This document shows positions 1 to 50,730 of a DNA stretch of 50,730 nucleotides, one piece after another (the stretch's first letter is position 1; every line of letters begins with the position of its first letter). Below the pieces are notes generated by a model that saw only the letters and a program-made list of their open reading frames with translations, was not told the origin of the DNA and ran no database searches. Origin of the DNA: Caldilineales bacterium (lineage in GTDB: Bacteria; Chloroflexota; Anaerolineae; J102); the NCBI GenBank assembly GCA_019695115.1, contig JAIBAP010000043.1, positions 1 to 50,730 of the forward strand. The letters run 5' to 3'. Both the position numbers and the translations under genes were made by a program.

Positions 1-231
1 CCCCACCTCCCACTCGCCGTACTCACTCTCCTGCGCCCGACCACCCTTGGCGCCGTTCTCCCATTGGCCGCGCTCGCTTTCGTCCCTCCCACTCTGCTCA
101 ACCCGGGAAACTTTGACGCTCACCCTGTGTCCAAGAGGCCATTGACCCGCCCCCCGCCTTGTGTTATCCTGCCCCCATCCTGTATACTCGTCCCCAGAGC
201 CGGGTCGCCAGACCCGGTCTCTTTTGTTGCC
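1..231 (+). promoter_or_regulatory. Leader of the alanyl-tRNA editing gene: promoter-like boxes and terminator-like hairpin
   Basis: No gene is visible before 232. Two sigma70-like pairs can be drawn: TTGACC (142-147), 17-bp spacer, TATCCT (165-170); and TTGTGT (159-164), 18-bp spacer, TATACT (183-188). Just downstream is a perfect 7-bp stem CCGGGTC/GACCCGG (200-206 with 211-217, loop GCCA). It is followed by TCTCTTTTG, like a weak intrinsic terminator, and lies only about 15 nt before the ATG at 232. It could end transcription from an upstream gene outside the window or act as a leader attenuator. No Shine-Dalgarno sequence is evident. The assignment rests on pattern only. Confidence 0.35.
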
Positions 232-1473
232 ATGAACTCATCCGTCCCTTCGACCCACAAGCTGTATTGGAGCGACCCCCAGCGCCGGCGCTTCCAGGCC
301 CGGGTGTTGGCCCGCCAGCAGGGCGAACGGCCCGCCCTCGTCCTCAACCGCACGCTGTTCTATCCCACTGGCGGCGGGCAGCCCTGCGACGAGGGCAGGC
401 TGGGCGAGGCCAGGGTGGTTGGGGTCGAGCAGGAAGACGGCCTCATCCACCATTTCGTCGATCACCTGCCCCACCCGGCGGACGAAATCAGCGGCGAGAT
501 CGACTGGCCCCGCCGCTGGGACCACATGCAGCAACACAGCGGCCAGCATCTGCTCTCGGCCGCCTTCATCGTCCAACTCGACCGCCCCACCCTCAGCTTT
601 CACCTCAGCCCGGACACCGTCACTATCGACCTGCCCGGCCCACCGCCCGACGCCGCCGCAATCGGCGACGTGCTGGCCTACGCCAACGCCATCGTGGCCG
701 AAGATCGACCCATCCACAGCTATCTCGTCGCCTCCGCCGAAGCCGCCCGCCTGCCGCTGCGCAAAGCGCCGACGGTAGAGGGGCCGGTGCGGGTGGTCGA
801 GATCGAGGGCATCGACTGGTCGGCCTGCGGCGGCACCCACGTCCGCAGCACCGCCGCCATTGGCCACCTGGCCGTCACCCGGCTAGAGCGCCGCGGCGAC
901 GCCACCCGCGTCTACTTTGCCGCCGGCGGCCGCGCCCAGGCCGACCATCTGCGCCGGCTGAGCATCACCCAGGCGCTGGCCGAGCAGTTCAGCGCTGGGA
1001 TCGATGACCTGCCGGGCCTGGTCGGCCGGCTCCGCCAGGAACTCGACCAGGCCCAGAAGGCGCTCAAGCAGGCCCAGAACCAGCTGGTGACGGCCGAGGC
1101 GGCTCGGCTGTGGGCGCAGGCCCCGGTTGAGAACGGCGCCCGCCTGATCCGCTGCCAGCCTGAGCCTGATTCCGGCCTGGACATCCGCCGCCTGCTGGCC
1201 GCGGCCCTGGCCCTGGGCGGCTGCCTGGGCGTGATCGGCCGGGCGGAAGCAGGATCGGCGCGATGGGTGGCGGGCCGCTCGGCCGAGTACGAGATCGACC
1301 TGCGCCGCCTGTTGCCCTCACTGCCCTCGCTGCCCGGTGTACGGGGCGGCGGCAGCCCCGACTTCATCCAGGGCAGCGTCGATCCGGCCGCCCTCCCCCT
1401 CTTGCTCGACACCCTTGCCCACTCCCTTACCGCCGCCCTGGCCGGCCAGACCGATGTACGAACTAGCCCCTAA
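232..1473 (+). CDS. Alanyl-tRNA editing protein (AlaX-like with DHHA1 domain)
   Basis: Trans-editing hydrolase expected to deacylate mischarged Ser- or Gly-tRNA(Ala) in the cytoplasm. The 413-residue product has the AlaRS-type editing domain. The zinc-ligand signature HSGQH is at about residues 102-106 and CGGTH at about 199-203, giving the HxxxH...CxxxH set. A coiled-coil stretch (about 260-300) follows, then a C-terminal DHHA1-like segment with GGGSPDFIQG near residue 375, so this is the long AlaX type. The open frame extends upstream to 64, but that part is low-complexity and unlike the family. The ATG at 232 gives the usual N-terminus (a Lys-Leu-Tyr-Trp type start). Its last 20 bases overlap the next gene. 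Confidence 0.9.
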   Translation: MNSSVPSTHKLYWSDPQRRRFQARVLARQQGERPALVLNRTLFYPTGGGQPCDEGRLGEARVVGVEQEDGLIHHFVDHLPHPADEISGEIDWPRRWDHMQQHSGQHLLSAAFIVQLDRPTLSFHLSPDTVTIDLPGPPPDAAAIGDVLAYANAIVAEDRPIHSYLVASAEAARLPLRKAPTVEGPVRVVEIEGIDWSACGGTHVRSTAAIGHLAVTRLERRGDATRVYFAAGGRAQADHLRRLSITQALAEQFSAGIDDLPGLVGRLRQELDQAQKALKQAQNQLVTAEAARLWAQAPVENGARLIRCQPEPDSGLDIRRLLAAALALGGCLGVIGRAEAGSARWVAGRSAEYEIDLRRLLPSLPSLPGVRGGGSPDFIQGSVDPAALPLLLDTLAHSLTAALAGQTDVRTSP

Positions 1474-2353
1474 CGTCTTTGCCGAGACGACCTACCATCA
1501 CAGCAACCCTGGTTTCGTGGTCACAGCCGACGGCGTCGTCTGTATCGACAGCCCACTGATCCCGGTCGAGGCACGCGCCTGGCGTCAGGTAATCGCCGAG
1601 ACCAGCCACGACCTGCCCATCCTCTATGTCATCGTCACCGACCACCATCGCGGCCACTGTTTGGGCAGCCAATGGCTGAGCGAGAACGTCATCGCCCACG
1701 AGCAAGCCTGGCGCCACATGCGCAATTATGGCGAGAATTTCAAACAGCGGGTGCGCGATAGCTTCAAACGCAAGCCCGAAATCCGCGCCCAATTCGACGA
1801 TCTGCGCATCGTCGTCCCCACCGTCACCTTCATCGATAACATGACCCTGGTCAGAGGCGGACCGGGCCGGCTGGGATCGGCGAACGAGGAAGGGGGGGAG
1901 CGGGAGAAAATCATCCGCATCCTGCATGTGGGCGGCCACACCCCCGCCACCTGCCTGGTGTGGTTGCCGGTGGACCGCGTGCTCTTTGCCGGCGACATCG
2001 TCTGGATCGACCAGCACCCATTCATGACCCAGGCCAATTCGGGCGAATGGCTGCTGGCGCTGGAGTACATCCGCCGTCTGCAACCGAGCTACATCGTCCC
2101 CGGCCACGGCCCCATCTGCGACCTCTCGGCCCTCGATCGTCTGACCGAGTACCTGAGCTTCCTGCGGCAACGAGCGCTCGATCTCTTCCTGGCCGGCCGC
2201 AGCAAGCAGGAGACGGCCAGCCTGCTCATCCCCGAACTCAAGCCCTGGTTCCCCATCCCGCCCGAACGTTCGCCCAAGATCGAATCGCAGATCCGCTCCG
2301 GCATCGGCCGGGTGTACGACGAACACCGCCGCCAGCATCTGGCCAGAGCTTGA
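1454..2353 (+). CDS. Metallo-beta-lactamase-fold hydrolase with variant metal motif
   Basis: A 299-residue MBL-fold protein of unknown substrate. The start at 1454 (MYELAPNVFAET) begins with the usual first strand of the fold and overlaps the previous gene by 20 bp, suggesting translational coupling. Motifs in order are TDHHRGH (about residues 62-68), GGHT (about 157-160), FAGDIVW (about 175) and PGHGP (about 215). The canonical HxHxDH motif is replaced by DHHRGH, so the first His and the Asp of the standard set are not conserved, while later His and Asp ligands are. A subset of MBL proteins carries this variant. Metal content and activity therefore cannot be assumed. Confidence 0.8.
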   Translation: MYELAPNVFAETTYHHSNPGFVVTADGVVCIDSPLIPVEARAWRQVIAETSHDLPILYVIVTDHHRGHCLGSQWLSENVIAHEQAWRHMRNYGENFKQRVRDSFKRKPEIRAQFDDLRIVVPTVTFIDNMTLVRGGPGRLGSANEEGGEREKIIRILHVGGHTPATCLVWLPVDRVLFAGDIVWIDQHPFMTQANSGEWLLALEYIRRLQPSYIVPGHGPICDLSALDRLTEYLSFLRQRALDLFLAGRSKQETASLLIPELKPWFPIPPERSPKIESQIRSGIGRVYDEHRRQHLARA

Positions 2354-2396
2354 GGCGCCTTGCGCCGCCCAGCCGCCCGGCCCCGTCTGCATCGCC

Positions 2397-3359
2397 ATGG
2401 CCCGCGCCGTCACCGCCCAAACTCGCACGCCCGCCGACGAGTTGCGCTCCCTGCTCGATCAGAGCGAGAAACTGGCCGTCAGCATGGCCGGGGCCACGCC
2501 CGCACAGGCGCGGCAGTTGTTGGCGGCGCTCGACCGCATTGTCATCCTCTTTCCCGAATTGGAAGCAGCCGGGGTGGATTTGCAGCCAGAGCGAGGCCGC
2601 TGGGAGGGCGTGCAGGGGGCGGTGCGACGCCATCGCCGCAGCCTGCTGGCCACCCTGAAGCCCGCCGGCGGGTTGGCAGTCGCCCGCGCCCAACAGCCCG
2701 CCCCTCCGCCCGCTGCCAATTGGTGGTGGCAGACCGACCGCACCCTGGCCGCCGAGACCAGACGCAAGGCGCTCACCTGGACGGCGGCCATCGGCGCCCT
2801 GGTTCTCGTCCTCGTCCTCGCCTACTGGCTCTTCAACCGCCTCTTCCCGGTCGATCCGATCGTCGCCGAGGTCTATCGCCTCCGCAATGAAGCGCAGCAG
2901 GCTTTGCTCGAGGGCGACCTGGCCTCGGCGCTGGCCGACCACGAGGCGGCTGCCGCCCTCAGCCCGGACGACCCCGAAACCCTGGCCTGGTTGGCGGCCT
3001 TGTACGACGCCTCTGGGCGAGGCGCCGACGCCGACGCCGCACAGGCGCGGCTGCGCCCCCTGCGGCCCGATTTCGAGGTCGATTCGCTGCTGGCGTCAGC
3101 CTACCTGGGCGTGCAACTGCCGGACAAGGCCAAGACCTACGTCGATCAGGCCCTGGCTGCCAACCCGGAGTACGTCATTGCCCTCATCACTGCCGCCGAC
3201 ATCAGCCAGGCGCGCGGCCAGATCCAGGAGGCCATAGCCTATCTCGAGCGCGCTGACGAAGCCGCCGGCGCCCAGAACCTCTTCCAGGAGCAGGCTGTCA
3301 TCCGTATCCGCCTTGCCCAATTGCTCCAACAGCCGTTGCTGCCCACGCCGGCGGAGTAG
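2397..3359 (+). CDS. Membrane-anchored TPR protein
   Basis: A 320-residue protein of unknown partner. An N-terminal cytoplasmic helical part (about 1-125) contains a Trp-rich NWWWQT stretch. One strongly hydrophobic membrane segment follows (about 130-150, Leu/Val-rich). The C-terminal half then carries tetratricopeptide-like helical repeats (for example the stretch around ALADHEAAAALSPDDPETLA and a later ALAANPEYVIAL). Such proteins usually scaffold protein complexes; no enzymatic motif is visible. It lies 43 bp after the MBL gene and just before the phosphoribosyltransferase gene, consistent with one operon. Confidence 0.75.
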   Translation: MARAVTAQTRTPADELRSLLDQSEKLAVSMAGATPAQARQLLAALDRIVILFPELEAAGVDLQPERGRWEGVQGAVRRHRRSLLATLKPAGGLAVARAQQPAPPPAANWWWQTDRTLAAETRRKALTWTAAIGALVLVLVLAYWLFNRLFPVDPIVAEVYRLRNEAQQALLEGDLASALADHEAAAALSPDDPETLAWLAALYDASGRGADADAAQARLRPLRPDFEVDSLLASAYLGVQLPDKAKTYVDQALAANPEYVIALITAADISQARGQIQEAIAYLERADEAAGAQNLFQEQAVIRIRLAQLLQQPLLPTPAE

Positions 3360-3391
3360 TGATTGGTAATTCATTCGATCCGAAATTCGCC

Positions 3392-3961
3392 ATGCCCCAT
3401 CCCGACCTCCTCACTCCTTACCCCGTCCAACTGGCCGGCGTGACGCGGCATCTCACGCGCGTCGAGATCGCCCCCGGCGTCGTCATCGCCATCCTCAACA
3501 TCCTCGGCGACACCGAACTGACCGAAGCGGTGGCTGCCGAACTGGTGAAGCGCCTCCCTGCCGAGACCGAGTTTCTGGTCACACCCGAAGCCAAGAGCAT
3601 TCCGCTCTGCTATGCCATGTCGGTCAAGAGCGGGCTTCCCTATGCCGTCCTGCGCAAGAGCTTCAAGCCCTACATGCTCGGCTCCATCGGCGAGGAGGTG
3701 GTCAGCATCACCACCGGCGCGCCGCAAAAGCTGTGGCTGGATGGCAAGGACATCGAGCGGGTGCGGGGCAAGCGCGTGGTCATCGTCGATGATGTGATCT
3801 CCACCGGCGGCACCCTGCGCGGGGCCAGAAGTTTGCTGGAACAAGCCGGAGCCGAGGTGATCGCCAGCGTCGCCATCCTCACCGAAGGCGACGAATCGGC
3901 CTGGCGCGACGTGATCACCCTCGGCAACCTGCCGGTCTGGTTCGACCGCCCGGCATCCTAA
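3392..3961 (+). CDS. Adenine phosphoribosyltransferase-like protein
   Basis: A purine-type phosphoribosyltransferase of 189 residues. The PRPP-binding loop VVIVDDVISTGGT lies near residue 130, with the two acidic residues followed by the STGGT phosphate loop. Upstream, YAVLRKSFKPYM resembles the APRT-family flexible-loop region. It probably converts a purine base and PRPP to the nucleotide (salvage), but base specificity cannot be read from the sequence. A GTG at 3359 would extend the frame by 11 codons and touches the previous stop. The ATG at 3392 fits the family length better, although it lacks an obvious ribosome-binding site. Confidence 0.8.
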   Translation: MPHPDLLTPYPVQLAGVTRHLTRVEIAPGVVIAILNILGDTELTEAVAAELVKRLPAETEFLVTPEAKSIPLCYAMSVKSGLPYAVLRKSFKPYMLGSIGEEVVSITTGAPQKLWLDGKDIERVRGKRVVIVDDVISTGGTLRGARSLLEQAGAEVIASVAILTEGDESAWRDVITLGNLPVWFDRPAS

Positions 3962-4003
3962 CCCGCCAACCGCGCCCCGCAAACCCGAGCGCCCCCTCCC
4001 CCC

Positions 4004-4185
4004 TCGCGTTTCACGCCTCCCGTTTCACGTTTCACGCCTCCCACCTCACGTTTCACGCCTCACGCCTCACGTTTCACGCCTCCCGTTTCACGTTTCACAC
4101 CTCCCGCCGCACACCTCACGTTTCACGCCTCCCGTTTCACGTTTCACGCCTTACGTTTCACGCAACACGGAACACGCCTCCCTCC
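4004..4185 (+). repeat. Heptamer array (TCACGTT/TCACGCC family), 26 units, before prfA
   Basis: Twenty-six consecutive 7-bp units in unbroken phase, mostly TCACGTT, TCACGCC and TCCCGTT. The array ends five cytosines before the prfA ATG at 4191, leaving no room for a normal Shine-Dalgarno sequence. The same unit family precedes the lipoprotein gene at 7656 and the CobW gene at 39541. Confidence 0.9.
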
Positions 4186-4190
4186 CCCCC

Positions 4191-5264
4191 ATGTTCGACA
4201 AACTCGACCAAATAGAAGCCCGCTACGACGCCCTCGACGCCATGATGGGCGACCCCGCCATCGCCGCCGATTACCAGGAAGCGGCGAAGTTGGCACGCGA
4301 GCAGGCCGAGTTGCGGGACATCGTCGCCAGCTATCGCCAGCTCAAGCGGGTGCTCCAGGAATTGGCCGCGGCCCGCCAGCTGCTGGAGGCCGAGGAGGAT
4401 GCTGATTTCCGGGCGCTGGCCGAGGCCGAAGTGCGCGACCTGGAGGCTGAACAGAGCCGCGTCGAGAACGATCTGCGGGCGCTGCTTCTGCCGCGCGACC
4501 CGCGCGATGCCAGGAACGTGATCGTCGAAATCCGAGCCGGGACCGGCGGCGACGAGGCCGGGCTGTTCGCCGCCGACCTCTACCGCATCGTCAACCGCTA
4601 TGCCGAAAAACGCAACTGGAAGACGGCGCTGCTTTCGAGCAGCGAGAGCGGCATCGGCGGTTTCAAGGAGGTGATCTTCGAAGTGCGCGGGGAGGGCGCT
4701 TACAGCCGGTTGAAGTACGAATCCGGCGTCCACCGCGTCCAACGCGTGCCCGAAACCGAATCTCAGGGCCGCATCCACACTTCCACTGCCACCATGGCCG
4801 TGCTGCCCGAAGCCGACGAGGTAGAGGTGAACATCGCCCCCGAAGACATCCGCATCGATGTCTACCGCGCCACCGGCCCCGGCGGCCAGAGCGTGAACAC
4901 CACCGACAGCGCCGTGCGCATCACCCACCTGCCCACCGGCCTGGTGGTGCAATGCCAGGACGAGAAAAGCCAACTCCAAAACCGCCAGCGCGCCCTTGCC
5001 ATCTTGCGCGCCCGGTTGTACGACGCCGAAATGCAGCGCCAGCACGACGCCATCAGCGCCGACCGCCGGGCGCAGGTAGGCTCGGCCGAGCGCAGCGAGA
5101 AAATCCGCACCTACAACTTTCCCCAAAACCGTGTCACCGACCATCGCGTGGGCGTCAGCATCTACAACCTGCCGGCGGTGCTGGATGGCGACCTGGATGT
5201 CTTCATCGATGAGCTGGCCGCCGCCGACCAGACGGCCCGGTTGCAGGCGGAGAGTGGGGAGTAG
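4191..5264 (+). CDS. prfA: Peptide chain release factor 1
   Basis: Class I release factor for UAA/UAG stop codons, 357 residues, the normal length. The codon-recognition motif appears as RVPETES (PxT type, Pro-Glu-Thr), and the peptidyl-tRNA hydrolysis motif [14 protein letters not shown] contains the universal GGQ. The N-terminal third is helical, as expected for domain 1. The gene is followed by prmC, whose product methylates the glutamine of this GGQ, so the pair forms a functional unit. Both ends are bounded by heptamer repeats, and the TAG stop lies inside the first downstream repeat unit. Confidence 0.97.
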
Positions 5265-5306
5265 GAAGTAGGGAGTAGGGAGTAAGGAGTAGGAAGTAGG
5301 GAGTAG
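5258..5306 (+). repeat. Heptamer array (GGAGTAG/GAAGTAG), 7 units, containing the prfA stop codon
   Basis: Seven purine-rich 7-bp units (GGAGTAG, GAAGTAG, GGAGTAA variants). The prfA TAG stop (5262-5264) is the last three bases of unit 1. The array ends before the GGAGGA ribosome-binding site of prmC. Confidence 0.85.
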
Positions 5307-5320
5307 GAAGGTATGGAGGA

Positions 5321-6181
5321 ATGAGTAGACGGATTGCGGATGAGGTGGCGGCGGCGGCGAGGATGTTGGCCGGGGCAGGGATCGAGAGCGCCCGGCTCGA
5401 TGCCGAAGTTCTGCTGGCCCACGTTTTGGGCCGGGAACGATCCTTCCTCCTCACCCACCCCGACCTGCCCCTCACACCCAACCAGGCCACCGACTACGCC
5501 AACCTGATCCGCCGCCGCGCCGCCCGCCAGCCGCTGGCCTACCTGACCGGGCGGCGCTGGTTCTTCGGCCTGGAGTTCCTGGTGACGCCGGCCGTGCTCA
5601 TCCCCCGACCCGAGACCGAACTGCTGGTCGAGAAGGCGCTGGACTGGCTGGCAGGGCGGACGGAGGGGGCTACGGTGGTCGATGTCGGCACGGGCAGCGG
5701 AGCCATCGCCATCGCCCTGGCCGCCCACACCCCGCCCCAGGTGCGCCTCTTTGCCGTCGATTGCTCGCTGGCGGCGCTGGCAGTGGCGCAGGAAAACGCC
5801 CGCCGGCATTGCCCCGGCCGCATCAGCTTCCTCTCCGGCGACCTGCTGACCCCACTGGCCGAACCGGCCGACCTCATCCTGGCCAACCTGCCCTATGTGG
5901 CCGCAGCCGAAGGCGCCGCCCTGATGCCGGAAGTGCGCGACCACGAGCCGGCCGAGGCCCTGTTTGGCGGCGCAAATGGCCTGGCCGTGATCGAACGGCT
6001 GTTGGCCCAGGCCCCCGCCCATCTGCGGCCCGGCGGCGCTCTCTTCCTGGAGATCGGCGCCAGCCAGGGTGAGGCCGCCCTCCTGCTCGCCCGCCGCCAT
6101 TTTCCTGCCGCCCGCATCACCCTCCATCCCGACCTCGCCGGTCTCGACCGCGTGTTGGTCATTACCCAACCCACCCCCTGA
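5321..6181 (+). CDS. prmC: Release factor glutamine methyltransferase
   Basis: SAM-dependent N5-glutamine methyltransferase that modifies the GGQ motif of release factors. The 286-residue product has an N-terminal helical domain and a Rossmann methyltransferase domain with the SAM-binding motif VVDVGTGSGAIAIAL (about 125-140). The catalytic tetrapeptide is NLPY rather than the commoner NPPY, within LILANLPYVAA. A clear ribosome-binding site GGAGGA precedes the ATG. Placement directly after prfA supports the assignment over a generic HemK-like enzyme. Confidence 0.93.
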   Translation: MSRRIADEVAAAARMLAGAGIESARLDAEVLLAHVLGRERSFLLTHPDLPLTPNQATDYANLIRRRAARQPLAYLTGRRWFFGLEFLVTPAVLIPRPETELLVEKALDWLAGRTEGATVVDVGTGSGAIAIALAAHTPPQVRLFAVDCSLAALAVAQENARRHCPGRISFLSGDLLTPLAEPADLILANLPYVAAAEGAALMPEVRDHEPAEALFGGANGLAVIERLLAQAPAHLRPGGALFLEIGASQGEAALLLARRHFPAARITLHPDLAGLDRVLVITQPTP

Positions 6182-6185
6182 AGCC

Positions 6186-6998
6186 ATGCCCATCCGCCTC
6201 CTTGCCTGCGACCTCGACGGCACCCTGGCCGACCACAACGGCCACATCAGCGACGAAGCCCTGGCCGCGCTCGACCGCGCCCGCTCCGAAGGCATCCTCC
6301 TCGTCGTCGCCACCGGTCGCCTGCCCTTCGTCATCGGCCCCTTCCTCGACCGGCTGGGCGTGACCACCGAGCCGTTCATCACCGCCCAAGGCGCTTTGAT
6401 CGGCTATCGCGACGGTCGCATCCTCCGCCGGCTGACGCTCGACGCCGCCGTTGCCCGCGCCGCCGCCGCCATCGGCCGGGATCTGGGCGCGGGCATGGCC
6501 TTTTTTCACGAAGACCTGATCATCGTCGATGGCTACGCCTTTCCACCGGAACAGTACCAGGCCTGGTTTGGACAGCACGGCCGGCTGGAGCCGACGGCGG
6601 CGGCGCAGTTGGATGGAGATCTGATCAAATTCATGGCTATCCACCCCGATGTCGCGGCGGTCCCGTCACTGGTGGACGGCTTGCGGGCGGCGCTCGGCCC
6701 CCGCGCCGAGATCACCCGCTCGTGGCATCATTTCGTCGAGGGCACCTCGCCCGGCGCCGATAAAGGTGCGGCCCTGGCCTGGCTGTGCGGTCGGCTCGGC
6801 GTGGCCCAAGACGAGGTGCTGGCGATGGGCGATGGCGGCAACGATGTGACCATGCTCCGCTGGGCCGGGCAGTCGGCTACCCCGGCCAATGGCGACCCAG
6901 CCGCCCTCGCCGCTGCCGGCTGGGTGGCGCCGCCGCTGCTGCCGGAGACATCCCCGCATCCGGTGGCGGCCGGTCTGGCGCATTTTCTGGGCTGGTAG
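6186..6998 (+). CDS. HAD-superfamily phosphatase, Cof type
   Basis: A haloacid dehalogenase-like hydrolase of the Cof/sugar-phosphatase subgroup, 270 residues. Motif I is LLACDLDGTLAD at the extreme N-terminus, with nucleophile and general-acid Asp as DxD. Motif II is VVATGR. Motif IV is MGDGGNDVTML near residue 220. The large middle insert is the Cof cap domain. Substrate is unknown, most likely a sugar phosphate or flavin nucleotide. The ATG at 6186 begins 4 nt after the prmC stop; the longer open frame from 6069 overlaps prmC and is rejected. Confidence 0.88.
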   Translation: MPIRLLACDLDGTLADHNGHISDEALAALDRARSEGILLVVATGRLPFVIGPFLDRLGVTTEPFITAQGALIGYRDGRILRRLTLDAAVARAAAAIGRDLGAGMAFFHEDLIIVDGYAFPPEQYQAWFGQHGRLEPTAAAQLDGDLIKFMAIHPDVAAVPSLVDGLRAALGPRAEITRSWHHFVEGTSPGADKGAALAWLCGRLGVAQDEVLAMGDGGNDVTMLRWAGQSATPANGDPAALAAAGWVAPPLLPETSPHPVAAGLAHFLGW

Positions 6999-7008
6999 GG
7001 GGCCGAAC

Positions 7009-7344
7009 ATGACCTGGCAAACCTGGCTGCTGTTGTTGGGCGCTATCATCACCGAAGTGATCGGCACAGCGGCGCTCCGTTTCACCGATGGTTTTGCGAA
7101 ATGGCTGCCGCTGGCCGTGGTCGTCGTCGGCTACGCCGCCTCGTTCTACCTGCTGGCGCTGGTGCTCAAACAGAATGTGCCCATCGGCATCATCTACGCC
7201 ATCTGGTCGGGGATCGGCACGGTGGGGATCACGCTGGTGGGGGTGATCTTGTGGAACGAACGACTGAGCCTGGGGGCGGTGATCGGCGTCGCCCTGGTGA
7301 TCGGTGGGGTGGTGCTGATCAATCTCAACCGCCAGTCGCACTGA
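7009..7344 (+). CDS. Small multidrug resistance (SMR) transporter, EmrE-like
   Basis: A 111-residue integral membrane proton antiporter with four predicted transmembrane helices. The essential membrane glutamate is Glu16, within IITEVIGTAALRF. The TM3 motif IYAIWSGIGTVGI and the TM4 segment IGGVVLINL match EmrE-type exporters more closely than Gdx/SugE guanidinium exporters, though substrate calls within the SMR family are unreliable from sequence. It acts as a dimer; no second SMR gene is adjacent. The start at 7009 lies 10 nt after the HAD gene. Confidence 0.9.
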   Translation: MTWQTWLLLLGAIITEVIGTAALRFTDGFAKWLPLAVVVVGYAASFYLLALVLKQNVPIGIIYAIWSGIGTVGITLVGVILWNERLSLGAVIGVALVIGGVVLINLNRQSH

Positions 7345-7655
7345 CCACACCCCGCCGGGGCCGAAATCCAAGCAGCAAGCATCCTGGACGCGTTTGTAAC
7401 AGTCAACAATCAACAGTCAACAATCAACAGTCAACAATCAACAGTCAACAATCAACGGTTAACGGCCGGCTCCAATCTGATCCTGTGATCGGAGCGGCAC
7501 GTCACGCTCAGGCGGCTCGCACATAGCCCGTTCGCACGTGGGCGTGCGAACTCCGCAACAATTCACACCTCACTCCTCACGTTTCCCGCTTCACGTTTCA
7601 CGCCTCACTCCTCACGTTTCACGCCTCACGCCTCACGCCTCACGCCTCACACACC
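7345..7655 (+). repeat. 311-bp gap filled with heptamer repeats and a palindrome
   Basis: No gene. Array 1 (7397-7466) has ten 7-bp units alternating CAACAGT and CAACAAT. A perfect 9-bp inverted repeat GTTCGCACG/CGTGCGAAC (7530-7538 and 7543-7551, loop TGGG) follows, and its core recurs at 46959-46972. Array 2 (7563-7653) has thirteen units of the TCACGTT/TCACGCC family and ends two bases before the next ATG. Nothing else recognisable is present. Confidence 0.85.
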
Positions 7656-8363
7656 ATGTCCACTCACACACACCGCATCGTTCTCGTCCTTTGTCTTGCC
7701 ACTGTCTGCGTCGTCTTGCTGGCGGTCGCCGCCTGTGCTCCGGGGGGAGTGCTCCCGGCCCCGCCTGTGCCGATCACGCCCACCGCCAACATGACGGCGC
7801 CCCTCGCCGCCACGCCTTCGCCTGCCGGCGTCACACCCTCAGCCACCGCCGCGAAGACGGCCACACCCTGGCCCACCGCCGTCGCCGACCGCTGGCAGGA
7901 AGTCAATTTGTGGACGCCCTATCCTTTCACCACGCCGCTGCCGCCGTCTGCAACCACGCCCATCGATGGCCTTTACGTCTACGATGACACGGTGCACGCG
8001 CCCAGCCGCGCGCCCTGCCGCCGCTGCCCGCCCTACCCGCCCCTGGCCGGCATCTGGCGACTCAAGCTGGACAAAGGCATCTTCCGCGTCATCCATCCCA
8101 ACACCGGTTGGCGCACGCTTGGCTCGTTCGCGGTCGATGGCGACCAGATCACCTTGTTCAATGACCCCAATTGCCATCTGGCGGTGGGCGTCTTTGGCTG
8201 GCAGGCGGTCGAGGGCGGCCTGACCATGCAGTTGCAGAACGATGACTGCGAGCTGGGCACCCGCGCCCTGCTGTTCACGGGCGGCCTGTGGCAGAACTGC
8301 CAGCCCCCCAACCAGGAGGCGGCCGCCAGCGGGCACTGGAAGACGCCGTCAGGTTGCGAATGA
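7656..8363 (+). CDS. Predicted lipoprotein with lipocalin-like C-terminal region
   Basis: A 235-residue secreted protein of unknown function. The N-terminus is a lipoprotein signal peptide ending in the lipobox LAVAAC (Cys near residue 27). A Thr/Pro/Ala-rich linker (about 30-85) follows. The C-terminal 130 residues alternate short strands with paired cysteines, for example GIWRLKL, GDQITLF, DPNCHL and NDDCELG. That pattern resembles lipocalin-like extracytoplasmic domains of unknown ligand, which is a tentative fold call. Its stop overlaps the start of the next gene (ATGA), suggesting co-expression with the dehydrogenase. Confidence 0.7.
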   Translation: MSTHTHRIVLVLCLATVCVVLLAVAACAPGGVLPAPPVPITPTANMTAPLAATPSPAGVTPSATAAKTATPWPTAVADRWQEVNLWTPYPFTTPLPPSATTPIDGLYVYDDTVHAPSRAPCRRCPPYPPLAGIWRLKLDKGIFRVIHPNTGWRTLGSFAVDGDQITLFNDPNCHLAVGVFGWQAVEGGLTMQLQNDDCELGTRALLFTGGLWQNCQPPNQEAAASGHWKTPSGCE

Positions 8364-11332
8364 CCCCCACCGCCGGCCGTCTCGACGCCCTGGCCGCCGA
8401 TCTGCGCAAACACAGCAGCGTCGAGCTTCATCGCGACCTGCCCACGCGCCTGCTGTATAGCACCGACGCCTCCAACTACCAGATCATGCCGCTGGCCGTC
8501 GTCCTGCCCAGGCATGACGATGACGTTCTGGCCACGGTCGAAGCCTGCGTCGCCCTCGGTCTGCCCATCCTGGCCCGCGGGGGCGGTTCCAGCCTGGCCG
8601 GGCAGGCCGTGGGCGAGGCGGTGGTGATCGACTTCAGCCGCTGGCTGAACGGATTGATGCGGGTGGATGGCAGCCGGTGTCGCGCCCTCGTCCAGCCGGG
8701 CATCACCCTGGATGCCCTCAACCGCCGCCTGACCGCTTACGGCCTCATGGTCGGCCCCGACCCGGCCAGCGCCGACCGCGCCACCCTGGGCGGCATCATC
8801 GCCAACAACAGCACCGGCGCCCACTCCCTTCTCTACGGCATGATGTCCGACCATGTCGTCAGCTTGCGGGCGGTGCTGGCCGATGGTCACGAGACCCGGT
8901 TGGCGCCGCGCTCCTGGCCCGAAGCCCGCAAGTTGGCCGCCGGCGATGGCTTCGAGGCCGGCCTGTATCGCCGCCTGATCGACCTGGTGGAGGTGAACGC
9001 CGGGCTGATCGATGCCCAGTTCCCAGCCTATTGGCGGCGTTCTGGCGGCTACAACCTCAACCTGCTGCGCCGCCAACTGGCCGCCGACGACTTCAACCCG
9101 GCCCCGCTGCTGGTGGGGAGCGAAGGGACGCTCGGCGTCATCCTGGAGGCGGAGATCAACCTCGTCCCCGCCCCCCGCCACAAAGCCCTCGCCATCCTCC
9201 ACTACCCCACCGCCGACACTGCCTTTGGCGCCGTCCCCGGCCTGCTGGAGCTGCACCCTGCCGCCATCGAACTGCTCGATGCCGTGCTCATCGGCCTGAC
9301 CCGCGCCAGCCCGACCTGGAGCAAACGCCTGAATTTTGTCGAAGGCGACCCGGCCGCCGTCTACATCGTCGAATTCGCCGCGGACGACGAACGCCTGCTG
9401 GATAGCCAACTGGCGGCGCTCGAACGATACTGGCAGCGCCACGGCGGCGGGCAACCGCTGATCCCCATCCGCGAGCGGGCGGGCCAGGCCCAAGTCTGGC
9501 AGGTGCGCAAGGCCGGGCTGGGGCTGCTGGCCTCGATGCGCGGCGACGCCAAACCCACGCCCGGCATCGAGGACGCCGCCGTGCCGGTCGAGCATCTGGC
9601 CGACTACATGGCCGATCTCGCCCGCCTGCTGGAGGGTCGCGGCGTCGCCTCGGCCATGTATGCCCATGCCTCGGCCGGCTGCCTGCACGTGCGCCCCATC
9701 CTCAACCTGAAGACTGCTGCGGGCGTGCAAACCCTGGTCGAGTTGACGACCGCGGTCGCGGCCCTGGCCAAACGCTATGGCGGCGTCCCCAGCAGCGAAC
9801 ACGGCGACGGCCTGGCCCGCTCCTATCTCAACCCTGCTTTCTTCGGCCCGACCATCTATGATCTCTTCCGCCAGGTCAAAGCCATCTTCGACCCGGACAA
9901 CCTCTTCAACCCCGGCAAGATCGTCGATGGCTCCGTCAGAAGCCTGACGGACGGCCCCGCCCGAAGCCCCGCTGACGGCCCCGCCCCTGACGCCAACCTG
10001 CGTTTCGGCCCGGCCTACCAGACCATCCCCATCCTGCCGCTCTGGGACTGGAGCACGGATGGCGGCTTCGACCGGGCGGTAGAGATGTGCAACGGCGCTG
10101 CCATCTGCCGCAAGCTGGATGCGGGGACGATGTGCCCTTCGTTCATGGCCCTGCGCGACGAAAGGCATAGCACCCGCGGCCGGGCCAACCTGCTGCGCTC
10201 GGCCCTCACCGGCCAACTCCCCGGCGGCCTGGCCGACCCCGCTCTGGCCGAAGCCCTGGACGCCTGCCTGGGCTGCAAAGCCTGCAAAAGCGAATGCCCA
10301 TCCAGCGTCGATATGACCCGCCTCAAAGCCGAAGTCTACGCCCAGAACTACCGCCGGCCAGGGGCCAGGCCGCCGCTCTCGGCCCTCGCCTTCGGCCATA
10401 TCGACCGCCTCAGCGCCCTTGCCGGCCGGATGCCGCCCCTGGCGAACTTCGCCCTCGCCTTTGCGCCCACGCGCTGGCTGCTCCGCCGCGGCCTCGGCCT
10501 CCACCCTGCCCGTTCGCTACCTCGCTTCCAGCGCCCCTTTTCGCAGCGACCCGAAGCCAGGGGAGCGGTCGCCGGCCCGGTGGCGCGCCCGGTCGCCTTC
10601 TTTGCCGACACCTTCACCGAGTTCAACGAGCCGGAACAGGGGCTGGCCGCCTTGCGAGTGTTGAAGGCCGCCGGTTTCGGCGTGCAGGTGGCGCCGCGGC
10701 GCTGTTGCGGCCGGCCCTTGCTCAGCCAGGGGCTGGTGGAGGAGGCCAAAGACCGGGCGCGGGCGGTGATCGCTGCCCTGCTGCCCTTTGCCCGCGCCGG
10801 CGTCCCCATCGTCGGCCTGGAACCGAGCTGCCTCCTCACCCTCCGCGACGACTATCCCAGCCTCATCCCCGGCCCCGAAACCGAGGCCGTGGCCGCGGGC
10901 GTTTTCCTCTTGGACGAATTCCTGGCCCAGGAATTGGTTACGGGCGGGTTGCAGTGGTCGCTCAAACCTCAGCGCCGGCGATTCCTCGTCCACGGCCATT
11001 GCCACCAAAAGGCGCTGGCGGGTATCGAACCCACCCTGGCGGTGCTCAACGCCATCCCCGGCGCCCAGGCCGAGGCCATCGCGGCAGGGTGCTGCGGCAT
11101 GGCCGGGGCCTTTGGCTACACCGCCGACCACTACGACCTCAGCCTGGCCATCGCCAACGACCGCCTACTCCCGGCCATCCGGGCCAACCCCGGCGCCGTG
11201 CTGGTCGCCAACGGCTTCTCCTGCCGCCAGCAGATCCGCGACCTGACCGCCCGCCCCGCCTTCCACCTCGCCCAAATCTTGGACGCGGATGACGGGGATT
11301 TTTATGACACAAATAGGGGAAAACACAGATAA
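8360..11332 (+). CDS. Fused FAD-linked oxidase and Fe-S oxidoreductase (GlcD/GlcF or Dld-II type)
   Basis: A 990-residue 2-hydroxyacid dehydrogenase-like protein joining a VAO-type FAD domain to an iron-sulfur/CCG domain. The FAD-binding loop RGGGSSLAGQAVG is near residue 74, and the FAD-oxidase C-terminal signature SEHGDGLARSYL near 480. After a Pro/Ala linker (about 530-550) comes the ferredoxin-like part with CNGAAICRK...MCPSF and CLGCKACKSECPS (4Fe-4S type). Two CCG cysteine blocks follow (RRCCGRPLL and GCCGMAGAFGY). Likely substrates are D-lactate or glycolate; specificity is not readable. The last codons and stop are formed by an AT-rich direct repeat, so the extreme C-terminus is probably not conserved. 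Confidence 0.88.
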   Translation: MTPTAGRLDALAADLRKHSSVELHRDLPTRLLYSTDASNYQIMPLAVVLPRHDDDVLATVEACVALGLPILARGGGSSLAGQAVGEAVVIDFSRWLNGLMRVDGSRCRALVQPGITLDALNRRLTAYGLMVGPDPASADRATLGGIIANNSTGAHSLLYGMMSDHVVSLRAVLADGHETRLAPRSWPEARKLAAGDGFEAGLYRRLIDLVEVNAGLIDAQFPAYWRRSGGYNLNLLRRQLAADDFNPAPLLVGSEGTLGVILEAEINLVPAPRHKALAILHYPTADTAFGAVPGLLELHPAAIELLDAVLIGLTRASPTWSKRLNFVEGDPAAVYIVEFAADDERLLDSQLAALERYWQRHGGGQPLIPIRERAGQAQVWQVRKAGLGLLASMRGDAKPTPGIEDAAVPVEHLADYMADLARLLEGRGVASAMYAHASAGCLHVRPILNLKTAAGVQTLVELTTAVAALAKRYGGVPSSEHGDGLARSYLNPAFFGPTIYDLFRQVKAIFDPDNLFNPGKIVDGSVRSLTDGPARSPADGPAPDANLRFGPAYQTIPILPLWDWSTDGGFDRAVEMCNGAAICRKLDAGTMCPSFMALRDERHSTRGRANLLRSALTGQLPGGLADPALAEALDACLGCKACKSECPSSVDMTRLKAEVYAQNYRRPGARPPLSALAFGHIDRLSALAGRMPPLANFALAFAPTRWLLRRGLGLHPARSLPRFQRPFSQRPEARGAVAGPVARPVAFFADTFTEFNEPEQGLAALRVLKAAGFGVQVAPRRCCGRPLLSQGLVEEAKDRARAVIAALLPFARAGVPIVGLEPSCLLTLRDDYPSLIPGPETEAVAAGVFLLDEFLAQELVTGGLQWSLKPQRRRFLVHGHCHQKALAGIEPTLAVLNAIPGAQAEAIAAGCCGMAGAFGYTADHYDLSLAIANDRLLPAIRANPGAVLVANGFSCRQQIRDLTARPAFHLAQILDADDGDFYDTNRGKHR

Positions 11333-11399
11333 GTCTTTGTTTTTTTGTCTATTGATGGATTTTCTATGACACAAATAGGGGAAACACAGATAAGTCTTT
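11303..11399 (+). repeat. Direct repeat pair (36/35 bp) overlapping the end of the dehydrogenase gene
   Basis: Copy 1 (11303-11338) and copy 2 (11365-11399) share TATGACACAAATAGGGG, a run of A, and CACAGATAAGTCTTT. They differ by one A in a homopolymer and are 26 bp apart. The TAA stop of the dehydrogenase (11330-11332) lies inside copy 1. The repeat is AT-rich compared with its surroundings and has no CRISPR-like array structure. Confidence 0.85.
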
Positions 11400-11450
11400 A
11401 TTTTATCAATTGATCGAAAAACACACCAACAAGCAAACCTACCCCCTGCG

Positions 11451-11550
11451 ATCCTTCGTTTCACTCAGGACAAGCTCTGCCACCTGCCACCTGCGACTTG
11501 CCACCCGCCACCTGCCACCTGCCACCTGCGACCTGCCACCTGCCCCCCCC
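11451..11550 (+). repeat. 26-bp core element plus heptamer array (CCACCTG/CGACTTG), 9 units, before the ABC ATPase
   Basis: Positions 11451-11476 are the reverse complement, with one mismatch, of 27628-27653. Nine 7-bp units (11480-11542) follow, then eight cytosines to the ATG at 11551. The unit family is the reverse complement of the 42-unit array at 27331 and also precedes the ABC gene at 41940. No Shine-Dalgarno sequence is visible. Confidence 0.85.
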
Positions 11551-12528
11551 ATGAACGCCATCGAAGTCCACAACCTGCGCCGCGTCTACCAGGCCAAGAG
11601 CGGCATCATCCGCCGCACGGCCAAGGAAGTTGTAGCGGTGGAGGACGTCAGTTTTGCCATCGAGAAGGGCGAACTATTCGGCTTGCTCGGCCCAAACGGC
11701 GCCGGCAAGACGACCACGATCAAGATGCTGACCACGCTGCTGATCCCGACTAGCGGCGCCGCAACCATCCTCGGTTTCGATCTGGTCAAGCAGGCCGAGA
11801 AGGTGCGCCCGCTCATCGGCTTCATCTTCGGCGGCGAGCGCGGGCTGTACTGGCGGCTCAACGCCTTCGACAATCTGCGCTACTTCGCCAACCTCTACAA
11901 CGTCGACCCATCCCTGAGCCGCCGTCGCATCCCCGAACTGCTGGAGATGGTGGGGCTGGCGGGGCGTGGGGATGAGAAAGTGGAGGGTTATTCGCGGGGG
12001 ATGAAGCAGCGGCTGCACATCGCCCGCGCCCTGCTGCACGACCCCGCCGTGCTCTTCCTCGACGAACCCACCATCGGCCTGGACCCGGTCGGCGCCCGCG
12101 AGCTCCGCCAGACCGTGCGCAACTTGCAGGTGCAGGGCAAGACGATCCTGCTGACCACGCACTATATGTTCGAGGCGGATACGTTGTGCCAGCGCATCGC
12201 CGTGATCAACAAAGGCGCCATCGTCGCCCTCGACACACCCGCCGGGCTCAAGAATTACGTCCAAGACCTGTCGGTCGTGGATGTCGAAGTCTTCGGCATC
12301 CCGCCGCACGTGGTCGATCAGATTCGGACCCTCGCTGGCGTTTCCACCGTTTCGGTCGAGAACCTGGCTACGCGGCAGGTGCTGCATGTGCAATCGCCGT
12401 TGGGCGCCGAGGCGGTGGCGCCGGTGGTGCACTTGCTGCAAAGCCAGGGGCTGCGCGTGGGCAGCGTTTCGGCGCGCGAGCCAACCCTCGAAGACGCGTA
12501 CGTGCGTCTGGTGGGCGGGGAGGCCTGA
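11551..12528 (+). CDS. ABC-2 type exporter, ATP-binding subunit
   Basis: A 325-residue nucleotide-binding subunit of a drug/lipid/antibiotic-type ABC exporter. Walker A is LLGPNGAGKTTT (about residue 47), the signature is YSRGMKQRLHIA, and Walker B is VLFLDEPTIGLDP. A C-terminal regulatory extension of about 80 residues is typical of the DrrA/NatA-like group. The in-frame upstream extension to 11410 is translated repeat sequence and is rejected. The stop shares one base with the start of permease 1. With the two permeases it would form an exporter of unknown substrate at the cytoplasmic membrane. Confidence 0.9.
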   Translation: MNAIEVHNLRRVYQAKSGIIRRTAKEVVAVEDVSFAIEKGELFGLLGPNGAGKTTTIKMLTTLLIPTSGAATILGFDLVKQAEKVRPLIGFIFGGERGLYWRLNAFDNLRYFANLYNVDPSLSRRRIPELLEMVGLAGRGDEKVEGYSRGMKQRLHIARALLHDPAVLFLDEPTIGLDPVGARELRQTVRNLQVQGKTILLTTHYMFEADTLCQRIAVINKGAIVALDTPAGLKNYVQDLSVVDVEVFGIPPHVVDQIRTLAGVSTVSVENLATRQVLHVQSPLGAEAVAPVVHLLQSQGLRVGSVSAREPTLEDAYVRLVGGEA

Positions 12529-13307
12529 TGAGTACGCTGCGCACGATGCTGACGGTGGCCCAACTTCATCTCAAGCAGATGGCGGTCGATTCGTTCGTCA
12601 TCTTCACCGTGCTCATCCAGCCGCTGCTCGTGGCCTTGTTGGGCCTGTTCATGCTGCGCAAGACCGCGGATTTCGCCGCCATCTACGTCATCGTCGGCAG
12701 CGGGTTGACGGGGCTGTGGAGTGGCACACTGTTCTTCAGCTCATCCAGCGTCAATCACGAGCGATGGACAGGCACGCTGGAGGAGATCGTCGGCAGCCCC
12801 ACCGCCCTGCAGGTGGTCGTCACCGGCAAGGTGCTGGCCAATACGGTGATGTCGGTGAGTTCGATGATCCTGGGCTATGTGCTGGCGGCGGCCCTGTTCG
12901 GCTACCAGTTGACAGTGCTACACCCGTTGCCTTTTGCCGTTTCGCTGGTGCTGGGCATGTTCGGGCTGATGGCGACCGGCCTGCTCATCGCCCCCTACAT
13001 GGCCATGAACCTGGGCGCCGGCCGTTGGGTGAACGCGCTCGAGTTCCCGATGTACATCTTCGGCGGCTTTCTGTTCACCATTTTGCTCTTGCCCGGCTGG
13101 ACGACGCCCATCAGCTATGCCCTGGCCCCCTACTGGGCCGCCCGCGCCCTCCACGCCACCTCCAGCGGCCAGACGGCGCTGGCCGACGCGTATCTCAGTT
13201 GGGCCATCCTCATCGCCCTCAGCCTGGTCTATCTGCTGCTCTCGCGCTGGCTCTTCCGCAAGATGTTGTACAAGGCCCGCGTCGAGGCGACGCTGGGGGC
13301 GATGTGA
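12528..13307 (+). CDS. ABC-2 type exporter permease 1
   Basis: A 259-residue integral membrane protein with about six hydrophobic segments (for example FTVLIQPLLVALLGLFML, IFGGFLFTILLLPGW and ILIALSLVYLLLS) and ABC-2 permease organisation. It begins on the last base of the ATPase stop codon, so the two are translationally coupled. The original downstream partner, permease 2 (16515), is now separated by a degenerate toxin-antitoxin pair and an R-M module. The convergent higA gene begins only 7 bp beyond its stop. Confidence 0.85.
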   Translation: MSTLRTMLTVAQLHLKQMAVDSFVIFTVLIQPLLVALLGLFMLRKTADFAAIYVIVGSGLTGLWSGTLFFSSSSVNHERWTGTLEEIVGSPTALQVVVTGKVLANTVMSVSSMILGYVLAAALFGYQLTVLHPLPFAVSLVLGMFGLMATGLLIAPYMAMNLGAGRWVNALEFPMYIFGGFLFTILLLPGWTTPISYALAPYWAARALHATSSGQTALADAYLSWAILIALSLVYLLLSRWLFRKMLYKARVEATLGAM

Positions 13308-13314
13308 GATGGCG

Positions 13315-13632
13315 CTATGCCGGCGCCGCCAACGGCCGAATCTTGGTCAGCTCATGGCGATAGCGCTGCTCCGATTCCCAAATATCTCTGGCACGTTGCG
13401 CGTTCAGCCAGAATTCGGGAGAGTTCCCGAAGAGACGCGACAAGCGCAGCGCCATCAGCGGTGTGATGGCGCGCCCCTCTCTCAACAATTCGTGAACCGT
13501 TTGCCGCGACACACCCAATTCCGCCGCCAGCGCAGTGGCCGACAGCCCGTAGTCCGGCATGAAATCCTCGCGTAGCATCTCGCCAGGATGTGTCGGTGGG
13601 ATTTGACGGAGTTCGTTATTGGCGAATGACAT
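13315..13632 (-). CDS. higA: HigA-family antitoxin (XRE-type HTH)
   Basis: A 105-residue HigA/VapI-like antitoxin and autorepressor. The sequence opens with IPPTHPGEMLREDFM, the family hallmark. The helix-turn-helix LSATALAAELGVSRQTVHELL follows, then ITPLMALRLSRLFGNSPEFWLNAQ. It appears intact. In type II systems of this family higB precedes higA; here only a 42-codon higB stub precedes it. It lies convergent to the ABC permease. The open frame extends upstream to 13731, but the family N-terminus sets the start at 13632. Confidence 0.88.
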   Translation of the reverse strand: MSFANNELRQIPPTHPGEMLREDFMPDYGLSATALAAELGVSRQTVHELLREGRAITPLMALRLSRLFGNSPEFWLNAQRARDIWESEQRYRHELTKIRPLAAPA

Positions 13633-13744
13633 CGATATACTCCAGTCTTCGCAGCGCCCGCTTGGCCAGATCTGTTGGCAGCCGCTTTGACTTGCCGCTG
13701 ACATAAAGCTGCTGCGTTTCTCTGTCCGCAAACGACCGAATCAT
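13616..13744 (-). pseudogene. higB: Truncated HigB toxin (RelE/HigB-like N-terminal half)
   Basis: The first about 38 codons match the N-terminus of HigB toxins (MIRSFADRETQQLY, then RLPTDLAKRALRRLEYID). A normal HigB has roughly 90 residues ending in the QHSIRINDQWRICF-type core. Here the frame runs directly into the start of higA, reads VIRQ and stops. The C-terminal half with the catalytic and RNA-binding residues is missing, apparently by a deletion ending at the higA start codon. The toxin should be inactive. Confidence 0.82.
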
Positions 13745-13784
13745 GGCCGCATTGTAATCCGTCACGTGACACCTGTCAATACGT

Positions 13785-13836
13785 CTCCCATGCCCCGCCT
13801 CTCTGCTTCCGCCCGCATCTTCTTCTCTGGCGCCTG
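13785..13836 (+). repeat. Left copy of 52-bp duplication of the start of permease 2
   Basis: Positions 13785-13836 match 16510-16561 with a single mismatch (T13828 versus C). This covers the pre-start CTCCC, the ATG and the first codons of permease 2 (MPRLSASARIFFSGA). Similarity stops abruptly on both sides. In this copy the frame is not continued into a permease. It marks the left edge of an inserted R-M module. Confidence 0.92.
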
Positions 13837-13874
13837 ATCGAAACGGAGCACCTGCTCGCAAGACTGAAAGAAGA

Positions 13875-13904
13875 TTCGCACAGTTGTTCGATTTCCTGTA
13901 TACT
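13875..13904 (+). promoter_or_regulatory. Putative promoter of the restriction-modification module
   Basis: TTCGCA (13875-13880), an 18-bp spacer and TATACT (13899-13904) form a sigma70-like promoter just inside the left edge of the insert. The predicted transcription start falls after the ATG at 13907, favouring the ATG at 13934 or 13928 for the first gene. The AGGGTG at 13919-13924 gives 9-nt spacing to 13934. Confidence 0.45.
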
Positions 13905-13933
13905 CGATGCCCTCTGCCAGGGTGCCAATGCCT

Positions 13934-15304
13934 ATGTCTCAGAAAAGCGACCTGCCGTTTGGGAGCGAATTCTCTCCCAGTCAAATCGACTTGCCCGAGG
14001 CCCTGAAAATCGTTGAAGCCCATTCTGGGAATCTCCAGGCGTTGCAGGATGCGATCCAGGCCCGCTATTTCAGCGCGCACGGTGGGGGAAGCGCCAGCAA
14101 TCAAAGGACTCTGGCGATGAACTGCCGGCTTGGGATGAAGGCATACGGCATCATCGACGAGACCGCCACCATCACTGACTTTGGGCGCAGGCTCTATCAC
14201 ATCAGAGAGGACGGGCCGGCCTTGTACACCCTTCTGGCCAGGCACATCCTGCTGGACTTGAAGGGCATGGCCTTGATGCAATGTGTCCAAGACATGACGG
14301 CGGCAGGCACGGAAGTCAATTTGACGACGCTTCGCCAGGCTTTGGCCGAGCGAGGCATCCACTATCCACCGGGCGGCAAGCATCCCAGCATGATGCGTTT
14401 GTGGCTTGCCAAAGCCGGCGTCTTTGTGGGCGCCCGTTGGCAGATAGACAACCTGAGATTGAAAGAGGTGCTGGGCATCGACCCGGCCGACTTCGACACG
14501 CTCGCCCATCTGACCGCCGAACAACGTGCTTTCTTGCTGGCGCTGGCAAACACGGGCCTCAGCACGCCACAGCCGGCGAATGAGATTGTCAGACTCGCTG
14601 CGGCAACGTATGGCGTTCGTTTCCCCGAGAAGAGTTTGCCCAAACTTGTGCTCCACGCCCTGGTCGAGACCGGATACATTACCGCCACGAAGACGACCGA
14701 AGGTCGCGGAGCGAAACCTTTCCTGGTTGCGCCCACCGAAAAACTGATACGCGAGGTGGTCGAGCCGCTGCTCGAACAGATGAAGTCCCAGACAGATATG
14801 AAACTGATCGAGTTGATGCGGAAACCGATGGCCGACATTCTCGCCGATTTGGAGTCCCAAGACCGTTATGTGGCAGGGCTGGCGCTCGAAGCCCTGGCTT
14901 TCAAACTGATGCGTTTGATCGATATGACGTACGTTGCCACGCGATTGCGGGCGCAGGCAACCGGCGGCGCCGAGGTGGATTTGGTTTTCGAGTCCGCGCG
15001 CCTTGTCTTTTCGCGCTGGCAGGTTCAGTGCAAGAACACGAAACGCGTGTCGCTCGATGACGTTGCTAAAGAAGTGGGCCTAACCCACTTTCTCAAGAGT
15101 AACGTTATCGTGGTGATCAGCGCCGGCGAAATCGGCGTCGAAGCCAGGCGATATGCCAACAAGATCATGACCGATTCCAATCTCTCCATCGTCATGGTCG
15201 ATCGACGCGACCTCGACGAGATCCGAAGCAAGCCATCGCACATTGTCGACGCCTTCAACCGCGAAGCAAGTCACGCGATGACTCTCAAAAAGATCGAGTT
15301 TTAG
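13934..15304 (+). CDS. Restriction endonuclease with C-terminal Mrr-like PD-(D/E)xK domain
   Basis: A 456-residue protein beside a DNA methyltransferase. The N-terminal 280 residues are helical and probably contain DNA-recognition domains, but no named family was recognised. The C-terminal part (about 300-456) has the nuclease signature GGAEVDLVFES followed by WQVQCKNTK, that is, D-(x)n-QxK as in the Mrr_cat/restriction endonuclease fold. The segment NVIVVISAGEIGVEARRYANKI fits the later helix-strand of that fold. It probably cleaves the sequence protected by the following methyltransferase. Starts at 13907 or 13928 are alternatives. The stop is 4 nt before the methyltransferase. Confidence 0.8.
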   Translation: MSQKSDLPFGSEFSPSQIDLPEALKIVEAHSGNLQALQDAIQARYFSAHGGGSASNQRTLAMNCRLGMKAYGIIDETATITDFGRRLYHIREDGPALYTLLARHILLDLKGMALMQCVQDMTAAGTEVNLTTLRQALAERGIHYPPGGKHPSMMRLWLAKAGVFVGARWQIDNLRLKEVLGIDPADFDTLAHLTAEQRAFLLALANTGLSTPQPANEIVRLAAATYGVRFPEKSLPKLVLHALVETGYITATKTTEGRGAKPFLVAPTEKLIREVVEPLLEQMKSQTDMKLIELMRKPMADILADLESQDRYVAGLALEALAFKLMRLIDMTYVATRLRAQATGGAEVDLVFESARLVFSRWQVQCKNTKRVSLDDVAKEVGLTHFLKSNVIVVISAGEIGVEARRYANKIMTDSNLSIVMVDRRDLDEIRSKPSHIVDAFNREASHAMTLKKIEF

Positions 15305-15308
15305 TGCA

Positions 15309-16454
15309 ATGAGCGCAAACCCATGCCCTCCCCCCCTCCTCTTTCACGAAACCGGTCTGGGAAAGATCTACCAGGGCGACTCGCTCCGCTTGCTCGCTGA
15401 ACTGGCGCCTGCCAGCGTCGATCTGATCATGACCAGCCCTCCCTTCGGATTGGTCAGGAAGAAAGAATATGGCAATGTCGAAGCCGCCCACTACCTCGAT
15501 TGGTTCAGACCCTTCGCGGTCGAGTTCCATCGCCTGCTGAAGGATACCGGCAGCCTCGTGATCGACATTGGCGGGGCCTGGAATGCGGGGATGCCGACGC
15601 GCAGCCTCTATCACTTCAAGCTGCTGATCATGCTGTGCGAGGAGTTCGGCTTTCATCTCGCCCAGGATTTCTACTGGTGGAACCCTTCCAGACTGCCGAC
15701 GCCCGCCGAATGGGTAACGGTGCGCCGCATTCGCGTCAAAGACGCCATCGATACCGTTTGGTGGCTTTCCAAGACCCCCTGGCCCAAGGCAAGCAATCGT
15801 CGCGTGTTGCAGCCCTACAGCAAGAGTATGCGAGAACTGCTCGCAAAGGGCTATCGAGCCAAGAAACGCCCCTCCGGCCACGACATCAGCGACAAATTCT
15901 CGGTGGACAACGGCGCCGCGATCCCTCCCAACCTGATCGCTATTCCCAACACCGAGAGCAACAGCTACTACCTCCGCTATTGCCAGGAACGAGGCATCCC
16001 ACCTCACCCCGCCCGTTACCCGGCCGCCCTGCCCGAATACTTTATCCGCATGTTGACCGACGCAGGCGACCTGGTGCTTGATCCATTCGCCGGCAGCTGC
16101 GTTACCGGCGAAGTCTGCGAACGGCTGCAGCGACGCTGGCTGTGCGTTGAACTGGTCGAAGAGTACTTGCTCGGCGCCCGCGGCCGATTCGAACGAACCG
16201 GCATCCCTGAACCGGAGGCCAAAGCCGCAGGCGCTGAGGACGACAACTACTATCGTATGCCGCATCCTGGCATCCTTTGGAACGGGGCCACGGACGGGCC
16301 GTTGGCGGCTGATGGCGGCAAGGTGCGCTCTTCCTCCGCCGAACCGGCCAATCACCGCGGCCAGGCAGTTCCATCTCAGCCTTTTCCAGGCCGCCCGGCT
16401 CCCCTCCTCGACCTGATCCAGGCAGAAGCAGCAGAGACGGAACCAGCGCCATAA
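15309..16454 (+). CDS. Site-specific DNA methyltransferase (beta class, probably N4-cytosine)
   Basis: An amino-methyltransferase of 381 residues that would protect host DNA against the adjacent nuclease. The catalytic motif IV is IMTSPPF near the N-terminus, and the SAM-binding motif I, DPFAGSCVTGEVC, comes late (about residue 258). This order (IV before I) is the beta class, and the SPPF/Y form favours N4-cytosine methylation, although N6-adenine cannot be excluded. The target-recognition region lies between, including RPSGHDISDKF and DNGAAIPPNLI. The Pro/Ala-rich last 60 residues look poorly conserved. Motif I has Cys in place of the usual final Gly (FAGSC versus FAGSG). Confidence 0.88.
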   Translation: MSANPCPPPLLFHETGLGKIYQGDSLRLLAELAPASVDLIMTSPPFGLVRKKEYGNVEAAHYLDWFRPFAVEFHRLLKDTGSLVIDIGGAWNAGMPTRSLYHFKLLIMLCEEFGFHLAQDFYWWNPSRLPTPAEWVTVRRIRVKDAIDTVWWLSKTPWPKASNRRVLQPYSKSMRELLAKGYRAKKRPSGHDISDKFSVDNGAAIPPNLIAIPNTESNSYYLRYCQERGIPPHPARYPAALPEYFIRMLTDAGDLVLDPFAGSCVTGEVCERLQRRWLCVELVEEYLLGARGRFERTGIPEPEAKAAGAEDDNYYRMPHPGILWNGATDGPLAADGGKVRSSSAEPANHRGQAVPSQPFPGRPAPLLDLIQAEAAETEPAP

Positions 16455-16509
16455 ACCGCAATCGCTTGGTTGCGCTCCCTACCTGGTGCGACAGATCTTC
16501 GCCACCCGC

Positions 16510-16561
16510 CTCCCATGCCCCGCCTCTCTGCTTCCGCCCGCATCTTCTTCTCCGGCGCCTG
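16510..16561 (+). repeat. Right copy of the 52-bp duplication (functional start of permease 2)
   Basis: 51 of 52 positions match 13785-13836. This copy continues into the full permease reading frame, so it is the functional copy and defines the right edge of the inserted R-M module. Confidence 0.92.
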
Positions 16562-17315
16562 GCTGTCCTACATCGGCCTGTTCCGTTGGACGCGACCCAG
16601 CTCCTACGTCGCCTCCAAGGTCTTGATGCCGCTGGCCAGCCTGCTCTTCTTCACGTTTTTGGGCGTCAGCGCCACCGGCGCCGCCAGCGCCAGCTTCTAC
16701 ATCGTCGGCAACGCCATGCAGGTGGCCGCGCTCAACGGCATCTACGGCGTCACGCAGAGCGTGGGCAGCGAGCGCGAGGGCGGGACGCTGATCTATCTGC
16801 TGGGCGCGCCGGCCAACCGCATCGTCACCTTCATGGGCCGGGCCTTCTTCCACATCCTCGATGGCATGTTGACGGTGCTCATGGGCTTCGTCTGGGGCGT
16901 GGTGTTGCTCGGCCTCGATCTGTCCGCCGCCAACCTGCCGGCCCTCGCCCTCTGCATCCTCATCACCACGGCCAGCGTCTGCGGCCTGGGGCTGCTGTTC
17001 GGCAGCCTGTCGTTGGTGACGCTGAACGTGTGGTTCGTCAACAACACCGTCTATTTCCTGCTGCTTGTGTTCAGCGGCGCCAATGTGCCCCTGGGCGAGC
17101 TGCCCCGCTGGATGCAGGCCGTCAGCCTGGCGCTGCCGCTGACGCGGGGGATCGCCGCCGCCCGCCTGGCCGTGGAGGGCGCCGCTCTGGCCGAGATCTC
17201 GCGGCTGCTGGTGGGCGAGATGGCGGTGGGGCTGGTCTATGCCTTGTTCGGCTTCGGCTTGTTCAGCTGGTTCGAGACCATCGCCAAGCGCCGGGGGACG
17301 TTGGAGGCGTTTTGA
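16515..17315 (+). CDS. ABC-2 type exporter permease 2
   Basis: A 266-residue membrane protein with about six hydrophobic segments and ABC-2 permease features, for example VYFLLLVFSGANVPLGELPRW, the conserved loop preceding the last helices. It presumably pairs with permease 1 and the ATPase at 11551 as a heterodimeric exporter, an arrangement (ATPase, permease, permease) common for antibiotic-type exporters. It now lies about 3.2 kb from permease 1 because of the inserted module, so its transcription may depend on the R-M promoter. The ATG at 16515 lies inside the 52-bp duplication. Confidence 0.85.
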   Translation: MPRLSASARIFFSGAWLSYIGLFRWTRPSSYVASKVLMPLASLLFFTFLGVSATGAASASFYIVGNAMQVAALNGIYGVTQSVGSEREGGTLIYLLGAPANRIVTFMGRAFFHILDGMLTVLMGFVWGVVLLGLDLSAANLPALALCILITTASVCGLGLLFGSLSLVTLNVWFVNNTVYFLLLVFSGANVPLGELPRWMQAVSLALPLTRGIAAARLAVEGAALAEISRLLVGEMAVGLVYALFGFGLFSWFETIAKRRGTLEAF

Positions 17316-17351
17316 GCGCGGGCGAGAACGGCGGCGGTAGAGGGTCGCGCC

Positions 17352-17463
17352 GCCGCCGCGAGCGGTCGAAAGCGGATCAACTCGTCGCCATGCTGCTGTC
17401 TGGACTCCCAAAGAGCGAGGCCTGTTGCGCGTTCAGCCGTCATTCAGGAGAATTGCCAATGAC
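17352..17463 (-). pseudogene. Remnant of a second higA antitoxin gene
   Basis: On the minus strand, IGNSPE, a stop codon, then RLNAQQA are followed, after a one-base frameshift, by LWESRQQHGDELIRFRPLAAA. These correspond to GNSPEFWLNAQRA and WESEQRYRHELTKIRPLAAP at the end of the intact HigA at 13315. The first half of the gene is missing. Like the intact copy, it lies convergent to, and immediately after, an ABC-2 permease. It is non-functional. Confidence 0.78.
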
Positions 17464-17507
17464 ATACTGGGAATTGCATTTGCGGACTTCGGAGTAGTCA
17501 TCTCGCC

Positions 17508-17538
17508 TTCCGACTTCTCCGAACAGGTGTGCTAGAAT
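17508..17538 (+). promoter_or_regulatory. Possible promoter of the PD-(D/E)xK-like gene
   Basis: TAGAAT (17533-17538) is a good -10 match. A weak TTCCGA lies at 17508-17513 with a 19-bp spacer. A transcript from here would have a leader of about 110 nt before the ATG at 17654. Confidence 0.3.
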
Positions 17539-17653
17539 GACGGAGCAGATGCGTGTTGATCTACAATCTGCGGCGGAACCTTCGGAACCAGGCCGAGCAC
17601 AAGACGCGAGCTCACTTGCCAATCGTGCCACTACTCTAGATTGCGAGACGAAA

Positions 17654-18451
17654 ATGAAACCGGAGAACGAACTGGCGATGATCGTAGCTTTTTATCTGTC
17701 CAAGTTTGGAGAGAGCGGGCTTCACAGGCTTGGTTTTCAGTCGTATAGGCAAGCATTCGATGATGTTGGCAATTACCTGGGTGTGAAACCAAACTCCGTC
17801 AAGAATTGGCGTGATGAATTCGATCCATATTACGACAATAGTCGTAAAGGCTGGTATCAACGCAAACTTAGGCCAAGTCGCAGGCAGGTGATGTTAGCCT
17901 TTGATGAACTAAGCGAGGACGCTTTGTGTGCAGTGGTCCGCGATATCATCAGCACAGAAAAGCGCCAGAAGATTGGGGATGAACTTCGTTTTGTCCTTCA
18001 AGAAATTCAGAGTCTTCAAGTGGACAGTGGCAGGAAGGAATCAACTGATTATGTGCCACGTGGACCGACTGGGAGAATGGCAGAAGAATTCTTTATTTCC
18101 AGGCAGTTAGCTGGACTAACTCCGTTTGATGGAGTTCTGAAAGACAGACGCGATGATGGTGCTGGTTTCGACTTCGAAGTATTCAGCGAAAAAAGCAATT
18201 TTGCAATCGAAATCAAAGGCGTTTCTGGTGCGATTGGTGCAGTAACTTTCACGGATAAAGAATGGAGAATTGCAAATCAGGTTCGGGATAGTTATTTTCT
18301 CGGGCTTGTGATCGATGTCCTTGAATCCCCCAGGATCGGCTTCGTGCAGAATCCTGCACAGGCGTTATCTCCCAATTATTATGCTTACACAACGATAACT
18401 ATTAACTGGACTGTAACACCCAGTCAATTTGCTAACGTCAGGTTTTTCTAA
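17654..18451 (+). CDS. Hypothetical protein with DUF3883-like/PD-(D/E)xK nuclease-type domain
   Basis: A 265-residue protein not assigned to a named system. The N-terminal part (NYLGVKPNSVKNWRDEFD) looks like a small helical DNA-binding module. The C-terminal part contains GAGFDFEVFS and FAIEIKGVSG, giving the D...ExK pattern of PD-(D/E)xK nucleases, then FTDKEWRIANQVRDSYFLGLVIDV. This layout resembles the DUF3883 domain seen in restriction and defence proteins. Base composition is clearly more AT-rich than the neighbours, suggesting recent transfer. The frame opens at 17537, but MKPENELAM at 17654 is the likelier start. It lies next to the R-M and antitoxin remnants, so a defence role is plausible but inferred. 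Confidence 0.6.
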   Translation: MKPENELAMIVAFYLSKFGESGLHRLGFQSYRQAFDDVGNYLGVKPNSVKNWRDEFDPYYDNSRKGWYQRKLRPSRRQVMLAFDELSEDALCAVVRDIISTEKRQKIGDELRFVLQEIQSLQVDSGRKESTDYVPRGPTGRMAEEFFISRQLAGLTPFDGVLKDRRDDGAGFDFEVFSEKSNFAIEIKGVSGAIGAVTFTDKEWRIANQVRDSYFLGLVIDVLESPRIGFVQNPAQALSPNYYAYTTITINWTVTPSQFANVRFF

Positions 18452-18543
18452 TCAGCATGGGTTGAAGCCGGCCTGAACCCTGCACCACCTAGCACGCAGT
18501 GGCAAAACCTGACTCCAGGCATTCGCCCTGATCGAGACCCCTC

Positions 18544-21528
18544 ATGGTCGCCCGCAAAGACCTGCGCCAAGTCAACCCCTACCTGTACGAGATCGCCCGC
18601 GACTTTCGCCAGGATATGCGCGTCCCCGCCCGCATCTACGCCGACGAAGCCATCCTGCTGGCGGCCCTGCGCGACCAGTCCATCGATCAACTGATCAACA
18701 CCGCCACCCTGCCCGGCATCGTCCAGTATGCCCTGGCCATGCCCGACATCCATCAGGGCTATGGCTTTTCGATTGGCGGCGTGGTGGCCACCCGCGCCGA
18801 TGACGGCGTCATCTCGCCGGGCGGGGTGGGCTACGATATCAACTGCCTGGCCGGCGAGACCCTGGTCCTGCATGAACATGGCTACAGGCAACCCATCGCC
18901 GAGATGGCCACAACCTGGCCGGAGGCGTCGTTGACCTGTTTTCGGCTGCACGCCGGCCCGGATTTGCAGACGGCGCGCCCCCAACGCTGGTTCGTCCAGA
19001 AAGCACAGCAGCCGGTCTACCGCCTGACGACCGCGGGCGGACAGACCGCGGTCGCCACTGCCGACCACCCGTTCTGGACCGAGGACGGCATGCAGCCCCT
19101 GGGCCGCCTGACTGCGGGCCAGGCAGTGGCCGTCTATCCCTTCGAGGGCGTGGACTACCAGGCCCCCAGCCACGATGTGATCCTGGGCGAGGAAGACCTC
19201 GTCGCCTTTCTGAAGACACAGGGCCGCAGCGAAACAGGCCGGGCGCTCAGCCAGATCGTCGGCTATCTCAAGGCGCGCGACCTCCTGCCCCTGCGCTATT
19301 CTTCACCGGCCACACCCTACCTGTGCAAGCTGCTCGGTTTCGTCTTTGGCGATGGCTCGATCCACTTCGAGCAGGGAACGAGCAAGGGCGTGACGGCTTT
19401 CTATGGCCGACCAGAAGACCTCGAAGACATCCGGGCTGACCTGATCAAAATCGGGGTCGCACCCAGCCGCGTCTACCAGCGCCAACGCCAACACAGCCTT
19501 CGCACCGCTTACGATACCTACGAATTCAGCCGCAACGAGACCTGGTTCAAGGTCGTGGGCACGGGTTTTGCCGCTCTGTTGGCCTGCCTGGGCGCGCCGG
19601 TGGGGAACAAGGCGGCGCAGGAGTACCTGGCCCCCGCCTGGCTGGCTGTCGCCCCGCCCTGGCAAAAGCGTCTCTTCCTGGCCGCCTATTTTGGCGCCGA
19701 GATGACAGCGCCGCAGACGGTGAGCGGGCACGGGGCGAATCTCGCCGCGCCGGCCGTCTCGCTGAACAAACGCCAGGGCTGCGAGGCAGGCGGCCGGGCC
19801 TTCCTGGCGCAGTTGGCCGTCTGGCTGGCCGAGTTCGGCGTCGAAACGCAGCCGGTTGCCATCCGCCCCGAACAAACCAACGCCGATGGCGGCCAATCTT
19901 TGCGGCTGCGGCTTGTTGTGTCCGCCAGTCCAGCCAACCTCCGGCGCTTGTGGCAACGGGTGGGCTTTGTCTACCATCGCCAGCGCCGCCATCTGGCCGC
20001 TGTGGCCGCGGCCTACCTGGCCCTGAAGGAGCGGCACATTGCCGGGCGCGAGGCAGCAGCCGAGCGAGCGATGGCCCTGGCTGGCGGCGGAAGTGCGATG
20101 AGCGAAATCGTGGGGGAATTGGCCGGGGGCGAAGTCAATCGCCGCTTCATCGAGCGGTCGTTGCATGAAGGACGCCGGACGGCCCCGCGCATCGCCGCTG
20201 TCTTCCCCAGCTTTGCCGAATTCCAGGCAAACGTCTGCGCCGGGCTGGGGCAGAGCGGCATGGTTTGGGATGCCATCGCCAGCATCGAGCCGGTCGATCA
20301 CGATGGCCTCGTCTATGATTTGAGCGTCGATCACCCCGACCACAATTTCGTGGCCGGCGGCTTCGTGGTCTCGAACTGCGGCGTCCGGCTGCTGGCCTCG
20401 GACATGGAGGAGGGCGAGGTGCGGCCCCACCTGGAAGAACTGGCCACCGCCCTGTATCAAAAAATCCCCAGCGGCGTCGGCGTCGAGGGCTTTATCCGCC
20501 TGAGCGACCAGGAAATGGACCAGGTGCTGGAAACCGGGGCGCGTTGGACGCTGAAACGGGGGATGGCGCGCAAAGAAGACCTGATCCACACCGAAGAAGA
20601 AGGCTCGATGCCCGGCGCCCGCGCCGACAAAGTCAGCCGCGAGGCCAAGAAACGCGGCCGGGATCAGCTTGGCACCCTGGGCGCCGGCAATCACTTCGCC
20701 GAGATCGATGTCGTCGATGAGATTTTCGACCAGGAACTGGCGCGGGCCTTTGGGCTTTTCCCCGGCCAAGTGGTGCTTCAAATCCATTGCGGCTCGCGCG
20801 GGCTGGGACACCAGGTCTGCACCGACTATGTCAACAGCTTTCAGGCCGTCGTCAAGCACTACGGCATCGTCCTGCCCGACCGTCAGCTGGTGTGCGCGCC
20901 GGTGAAATCAGCCGAAGGCCAGGACTATATCGCCGCCATGGCCGCAGCAGCCAACTTTGCCTGGGCCAATCGCCAGACCCTCAGCCACCAGGCCCGACAG
21001 GCATTTGCCGATGTGCTGGCCGGGAAAGTGCGCGGCTACGACCTGCGCATGGTCTACGACATCGCCCACAACATGGCCAAGCTGGAGACGCACGAGGTGG
21101 AGGGCCGCAACCTGCGGGTTTGCGTCCATCGCAAGGGCGCCACACGCGCCTTTGGCCCCGGCAGCCACGTCCTCCCGCCCGACTATCGCCAGGCCGGGCA
21201 GCCGGTGTTTGCGCCGGGTAGCATGGGCACGGCCAGCTATGTGCTGGCAGGCACCGAAGGCTCGATGCGCCAGACCTTTGGCTCCACCTGTCATGGCGCC
21301 GGCCGCCAGATGAGCCGCTCCGCCGCCAAGAAACAGGTGCAGGGCGGCAGACTGAAGCAAGAGCTGGAAGAGGGCGGGGTGGTGGTGCGCGCCGGCAGTC
21401 TGGCCGGGCTGGCCGAAGAGGCTCCCATCGCCTATAAGGACGTGAGCCGGGTGGTGGATGTCGTCCACAACGCCGGCATCGCCCGCAAAGTCGCCCGGCT
21501 GCGGCCGATCGGCGTCGTCAAGGGCTGA
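18544..21528 (+). CDS. rtcB: RtcB RNA-splicing ligase interrupted by an intein
   Basis: The 994-residue precursor comprises a 100-residue N-extein, a 511-residue intein and a 383-residue C-extein. The spliced product of 483 residues is a normal RtcB. RtcB joins 2',3'-cyclic phosphate or 3'-phosphate RNA ends to 5'-OH ends using GTP and Mn2+. Visible motifs are [24 protein letters not shown] at the splice junction, [26 protein letters not shown] (the GMP-accepting histidine region), [10 protein letters not shown] and the C-terminal [15 protein letters not shown]. The interrupted cysteine is a metal ligand of the active site, so the precursor should be inactive until splicing. No archease or RtcA gene lies nearby. 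Confidence 0.95.
18844..20376 (+). mobile_element. Intein with LAGLIDADG homing endonuclease domain in rtcB
   Basis: In-frame protein intron of 511 residues (precursor residues 101-611). Block A is [13 protein letters not shown]. Block B is [11 protein letters not shown] with the TxxH motif (about 170-177). Block F is [20 protein letters not shown]. Block G ends in VVSN, followed by the +1 Cys of the extein. Two dodecapeptide motifs of a LAGLIDADG endonuclease are visible: LLGFVFGDG (about 263) and LAAYFGAEM (about 379). The second keeps an acidic residue (Glu) at the catalytic position. All splicing residues (Cys1, block B His, terminal His-Asn equivalents and Cys+1) appear present, so splicing is likely; endonuclease activity is uncertain. 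Confidence 0.93.
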
Positions 21529-21534
21529 GCGACC

Positions 21535-23217
21535 GTGTTGGCAGCGTTGGCCCTGACCCTGTGGCTGATGCTGGGGCCGGGCGCGGCGGCGGGGAGTGGG
21601 GTGGCGCCCGTGGTTCCGGGGCAAGTGCTGGTGGCCGTCGAGCCGACTGCGCTGGCGATGGGTCGTCCTCTGAGTTTGAACGCCTCGCCTGCCCCCGGAG
21701 TTTTCGTCGTTGCCGTGCCTGTGGGTCAGGAGGCGGCCTGGGCGCAGCGGCTGGCCGGGCAGCCGGGCGTGCGCTGGGCCGAACCCAACTATCTCGTCCA
21801 GGCGCTGGGCCAGCCGGACGACCCGCTGTGGCCGCAGCAATGGTGGCACGCTGCCATCGGCACGGCCGCCGCCTGGGAGATTGCTCGCGGCGACCCGGCG
21901 GCGGTGGTGGCCGTAGCCGATACAGGCGTCGATCTCGACCACCCTGACCTCGGCCGGCTGTGGGCCAACCCCGGCGAGATCGCGGACAACGGCCTGGACG
22001 ACGACGGCAACGGCAAAATCGACGACATCCACGGCTGGCACTGGTTCGTGGCGGGCGATGGTTCGCTGCACGAGGACGCCGACATCCAAATCCCGACCGA
22101 GAACGACCCTGTTCCCACCACCACCGCCTTTCACGGTATGCATGTGGCCGGGATCATCGGCGCCGCCGCCGACAATGGCCGCGGCGTGGCGGGCGTCGCT
22201 CGCGGCCCGCAGATCATGCCGCTGCGTGTGCTCGATCAATTTGGGCTGGGCAGCATGGCGCAGGTGGCTGCGGCCGTGCGCTATGCCGCCGACAACGGCG
22301 CCACGGTCATCAACCTCAGCCTGGGCGGGTCGATGAATTCGCAGGTGCTGGCCGAGGCCGTAGCCGCAGCGACGGCGGGCGGGGTCAGCATCGTCGCCGC
22401 GACCGGGAATGCGGCCGGCCCGGTCTACTTTCCCGCCGCTTTGCCCCAGGTCATGGCCGTGGGCGGCGTGGCCGCGGATGACAGCCTCTATCCGCGCTCG
22501 AACTTCGGCCCTGAAACCGACCTGGCGGCCCCGGCCGTGGACATCCTCAGCACCTGGGCCTCGTCGAAGCGCGGCGGCTACCACACCCTGACCGGCACCT
22601 CGATGGCCGCGCCTCAGGCTGCGGCGGCTCTGACTTTGCTTGCCGGCTTGCGGCCTCGCGCCACCGTCGAGGAGTTGCGGGGATGGCTGTACACGAGCGC
22701 GCTCGATTTGGGCCAGCCGGGGCGCGATGATCTGTTCGGCTGGGGCCGGTTGCGGCTGGACGAGGCCGTGCAGGCGGCGGCTTCCGGGCTGTCGCTCTCG
22801 CTCCGGGCCGATGCACCCTCGGCCGCGCCCGGCGAGATGGTGGGACTGGCAGCTGAAATCCGGGACGAAGCCGGGGAGCTGGCGGGCGGCGGGCTGCCCA
22901 TCACCCTGGCCTGGCCGGGCGAGACCGGGCTGGCTTTGACCGATGGCGGCCTGGCTCAGGCCGAGGCGCTGCTGCCGCCCGGCCTGCAGGCCGGCGAGAT
23001 CATCACCTTCACCGCCGCCTGGAACGGACAGACGGCCGTCGCCACCGTCCGCATCGACCCACCTTCCTCGCCCACCCCCACGCCTTCGACTACGCCGAGT
23101 CCCTCGCCCACCGCTACGCCTTCCCCCACCTTCACGGCAAGCCCTTCGCCTACGCCCCGCTTCTTGTTCTACTTGCCGCTGTTGTCGGTCTCCACGCCGT
23201 TTCGCGAGGGCGCTTAG
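21535..23217 (+). CDS. Secreted subtilisin-like serine protease (S8) with C-terminal hydrophobic tail
   Basis: A 560-residue exported peptidase starting at GTG 21535, 6 nt after rtcB. A signal peptide (about 1-19) and an inhibitor-I9-like prodomain (about 25-90) precede the catalytic domain. The triad is Asp130 in VADTGVDLDH, His200 in HGMHVAG and Ser356 in GTSMAAP. A C-terminal Ig-like region (about 415-505) is followed by a Ser/Thr/Pro-rich linker and a terminal FLFYLPLLS segment. Such short terminal motifs recur in secreted Chloroflexota proteins by my recollection and may be a surface-retention or sorting signal, which is unproven. The stop overlaps the convergent lipoprotein gene by 4 bp. 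Confidence 0.92.
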   Translation: MLAALALTLWLMLGPGAAAGSGVAPVVPGQVLVAVEPTALAMGRPLSLNASPAPGVFVVAVPVGQEAAWAQRLAGQPGVRWAEPNYLVQALGQPDDPLWPQQWWHAAIGTAAAWEIARGDPAAVVAVADTGVDLDHPDLGRLWANPGEIADNGLDDDGNGKIDDIHGWHWFVAGDGSLHEDADIQIPTENDPVPTTTAFHGMHVAGIIGAAADNGRGVAGVARGPQIMPLRVLDQFGLGSMAQVAAAVRYAADNGATVINLSLGGSMNSQVLAEAVAAATAGGVSIVAATGNAAGPVYFPAALPQVMAVGGVAADDSLYPRSNFGPETDLAAPAVDILSTWASSKRGGYHTLTGTSMAAPQAAAALTLLAGLRPRATVEELRGWLYTSALDLGQPGRDDLFGWGRLRLDEAVQAAASGLSLSLRADAPSAAPGEMVGLAAEIRDEAGELAGGGLPITLAWPGETGLALTDGGLAQAEALLPPGLQAGEIITFTAAWNGQTAVATVRIDPPSSPTPTPSTTPSPSPTATPSPTFTASPSPTPRFLFYLPLLSVSTPFREGA

Positions 23218-23690
23218 TTCTGGGCCGGCTGAAGACAAACAAGGCCGCGACCGTTTGCGGCCATGTGCACGGCATAGACCTGGCCCGCCACCTCCACCAT
23301 CGCCAGATAACCGGGCGTGGCCACGGGCCTGCGGCCGCCGACCGGGCCACAGCCCAGGCCCGAATCCGGCCAGACGACGGCCTTGACTCCGCGCACGATG
23401 ACTTGATCCCGCTCGACCTTCAAAGAACGGGCGGCGATGCGTTGGGCGGCGCTTTGCGCTCGTTCCAGTCCGGCCTGCGCGGTGGCCGGGGCCGCGGGCT
23501 GGCCGATGGTCTCGGGCTGGGGTTCGGCGGGGGTGGGGTCCTCGCGCGGGGGGACGTTTGCATCGGCGGGCGCGACGATGGCCGCCGGAGTTGGCATGAG
23601 GGTCGGGGTCATGGTCTGCACCGGCGCTGGCTGGCAGCCGACCAACCAACACAACGCACCTAGAAGCAGGGCAATGTTGGCTAACCGCAC
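23214..23690 (-). CDS. Predicted lipoprotein with WPDxxLGC-type C-terminal domain
   Basis: A 158-residue exported protein of unknown function. The signal peptide ends in the lipobox WLVGC (Cys19), followed by a Pro/Ala/Thr-rich linker (about 20-80). The C-terminal domain contains VVWPDSGLGCGP and ATPGYLAMVEVAGQVYAVH. This resembles a small extracytoplasmic domain found in many Chloroflexota and cyanobacterial proteins (WPDxSLGCP...TPGYxIxLE). Two cysteines in it (LGC and LVCLQP) may pair. The 5' end overlaps the stop of the zinc-ribbon gene by 10 bp, so the two minus-strand genes form an operon. Confidence 0.75.
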   Translation of the reverse strand: MRLANIALLLGALCWLVGCQPAPVQTMTPTLMPTPAAIVAPADANVPPREDPTPAEPQPETIGQPAAPATAQAGLERAQSAAQRIAARSLKVERDQVIVRGVKAVVWPDSGLGCGPVGGRRPVATPGYLAMVEVAGQVYAVHMAANGRGLVCLQPAQN

Positions 23691-24376
23691 AGCAGTCGCC
23701 CGCAGATGGGGCAGGGGGTGAGGGCGTCGCCGTGGGCCTGCTGGCGGATGGCGGTGGGCAGGCTGGCCCCACAGCCGCCGCAGTTCCCGGCCTGCACCCT
23801 GGCCACGGCCAAGCCGCTGTGTTTCTGGCGCAGGCTATCGTAGCGTTTGAGCAAGTCGGGGCCAAGTTTGCCGGCGGCCGCCTCGCGCTGGCCCTTGGTC
23901 TGGCGGGCGTTGGCGATCAGCGCCGCCCGCTCGGACTGAAGCTCCCGTTCTTGCTGTTGCCAGGCGGCCCCTTGCAGGCGCAGCGCCTCTTCCGCCCGTT
24001 GCAGGTTGCTCTCGGCCTGCTCCAATTCGAGAATGGCCTCGAACGCCTCCTCTTCCATGCGCGCCAGCTGCCGTTTGAGCATGTCGACATTCTGTTGCAG
24101 CGCCACCTGCTCCCGCGCATCCTTCCCCCTGCCGCCGTACAACTGCTGTTCTTGCGCCTTGATGCGCGCTTGCTGATCGACCACGGCGCTTTCTCGCTGG
24201 CGGCGTTCCCGGCGCCAATGGTCCAGGTTGGCTATGGCCTGATCCCGCGCCGCTCGCCCGGCCCGCAATGATTCCGGCTCCTGCAAGGCCGCTTGTAGCT
24301 CGGTGTAGCGATGCCGGTCGGCGTCGAGGGCGGTGTCGATGGTCTGGAGGGCGGCTAACTGGTCGATCGAACGCAT
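23681..24376 (-). CDS. Coiled-coil protein with C4-type zinc ribbon
   Basis: A 231-residue cytoplasmic protein of the widespread but poorly characterised zinc-ribbon family (CT398/DUF-type, sometimes annotated as nucleic-acid binding). About 170 residues of Gln/Glu/Arg-rich coiled coil are followed by CGGCGASLP and CPICGRLLCG, giving two CxxC knuckles. The start MRSIDQLAALQTID at 24376 matches the family; the frame extending to 24475 is upstream sequence. The function is unknown; roles in nucleic-acid binding or secretion have been suggested for relatives. Confidence 0.8.
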   Translation of the reverse strand: MRSIDQLAALQTIDTALDADRHRYTELQAALQEPESLRAGRAARDQAIANLDHWRRERRQRESAVVDQQARIKAQEQQLYGGRGKDAREQVALQQNVDMLKRQLARMEEEAFEAILELEQAESNLQRAEEALRLQGAAWQQQERELQSERAALIANARQTKGQREAAAGKLGPDLLKRYDSLRQKHSGLAVARVQAGNCGGCGASLPTAIRQQAHGDALTPCPICGRLLCG

Positions 24377-24554
24377 CCTGGCGCTCCCTGAGTCAGGTGA
24401 AAAGTCCCACGCTAAGACAGCGAGCATTGTAGCATGGTCGTCGTTGCCTGCATAGCGGTCGGGGTAGTGTCCCAAGGGGTTGAAATGGCCGGCGGGGCTG
24501 GCCGTCTGCCAGAATCGAGGCCGTGATCAACCCACTTCGCAGGCTGGATCACGT

Positions 24555-24612
24555 TTGACGCTTCTCACAACGTATGCTAACATCCACGTTATCGTTCCCG
24601 GAAAGGATAACG
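24555..24612 (+). promoter_or_regulatory. Promoter and palindromic operator upstream of sugar importer 1
   Basis: TTGACG (24555-24560), a 17-bp spacer and TAACAT (24578-24583) form a plausible sigma70 promoter. Overlapping the expected start site is a nested palindrome: CGTTATC (24587-24593) and GATAACG (24606-24612), with TTCCCGGAA (24595-24603) between them. The position suggests a repressor site for a sugar-responsive regulator, which is not encoded in the window. The remainder of the 24377-24653 gap shows nothing else. Confidence 0.5.
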
Positions 24613-24653
24613 ACTCCGAGAATGAGCAATGAAGCGCCGAACAAGGAGCTGCC

Positions 24654-26162
24654 ATGAGCGGTGACAATCCCCCATTTTCTCTTCGCGTCGAAAATGTCTC
24701 CAAAGCCTTCCCTGGCGTGCAGGCGTTGGCGAACGTCAGCCTGGAGGTGAACGGCGGGGAGGTGTTGGGGTTGGTGGGCGAGAACGGCGCCGGCAAGTCA
24801 ACGCTGATCCAGATTCTAGCCGGCGCGCTGATGCCCGATAGCGGCAGGGTGCTGATCAATGGCGAAGAGATGGCGTTCAGGCACCCGCGCGAGGCAGAGG
24901 CAGCCGGCGTCAGCCCCGTGTACCAGGAACTGAGCCTGGTGAACAACCTGAGCGTGGCCGAGAATATCTTCGCCGGACGACAACCCACCGGGGCGGCGGG
25001 GTTGATCGATGTGGGGGCGATGAATCAGGCAGCGCAGGGGTTGCTGTCGCCATTTCGGGTCGATTTCAGCCCCGCGACCAAAGTGAGCAATCTCTCCTTG
25101 GGCAATCAGCAATTGGTCGAGATCGTCAAGGCCATGTCGCGCCATGCCCGTCTGCTCATCCTCGACGAGCCGACCTCATCGCTTTCGTTGCAGGAGGCGG
25201 GGCTGTTGTTCGAGCGGCTGTGGCAGCTCAAACAGCAGGGACTGGCGATCATCTTCGTCTCGCACCACCTGGAAGAGGTGTTCGAGATCTGCGACCGCAT
25301 CAGCGTGCTGCGCGATGGCAAGTATGTGGGCACGGTCAAGGCGGCGGAGTCGAGCGAGCACGAGATCGTGAGCATGATGGTGGGTCGCGATATCGGCGAG
25401 TGGCAGCGCCAGGACGAGACGGCGGGGGCGGTGGCGCTGGAAGTGGATGGCCTGACCCGCAAGGGTGTGTTCGAGAATGTCAGCTTTGCCGTGCATGCGG
25501 GCGAGGTGCTGACTTTCTTTGGGCTGGTGGGGGCGGGGCGCAGCGAGGTGGCGCGGGCCATCGTGGGCATGGATGTCGCTACTGGCGGCGCCGTCAAGGT
25601 CAAAGGCAGGCAGATGCGACCCATCCATCCTTCCGATGCCATGAACCTGGGCCTGGCCTATCTTTCGGAGGACCGCAAGCGCGAAGGGTTGTATCTGGAC
25701 AAGACGATCAAAGAAAACTTCCTGGTCACGAATCTGCGGCGGGTGTCGCCGGGCGGCTGGTTGAGTTGGCGGGCGTTGCAAGGGCTGACGGGCAAATACA
25801 CCCGGCTGCTGGATGTGCGCACGCCCAGTCTTGATCAACGGCTGCGGAACTTGTCGGGCGGCAACCAGCAGAAGGTGATGCTGGGCATGTGGCTTGCCAC
25901 TGAGCCGGATGTGCTGATCGTGGATGAGCCGACGCGCGGCATCGATGTGGGCACCAAGCAGGAAATTCACCGGCAACTGCGCCAATTGGCCGCCGAGGGC
26001 AAGGCGGTCATGGCGATTTCATCCGATTTGCCGGAGACGCTGACCATCAGCGACCGCATCGCCGTCATGCGCAAGGGCCGGCTGGTGGGGATCATCCCGC
26101 AGGCCGAGGCCAGCGAAGAACGGATTATGCAGATGGCGGCGGGGGTGATGCGTGACGCGTGA
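24654..26162 (+). CDS. Monosaccharide ABC importer 1, double ATP-binding protein (RbsA/MglA-like)
   Basis: A 502-residue protein with two fused nucleotide-binding domains, as in ribose, galactose and xylose importers. Domain 1 has Walker A GENGAGKSTL (about 43) and Walker B LLILDEPTSSL. Domain 2 has the degenerate Walker A-like GLVGAGRSEVARA, the signature LSGGNQQKVMLG and Walker B VLIVDEPTRGIDVG, the typical family asymmetry. AAGGAG lies upstream of the ATG. It energises uptake with the permease at 26339 and the binding protein at 27738. The TGA stop falls inside a heptamer repeat unit. Confidence 0.92.
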   Translation: MSGDNPPFSLRVENVSKAFPGVQALANVSLEVNGGEVLGLVGENGAGKSTLIQILAGALMPDSGRVLINGEEMAFRHPREAEAAGVSPVYQELSLVNNLSVAENIFAGRQPTGAAGLIDVGAMNQAAQGLLSPFRVDFSPATKVSNLSLGNQQLVEIVKAMSRHARLLILDEPTSSLSLQEAGLLFERLWQLKQQGLAIIFVSHHLEEVFEICDRISVLRDGKYVGTVKAAESSEHEIVSMMVGRDIGEWQRQDETAGAVALEVDGLTRKGVFENVSFAVHAGEVLTFFGLVGAGRSEVARAIVGMDVATGGAVKVKGRQMRPIHPSDAMNLGLAYLSEDRKREGLYLDKTIKENFLVTNLRRVSPGGWLSWRALQGLTGKYTRLLDVRTPSLDQRLRNLSGGNQQKVMLGMWLATEPDVLIVDEPTRGIDVGTKQEIHRQLRQLAAEGKAVMAISSDLPETLTISDRIAVMRKGRLVGIIPQAEASEERIMQMAAGVMRDA

Positions 26163-26338
26163 TGCGTGATGAGTGATGCCGGATGGAAGGAGGTTGTGGC
26201 AATTGTCAGGATTGGTTGATGGCGAACGGATTCATCACGAATAGCACGAATGGACAAATGACACGAATTTTTGCTACGAAATACGCAATACGCCCCAAAA
26301 CGAACTAAACTTTTCCGAATAAACATGGAGAGCAAGAC
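26149..26338 (+). repeat. Gap after sugar ATPase 1: heptamers (TGCGTGA family) and CACGAAT-type repeats
   Basis: Four 7-bp units (26149-26176: TGCGTGA, CGCGTGA, TGCGTGA, TGAGTGA), with the ATPase stop (26160-26162) inside unit 2. Further on, several CACGAAT copies (26235-26270) recur, a family also found at 46860-46890, and a short TACGAAA/TACGCAA run ends at about 26293. A ribosome-binding site GGAGAG precedes the ATG at 26339. Confidence 0.7.
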
Positions 26339-27325
26339 ATGACGACATCCGAAACCACCATACAGGCATCGACCAGACCATCGTTCGGGCGGCGTCTGGT
26401 CGAGCAGCGCGAGATCAGCATTTTTTTGGTTGTGCTTTTCGGGGCAATCCTGCTGTCGCTGCTGTCGAAGAACTTCCTGAACCCGGCCAATCTGAGGGCG
26501 CTCGTGCTGGGGCTTTCGTTCGACGCCATCGTGGCCGTGGGTATGACGGTGCTGATGGTATCGGGCGGCTTCGATCTCTCGGTTGGCTCTGTGCTGGCTC
26601 TGGCGGGGGCAGTGGCGGGCTACGGCATCGTGCTGCTCAAGCTGCCTGTGCCAGTGGGCATCGCTGCCGGGCTGTTGACGGGGGTGCTGGTCGGGTTGAT
26701 CAACGGTCTGCTCGTCTCCAAAGTGCGCGTGAATCCCCTTATCGCCACCCTGGGCATGATGCAGATCGCCCGCGGGGCCGTGTTCTTGCTGACGGCCGGC
26801 CTCGGCATCCCCAACCTGCCCGATTCGTTCAACAAGATGGCGCAGGGCAAGGCGCTGGGGTTCCAGTATCCGGTGTACATCATGCTGGTCATCGTCATCG
26901 TCGGCGACCTGCTGCTGCGGCGGTCGCGCTTTTTCCGCCAGAGCTATTTCGTGGGCGGGAACGAGCGCAGCGCCCGGCTGTCGGGCATCCGCGTGGGCCA
27001 GGTGCAGATCACCAACTACATCATCACCGGCTTGATGGCGGCGGTGGCGGGCCTGCTGCTGACGGCGCGCATGGGCACGGCCTCGGTGTCGGCGGGTCTG
27101 GGGGTCGAGCTGCGGGTGGTGTCGGCGGTCGTCATCGGTGGGGCCAGCCTGGCCGGCGGCGAAGGCACTGTGATCGGTTCGATCTTTGGCGTGGCCCTGA
27201 TGGCTCTTATCAACAATGGTCTCAATCTGCTGGGCGTCAACCCCTATTGGCAAAACATCGTCATCGGCGCCGTGCTGGTGATCGCTGTCGCCGCCGATGC
27301 GCTCAGCCGTCGTAATCGGGCATGA
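26339..27325 (+). CDS. Monosaccharide ABC importer 1, permease (RbsC-like)
   Basis: A 328-residue membrane protein of the BPD-transp-2 family with about nine or ten hydrophobic helices. Typical family motifs are GGFDLSVGSVLALAGA, RVNPLIATLGMM and NNGLNLLGVNPYWQNIVIGAVLVIAV near the C-terminus. It forms the transmembrane pore with the RbsA-like ATPase. The substrate is probably a pentose or related monosaccharide; the sequence does not tell which. It is separated from its binding protein by a 412-bp repeat-filled gap. Confidence 0.92.
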   Translation: MTTSETTIQASTRPSFGRRLVEQREISIFLVVLFGAILLSLLSKNFLNPANLRALVLGLSFDAIVAVGMTVLMVSGGFDLSVGSVLALAGAVAGYGIVLLKLPVPVGIAAGLLTGVLVGLINGLLVSKVRVNPLIATLGMMQIARGAVFLLTAGLGIPNLPDSFNKMAQGKALGFQYPVYIMLVIVIVGDLLLRRSRFFRQSYFVGGNERSARLSGIRVGQVQITNYIITGLMAAVAGLLLTARMGTASVSAGLGVELRVVSAVVIGGASLAGGEGTVIGSIFGVALMALINNGLNLLGVNPYWQNIVIGAVLVIAVAADALSRRNRA

Positions 27326-27737
27326 AAGTCGCAAGTGGCAAGTGGCAAGTCGCAGGTCGCAAGTGGCAAGTGGCAGGTCGCAAGTGGCAAGTGGCAGGTC
27401 GCAAGTGGCAGGTCGCAAGTGGCAAGTCGCAAGTCGCAAGTCGCAAGTCGCAAGTCGCAAGTGGCAAGTCGCAAGTCGCAAGTCGCAAGTCGCAAGTCGC
27501 AAGTGGCAGGTCGCAAGTGGCAGGTCGCAAGTGGCAGGTCGCAAGTGGCAAGTGGCAGGTCGCAAGTGGCAAGTGGCAGGTCGCAAGTCGCAAGTCGCAG
27601 GTCGCAAGTCGCAAGTCGCAAGTGGCAAGCTTGTCCTGAGTGCAACGAAGGATTGCAAGTCAAGAACGACCTGCCACCCGCCACCTGCCACCTGCATCCT
27701 TTTTTCTCTCACTCGTTTCCCATCAGGAGGAACCAAG
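27326..27737 (+). repeat. 412-bp gap: 42-unit heptamer array (GCAAGTG/GCAAGTC/GCAGGTC), 26-bp core, inverted heptamers
   Basis: Positions 27331-27624 are 42 perfect-phase 7-bp units with only a few variants (GCAAGTG, GCAAGTC, GCAGGTC). Then come the 26-bp core (27628-27653) and four reverse-complement units (27670-27697, CCTGCCA type), so the gap can fold back on itself. Because 7 is not a multiple of 3 and the units lack stops, frames across the array stay open and generate spurious ORFs. AGGAGG (27726-27730 region) sets the start of the next gene at 27738. Confidence 0.93.
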
Positions 27738-29786
27738 ATGTCCAAACGAACGCTTTTTTCGATGCTGTTGATCGGTCTGCTCGCGGTTGTATTGGCCGCG
27801 TGCGCCCAGCAACCAACCACTGCTCCGGCCGAGCAACCCACCCAGGCCCCAGCCGAAGAAGCCACCCAGTCGCCGGCGGCAGAGGCCACCCAGGCACCGG
27901 CGGCAGAAGCAACCCAGGCGCCAGCGGAAGAAGCAACGGCCGCCCCCACCGCTGAAAAGCCGTCCGGCGAGAAACAGACCTATTACGAGGTCAACGCCCT
28001 GATCAACCTGCCCTACTTCATCGATCATCAGGTCGGTCTGTACTATGCCGGCAAGGTGTTCGATGTCAACGCGCCGCATGTTGGCCCGGTGGACTATGAC
28101 ATGACCGCCATGGTCAACACCATGGAGCAGGCCATCGCCACCAACCCGCAGGGCATCAACATCGTTGGCTTCGACCCGGCCCTCAAGCCCTCGATCGACG
28201 CCGCCGTCGATGCCGGCATCCCCGTCGTCACCCTCGACGCCGAGGTCTACGGCTCCAAGCGCCTCACCTTCCTGGGCACCGGCAACTATAATGCCGGGCG
28301 CGTGGGCGGCAAGCTGCTGGCCGAAGCCATCGGCGGCAAGGGCAAGGTGGCGTTGCTGACCAAGGTCGGGCAAAGCAATCTGGAAGAGCGTATCCAGGGC
28401 TACAAGGACGAATTCGCCGAGAACTATCCCGACATCGAGTTGGTGCAGATCATCGATGATCAGTCCAATTCAGCCGTTGCCGCGGACAGCCTCAAAGCGG
28501 TGCTCCAGCGCGAACCTGATCTGGCCGGCGTGGGCTGTGTGGAGGCCGCTGGCGGCGTCGGCGCGGCCACGGCTGCCAATGAGCTGGGTCTGAAGGGCAA
28601 GCTGGTGATCGTCTCGATGGACCGCGATGATGGCACCCTCAAGTTCATCGAAGATGGCACCATCCATGCTTCGGTGGCGCAGCAAAGCTCGTTGATGACC
28701 TTCATCGGCACCATGCTGATGTACGGCCTGCACAACAACCCCGTGCCCATCGTGGCCGATAACGAAACCGCGGGCGTCGTCCCCATGCCCGAAAGCGTGG
28801 ACACCGGCGTAGTGGTGATCAACGCCGACAACGCCAAGTACTTCTACCATGCCCAGGACCCCTACGACTTCAGCCAGATGGAAGTGACCCCGCCCGCCCC
28901 GGACGAGACCTATGTCGAGGTGCTGGCGCTGATCAACCTGCCTTACTTCATCGACCATCGCCTGGGCCTGGAGTTTGCCGGCAAGGAACTGGGCGTCAAG
29001 ACCAAGTTCGTCGGGCCGGTGGACTATGACATGACGGCCATGATCAACACCCTCGAGCAGACCATTGCCGAGAAGCCCGCGGGCATCCTCGTGGTCGGCT
29101 TCGACCCGGCCCTCAAACCCTCGATCGACGCCGCCATCGACGCCGGCATCCCGGTCGTCACCCTTGACGCCGAAGTCTACGGCTCCAAGCGCCTGACCTT
29201 CCTGGGCACCGGCAACTACAACGCCGGTCGCGTGGGCGGCAAGTTGCTGGCCGAAGCTATTGGCGGCAAAGGCAAGGTTGCCATCTTGACTAAGGTCGGG
29301 CAGAGCAACCTGGAAGAACGCATCCAGGGCTACAAGGATGAATTGGCCGAGAACTACCCCGCTGTCGAGTTGGTGCAGATCATCGACGACCAGTCTAATT
29401 CGGCCATTGCCGCCGACAGCCTCAAGGCCCTATTGCAGCGCGAGCCAGATTTGGCCGGTGTGGGCTGTGTGGAAGCGGCCGGCGGCGTCGGCGCAGCCAC
29501 GGCTTCGAATGAGTTGGGTCTGAAAGGCAAGCTGAAGATCATCTCCATGGACCGCGATGATGGCACCCTCAAGTTCATCGAAGACGGCACCATCGTGGCC
29601 TCGGTGGCGCAGAAGACGGCCCTGATGTCGTACCTGGGCACCAAGCTGATGTACTACCTCAACCATGCGCCTGTGCCCGTCGTGCCCGACAACAAGGCCG
29701 CCGGCATCGTCCCCATGCCCGAATCGGTGGACACCGGCACGATCGTGATCAACAAGGACAACGCCAAGTTCTTCTATCATCAGTAA
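27738..29786 (+). CDS. Sugar-binding lipoprotein 1 with two tandem periplasmic-binding domains
   Basis: A 682-residue substrate-binding protein (RbsB/RhaS-like, Peripla_BP_4 fold). The signal peptide ends in the lipobox LAAC, followed by a linker of 8-residue Thr-Gln-Ala-Pro repeats (about 25-75). Ligand-binding domain 1 (about 80-370) and domain 2 (about 390-682) both contain LINLPYFIDH, VGPVDYDMTAM, GFDPALKPSIDAA and LTFLGTGNYNAGRVGG. The domains are clearly related but have diverged at many positions. Most family members have one domain of about 300 residues. The RBS AGGAGG fixes the start; an in-frame extension through the repeat array is rejected. Confidence 0.9.
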   Translation: MSKRTLFSMLLIGLLAVVLAACAQQPTTAPAEQPTQAPAEEATQSPAAEATQAPAAEATQAPAEEATAAPTAEKPSGEKQTYYEVNALINLPYFIDHQVGLYYAGKVFDVNAPHVGPVDYDMTAMVNTMEQAIATNPQGINIVGFDPALKPSIDAAVDAGIPVVTLDAEVYGSKRLTFLGTGNYNAGRVGGKLLAEAIGGKGKVALLTKVGQSNLEERIQGYKDEFAENYPDIELVQIIDDQSNSAVAADSLKAVLQREPDLAGVGCVEAAGGVGAATAANELGLKGKLVIVSMDRDDGTLKFIEDGTIHASVAQQSSLMTFIGTMLMYGLHNNPVPIVADNETAGVVPMPESVDTGVVVINADNAKYFYHAQDPYDFSQMEVTPPAPDETYVEVLALINLPYFIDHRLGLEFAGKELGVKTKFVGPVDYDMTAMINTLEQTIAEKPAGILVVGFDPALKPSIDAAIDAGIPVVTLDAEVYGSKRLTFLGTGNYNAGRVGGKLLAEAIGGKGKVAILTKVGQSNLEERIQGYKDELAENYPAVELVQIIDDQSNSAIAADSLKALLQREPDLAGVGCVEAAGGVGAATASNELGLKGKLKIISMDRDDGTLKFIEDGTIVASVAQKTALMSYLGTKLMYYLNHAPVPVVPDNKAAGIVPMPESVDTGTIVINKDNAKFFYHQ

Positions 29787-29814
29787 ACCTACCATCCGTC
29801 AACCATTCACCACC

Positions 29815-29844
29815 GGCTGGGGCGAGATCACCCTTGCCCCAGCC
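29815..29844 (+). terminator. Hairpin after binding protein 1
   Basis: GGCTGGGGC (29815-29823) pairs perfectly with GCCCCAGCC (29836-29844) around a 12-nt loop, with no T-run. It lies between the two binding-protein genes and may stabilise the upstream mRNA or attenuate readthrough. Confidence 0.45.
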
Positions 29845-29865
29845 CACTCCCGTAGGAGAGAGACC

Positions 29866-31869
29866 ATGAGAAACCCATTGACCATCCTGATCATCGCCTT
29901 ACTCTTGGTGAGCGTCCTGCTGGGCGCTTGTACTCCCACCCCAGCGCCCACCCAAGCGCCTGCAGCCGGCCAAGAACAGCCGACAGCCGCGCCGGCGGCC
30001 GGCAAGCCGCTGTTCGTGGCGATCAACAAGAGCGCCGACCAGCAGTATTTCATCGACTTGCAGAACTCGTTCGTCGAGACGGCGACCGGTCTGGGCGCGG
30101 ACGCCAAGAAGTTCGACGCCAAGCTCGACCCCAACCTGGGCGTAAGCCTGGTCAACGACGCCATCTCGGCGGGGGCCAAGGGCATTGCCATCACCGTGCC
30201 CGACCAAACCATCGGCCCGGCCATCGCCAAGGCGGCCAAGGATGCGGGCGTCGTGCTCATCGCCACCGACGATAGCATCAAGGATGAGGCTGGCAACCCT
30301 GTGCCCTTCGTCGGCTTCGACGGCAAGGACATGGGCAAGAAGGTAGGCGAGGCTGCGGCCAAGCTCCTGACCGATTCCGGTTGGCTCCAGGATGCGGCCA
30401 AGAAGGTCGGCGTGCTCTCGGTCGAAGTGCAGACACTCTCGGTCTGCAACGACCGCACCGACAACGAGAAGGCGGCCATCATCGCCGCCGGTGTGCCCGA
30501 AGCCCAGGTCTTGCCCGTGCCCTACACCGGCGAGACGCTCTCGGCCCAGGATGCCGCCGGCCCCATCATCACCGCCAACCCCGACATCACCAACTGGATC
30601 GTGTTCGGCTGCAACGATGAAGGCGTGCTCGGCGCCTCCAACGCCCTGGCCACAGCCGGCGCCAAGTCCGATGACATCATCGCCGTCGGCCTGGGCTCAT
30701 ACGAAGCCTGCAAGCCCTGGGCGGCAGGCCAGCCGACTGCCTTCAAGGCCGGCCTCTTCATCTCCGGCCTCGACGTAGGCAAGACAGCCGCCACCGTCCT
30801 CTTTGATGCCGTGGTGAACGGCAAGGCCCCGGCGCCCGCCTCCTACGCCCCCACCTCCATCGTCGATCCCACCAACTACAAGGACATCTTCGACCCCGTT
30901 TCCCTGGCCAACTGCACCAGTGGCGCTGCCCCGGCTGCGGCGGCCGGCAAGCCGCTGTTCGTGGCGATCAACAAGAGCGCCGACCAGCAGTATTTCATCG
31001 ACTTGCAGAACTCGTTCGTCGAGACGGCGACCGGTCTGGGCGCGGACGCCAAGAAGTTCGACGCCAAGCTCGACCCCAACCTGGGCGTAAGCCTGGTCAA
31101 CGACGCCATCTCGGCGGGGGCCAAGGGCATTGCCATCACCGTGCCCGACCAAACCATCGGCCCGGCCATCGCCAAGGCGGCCAAGGATGCGGGCGTCGTG
31201 CTCATCGCCACCGACGATAGCATCAAGGATGAGGCTGGCAACCCTGTGCCCTTCGTCGGCTTCGACGGCAAGGACATGGGCAAGAAGGTAGGCGAGGCTG
31301 CGGCCAAGCTCCTGACCGATTCCGGTTGGCTCCAGGATGCGGCCAAGAAGGTCGGCGTGCTCTCGGTCGAAGTGCAGACACTCTCGGTCTGCAACGACCG
31401 CACCGACAACGAGAAGGCGGCCATCATCGCCGCCGGTGTGCCCGAAGCCCAGGTCTTGCCCGTGCCCTACACCGGCGAGACGCTCTCGGCCCAGGATGCC
31501 GCCGGCCCCATCATCACCGCCAACCCCGACATCACCAACTGGATCGTGTTCGGCTGCAACGATGAAGGCGTGCTCGGCGCCTCCAACGCCCTGGCCACAG
31601 CCGGCGCCAAGTCCGATGACATCATCGCCGTCGGCCTGGGCTCATACGAAGCCTGCAAGCCCTGGGCGGCAGGCCAGCCGACTGCCTTCAAGGCCGGCCT
31701 CTTCATCTCCGGCCTCGACGTAGGCAAGACAGCCGCCACCGTCCTCTTTGATGCCGTAGTGAACGGCAAAGCCCCGGCGCCCGCCTCCTACGCCCCCACC
31801 TCCATCGTCGATCCTACCAACTACAAGGACATCTTCGACCCCGTTTCCCTGGCCAACTGCTCTAAGTAG
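29866..31869 (+). CDS. Sugar-binding lipoprotein 2 (AraF-like) with two nearly identical tandem domains
   Basis: A 667-residue binding protein. A signal peptide with lipobox LLGAC and a short Pro/Ala linker precede two copies of a 315-residue ligand-binding domain, each beginning GKPLFVAINKSADQQYFIDL and ending DPVSLANC. The domain resembles the L-arabinose-binding protein AraF (for example GWLQDAAKKVGVLSVEVQTL and NWIVFGCNDEGVLGASNAL). The repeats are identical in protein sequence. GGAGAG precedes the ATG. It should deliver sugar to the ATPase and permease that follow. Either two ligand sites per polypeptide are functional or the duplication is recent and unstable. Confidence 0.92.
   Translation: MRNPLTILIIALLLVSVLLGACTPTPAPTQAPAAGQEQPTAAPAAGKPLFVAINKSADQQYFIDLQNSFVETATGLGADAKKFDAKLDPNLGVSLVNDAISAGAKGIAITVPDQTIGPAIAKAAKDAGVVLIATDDSIKDEAGNPVPFVGFDGKDMGKKVGEAAAKLLTDSGWLQDAAKKVGVLSVEVQTLSVCNDRTDNEKAAIIAAGVPEAQVLPVPYTGETLSAQDAAGPIITANPDITNWIVFGCNDEGVLGASNALATAGAKSDDIIAVGLGSYEACKPWAAGQPTAFKAGLFISGLDVGKTAATVLFDAVVNGKAPAPASYAPTSIVDPTNYKDIFDPVSLANCTSGAAPAAAAGKPLFVAINKSADQQYFIDLQNSFVETATGLGADAKKFDAKLDPNLGVSLVNDAISAGAKGIAITVPDQTIGPAIAKAAKDAGVVLIATDDSIKDEAGNPVPFVGFDGKDMGKKVGEAAAKLLTDSGWLQDAAKKVGVLSVEVQTLSVCNDRTDNEKAAIIAAGVPEAQVLPVPYTGETLSAQDAAGPIITANPDITNWIVFGCNDEGVLGASNALATAGAKSDDIIAVGLGSYEACKPWAAGQPTAFKAGLFISGLDVGKTAATVLFDAVVNGKAPAPASYAPTSIVDPTNYKDIFDPVSLANCSK
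29996..31860 (+). repeat. 945-bp tandem duplication inside binding protein 2
   Basis: The unit 29996-30915 recurs 945 bp later. I found three differences: G30813/A31758, G30825/A31770 and C30870/T31815. All are synonymous and lie within the last about 100 bp of the unit. The rest appears identical, including the shadow reading frames. Confidence 0.93.
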
Positions 31870-31883
31870 CTCCTGACCACGCT

Positions 31884-31914
31884 CTCCGGGGGGCGGGCGC
31901 TCCGCCCCCCGGAG
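31884..31914 (+). terminator. Strong hairpin between binding protein 2 and its ATPase gene
   Basis: A perfect 13-bp stem (31884-31896 with 31902-31914, loop GCGCT) is almost entirely G-C. It is followed by CATACCC, not a T-run. This is typical of an intercistronic structure that protects the binding-protein mRNA and lowers downstream expression. Confidence 0.6.
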
Positions 31915-31946
31915 CATACCCTCACCCTGACTGCGTTCTGACTATC

Positions 31947-33548
31947 ATGACAACCGTTTCCTCGGCTGAGACCACAGCGCCGCCGGTCAACCCGGCCGGA
32001 ACGCTGGAAATCCGTGATGTCAGCAAAGCCTTCCCCAATGTCCAGGCGCTGACCAACATTTCGCTTGACATCCGGCCAGGCGAAATCCTTGCCTTCATGG
32101 GCGAAAACGGAGCAGGAAAATCCACCTTACTGAAAATCATCAACGGCGACTATCAGCTGGATAGTGGCACGTTGACGCTGAATGGGCAGCGACTGACGTT
32201 TGCGAACCCAAACGACGCCCACAAGGCCGGCATCCGCGTGATCTACCAGGAGCCGGAGATCATCCCCGGCGTCGGCGTGGCCGAGAACATCTGGGTGGGC
32301 GAGTTGCCAAAGCGGATGGGTCTGATCGACCGTCGCCAGCTCAACGAACAGGTGCGGCGCAGCCTGATCGAATACGGTTTTCAGGATGTGCTGCCGATGC
32401 ATCTGTTGGGTGACGAGCTTTCTTCGGCGCAAAGACAGATCGTCGAGATTATGAGGGCGCTCAAGTCGGGGGTGCGGGTGCTGGCCCTCGACGAACCTAC
32501 GTCTTCGCTGACCGATGAGGAGGTCGACCGTCTCTTCACGCTGGTGCGCCGCCTGCGCGATGAAGGGGTTGCCATCATCTACGTTTCCCATCGCATCAAA
32601 GAGATTCTGCAGCTTTGCGACCGCGTGGCCATCCTGCGGGATGGCAAGCTGGTGGCGGTCAGGCCGGCGGTGGAGTTGACCGAGGGCGAGATCGTGCGTC
32701 TGATGGTGGGGCGCGAACTATCCGACATCTTCAGCCGCACCGCCAGTCTGACGAGGGGCGCCGAGGTGCTGCGAGTCGAACACCTTAGCAGCAACTGGCA
32801 TCGCGACATCAGTTTTCATGTCAACCGGGGCGAGGTGGTGGGGTTTGCCGGTTTGGTGGGCGCCGGACGGACAGAATTGGCCAAAGTGATCTTCGGCGAG
32901 TTCCCAAAATCCAGCGGCCGCGTCGTACTGGATGGCAAAGAGACAACGATCCGCCAACCTGACGATGCCATCGCCAAAGGGATCGGTTTTGCACCCGAAG
33001 ATCGCAAACGCGAGGGCCTGATCCTGATCCGCAGCGTGCTGGAGAATGCCTCGCTGGCAATTCTGCGACAGATCAGCCGTTTCCATTTCGTGCGCCGTGG
33101 GTTTGAACGCTCCATCGCCGCCGGTTATGTCGAAAAACTGCGCGTTCGCACCCCATCGCTGGAACAAGAGGTCGGCAAACTCTCCGGCGGCAACCAGCAA
33201 AAGGTGGTGTTAGCGCGCTGGTTGGCAGCGAAACCAAAGGTGTTGATCTTGGATGAGCCGACGCGCGGGATCGACGTTGGCGCTAAAGCCGAGATCTATC
33301 GGTTGATCGACGATCTTGCCCATCAGGGACTGGGGATCATGTTCATCAGTTCCGAGCTGCCAGAGATCCTCGGCCTTTCGGACCGTATTTATGTCATGCA
33401 GAACGGTCGCATCACCGGCGAACTGGCTGCCAAGGAGGCAACCGAAGAAACAATCCTCGGCATGGCCATGGCTGAAAATCTGTTGGAGGGCGTAAGCGTC
33501 ACTGCGCCCGCATCTACCGCCGTATTACAGGAGAAAACCTCACAATGA
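31947..33548 (+). CDS. Monosaccharide ABC importer 2, double ATP-binding protein (AraG-like)
   Basis: A 533-residue fused double nucleotide-binding protein. Domain 1 has Walker A GENGAGKSTLLK, and Walker B is in VLALDEPTSSLTDEE. Domain 2 has GLVGAGRTELAKVIFG, LSGGNQQKVVLARWLAAKPKVLILDEPTRGIDVG. The Q-loop and ABC signature of domain 1 (SSAQRQIVEIMRAL) are degenerate, as usual in this family. It overlaps the permease gene by 4 bp (ATGA). Together with the AraF-like protein and the permease it forms a complete importer. Confidence 0.93.
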   Translation: MTTVSSAETTAPPVNPAGTLEIRDVSKAFPNVQALTNISLDIRPGEILAFMGENGAGKSTLLKIINGDYQLDSGTLTLNGQRLTFANPNDAHKAGIRVIYQEPEIIPGVGVAENIWVGELPKRMGLIDRRQLNEQVRRSLIEYGFQDVLPMHLLGDELSSAQRQIVEIMRALKSGVRVLALDEPTSSLTDEEVDRLFTLVRRLRDEGVAIIYVSHRIKEILQLCDRVAILRDGKLVAVRPAVELTEGEIVRLMVGRELSDIFSRTASLTRGAEVLRVEHLSSNWHRDISFHVNRGEVVGFAGLVGAGRTELAKVIFGEFPKSSGRVVLDGKETTIRQPDDAIAKGIGFAPEDRKREGLILIRSVLENASLAILRQISRFHFVRRGFERSIAAGYVEKLRVRTPSLEQEVGKLSGGNQQKVVLARWLAAKPKVLILDEPTRGIDVGAKAEIYRLIDDLAHQGLGIMFISSELPEILGLSDRIYVMQNGRITGELAAKEATEETILGMAMAENLLEGVSVTAPASTAVLQEKTSQ

Positions 33549-34681
33549 GCAACGACACAACTTCTCCCGCCCCGACCTCGCCCCGGCGCAGCAGCCGGTT
33601 GGGCCGGCTGGTTGGAGCGATTGGCGTGGATAATTTGTCGCTCATGTTGGCGCTGGTCGCCCTTGTGTTTTTGGTGACGGTGGCCAGTCGCTGGTTCGGA
33701 CTTGAGGGCGGTGACAAGTTCTTCTCCTGGCAGAATCTGATGAATAGCCTGGCCCAGGCCATCGTGATCGTCGGCCTGCTGGCCATCGGCGAGACGGTGG
33801 TGATTGTCGCCGGCGCGCTGGATATCTCGGTCGGATCGATTGCCTCGGTCGGCTCGGTGATCGCCGCCTCGGTGTTGGTTGGGGCGGGCGTGGGCGCTCG
33901 ACTCAGTTTCCTGCTTGCGGGCAATGTGTTCGTGGCGGTGGCGGCCGGGATCATCGCCGGGGCCATCTGCGGGCTGATCAATGGTCTGATTGTAACCAAG
34001 CTCCGGGTCAACCCGATCATCGCTACCTTGGGCACGTTGGCCGCCTTTGCCGGCATGGCTTTCCTCTTGGCGCCCGAAGGCAAGCCCGTGGGTGTGCTCA
34101 CGCAACCGCAGTTCACCTGGCTGGCGCAGGGCCGCTTCCTGACCGGGCTGCCCATCCCGCCTCTGAGTGGCTCCAAATGGACGGGCGTGCCAGTGCTGAC
34201 TGTGATCTTGGTGGCCGTGGCCATCCTCGTGCACATCATCATGACGTATACGGATTTTGGCCGGGCCATCTATGCCATCGGCGGCAACGCGGCTGCGGCC
34301 CGTCTGGCAGGCATCAATCTCTCACGTGTGTGCATCCTGATGTACATGCTTTCAGGCAGCATTGCCGGGCTTGCGGGCGTACTCTTGACCGCCCGTACGA
34401 CGTCGGGCAACCCGGTGAACGGCACCGGCCTCGAACTCCAGGCCATCACCGCCGTTTTTTTGGGTGGAGCGGCGACGGCCGGCGGCAAAGGAACGATCTT
34501 TGGCACCTTCCTGGCCGTGATCCTCGTCGGCGTCCTCAACAATGGCATGAATCTACTCGGCTTCAATACCTTTGTTCAGCGCGTTGCCCTCGGCCTTTTG
34601 CTCATCGCCGCTGTGGCCATCTCGCAGTGGCGACAGGCCCGCGCCGAACGGGTGAGGACGCGTATCGCTGATAGGGGATGA
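33545..34681 (+). CDS. Monosaccharide ABC importer 2, permease (AraH-like)
   Basis: A 378-residue BPD-transp-2 permease with about ten hydrophobic helices. Family motifs are VIVAGALDISVGSIASVGSV, LRVNPIIATLGTLAAFAG, GGNAAAARLAGI and NNGMNLLGFNTFVQRVALGLLLIAAVA. It begins on the ATPase stop. The N-terminal 25 residues are Ser/Pro/Arg-rich and cytoplasmic. The next gene follows after 6 nt, so importer and mutarotase-like protein are probably co-transcribed. Confidence 0.92.
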   Translation: MSNDTTSPAPTSPRRSSRLGRLVGAIGVDNLSLMLALVALVFLVTVASRWFGLEGGDKFFSWQNLMNSLAQAIVIVGLLAIGETVVIVAGALDISVGSIASVGSVIAASVLVGAGVGARLSFLLAGNVFVAVAAGIIAGAICGLINGLIVTKLRVNPIIATLGTLAAFAGMAFLLAPEGKPVGVLTQPQFTWLAQGRFLTGLPIPPLSGSKWTGVPVLTVILVAVAILVHIIMTYTDFGRAIYAIGGNAAAARLAGINLSRVCILMYMLSGSIAGLAGVLLTARTTSGNPVNGTGLELQAITAVFLGGAATAGGKGTIFGTFLAVILVGVLNNGMNLLGFNTFVQRVALGLLLIAAVAISQWRQARAERVRTRIADRG

Positions 34682-34687
34682 TCGGCC

Positions 34688-35686
34688 ATGTCTCAACTAC
34701 GATCGACCACCTGGCAGGGGCTGTCTGCCTGGACGCTCGAAAACGCCGTGACCGGCGTCGTCATCGTACCAGAGATGGGCGCCAAAATAGCATCCTTGTG
34801 CGACCGACGCAACGGTTATGAGTGGATCGTCGGCCCCATTCCCGGCCGGGCAGTAAGGCAGGCCACCTATGGCGCACCTTTTGCAGAACAAGACATGGCC
34901 GGTTGGGATGAAATGTTCCCCACCATCATCGCCTGCGCCTATCCTGGCGCCGGCCCGCACCACGGTGTTCATCTGCCTGACCACGGCGAGGCCTGGGCCT
35001 TACCCTGGGAGGTGGTGAAGGCAACGGGAAGCGAGCTGACCTTGAGGCTCAGGGGGCAGGTGCTTCCCTACCGGCTGACGCGCACGGCCAGTCTCGTCGC
35101 CCCCACTGTGTTTCGCCTCGATTATAGATTGGAAAACCTGGGCGACGAAGCCATGCCCTACCTGTGGGCTGCGCACCCGCAGTTCGTGATCGGACCGGAT
35201 GGTTATGTCATCTTTCCGCCTGAGGTGGTCACTGTGATCAACACGATCCCGCCGACCTGGGGCTGGGGGGAGGCCGAGACCCGTTTCGACTGGCCGGAAG
35301 CGCTGGCCCCGGATGGTAGCCACAAGCGCCTCGATACGGTTGGCCCGGCTTCGGCTGGCCAGGGCCGCAAGTTCTATGCTCTCGCCGATGTGCATCCAGC
35401 GTGGGCGGCGGTCTGGAGCCGCTCCTCCGGCAACTGGCTGCGCCTGGAATGGGATCCAGCCCGACTGCCCTACCTGGGAGTATGGACGGATGAGGGCGCG
35501 GTGCATTGCGAAGCGGTCGTCTCGCCGCAACCGACCACGGGCTGGTATGACGATCTAAGCCTGGCCTGGCGCAAAGGGCGCGTGAACATCGTGCCGGGCG
35601 AGAGCGAACAGTGTTGGAGGCTGGATGTGCACCTGGGAATCGATGGCGACCCCCTCCCACCACACCCCCGAGAGGCAACACCATGA
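34688..35686 (+). CDS. Aldose 1-epimerase-like (galactose mutarotase-fold) protein
   Basis: A 332-residue beta-sandwich protein of the galactose-mutarotase superfamily. Recognisable parts are the N-terminal VVIVPEMGAKIASL, the HGVHLPDHGEAWALPWEV segment (catalytic His region), and AAHPQFVIGPDGYVI. Mutarotases interconvert sugar anomers for transport or metabolism, which fits its place right after the pentose-type importer. The subgroup is not the classic GalM, so substrate and even activity are uncertain. The stop overlaps the next ATG by 4 bp. Confidence 0.75.
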   Translation: MSQLRSTTWQGLSAWTLENAVTGVVIVPEMGAKIASLCDRRNGYEWIVGPIPGRAVRQATYGAPFAEQDMAGWDEMFPTIIACAYPGAGPHHGVHLPDHGEAWALPWEVVKATGSELTLRLRGQVLPYRLTRTASLVAPTVFRLDYRLENLGDEAMPYLWAAHPQFVIGPDGYVIFPPEVVTVINTIPPTWGWGEAETRFDWPEALAPDGSHKRLDTVGPASAGQGRKFYALADVHPAWAAVWSRSSGNWLRLEWDPARLPYLGVWTDEGAVHCEAVVSPQPTTGWYDDLSLAWRKGRVNIVPGESEQCWRLDVHLGIDGDPLPPHPREATP

Positions 35687-36852
35687 ACAATCTTGAACGT
35701 TTCACGAGAGCCATCCGCTGGCAAGCGGTCGACCGCATTCTCACTTATGATCTGGTCGATTGCGAACCCATGCTTGTCCAATTGGGCAGCTATGATCACT
35801 CGCGCAAGTATTCGTGGGAAGAAATCCTGGAGGTGAACGCCCTGGCCTGGAAGAATGCGGGCCTGAATGTGACCCGCTTCGTGTTCGATCCGGCCTCGCA
35901 CTGGATGGGCGGCAAGATCGTCAACTGGATTCGCTTCTTCCACGTCAATCCTGACGTCTGGAAGACCGACACCACCGGCGGCACCGCCTGGATCTCCAGG
36001 CGACCCTTCCGCGACTTGAAGGGCCTGGAAAAGCACATGCCGCAGCTGCCGGTGTTCGAGGAGGTGCGGGAGTGGTACGCGCCAGTGATCAGGCAGATCC
36101 AGGAGGTGATGGCCGAGCACGACATCGTCTTCATCGGCGCCGTCGAAGGCCCACTGACCGACGCCTACACCTACATGGATATTGAGTTGTTCGCCACCGC
36201 TGTCTATGACGCGCCGGAATTGGCGGCGCACGTGATGGATTGCTGCGGCCTGTTCTCGGCCCACATCGCCCGCACCTATGCCGAGGTTGGCGCTGTGCCC
36301 TTGCTGTTCATGGGCGAGGATATTTCCAGCACCCACGGCCCCATCTTCCAGCCCGCCTGGGTGCGGCAAGAGGCGCTGCCCCGCTGGCGCTGGATCGCGG
36401 ATCCGATCCATCAGGCCGGGATGAAGTTCCTCTATCATTCCGATGGCCGCTACGGTAGCTTTCTGCCGGTCATTTTCGATGAATTGGGTGCGGACGGGCT
36501 GAACCCCATCGAGCGCAATGGCTGCAACGACATCTTCAGCATCCGCGCTGCCTACCCCGACAAACTGCTGTTCGGCAATGTCTGCTGCGCCCAAACCCTG
36601 CCCTATGGCACGCCCTACGATGTCGAAGACGAGACGCTGGAACTCATCGAGAAGATCGGGCCACAGGGCGGCATCTTCATCGGTTCGTCCAGCGAAGTGC
36701 ACGACCTGGTGCCGGTGGCGAACACTCGCACGATGTACCGCACCGTGCACGATTACGGCGTCTATCCCATCGATGTCGAGCGCATCCGCGCCCGCCGCGC
36801 CGCCCTGCGCGCAAAAGGTCAACTCGATCTGCGAGCGAAGGCGCCGCTTTGA
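35683..36852 (+). CDS. UroD-family protein A (HxD type)
   Basis: A 389-residue (beta/alpha)8 protein of the uroporphyrinogen decarboxylase/MtaA-like superfamily. It starts MNNLERFTRAIRWQAVDRI, the usual opening. The zinc-binding H-x-C of methylcobamide:CoM methyltransferases is replaced by YHSDGRY (about residue 251). A cysteine pair NVCCAQ lies near residue 305. It therefore belongs to the large uncharacterised HxD branch rather than to haem synthesis; no other haem genes are near. Coupling by a 4-bp overlap to the mutarotase gene points to sugar-linked or methyl-transfer metabolism. Confidence 0.8.
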   Translation: MNNLERFTRAIRWQAVDRILTYDLVDCEPMLVQLGSYDHSRKYSWEEILEVNALAWKNAGLNVTRFVFDPASHWMGGKIVNWIRFFHVNPDVWKTDTTGGTAWISRRPFRDLKGLEKHMPQLPVFEEVREWYAPVIRQIQEVMAEHDIVFIGAVEGPLTDAYTYMDIELFATAVYDAPELAAHVMDCCGLFSAHIARTYAEVGAVPLLFMGEDISSTHGPIFQPAWVRQEALPRWRWIADPIHQAGMKFLYHSDGRYGSFLPVIFDELGADGLNPIERNGCNDIFSIRAAYPDKLLFGNVCCAQTLPYGTPYDVEDETLELIEKIGPQGGIFIGSSSEVHDLVPVANTRTMYRTVHDYGVYPIDVERIRARRAALRAKGQLDLRAKAPL

Positions 36853-36993
36853 GGAAGTAGATAAGTAGACAAGGAAACAAGGAAACAAGTAGACAAGTAG
36901 GCAAGAAAACAAGTAGATAAGTAGACAAGGAAACAAGTAGGCAAGGAACGACACCAATAACCAGTTACCAATAACCAATTACCAATTACCATC
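36853..36993 (+). repeat. Octamer array (GTAGACAA/GGAAACAA), 11 units, then heptamers (CCAATTA), 5 units
   Basis: Eleven 8-bp purine-rich units (36857-36944) begin 4 nt after the stop of protein A. Five 7-bp units CCAATAA/CCAGTTA/CCAATTA (36954-36988) end 5 nt before the next ATG. No Shine-Dalgarno sequence is evident. Confidence 0.9.
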
Positions 36994-38025
36994 ATGAACT
37001 CCATCGCACGCGTCCAGGCCGCCATCGACCTGCGTCCACCCGACCGTGTGCCGGTCGATTTGCACAATTTTCAGCCAGCGGCGAAAGCGATGGGCGTGCC
37101 CATGTCGCAAGTCTTTCAGGATGGCGAGTTGCTGGCCGAATCGATGTTGCGCGCCTGGCGCCAGTTCGGTCACGACATGATCCTGCTGGAAAACGGCACC
37201 GCCTGCAACGCCCAGGCTTGCGGCGTCCAGGTCGTCTATCGCGATGACGCCGCGCCCGCCGCCCATATCCCGGTGCTCAAGCGGCTCGAAGATGTGGACG
37301 ACCTGGAAGTGCCGGACCCGTACACCGCCTTCCCCATGTGCGAGGTGATCAAGGCCACGCGTATCCTCAGCCAAGAGATCGGCGACCAGGCATGGATCGT
37401 GGCCCGCGCCGACCAGGGGCCGATGGATCTGGCCGCGCAGCTTTTCGGCATCCAGGAGTTGATGCTGGCGATTGCCCTCGACGAAGACCCCGACGGCATC
37501 CACCGCCTGCTGGACTACGCCCGCCGCGTGGTCACGCGCTTTGCCATCGCCCAGATCGAAGCCGGGGGCCGCTCCACCTCCATCGGCGAACCTATCGCCG
37601 GCCCGGATCTGATGTCGCCCCGGCACTATCGCCAGTACGCCTGGCCGCACGAAAAACGCATGGTCGACGAGTTGAAGGGGCACGGCATCCTCCCGGCCAA
37701 CCACATCTGCGGCAACACCATCCCCATCATCCACGATTTTGTGGCCACGGGCGCCCAAATCCTCGAAATCGACCACAAGGCCAACAAACAGAAGGCGAAA
37801 GACGCCGCCCGCGGCAAGACCTGTCTGCTGGGCACGCTCGACACTTCGTTGATTCTGGACGGCACGCCGCAGGAAGTGGACGACGCCTGCCGCGAGGCCA
37901 TCGCCATCCTCGCCCCCGATTCCGGCTTCATCCTCGGCCCCGGCTGCGCCCTCGACCCCAATGTTCCCGCCGACAATATCCACGCCCTGGTCGAGTCGGC
38001 GAGGAAGTATGGGGGGTATGAGTAG
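36994..38025 (+). CDS. UroD-family protein B (HxC zinc-type, MtaA/MtbA-like)
   Basis: A 343-residue protein that keeps the zinc-ligand pattern of cobamide-dependent methyltransferases: HICGNTIPI (about residue 239, H-x-C) and a distal cysteine in LGPGCALDPN (about 317). These enzymes transfer a methyl group between a methyl-corrinoid protein and a thiol or folate-type acceptor. No corrinoid protein gene is visible in the window. It starts MNSIARVQAAIDLRPPDRVPV, typical of the family. A true haem-pathway UroD is unlikely because the N-terminal FxRQAGRxLP-type motif of HemE is absent. Confidence 0.8.
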   Translation: MNSIARVQAAIDLRPPDRVPVDLHNFQPAAKAMGVPMSQVFQDGELLAESMLRAWRQFGHDMILLENGTACNAQACGVQVVYRDDAAPAAHIPVLKRLEDVDDLEVPDPYTAFPMCEVIKATRILSQEIGDQAWIVARADQGPMDLAAQLFGIQELMLAIALDEDPDGIHRLLDYARRVVTRFAIAQIEAGGRSTSIGEPIAGPDLMSPRHYRQYAWPHEKRMVDELKGHGILPANHICGNTIPIIHDFVATGAQILEIDHKANKQKAKDAARGKTCLLGTLDTSLILDGTPQEVDDACREAIAILAPDSGFILGPGCALDPNVPADNIHALVESARKYGGYE

Positions 38026-38200
38026 GTAGACAAGGAAATAAGTAGACAAGGAAACAAGGAAATAAGTAGACAAGGAAACAAGGAAATAGGTAGACAAGGA
38101 AACAGGAAAAGAAGGCCTCGCTGTCGAGAACACGACTCGCATCCCTGCCCTTGTCTACTTGTCTACTCCATCTACTTGTCTACTCCAAAAGGAAACCCCC
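38026..38200 (+). repeat. Inverted octamer arrays (GTAGACAA... and CTTGTCTA...)
   Basis: Ten 8-bp units (38026-38105, GTAGACAA/GGAAATAA/GGAAACAA) start directly after the stop of protein B. Their reverse complement CTTGTCTA recurs at 38150-38157, 38158-38165 and 38175-38182 before the next gene. The two arrays can pair across a 44-nt unique spacer. An AAAGGAAA stretch precedes the ATG at 38201. Confidence 0.88.
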
Positions 38201-39388
38201 ATGGAAATCTCCCAACCGCTTTCCCCTGCCGAACGCGACGATTTTCGCCGGCGCTTCGAGCAGCGCCTGGCCAAAGTGGCGGCCAAGACCGACGACGTAT
38301 TCGCGTTCAGAAAGGTCGATTTCCCGCCCTATATCGTCAATAGCTCGCTGTATTGGGTCTTTGGTCTGGACACGAACACCCTGCCCGCCGCCTATTTCGA
38401 CGACCCGGCGGCGATGGTGAATTTCCAGGAGCAAACGTATTACGACCAGATCAAATCCATCGACGACGACTTCGTGCCCTATCTCATGCCCTGGTTCGGC
38501 ACCATCGTCGCTGCCTCGGCCTTCGGCTGCCAGATCGAGTTCTATCCCAAAGCCGACCCGGCCGCCAACCCCCGCTACTATCCCGTGCAAAAGCCGGAGG
38601 ACGTGAAGAAGCTGCGGGTTCCCGACCCCGAAAAGGATGGCCTGATGCCGCGCGTGCTTGATTTTCTGCGCTACATGAAAGCCAACAGCTTCCTGCCCGT
38701 GGGCTACACCGATTTTCAAGGCCCGCTGACCACGGCGAACCAGCTTTTGGGCTACGACAAACTCATCTACCTGATGTTCGACCACCCCAAGCTGATGCAC
38801 GAGCTGATGGACATCGTCACCGAGTCGCTGATCCTGTGGGTGAAGACGCAGAAAGCCCTCATCGAGGAGCCGCTGCACGAGTGTATCTCCGACCAGCAAG
38901 TCTATACGGGTAAGAATGCGGGCGTGTGGTTCTCGGACGACGATGCCGTGCTGATGTCGCCGGACACCTATCGCGAGTTCGTCGTGCCCTACAACTCGCG
39001 CGTATTGCAGGCGTTCGGCGGCGGCTGCATCCACTATTGCGGCAACGCCACCCATCACGCCGACAATTTTCTGGCGACCGAAGGACTGAAGGCGCTAAAC
39101 ATCTACAACCTGTACAACATCCCCTCGGTGGCCCAGCTACAACAGAAGCTGCAAGACCGCATCGCGCTCTTCGTCTGCGATTTCACGCCGGTCGAGTACG
39201 AAGCCTATTTCGACGAGATGCTGGCCAGCCTCGACTACCGGGGCATGGTCATCTGCTCGCAATTCTCGCCTACCGTCGGCCTGCTCAGAGGCGGGCGCTA
39301 CGACGCCGTCGAGCGCGACATGCGCTCGGGCCGCAGGGCGGTGTGCGACTATTTGCAGAAGCGATCAGGCTTGAGGAGTGAAACGTGA
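38201..39388 (+). CDS. UroD-family protein C (HxC type)
   Basis: A 395-residue UroD/MtaA-like protein with H-x-C as IHYCGNATHH (about residue 280) and a distal cysteine in MVICSQFSP (about 351), so probably zinc-binding. It is divergent from proteins A, B and D, and has an N-terminal extension with DVFAFRKVDFPPYIVNSSLYW. The final residues and TGA stop are made of repeat units, so the last few codons are likely unconserved. The in-frame start at 38159 lies inside the repeat array and is rejected in favour of 38201. Confidence 0.78.
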   Translation: MEISQPLSPAERDDFRRRFEQRLAKVAAKTDDVFAFRKVDFPPYIVNSSLYWVFGLDTNTLPAAYFDDPAAMVNFQEQTYYDQIKSIDDDFVPYLMPWFGTIVAASAFGCQIEFYPKADPAANPRYYPVQKPEDVKKLRVPDPEKDGLMPRVLDFLRYMKANSFLPVGYTDFQGPLTTANQLLGYDKLIYLMFDHPKLMHELMDIVTESLILWVKTQKALIEEPLHECISDQQVYTGKNAGVWFSDDDAVLMSPDTYREFVVPYNSRVLQAFGGGCIHYCGNATHHADNFLATEGLKALNIYNLYNIPSVAQLQQKLQDRIALFVCDFTPVEYEAYFDEMLASLDYRGMVICSQFSPTVGLLRGGRYDAVERDMRSGRRAVCDYLQKRSGLRSET

Positions 39389-39540
39389 GGCGCGAAGCGT
39401 GAATTCTCATCGCAAGCAGCCGGATAGATGCAGCGCCTCGAATTGAGGAGTCCGAAAGAACCCAGGCACAGCCTTGTCTTGTCCAAACACTCGCCACCCC
39501 AGCAGACATCACGTTTCACTCTTCACGCATCACGCCTCCC
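39376..39540 (+). repeat. Inverted heptamer arrays bounding the gap before the CobW gene
   Basis: Left: four units (39376-39402, GGAGTGA, AACGTGA, GGCGCGA, AGCGTGA), with the stop codon of protein C (39386-39388) ending unit 2. Right: five units (39509-39543, TCACGTT, TCACTCT, TCACGCA, TCACGCC, TCCCGTG), the fifth containing the GTG start of the next gene. The two arrays are mutually complementary. Confidence 0.88.
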
Positions 39541-40455
39541 GTGTCTTCGCCTTTCCCGATTCCGACCACCCTCATCGCTGGCTTCCTCGGCGCCGGCAAG
39601 ACCACACTGCTCAACCGCATCTTGCAGGGCGAGCACGGCCGGCGCCTGGCCGTCGTCGTCAATGACTTCGGCGCCATCGAGATCGACGCCGGGCTGATCG
39701 ACGCCGCCGGAGCAGGCGAAATCGTCAGCCTGCCCAACGGCTGCATCTGTTGCAGTCTGTTCGGCAACCTGGTGGATGCCCTCCGCCGCCTCGTCGCCCT
39801 GCCCGACCCGCCCGACCACATCCTGATCGAGGCCAGCGGCGTCTCCGCCCCCCATCAGATTCTGCCCGCCCTCGAATCGCGCCCCCTCGCCGGCCGCCTT
39901 GCCCTCGATGGCGTCATCACCCTCGTCGATGCCGAGAACGTGCGCCGGATCGCCGGCGTCGTCGTCTTCATCGAAAGCCAGATCGAGACCGCCGACCTCG
40001 TCGTGGTCAACAAGACCGACCGGGTCAGCCCCGACGCCCTGACCGAGCTGACCGGCTGGATTCGCTCCCTCGCCCCGGCCGCCCGCATCTTCCCCACCAA
40101 CTTCGCCCAAGTCCCGCTGGACGTGTTGTTGGGTGGGGGACATTCAGACCTTTTGGGTCTGCGAGACCCAGAAGGTCTGGAACACGACCACCACCTCGAC
40201 TTCGCCACCTGGACTTGCGAATCCGACCAGCCGCTCGACCGCCAAACATTTCTGGCCACGCTCGCCAGCCTGCCCCCCACCGTCTATCGCGCCAAAGGTT
40301 TCCTCTGTCTGGCCGACGCGCCCGACCAGCGCACCATCCTGCAAATGGTGGGCGGCCGCATCCGGCTGGAGGAGGGCGGGGCCTGGGACGAGCGTGAACG
40401 CAAAACGCAGGTTGTCTGCATCGGCGAGGCCGGCAGCCGCATCGAGATACTCTAA
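39541..40455 (+). CDS. CobW/COG0523-family GTP-dependent metallochaperone
   Basis: A 304-residue G3E GTPase. Walker A is IAGFLGAGKTTLLNR (about 13), the family metal-binding motif is GCICCSL (CxCC, about residue 64), and the G-domain NKTD motif is VVNKTD (about 159). The C-terminal CobW_C domain (about 220-304) follows a His-rich stretch EHDHHLDF. Members deliver zinc, cobalt or iron to target enzymes. The location among zinc-type UroD-family genes suggests those as clients, which is inference. The GTG start lies within a heptamer unit. A palindrome is embedded in the coding sequence just before the His-rich segment. Confidence 0.88.
   Translation: MSSPFPIPTTLIAGFLGAGKTTLLNRILQGEHGRRLAVVVNDFGAIEIDAGLIDAAGAGEIVSLPNGCICCSLFGNLVDALRRLVALPDPPDHILIEASGVSAPHQILPALESRPLAGRLALDGVITLVDAENVRRIAGVVVFIESQIETADLVVVNKTDRVSPDALTELTGWIRSLAPAARIFPTNFAQVPLDVLLGGGHSDLLGLRDPEGLEHDHHLDFATWTCESDQPLDRQTFLATLASLPPTVYRAKGFLCLADAPDQRTILQMVGGRIRLEEGGAWDERERKTQVVCIGEAGSRIEIL
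40145..40179 (+). repeat. Palindromic element inserted in frame within the CobW gene
   Basis: Two 16-bp arms (40145-40160 and 40164-40179; CAGACCTTTTGGGTCT and its near-perfect complement with one mismatch) surround GCG. It encodes about 12 residues (roughly SDLLGLRDPEGL) without breaking the frame. It resembles intergenic REP-like elements and lies in a variable linker. Confidence 0.85.
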
Positions 40456-40572
40456 CAGCAAACACAAAGACTCGAAGGACACAAAATCCCCCAAAGTTTT
40501 TCCCCCCTTCTTTGTGTTCCCTTCGTGCCCTTTGTGCCTTCGTGTTCATCCCCATTTCCCTTTGGAGCCACC
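40456..40572 (+). repeat. Inverted CACAAAG/CTTTGTG-type repeats in the gap before UroD-family protein D
   Basis: The left part (about 40459-40487) has ACACAAAG and GAAGGACACAAA. The right part (about 40508-40550) has TTTGTGTTCCC, TTCGTGCCC, TTTGTGCC and TTCGTGTTC. The two halves are complementary and could form a hairpin. TTTGGAGCC precedes the ATG at 40573. Confidence 0.65.
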
Positions 40573-41721
40573 ATGAACTCCCGCGAACGCGTCCAACTCG
40601 CCCTCAACCACAAAGAACCCGACCGCATCCCCTTCGACGTGGCCGGCTGCCCGATGTCGGGCATGCACTACATCGCCTACCAGAACCTGCGCGACTATTT
40701 GGGCCTGCCCAAAGTCGAAACGCGCATCTCCGACGCCATCCAGAACCTGGCCGTCATCGACAAAGACCTCTCCGAACGCCTCAAGGTCGATGTCTACAAC
40801 ATCGCCCCGCGCTCATCCGCCGCCTACAACCTGGAATATCGCGACGAAGGCGACTACACCGCCTACACCGACGAATGGGGCATCGGTTGGCGCAGCCCCA
40901 AGCAGGGCGGGCTGTATTACGACATGTACACGTGGCCGCTGGCCGGGTTCGAGACCATCGACGAGATCGAGAAGCACTACAAATGGCCCGACCCCACCGA
41001 CCCGAATCGCTTCGCCGGGCTGCGCGACAAAGCCTTGAAGACGATCGCGGAAGGCAAGGCGGTGGTCATCGGCTCGATCTCGGCCGGCGTCTCGGAGATG
41101 CACGCCTGGACGCGCGGCTTCGAGCACTATTTCACCGATTTCTACCTCTACCCGGAACTGGCCGAATATATCATGGATACGGTGGTGGACTTGAAGATGG
41201 CCTTTTGGGAGCGGGCGCTGCAAGAAGTGGGCGATCTGGTCGATGTCGTGGTCGAGGCCGACGACCTGGCCGGGCAGGATCGCCTGTTCTTCAGCCGCGA
41301 GCAATATCGCCAGTTCATCAAGCCCCGGCACACCCGGCTGTTCTCGTTTATCAAGGCCCGCACCAACGCCAAACTGTTCTACCACTCCGATGGCGCCCTC
41401 ATGCCCATCCTTTGGGATCTGATCGAGTCCGGCATCGACATCCTCAACCCGATGCAGAAAAGCGCCGCCGGCATCGACTTCAAAGCGATCAAGAAGGAAT
41501 ACGGCAACGACTTGGTGATCTGGGGCGGTGGCGTGGATACGCAGCGCGTCTTCGACAGCGGCACGCCGGAGGAAGTCCGCCGCGACGTGATCGAGAACAT
41601 CGAGGCCCTGGCCCCCGGCGGCGGCCTCATCTTCGCCACCATCCACAACACCCAGGCCAGCGTCCCCCCGCAGAATTTCATGGCGATGTGGGAGACGCTG
41701 CAAGAGTATGGCGCTTACTGA
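40573..41721 (+). CDS. UroD-family protein D (HxD type)
   Basis: A 382-residue UroD/MtaA-like protein starting MNSRERVQLALNHKEPDRIPFD, the standard opening. The metal site reads FYHSDGAL (about residue 277), the HxD variant shared with protein A. The late WGGGVDTQRVFDSGTPEEV segment is typical of the uncharacterised UroD-like branch. GGAGCC upstream may serve as a ribosome-binding site. With A, B, C and CobW it forms the downstream part of the sugar-importer region. No direct evidence of substrate is visible. Confidence 0.8.
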   Translation: MNSRERVQLALNHKEPDRIPFDVAGCPMSGMHYIAYQNLRDYLGLPKVETRISDAIQNLAVIDKDLSERLKVDVYNIAPRSSAAYNLEYRDEGDYTAYTDEWGIGWRSPKQGGLYYDMYTWPLAGFETIDEIEKHYKWPDPTDPNRFAGLRDKALKTIAEGKAVVIGSISAGVSEMHAWTRGFEHYFTDFYLYPELAEYIMDTVVDLKMAFWERALQEVGDLVDVVVEADDLAGQDRLFFSREQYRQFIKPRHTRLFSFIKARTNAKLFYHSDGALMPILWDLIESGIDILNPMQKSAAGIDFKAIKKEYGNDLVIWGGGVDTQRVFDSGTPEEVRRDVIENIEALAPGGGLIFATIHNTQASVPPQNFMAMWETLQEYGAY

Positions 41722-41939
41722 GTGGCAGGTGGCAAGTGGCAAGTTTGCCTGACGACGGCAACTCGCCACCTCCGCGCAGTAACCTCTCTCCGCCATCCTC
41801 AAGCCACCTCCCCCACACAACCTGCCCCCTGCCCCCTGCCACCTGCCACCCACCACCTGCCACCTGCCACCTGCGACTTGCCACCTGCGACTTGCCACCT
41901 GCCACCCGCCCCCTGCTCTTGATCCCTCGGAGCAAGCCA
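41720..41939 (+). repeat. Inverted heptamer arrays (GTGGCAA and CCTGCCA families) between UroD D and the ABC exporter
   Basis: Left: three to four units of GAGTGGC/AGGTGGC/AAGTGGC (41720-41745) starting at the stop codon. Right: fourteen 7-bp units (41821-41918; CCTGCCC, CCTGCCA, CTTGCCA, CCTGCGA). The arrays are complementary and belong to the same family as the 27331 and 11480 arrays. The ABC start at 41940 follows 21 bp later with a weak GGAG. Confidence 0.9.
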
Positions 41940-42857
41940 ATGACTGACATCGTTCTCCACGTTCAAGACTTCCGCAAAAGCTACAAAGACTTCGTCGCCG
42001 TCGATGGCATCAGCTTTGCTGTCGAACGCGGCGAGATCTTCGGTCTGCTCGGCCCCAATGGCGCCGGCAAAACCACCACCCTGGAATGCCTGGAAGGGAT
42101 TCGCCAGCCCACCGGCGGCCACCTCAGCATCCTCAACGCCAACCCCAGCCGCGAACCGGGCAAACTGCGCGACCTGTTGGGCGTGCAACTCCAGACCTCT
42201 TCTCTCCCTGCCGACATGCTCGTAGATGAAGCCATGCGCTTCTTCTGCGCCTACCATCGCTGCGCGCCTCGTTTCGACCTGCTCGACCGCATGGGGCTGA
42301 CCGAGAAACGACGCACGCCCTATCGCCAATTATCGGTTGGGCAACAGCGTCGCCTGGCCCTGGCCCTGGCCATCGCCCACGCCCCACCGGTCGTCATCCT
42401 CGATGAACCCACCGCCGGGCTGGACGTCGAATCACGCAGCGAGCTGCACAGCCTCATGCAAGAGCTTAAGCAAGCCGGGACGACCATCCTCCTGGCCACA
42501 CACGACATGGCCGAAGCCGAGAAGATGACCGACCGCGTGGCCATCCTTCTGCGCGGCAAAATCGCCGCCACCGGCAGCCCGCGCGAGCTGACAGCCACCG
42601 GTTCGGGCTTCACCAAAGTCTCGGTGCACAGCGAAGAATCTTCGTTGCATCACACTGCCACGATCTTTCCGGGCGTACACCAAAGCCAGGTGGCCGACGA
42701 GTATGCCATCTTCTTCACCACCAACCCCGGCCCGACGGTGGCGGCCCTGCTCGACTTCCTGGCCGCTCAGGGCGACAAACTGATCGACCTGCGGGTCGAG
42801 CGGCCGTCGCTGGAAGAACGTTTTTTGGAGATCACCACTCATGGAGGCGCCCAATGA
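41940..42857 (+). CDS. ABC-2 type exporter 2, ATP-binding subunit
   Basis: A 305-residue ATPase. Walker A is LLGPNGAGKTTTLECLEG (about 37), the signature is LSVGQQRRLALALAIA, and Walker B is VVILDEPTAGLDVESR, with the H-loop in LLATHDMAEAEKM. A C-terminal domain of about 85 residues follows. It belongs to the NatA/CcmA-like group. The upstream open frame to 40512 is a shadow of UroD D plus repeats. It overlaps the permease by 4 bp. The substrate is unknown. Confidence 0.9.
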   Translation: MTDIVLHVQDFRKSYKDFVAVDGISFAVERGEIFGLLGPNGAGKTTTLECLEGIRQPTGGHLSILNANPSREPGKLRDLLGVQLQTSSLPADMLVDEAMRFFCAYHRCAPRFDLLDRMGLTEKRRTPYRQLSVGQQRRLALALAIAHAPPVVILDEPTAGLDVESRSELHSLMQELKQAGTTILLATHDMAEAEKMTDRVAILLRGKIAATGSPRELTATGSGFTKVSVHSEESSLHHTATIFPGVHQSQVADEYAIFFTTNPGPTVAALLDFLAAQGDKLIDLRVERPSLEERFLEITTHGGAQ

Positions 42858-43663
42858 CCGCCTTTGCCGCCCATTTCGCCTTCGAATTCAAGACCGGTCT
42901 GCGCAACTCGACCCAGATGATGATGAATTACCTGTTCCCGTTGGGCTTCTATGCCCTGATGGGACTGGTGATGACGCAGATCAACCCCACTTTCAAGCTC
43001 GTCCTGCTCCCGGCTATGGTCATCTTCACGGCCATGGCCAGCACACTGCTGGGGCTGCCCTCGCCCCTGGTCGAGTCGCGTGATGCCGGCATCTTTCGCA
43101 GCTTCAAGATCAATGGCGTCCCCGCCCTCTCCATCCTCAGCCTCCCGACCCTCAGCACCAGCTTCCACGCCTTGATCGCCTCGATCCTGATCTCTGTCAC
43201 TGGGGGGCCGTTGTTTGGCGGTGCGACGCCCACCAATTGGGGTGCTTTCGCCCTGCTGACGGTGCTCGCCATCGCCGCCTTTGGCTCACTCGGCGCCCTC
43301 ATCGGTGTGGTTTCGGCCAACTCGCGCGCCACCGTCCTCTGGTCACAGCTCATCTTCCTGCCTTCGATGCTGCTGGGTGGGCTGATGCTGCCGCTCAGCC
43401 TGATCCCGGCCGCCGTTCGCCCCATCTCCGCCCTCCTGCCCTCCACCCACGCCATGCAAGCCTTCGAGGGCCTGGCCTTTGCTCGCCCGACCGTATTCTC
43501 GCCCTGGCTGTCGGTGGCGATCCTGCTTGCCAGCACACTGCTGGCCTTCGGCCTGGCCGTCTACCTGTTCAACTGGGACAGCCGCAACCAGACCCGCCGC
43601 GGGCATCCGCTCATGGCCCTGCTCGTGCTCGTCCCCTACCTGATCGGCATCCTGCTCAGCTAA
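42854..43663 (+). CDS. ABC-2 type exporter 2, permease
   Basis: A 269-residue membrane protein with six hydrophobic segments, including YLFPLGFYALMGLVM, LLTVLAIAAFGSLGALIGVV and LLASTLLAFGLAVYLF, and the ABC-2 family motif around LPSMLLGGLMLPLSLIP. It starts on the ATPase stop codon, giving a two-gene exporter. The 113-bp gap that follows holds a possible -10 (TACAAT, 43716-43721) for the next pair of genes but no convincing -35. Confidence 0.87.
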   Translation: MTAFAAHFAFEFKTGLRNSTQMMMNYLFPLGFYALMGLVMTQINPTFKLVLLPAMVIFTAMASTLLGLPSPLVESRDAGIFRSFKINGVPALSILSLPTLSTSFHALIASILISVTGGPLFGGATPTNWGAFALLTVLAIAAFGSLGALIGVVSANSRATVLWSQLIFLPSMLLGGLMLPLSLIPAAVRPISALLPSTHAMQAFEGLAFARPTVFSPWLSVAILLASTLLAFGLAVYLFNWDSRNQTRRGHPLMALLVLVPYLIGILLS

Positions 43664-43776
43664 CCCCCTGACCACCACGACTGGCGCCCGATGCCACTCC
43701 GGGCTAAGGCTGTAGTACAATCGAGACACCGTCAGAACCCCATGCGTCGGACGACAGTCTCACAGAGTGCAAGCAC

Positions 43777-43986
43777 ATGGCGCCTATCGAAATCAGCGAC
43801 CATCTCATCATCGACCCGGACATTTGCCATGGGCAAATGTCCTTCGCCGGCACGCGTATCCCAGTGGACACAGTGCTGACTTATCTGCGCAGAGGCTATG
43901 CGGTGGATCGACTTCGGCGCAGTTGGCCTGAACCGACGCCACCGACAGTCGAATCGGCCATCGCCAGGGCATATGGACACGCTTGA
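43777..43986 (+). CDS. DUF433-family putative antitoxin
   Basis: A small DUF433 protein of 69 residues. The family pattern is complete: HLIIDPDICHGQMSFAGTRIPVDTVLTYLRRGY, where the paired sequence around GxxxxxGTRIPV is diagnostic. DUF433 proteins are winged-helix-like and usually act as antitoxins, most often upstream of a DUF5615 (PIN-like) toxin gene. Here the next gene, overlapping by 14 bp, is instead a nucleotidyltransferase. The C-terminus is short (ESAIARAYGHA). Confidence 0.82.
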   Translation: MAPIEISDHLIIDPDICHGQMSFAGTRIPVDTVLTYLRRGYAVDRLRRSWPEPTPPTVESAIARAYGHA

Positions 43987-44620
43987 ACTGGCATACGAGA
44001 GCGAACTCCAACGCGGCGGCGAGTTCATGCTGCGCGAAGCCAGCGCCTTCTTCGATGGCGGCGGCAGGCTGCGCGAGACGCTGCGTCGGCTGGCGGAACG
44101 ACTCGAAGCTGAAGGCATTGCTTACGCCCTGGTAGGCGGGCTGGCCCTGGCCGAACACGGTTATCCTCGACTGACTGAGCATATCGACATCGTTTTGACG
44201 GGCGCAGGACTCGCGCAGTTTACAGAGCGGTGGCTGGGACGAGGCTATCGTCCGGCCTTTGAGGGCGCGCGCAAATCGTTTCGTGATGCCCAGACAGGCG
44301 TGCGCATCGAAATCCTGCTGACGGGTGAGTACCCGGGAGATGGCCTCCCGAAGCCGGTGGCATTCCCGGATCCGGCGTTTCCGAACGCGACAATCGAGAT
44401 CGACGGCATCCATGTCATTGCCCTCGATCGCTTGATCGAGATGAAACTGGCCTCAGGTTTGAGCGCCGGCCACCGCCTGCGTGATCTGGCCGATGTGCAA
44501 GACCTGATTGGCCGCCTCGACCTGCCTCTGGAGCTGGCAGAGCGTCTGCACCCGTCCGTCGTCCCGGCCTACAAAGAGCTGTGGGAACAAGTTCAGGCGG
44601 GAAAAGCCGAGGAGACGTGA
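43973..44620 (+). CDS. Nucleotidyltransferase-fold protein (AbiEii/MenT-like), candidate toxin
   Basis: A 215-residue protein of the DNA polymerase beta-like nucleotidyltransferase superfamily. The signature is LVGGLALAEHGYPRLTEHIDIVL (split GG...D-x-D-type motif, near residue 50); the first acidic position is shifted, as TEHID rather than TEDID. Later conserved parts are GARKSFRDAQTGVRIEILLTG and IALDRLIEMKLASG. Relatives include AbiEii/MenT toxins that modify tRNA ends, but housekeeping members exist. The start is set by the 14-bp overlap with DUF433, implying co-translation. The end overlaps the GH31 gene (GTGA). Confidence 0.72.
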   Translation: MDTLELAYESELQRGGEFMLREASAFFDGGGRLRETLRRLAERLEAEGIAYALVGGLALAEHGYPRLTEHIDIVLTGAGLAQFTERWLGRGYRPAFEGARKSFRDAQTGVRIEILLTGEYPGDGLPKPVAFPDPAFPNATIEIDGIHVIALDRLIEMKLASGLSAGHRLRDLADVQDLIGRLDLPLELAERLHPSVVPAYKELWEQVQAGKAEET

Positions 44621-46848
44621 CCCAACTGGCTTTCGCCGCCCACCGGCTGCAGATCGACGAAGCCCCTTTTCGCTGTCGTTTGCTGCCTGCAGGCGGGGAT
44701 CAGGCTGTCTGGCAGGCGCTGGCGGTGCGCTTTCGGGCCGAGGGCGGGCGCTGGCAGGATGGCGGGCGGGCGCGGGTGCTCGCAAGCCGGGCTGATGGCT
44801 GCCAGGTCCATTTCGAGACGGTCGAGGGGGTTCGGCTGGAATTGGAACTGCGTCTGGCCGATGGCCTGTGGCAGGGCGAGTTAGCCGCCGTCGCTGGCGA
44901 GGCGGCCTGGCTTGGCCTCGACCTGGCGGCGGCGCCCGCCGAGCATTTCCTGGGCCTGGGCGAACGCTTCGACTCGCTCGACCAGCGCGGCAAACAGATC
45001 GACCTCTGGGTGACAAATGGGGCGCAGCGCGACCTCAGCTACATCCCCATCCCCTTCTATCTCTCCAGCGCCGGCTATGGCTTCCATCTCGACACCGAGA
45101 CCCGCGCCCTCATCCGCCTGGCCACGCCCGACGACCCCGCCATCGTCGCCATCCGCAACGCCGCCCCCCGCCTCCGCTTCACCGTCATCCCCGGCCCCAC
45201 CCCCGCCGCCATCCTCAGCCGCTACACCGCCCTCGCCGGCCGCCCGGCCCTCCCCCCGGCCTGGGTCTTCGGCCCCTGGAAGTCGCGCAACTGGCAGGCC
45301 GAAGACCAGACGACCGTCGATGAGGATGTCGATAAACAGCGGCAACTCGACCTCCCTGCCACGGTCAAGCTCATCGACGCCCGCTGGGAAGCGACCTACC
45401 ACACCTTCGCCTTCGACCGCCGCAAATATCCCGACCCCGAGGCGATGATCGGGCATCTCCGGCGGCAGGGCTACCGGCTGGTGCTGTGGGTTTCGCCCTG
45501 GCTGATCGACGACGGCGACCCGGCCGGCCCCTATCGCTTCTGCGCCGAACACGGTTTTCTGATCAAGGACGGCGGGGGTCAGGCCTATCTCCACCGGCTG
45601 GGCAACAGCCCCACCTTCTTCGGCTCCTGCTTCGATTTCACCCACCCCGCCGCCGTCGCCTGGTGGCAAGCGCAGATCCGTCGCCTGGTGGCGATGGGCG
45701 TCTCTGGCTTCAAGACCGATTTCGGCGAGCAAGTCCCGGAGGATGCCGTCTTCTGGGATGGACGCACCGGGGCCGATCTGCACAACAGCTTCCCCCGGCT
45801 CTACAACCGCCTCACCTACGAGGCCATGGCGACCGCCCTGGCAGAGCGAGATGGGCCGGAGAGCAGCGATGCGCCCGGCGTTTTGCTGGCCCGGTCGGGT
45901 TGGCACGGCTCGCAGGGCCTCTCCGCCATCTGGGCCGGCGACCAGACGGCCGATTTCGCCCCCGCCAGCGGCCTGCCCAGCGCCATCATCGCCGGGCAGA
46001 GCGCCGCTTTGTCGGGCTTTCCCTTCTGGGGCAGCGACATCGGCGGCTATTTCGGCGTCCCCACCGAAGAGGCCTTTATCCGCTGGGCGCAGTTTGGCGC
46101 TTTCTCGCCGATCATGCAGATCCACGGCGCCGGGCCGCGCGAGCCGTGGCTGCTGTCGGCGCGAGGGCTGGAGATCTACCGCCGCTTCGCCAAAGTCCAC
46201 ATCGAACTCTTCCCCTACCTTTACACCTGCGCCCACGAAGCCGCCAGCACCGGCCTGCCCATCCTCCGCGCCCTGGCCCTCGAATTCCCCGACGACCCCG
46301 GCATCTGGAGCGCCATCTGCGAGCACGAGTACTGTTTTGGCCGCCAGCTATTGGTAGCGCCGGTCTACGATGCTTTCGATGGCTATCGGCTGCTCTATCT
46401 GCCGCAGGGCCGGTGGAGAGATTTCTGGACGGGCGAGGCTGTGGAGGGCGGTCGGGTCGTGCGCCATCCGGCCGCCTTGCCCCAGCTGCCGGTCTTCGCC
46501 CGCGCCGGCGCCATCCTCCCCCGCCTCGACCCCACGCCCGCCACCCTGCCGCCGCCAACCCCCGACCTGCGGCTGGACGTCTATCCGGGCGCCGATGGCC
46601 GCTTCATCCTTTTCGACGGCACGGCATTTGAATGGCATGATCGGACTTGCACACTCCGCCTGGCCGCCTCGCCCGTCCCGCGCAGCCTGGCCGCCCGGCT
46701 GCTGGGCGGAGCGGCGGCGCTGGCGACGGCCCAGGTTGCTGGCGGCCGCGCCCTGACCATCGCCCCCGCCAGCCTGGCCGGCGAACCCGGCTACACCCGC
46801 ATCCTCCTCCCGGCCCACACCGAAGTCATCCTCCGCTGGCCGGCATAG
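44617..46848 (+). CDS. Glycoside hydrolase family 31 (alpha-xylosidase/alpha-glucosidase-like)
   Basis: A 743-residue retaining glycosidase, probably cytoplasmic (no signal peptide). The N-terminal beta-sandwich includes LGLGERFDSLDQRG. The catalytic barrel contains the nucleophile motif GFKTDFGEQVPED (Asp in KTDFGE), followed by FWDGRTGADLHN, close to the YicI alpha-xylosidase pattern. The acid/base Asp is in IWAGDQTADF, with GFPFWGSDIGGYFG downstream. YicI-type similarity favours alpha-xylosides (for example xyloglucan fragments), but alpha-glucosidase activity is possible. The GTG start at 44617 overlaps the upstream stop; the earlier ATG at 44581 is in the preceding gene. Confidence 0.88.
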   Translation: MTQLAFAAHRLQIDEAPFRCRLLPAGGDQAVWQALAVRFRAEGGRWQDGGRARVLASRADGCQVHFETVEGVRLELELRLADGLWQGELAAVAGEAAWLGLDLAAAPAEHFLGLGERFDSLDQRGKQIDLWVTNGAQRDLSYIPIPFYLSSAGYGFHLDTETRALIRLATPDDPAIVAIRNAAPRLRFTVIPGPTPAAILSRYTALAGRPALPPAWVFGPWKSRNWQAEDQTTVDEDVDKQRQLDLPATVKLIDARWEATYHTFAFDRRKYPDPEAMIGHLRRQGYRLVLWVSPWLIDDGDPAGPYRFCAEHGFLIKDGGGQAYLHRLGNSPTFFGSCFDFTHPAAVAWWQAQIRRLVAMGVSGFKTDFGEQVPEDAVFWDGRTGADLHNSFPRLYNRLTYEAMATALAERDGPESSDAPGVLLARSGWHGSQGLSAIWAGDQTADFAPASGLPSAIIAGQSAALSGFPFWGSDIGGYFGVPTEEAFIRWAQFGAFSPIMQIHGAGPREPWLLSARGLEIYRRFAKVHIELFPYLYTCAHEAASTGLPILRALALEFPDDPGIWSAICEHEYCFGRQLLVAPVYDAFDGYRLLYLPQGRWRDFWTGEAVEGGRVVRHPAALPQLPVFARAGAILPRLDPTPATLPPPTPDLRLDVYPGADGRFILFDGTAFEWHDRTCTLRLAASPVPRSLAARLLGGAAALATAQVAGGRALTIAPASLAGEPGYTRILLPAHTEVILRWPA

Positions 46849-47086
46849 GCTTTCATTTTTTTTGCCACGAATTTCACGAATTTACACGAAATGACGATTA
46901 AGAGATGATCATTCGGCGGAGTCAGCACCCCCCGGTGCGGCCTACACCCATGAGACCCGCACGTGGGCGTGCTCGCCTCCGCAGAAATTGTCAGGCAGCG
47001 GAGTCAGCACCCCCAGTTGCGACCTTTCCGTCCTCCGCCCTCTGTCCTCCGCCCTCCGTCCACCGCCCTCCGTCCCCACCACACCC
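46849..47086 (+). repeat. Gap with CACGAATTT repeats, a duplicated 17-mer, a palindrome and a 7-unit heptamer array
   Basis: CACGAATTT-type repeats lie at 46862-46892. A 17-bp motif GCGGAGTCAGCACCCCC occurs twice (46916 and 46998). Between them GCACG-TGGG-CGTGC (46959-46972), followed by CTCCGCA, matches the palindrome at 7530. Seven units of CGTCCTC/CGCCCTC (47029-47077) precede the GTG at 47087. No gene or promoter was recognised. Confidence 0.8.
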
Positions 47087-48235
47087 GTGAAACTGACCAA
47101 ACTACGCTGCACCGTCCTCAGCCACCCCCTGCCAGCGCCGCTCCGCCCCAGTTGGGCGCCCGGGCGCGTCTTCCAGCGCACCTCGTGCACCCTGGTCGAG
47201 ATCGCCACCGACGAAGGCTTGACCGGCGTCGGCGCCATGCCCGACATCGGCCAGATCGGCCTCCACACCATCGCCGACCTGGTCGCGCCCTACATCCTTG
47301 GCGCCGACCCCTTCGCCGTCGAGCGCATCAGCCCCATCCTGCGCAACGCCGCCCGCGACGGCGCCTATCCCTGGGCCATCGAAATGGCATTGTGGGACAT
47401 CATCGGCAAAGCGGCCAACCTGCCGGTCTACAAGCTGTGGGGCGGGCACAAACAGACCTTGCCCGCCTACGCCAGCCTGGCCGAACTCCCCGACCCGGCG
47501 GAACAGATCGACCGCATCGCCCAACTGCGCGCACAGGGCTTTCGCGCCTTCAAACTGCGCCTGCGCCGGCCCAACATTGCCGACGACATCGCCCTGGTCG
47601 AGCGCGTGGTCGCCGCCTTCGGCAGTTCGATCACGCTCATGGCCGACGCCAACCAGGCCCATGTCATGCCCAGCCCTGGCCCCCACAACTACTGGGCCTA
47701 CACCGACGCCCTGCGGGTGGCGCAGGCCATGCAGGAGTTGGGCCTGGCCTGGCTGGAGGAACCGTTGCCCCGCTACGACCACCGGCATCTGGCGCAACTC
47801 GCCGCCCGTGTGGACATCCCCATCGCCGGCGGCGAACTCAACCTCGGCCTGCACGAATACCGCGACCTTGTGACCCTCGACTGCTACGACATCATCCAGG
47901 CCGACGCCGCCTTCTCGGAGGGCGTCTTCCAGCTGCGCAAGGTGGCGGCCCTGGCCGAACTCTATCACAAACCCTTCATCCCCCACACCTGGTCCAACGG
48001 CATCGGCCTGGGCGCCAACCTCCACCTGGCCGCGGCTACGCCCAACTGCCCCTGGTTCGAATTCCCCATCGACCCCCCGGCCTGGACGAACGAAGCCCGC
48101 GACTTCATGCTGGCCGAACCCTACCGGGTGGCAGCCGACGGCACCATCTCCGTCTCTGATGCGCCCGGTTTTGGCTTCCGGCTGGATGCCGCCGCCATCG
48201 CCCGCGCCGCCGTCGCCACCTGGGAGAGCCAATGA
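47087..48235 (+). CDS. Enolase-superfamily sugar-acid dehydratase or racemase (mandelate racemase-like)
   Basis: A 382-residue MR/MLE-type enolase-superfamily protein. The capping domain runs to about residue 130. The barrel has FKLRLRR (about 160, KxR/K base region), metal ligands Asp in LMADANQ, Glu in WLEEPLPRYD and Glu in IAGGELNLG, and the late HTWSNGIGLGANLH. Family members dehydrate aldonic or uronic acids or racemise them; substrate is unknown. The GTG at 47087 follows the heptamer array; no ATG fits the domain start. It overlaps the following gene by 4 bp. Confidence 0.85.
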   Translation: MKLTKLRCTVLSHPLPAPLRPSWAPGRVFQRTSCTLVEIATDEGLTGVGAMPDIGQIGLHTIADLVAPYILGADPFAVERISPILRNAARDGAYPWAIEMALWDIIGKAANLPVYKLWGGHKQTLPAYASLAELPDPAEQIDRIAQLRAQGFRAFKLRLRRPNIADDIALVERVVAAFGSSITLMADANQAHVMPSPGPHNYWAYTDALRVAQAMQELGLAWLEEPLPRYDHRHLAQLAARVDIPIAGGELNLGLHEYRDLVTLDCYDIIQADAAFSEGVFQLRKVAALAELYHKPFIPHTWSNGIGLGANLHLAAATPNCPWFEFPIDPPAWTNEARDFMLAEPYRVAADGTISVSDAPGFGFRLDAAAIARAAVATWESQ

Positions 48236-49482
48236 CACCGTCCTCCCTCCACCGCTTCCTCGATGACGCCGCCCCAGCCCTGGCCCTGACCCCGGCCGGC
48301 GAACGCCTGCCGCCCGCCCTGGCCCTGCGCGACCGTTGCCGGCACGAAGGCATCGCCATCGCCTCGCTCGGCCCCTTCTATCGCGCCCTCGCCGCTGGTC
48401 GAATCGCCCCCCTCACCATTCCCGCCTTCAACCTGCGCGGCCTGACCTACGACCTGGCCCGCGCCCTCTGGCGCACGGCCCTGCGCTGCGACGCCGGCCC
48501 GCTTATTTTCGAGCTTTCGCCCTCCGAGTCCCACGCCGGCGACCAGGACTTCGCCGAATTCGTGGCCCTGGTCTGCGCCGCCGCCGTGCGCGAAGGCTAC
48601 CGCGGCCCCATCTTCTGCCAGGGCGACCACCTTCGCACGGCAGCCGCTGGCGCGGCTGACATCGAATCGCTTTGCCGCGCGGCCATCACCGCCGGCATGT
48701 GGCAGATCGACATCGACGCCGCCGCTAACCCCGCCGGTAACCCCGCCGTTACCGCCGCCGCAGTCGCCCTCGTGCGCTCGCTGGCGCCGGCCGGGGCGGA
48801 TGTGATGTTGGGCGGCGAGGTGGGCGTCATCGGCGGCCAGAACACCACCGCCGCCGACATAGGCGCCTTCTGGCATGACTTTCAGGCGGCGCTGCCTGCT
48901 GGCGCACCCGGCCTGGGCAAGATCAGCGTCCAAACCGGCACCCGGCACGGCGGCCTGGTGCGGGAAGATGGCAGCATCGAGCCGATGCCGCTGGACGTTC
49001 CCCTCATCGCCGCCCTCAGCCAGGTCGCACGCCACGAATTCGGGCTGCCCGGCATCGTCCAGCACGGCGCCTCCACCCTCACCCTGGGCCAACTGGCGCA
49101 ACTACCGGGCGCCGGCGCCGTCGAGGTGCACCTGGCCACCGCCTTGCAGAACCTCCTCTTCGACCACCCGGCCTTCCCCTCCCCGCTCCGCCAGCAGATG
49201 ATGGCGGCATTGGCCGCCGAAGCAGCGGCCGAAGCCGAAGGCGGGGACTATGCCCACGCCGGGGCGGCCGGCCTGACCCCGGCCCAGCAGTTCTATCACC
49301 AGCGTTGGCGGGCCTGGGGGATGTTCAAACCCGAGCTCTGGAACCTGCCCCCACCCCTCCGCCAGACCCTGGCCGCCGGCTGCGAAGCCTGGTTCGAGGA
49401 CGTTTTCAGGGCGCTGGGGCTGGCCGGGCGGGGCGAGGACATGCGGGCGCTCTATCCGGACAACGAAGGAACAATGCCATGA
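48232..49482 (+). CDS. Class II fructose-bisphosphate aldolase-like protein
   Basis: A 416-residue TIM-barrel protein with class II aldolase landmarks: IPAFNLRGLTYD (PVxAFNxxN-like start), the metal/catalytic FCQGDHLR, MWQIDIDA, GGEVGVIGG (ExGxxGG), VQTGTRHGG and VQHGASTL (the two later zinc-ligand His). It carries an extra N-terminal stretch of about 55 residues and a C-terminal helical extension, so it differs from true fructose-bisphosphate aldolase. It probably cleaves or supports cleavage of a phosphorylated keto-sugar produced by the adjacent dehydratase and kinase. Overlaps on both sides (4 bp each) indicate one operon. Confidence 0.75.
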   Translation: MTPSSLHRFLDDAAPALALTPAGERLPPALALRDRCRHEGIAIASLGPFYRALAAGRIAPLTIPAFNLRGLTYDLARALWRTALRCDAGPLIFELSPSESHAGDQDFAEFVALVCAAAVREGYRGPIFCQGDHLRTAAAGAADIESLCRAAITAGMWQIDIDAAANPAGNPAVTAAAVALVRSLAPAGADVMLGGEVGVIGGQNTTAADIGAFWHDFQAALPAGAPGLGKISVQTGTRHGGLVREDGSIEPMPLDVPLIAALSQVARHEFGLPGIVQHGASTLTLGQLAQLPGAGAVEVHLATALQNLLFDHPAFPSPLRQQMMAALAAEAAAEAEGGDYAHAGAAGLTPAQQFYHQRWRAWGMFKPELWNLPPPLRQTLAAGCEAWFEDVFRALGLAGRGEDMRALYPDNEGTMP

Positions 49483-50402
49483 CGCCCGCTTTCGACATCG
49501 TCGGTCTGGGCCTGGCCACGGTCGACGTCCTCACCCTCGCGCCCCGCCTGCCGCAGCCGGATGACGTCCTCGCCGCCCGGCAGATCATCATCCAGGGCGG
49601 CGGCCCGGTGGCGACGGCGCTGGCGGCGGCGGCCCGGCTCGGCGCCACAACCGCCTACCTGGGGCCGATCGGACGCGGGCGCTGGGGCGAGTTCACCACG
49701 GCCGAGTTCAGCCAGGAGGGGGTCGAGACGACCTACGCCCCCCGCAGCGACGGCGGCGACCAATCGCTGTCGGTCATCCTCATCGATCAGGCCAGCGGCC
49801 GGCGCTCCATCCTCTACGCCCGCGGCGGCCTCCCCGACCTGGCCCCAACCGACGTGCCGCCCGCCCTGATCACCCAGGCGCGGGCGCTGCACCTGGACGG
49901 CAGCCACCTCGCCGCCGCCCTCTATGCCGCCCGCCTGGCCCGCGCCGCCGGCGTCATCGTCTCCTTCGACGGCGGGGCGGGTGAACGCTGGCCGGGCATC
50001 GACGAACTGCTGCCGCTGGTGGATGTGTTGGTGGTGGCGCGGCGCTTTGCCCAGGAATACACGGGCGAATCCGAACCGCAAGCAGCCGGCCCGGCTTTAT
50101 TGGCCGCCTATCGCCCGCGACTGGTGGTCATCACCGATGGCGAAAACGGCGCCTGGTATTGGGATGATGAGCGACATTGGCATCAGCCCGCCTTCCCGGT
50201 CGAGGTCGTCGACACCACCGGCGCCGGCGATGTCTTTCACGGCGCTTTTCTCTACGCCCATCTGCAAGGCTGGCCGCCGCCACGCAGCCTGGCCTTCGCC
50301 GCCGCCGCTGCTGCGCTCAAATGCCGGCAGCTAGGCGGACGGGCCGGCGCGCCCACCCGCGCCGAAGTCGAACGCCTTCTCGCCAGGCGCAGCCCGGCCT
50401 GA
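49479..50402 (+). CDS. PfkB/ribokinase-family sugar kinase
   Basis: A 307-residue carbohydrate kinase. The N-terminal GLGLATVDVLTL and GGGPVATALAAAARLG motifs (PfkB signature 1 region) and the C-terminal DTTGAGDVFHGAF (signature 2, catalytic Asp in GAGD) are clear. It phosphorylates a sugar or keto-sugar acid using ATP; ribokinase, fructokinase and 2-keto-3-deoxygluconate kinase share this fold. With the dehydratase and aldolase upstream, a KDG-type kinase is attractive but unproven. The ATG overlaps the previous stop by 4 bp; the open frame upstream from 49305 is not used. Confidence 0.88.
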   Translation: MTPAFDIVGLGLATVDVLTLAPRLPQPDDVLAARQIIIQGGGPVATALAAAARLGATTAYLGPIGRGRWGEFTTAEFSQEGVETTYAPRSDGGDQSLSVILIDQASGRRSILYARGGLPDLAPTDVPPALITQARALHLDGSHLAAALYAARLARAAGVIVSFDGGAGERWPGIDELLPLVDVLVVARRFAQEYTGESEPQAAGPALLAAYRPRLVVITDGENGAWYWDDERHWHQPAFPVEVVDTTGAGDVFHGAFLYAHLQGWPPPRSLAFAAAAAALKCRQLGGRAGAPTRAEVERLLARRSPA

Positions 50403-50437
50403 GGACGTGACCCCTGTGATCGGAGCTTCGTCCCGCC

Positions 50438-50620
50438 ATGATCGAGATCGTCAGCGAATTCATCATCAAGCCCAAGGCCCAGGCCGAATTCGAGCTGAGC
50501 TATGGCCCCGGCGGCAGCTGGAGCCGGCTTTTCGCCCGGCAACCGGGCTTCAGGGGCATGAGCGTGCTGCGCGAGACGGCAAACCGCCAGCGATACCTGG
50601 TGATCTTTAGTTTCCGCTAA
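50438..50620 (+). CDS. Short antibiotic-biosynthesis-monooxygenase (ABM)-like protein, possibly truncated
   Basis: A 60-residue ORF resembling the first two-thirds of an ABM/dimeric alpha-beta-barrel protein: MIEIVSEFIIKPKAQAEFE, PGFRGMSVLRE and QRYLVIFSF. ABM domains usually have 90-100 residues, continuing with a W(E/D)S-type helix after the YLV strand, and this one stops there. It may be a truncated gene or a genuine short variant. GGAG lies upstream of the ATG. It sits 35 nt after the kinase gene. Confidence 0.5.
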   Translation: MIEIVSEFIIKPKAQAEFELSYGPGGSWSRLFARQPGFRGMSVLRETANRQRYLVIFSFR

Positions 50621-50698
50621 GTGCTGACGTGACAAAGGCGGCTGGATGGTTCATGATTGCAGGAAACCATTCCCACAAGCTCCTGCAAGGAGAGAACC

Positions 50699-50730
50699 AT
50701 GCCAACCGCCGTACGAGAGACTATACAAGT
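50699..50730 (+). CDS. Start of a gene cut by the window edge
   Basis: AAGGAGAG (50687-50694) is followed by ATG at 50699 and the open frame MPTAVRETIQ to the end of the window. The strong ribosome-binding site supports a real gene. Only ten codons are visible, so no function can be given. Confidence 0.5.
   Translation, partial: MPTAVRETIQ

Follow-up and report, generated by a model that had tools for sequence, protein, structure and literature searches.

The window, the whole 50,730 nt stretch of Caldilineales DNA analysed here, carries two adjacent forward-strand genes for sugar-binding lipoproteins, SBP1 (27738–29786; 682 aa) and the AraF-like SBP2 (29866–31869; 667 aa). Both begin with a lipobox (LAAC and LGAC, respectively) followed by an Ala/Pro-rich tether, and the two tandem ligand-binding domains that the first-pass annotation proposed for each were recovered as two full PF13407 (Peripla_BP_4) stretches apiece, all four domains scoring above the curated cut-off of 35.1 bits. 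Within SBP1, domain 1 (D1; 27960–28850, PF13407 match at 28014–28730) and domain 2 (D2; 28890–29783, match at 28941–29660) repeat with a period of 930 bp, or 310 aa, and share 82 % identity in both protein and DNA. This identity is unevenly spread at the DNA level, being approximately 0.9 in the core of the domains and 0.5–0.8 at their ends. An AF2 model of D2 (pLDDT 93.6) superimposes on the arabinose-binding protein AraP (6sw4) with a TM score of 0.92, and D2 is thus predicted to be a complete AraP-like domain with the type I SBP fold. AlphaFold prediction of the full double SBP1, with seven sequences, reached a pLDDT of 48.

The repeat of SBP2 has a period of 945 bp, and its copies (29993–30915 and 30938–31860) match exactly over 820 bp (29993–30812 against 30938–31757). 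Only three mismatches occur in 923 bp, at positions 30813, 30825 and 30870, all of which are silent in the aligned domain, such that the earlier description of the two domains as identical holds for the protein over the domain. SBP1 is closest to AraP of Geobacillus (6sw4) and to 3g1w (E-value approximately 1e-51), whilst for SBP2 the nearest solved structure is AraF (E-value approximately 3e-27); neither protein reaches the cut-off of an NCBIfam equivalog (arabinose, ribose, rhizopine and other subfamilies). The two proteins had been called unrelated but, judged by their sequences, they are distant relatives, whose type I binding domains belong to separate subfamilies of PF13407.

Each binding protein is accompanied by a double-ABC ATPase and a BPD_transp_2 permease, likewise on the forward strand. 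For SBP1 (24654–27325) these are an AraG/RbsA-like ATPase with two ABC_tran stretches (24654–26162) and a permease (26339–27325), in a gene order of ATPase, permease and SBP1 that is conserved at the loci of doubled SBP1 orthologues. For SBP2 (31947–34681) they are an AraG-like ATPase with a double ABC domain (31947–33548) and an AraH-like permease (33545–34681). This arrangement is best explained by two adjacent CUT2-type sugar importers, with SBP1 and SBP2 as their substrate-binding lipoproteins.

Binding-domain arrays within the genome and beyond

A PF13407 profile search of the genome from which the window derives (5.99 Mb in 135 contigs) revealed paired matches of equal or near-equal score within single frames at seven loci, one of which is a triple. 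The protein identity between copies ranges from 82 % in SBP1, through 87 % (contig C35), 96 % (C16) and 99 % (SBP2), to approximately 98–100 % in C13, C24 and the triple on C3. Such internal repeats were found by fragment searches, as self-comparison of whole proteins by BLASTP masks them through HSP culling. Arrays also occur beyond PF13407, in Bmp (C33), Peripla_BP_6 (C4 and C10) and SBP_bac_1 (C3 and C40) proteins, giving a total of twelve in four SBP families, ten of them besides SBP1 and SBP2; the linkers between copies are unique sequence. A restriction of arrays to type I SBPs was considered and rejected, as the two SBP_bac_1 arrays contradict it. In a blind sample of 1.16 Mb, comprising 1511 open frames of ≥250 aa (shadow frames included), exactly two whole-domain tandem duplications were present at a threshold of ≥60 % identity. 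Both lie in binding lipoproteins, and within the sampled part the duplication habit is therefore confined to SBPs.

With regard to other organisms, counts were taken from hit tables, and an ORF was considered a strong PF13407 member at an E-value ≤ 1e-20. Arrays account for 7 of the 14 strong ORFs in the genome itself and for none of the 104 in eleven Bacillota genomes (Fisher p approximately 6.5e-8); across four genomes of the family they make up 18 of 69 (Fisher p = 1.4e-8 against Bacillota). None were found in one Clostridiales and two Treponema MAGs. In other Chloroflexota they occur in smaller numbers (G365, G406 and G282), and a phylum survey with a two-domain profile, scoring three candidates per genome, returned at least 12 of 400, which is a lower bound only. 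Conversely, no arrays were found in the single-contig Chloroflexota genomes G029, G045 and G166, so that the habit is not universal. Amongst relatives the copy number is one, two or three, with triples in G000, G001 and G008, and some families have single forms in close relatives (G001:C18, against the array on G000:C24), which indicates that doubling is not indispensable. With twelve arrays in one genome, more than a quarter of the strong ORFs in four genomes of the family and further examples across the phylum, the earlier suggestion that doubling is a lineage-wide trait rather than a local accident is supported by sequence comparison.

It might be asked whether assemblers have simply made these repeats, given that several copies show no difference over stretches exceeding 800 bp and that, in fragmented MAGs, some arrays fall at the end of a contig (G008:C66 and G036:C70). 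This is scarcely credible, as G282, which belongs to another Chloroflexota class and is finished as a single contig of 4.68 Mb, encodes a double SBP with copies 99 % identical. Moreover, the SBP1 copies diverge at approximately 18 % of sites, the doubling of SBP1 recurs in independent MAGs, inter-copy linkers are unique, the SBP2 copies carry three distinguishing bases, and short-read assembly would collapse identical repeats, concealing arrays and not creating them. The double SBP of G282 lies at L207 (G282:C1:4012348–4014123); the same genome also encodes a double Bmp protein with copies 92 % identical (L210).

History of the duplications

Doubled orthologues of SBP1, 78–91 % identical, are found in MAGs named Caldilineales, Thermoflexales and Anaerolineae, and the double form has been retained in several genera and under three family codes. 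A search of 396 genomes of the class gave seven orthologues, six of which are double; the pattern named beforehand as speaking against selection, with singles everywhere else and no fixed double, is thus not what related Chloroflexota display. The nearest clear single-domain homologue, from a Clostridiales MAG, is 57 % identical. Because a linker (DPYDFS...ETYVEVLAL) is common to the doubled orthologues, and the domain ends, including those specific to D1, are conserved in seven MAGs, the doubling of SBP1 is ancestral.

Trees of 14 domains from these seven genomes tell different stories for the ends (aa 1–65 and 205–267) and the core (aa 65–205). For the ends, D1 is split from D2 with support of 100/99, whilst in the core D1 does not form a group: forcing it to do so lowers lnL by 117 (AU p = 8.7e-6), and D1 pairs with the D2 of its own genome in G000, G001 and CAILYI. 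Counts of site patterns along the gene similarly show a signal of position at the ends and of genome in the middle. Grouping by genome in the core and by position at the ends shows that an old double gene has undergone gene conversion between its two copies, and in SBP1 of the window the D1 core homogenised with D2 is placed, approximately, at 28170–28660 by DNA identity, the core tree and site patterns. Silent-site differences within a genome are 0.26 for G000 and 0.33 for G001, compared with 0.32–0.38 between the two, so that the within-genome advantage is narrow for G001; the pairs of G005 and G008 are more divergent (0.58 and 0.60) and no closer within a genome than between genomes. Conserved linkers and a like pattern of ends and middle recur in family F8 (G005 and G008) and, more weakly, in family F7 (G002, G032 and G041). 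Copies within a genome that are closer than orthologues, despite an ancestral duplication, are therefore seen in the SBP1 core, in F8 and, to a lesser degree, in F7. The sole single-domain SBP1 orthologue of the class (L187, in G561) resembles D1 at its head and D2 over the rest, a putative chimaera as expected from recombination between repeats; assembly collapse would look alike.

For SBP2, a doubled orthologue exists in G411, 88 % identical between genomes and 99 % between its own copies, and a more distant doubled homologue in G008 (39 %, own copies 98 %). All 167 informative sites in the comparison of G000 with G411 group by genome, from which it would follow either that the two genomes doubled SBP2 independently or that complete homogenisation has followed an old doubling. 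The proposal that SBP1 and SBP2 duplicated independently, at different times, is consequently not supported, as homogenisation has affected the SBP1 core and SBP2 is also doubled in G411; since D1 and D2 undergo gene conversion, copy identity is no clock for duplication. A further SBP fixed in double form, its two domains deeply diverged, was observed in four families of the class (L087, L086, L089 and L083, of G038, G025, G036 and G041, respectively), and is an older tandem without homogenisation.

These histories bear on whether doubling has been favoured or merely endured. Tandem duplications arise everywhere, and it may be that only anchored SBPs with flexible tails can bear an extra in-frame domain, after which recombination between long repeats would keep the copies alike with no benefit necessary. 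The variable copy number amongst relatives and single orthologues such as G001:C18 fit this account, as does the fact that homogenisation requires no selection, and arrays of the SBP2 type could be neutral, with lipoproteins tolerating such duplications well. As a general explanation it is nevertheless unlikely, as SBP1 has kept its doubling, linker and position-specific ends across genera and families, with F7 and F8 behaving likewise, whereas identical repeats should be easily lost by recombination. Bacillota lipoproteins of the same Pfam, presumably as tolerant, have in addition no arrays among their 104 strong ORFs. Alternatively, copies might be amplified for expression dosage, giving more binding sites per mRNA or secretion event, with an accordion-like copy number and permease geometry irrelevant. 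Copies that match exactly or almost so, as in SBP2, C13, C24 and the triple on C3, would accord with this, as would the triples of three genomes and the contraction-like chimaera L187, but old, stable doubles with conserved linkers are not transient and separate tandem genes would yield equal dosage, leaving dosage a rather improbable cause. Selection for bivalent binding lipoproteins, as put forward in the first-pass annotation, is a plausible reading.

Probable same-ligand capture and known systems

The pocket was compared at RbsB and AraF positions which we take to line it. RbsB-type positions F16, D89, R141, D215 and Q235 are the same in D1 and D2 of SBP1. Both SBP2 copies keep AraF K10, D89, D90, R151 and N205, and both are changed at E14, W16, N232 and D235. 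Because pocket residues agree in the two SBP1 copies, bivalent capture of the same ligand is the likeliest function of SBP1, and two working same-ligand sites per anchor would be the simplest reading. A broadening of specificity, with two domains for different ligands as in GlnPQ, might explain why D1 and D2 have long kept distinct N- and C-terminal ends, which could mean some division of labour. It is, however, very improbable, given identical pocket positions, a repeatedly homogenised core in SBP1 and copies of SBP2 that are identical in protein sequence.

SBP1 and SBP2 are thus probably members of lineage-wide arrays, homogenised by recombination, that raise same-ligand capture per anchor. 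Each of the two carries a single lipid anchor, a disordered Ala/Pro/Glu tether and, in tandem, two complete type I domains. Arrays of two or three domains, in several SBP families, would originate when the entire mature domain is duplicated in tandem and in frame, and would then persist, with recombination between copies (gene conversion) keeping these alike and now and then enlarging an array to three domains or reducing it to one. Both domains would bind the same ligand and dock by turns on the same permease, so that doubling would place more loaded sites on each anchor and near the translocator, and thereby speed uptake at low substrate rather than widen specificity. Chloroflexota are without LPS, and many may be monoderm, although this is still debated (PMC8871954); for such cells, several domains per anchored SBP would be a reasonable solution. 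That Chloroflexota sustain multivalent nutrient-capture lipoproteins throughout their genomes, with many separate importers having gained two or three copies of the whole binding domain, ongoing recombination within the gene tuning copy number and keeping copies identical, and selection favouring multivalent capture of a single ligand by each anchor, is offered tentatively, as a possibility of slightly less than even standing.

Tandem binding domains have been described in the importer GlnPQ of Lactococcus lactis, where they give four sites near the translocation path (PMC8025302); these are amino-acid domains fused to the membrane domain and differing in specificity. The arrays described here, by contrast, are free-standing sugar-binding lipoproteins whose domains, up to three in number, have a common pocket and are kept alike by gene conversion. 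OpuA of the same species similarly holds two identical binding domains near one translocator, tethered at millimolar local concentration to each other, and loss of one of the two lowers Vmax twofold (PMC11065425); it differs in having one domain per polypeptide, fused to the permease dimer, and is not a tandem lipoprotein. Fusion of binding and transmembrane domains, as in GlnPQ and OpuA, is absent from SBP1 and SBP2, which are separate ORFs with a lipobox. AraP (6sw4), AraF (1abe and 4kzk) and RbsB are single-domain CUT2 proteins, to which each SBP1 or SBP2 domain is a complete homologue, and among the PDB sequence matches listed no chain is long enough for tandem domains, all being 271–371 aa.

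A description of free lipoprotein SBP arrays was not found in the open-access papers searched, which is weak evidence of absence. What appears new is not tandem permease-fused domains, of which a few Gram-positive amino-acid and osmolyte importers already offer examples, but free lipoprotein arrays of near-identical whole domains in four SBP families, with concerted evolution. A single genome has them among its sugar, LIV-type, BMP and CUT1-type SBPs, and they recur across the phylum, which amounts to a natural, repeated experiment on the reasons an importer might have for more than one binding domain, as well as a clear example in bacteria of intragenic concerted evolution. A warning follows too, in that arrays of this kind will be concealed in short-read assemblies and copy identity is unfit for dating them.

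Sequences surrounding the importers

Between SBP1 and the permease of its importer lie 43 tandem heptamers (A[AG]GT[GC]GC; 27326–27626), whose RNA strand folds unusually well (z −5.3); an Rfam search of the locus gave no matches. The same heptamer arrays are dispersed in the genome, with 20 of at least four units in the loci read, for example one of 35 units at L102:13979–14223. Beside both importers are four URO-D-fold genes (35611, 36994, 38159 and 40525, within 35611–41721), the first with MtaA-like matches, and a CobW GTPase gene at 39541. URO-D-like genes also flank relatives of SBP1 in G005 (L150) and CAILYI (L183), and the single-domain form of Clostridiales (L188). In view of these URO-D and CobW neighbours, the imported substrate is possibly a methylated sugar that undergoes corrinoid-dependent demethylation. 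Further downstream, the region 44581–50402 encodes sugar catabolism functions, comprising a GH31 glycosidase, an enolase-superfamily protein like sugar-acid dehydratases, a class II aldolase-like protein and a PfkB kinase.
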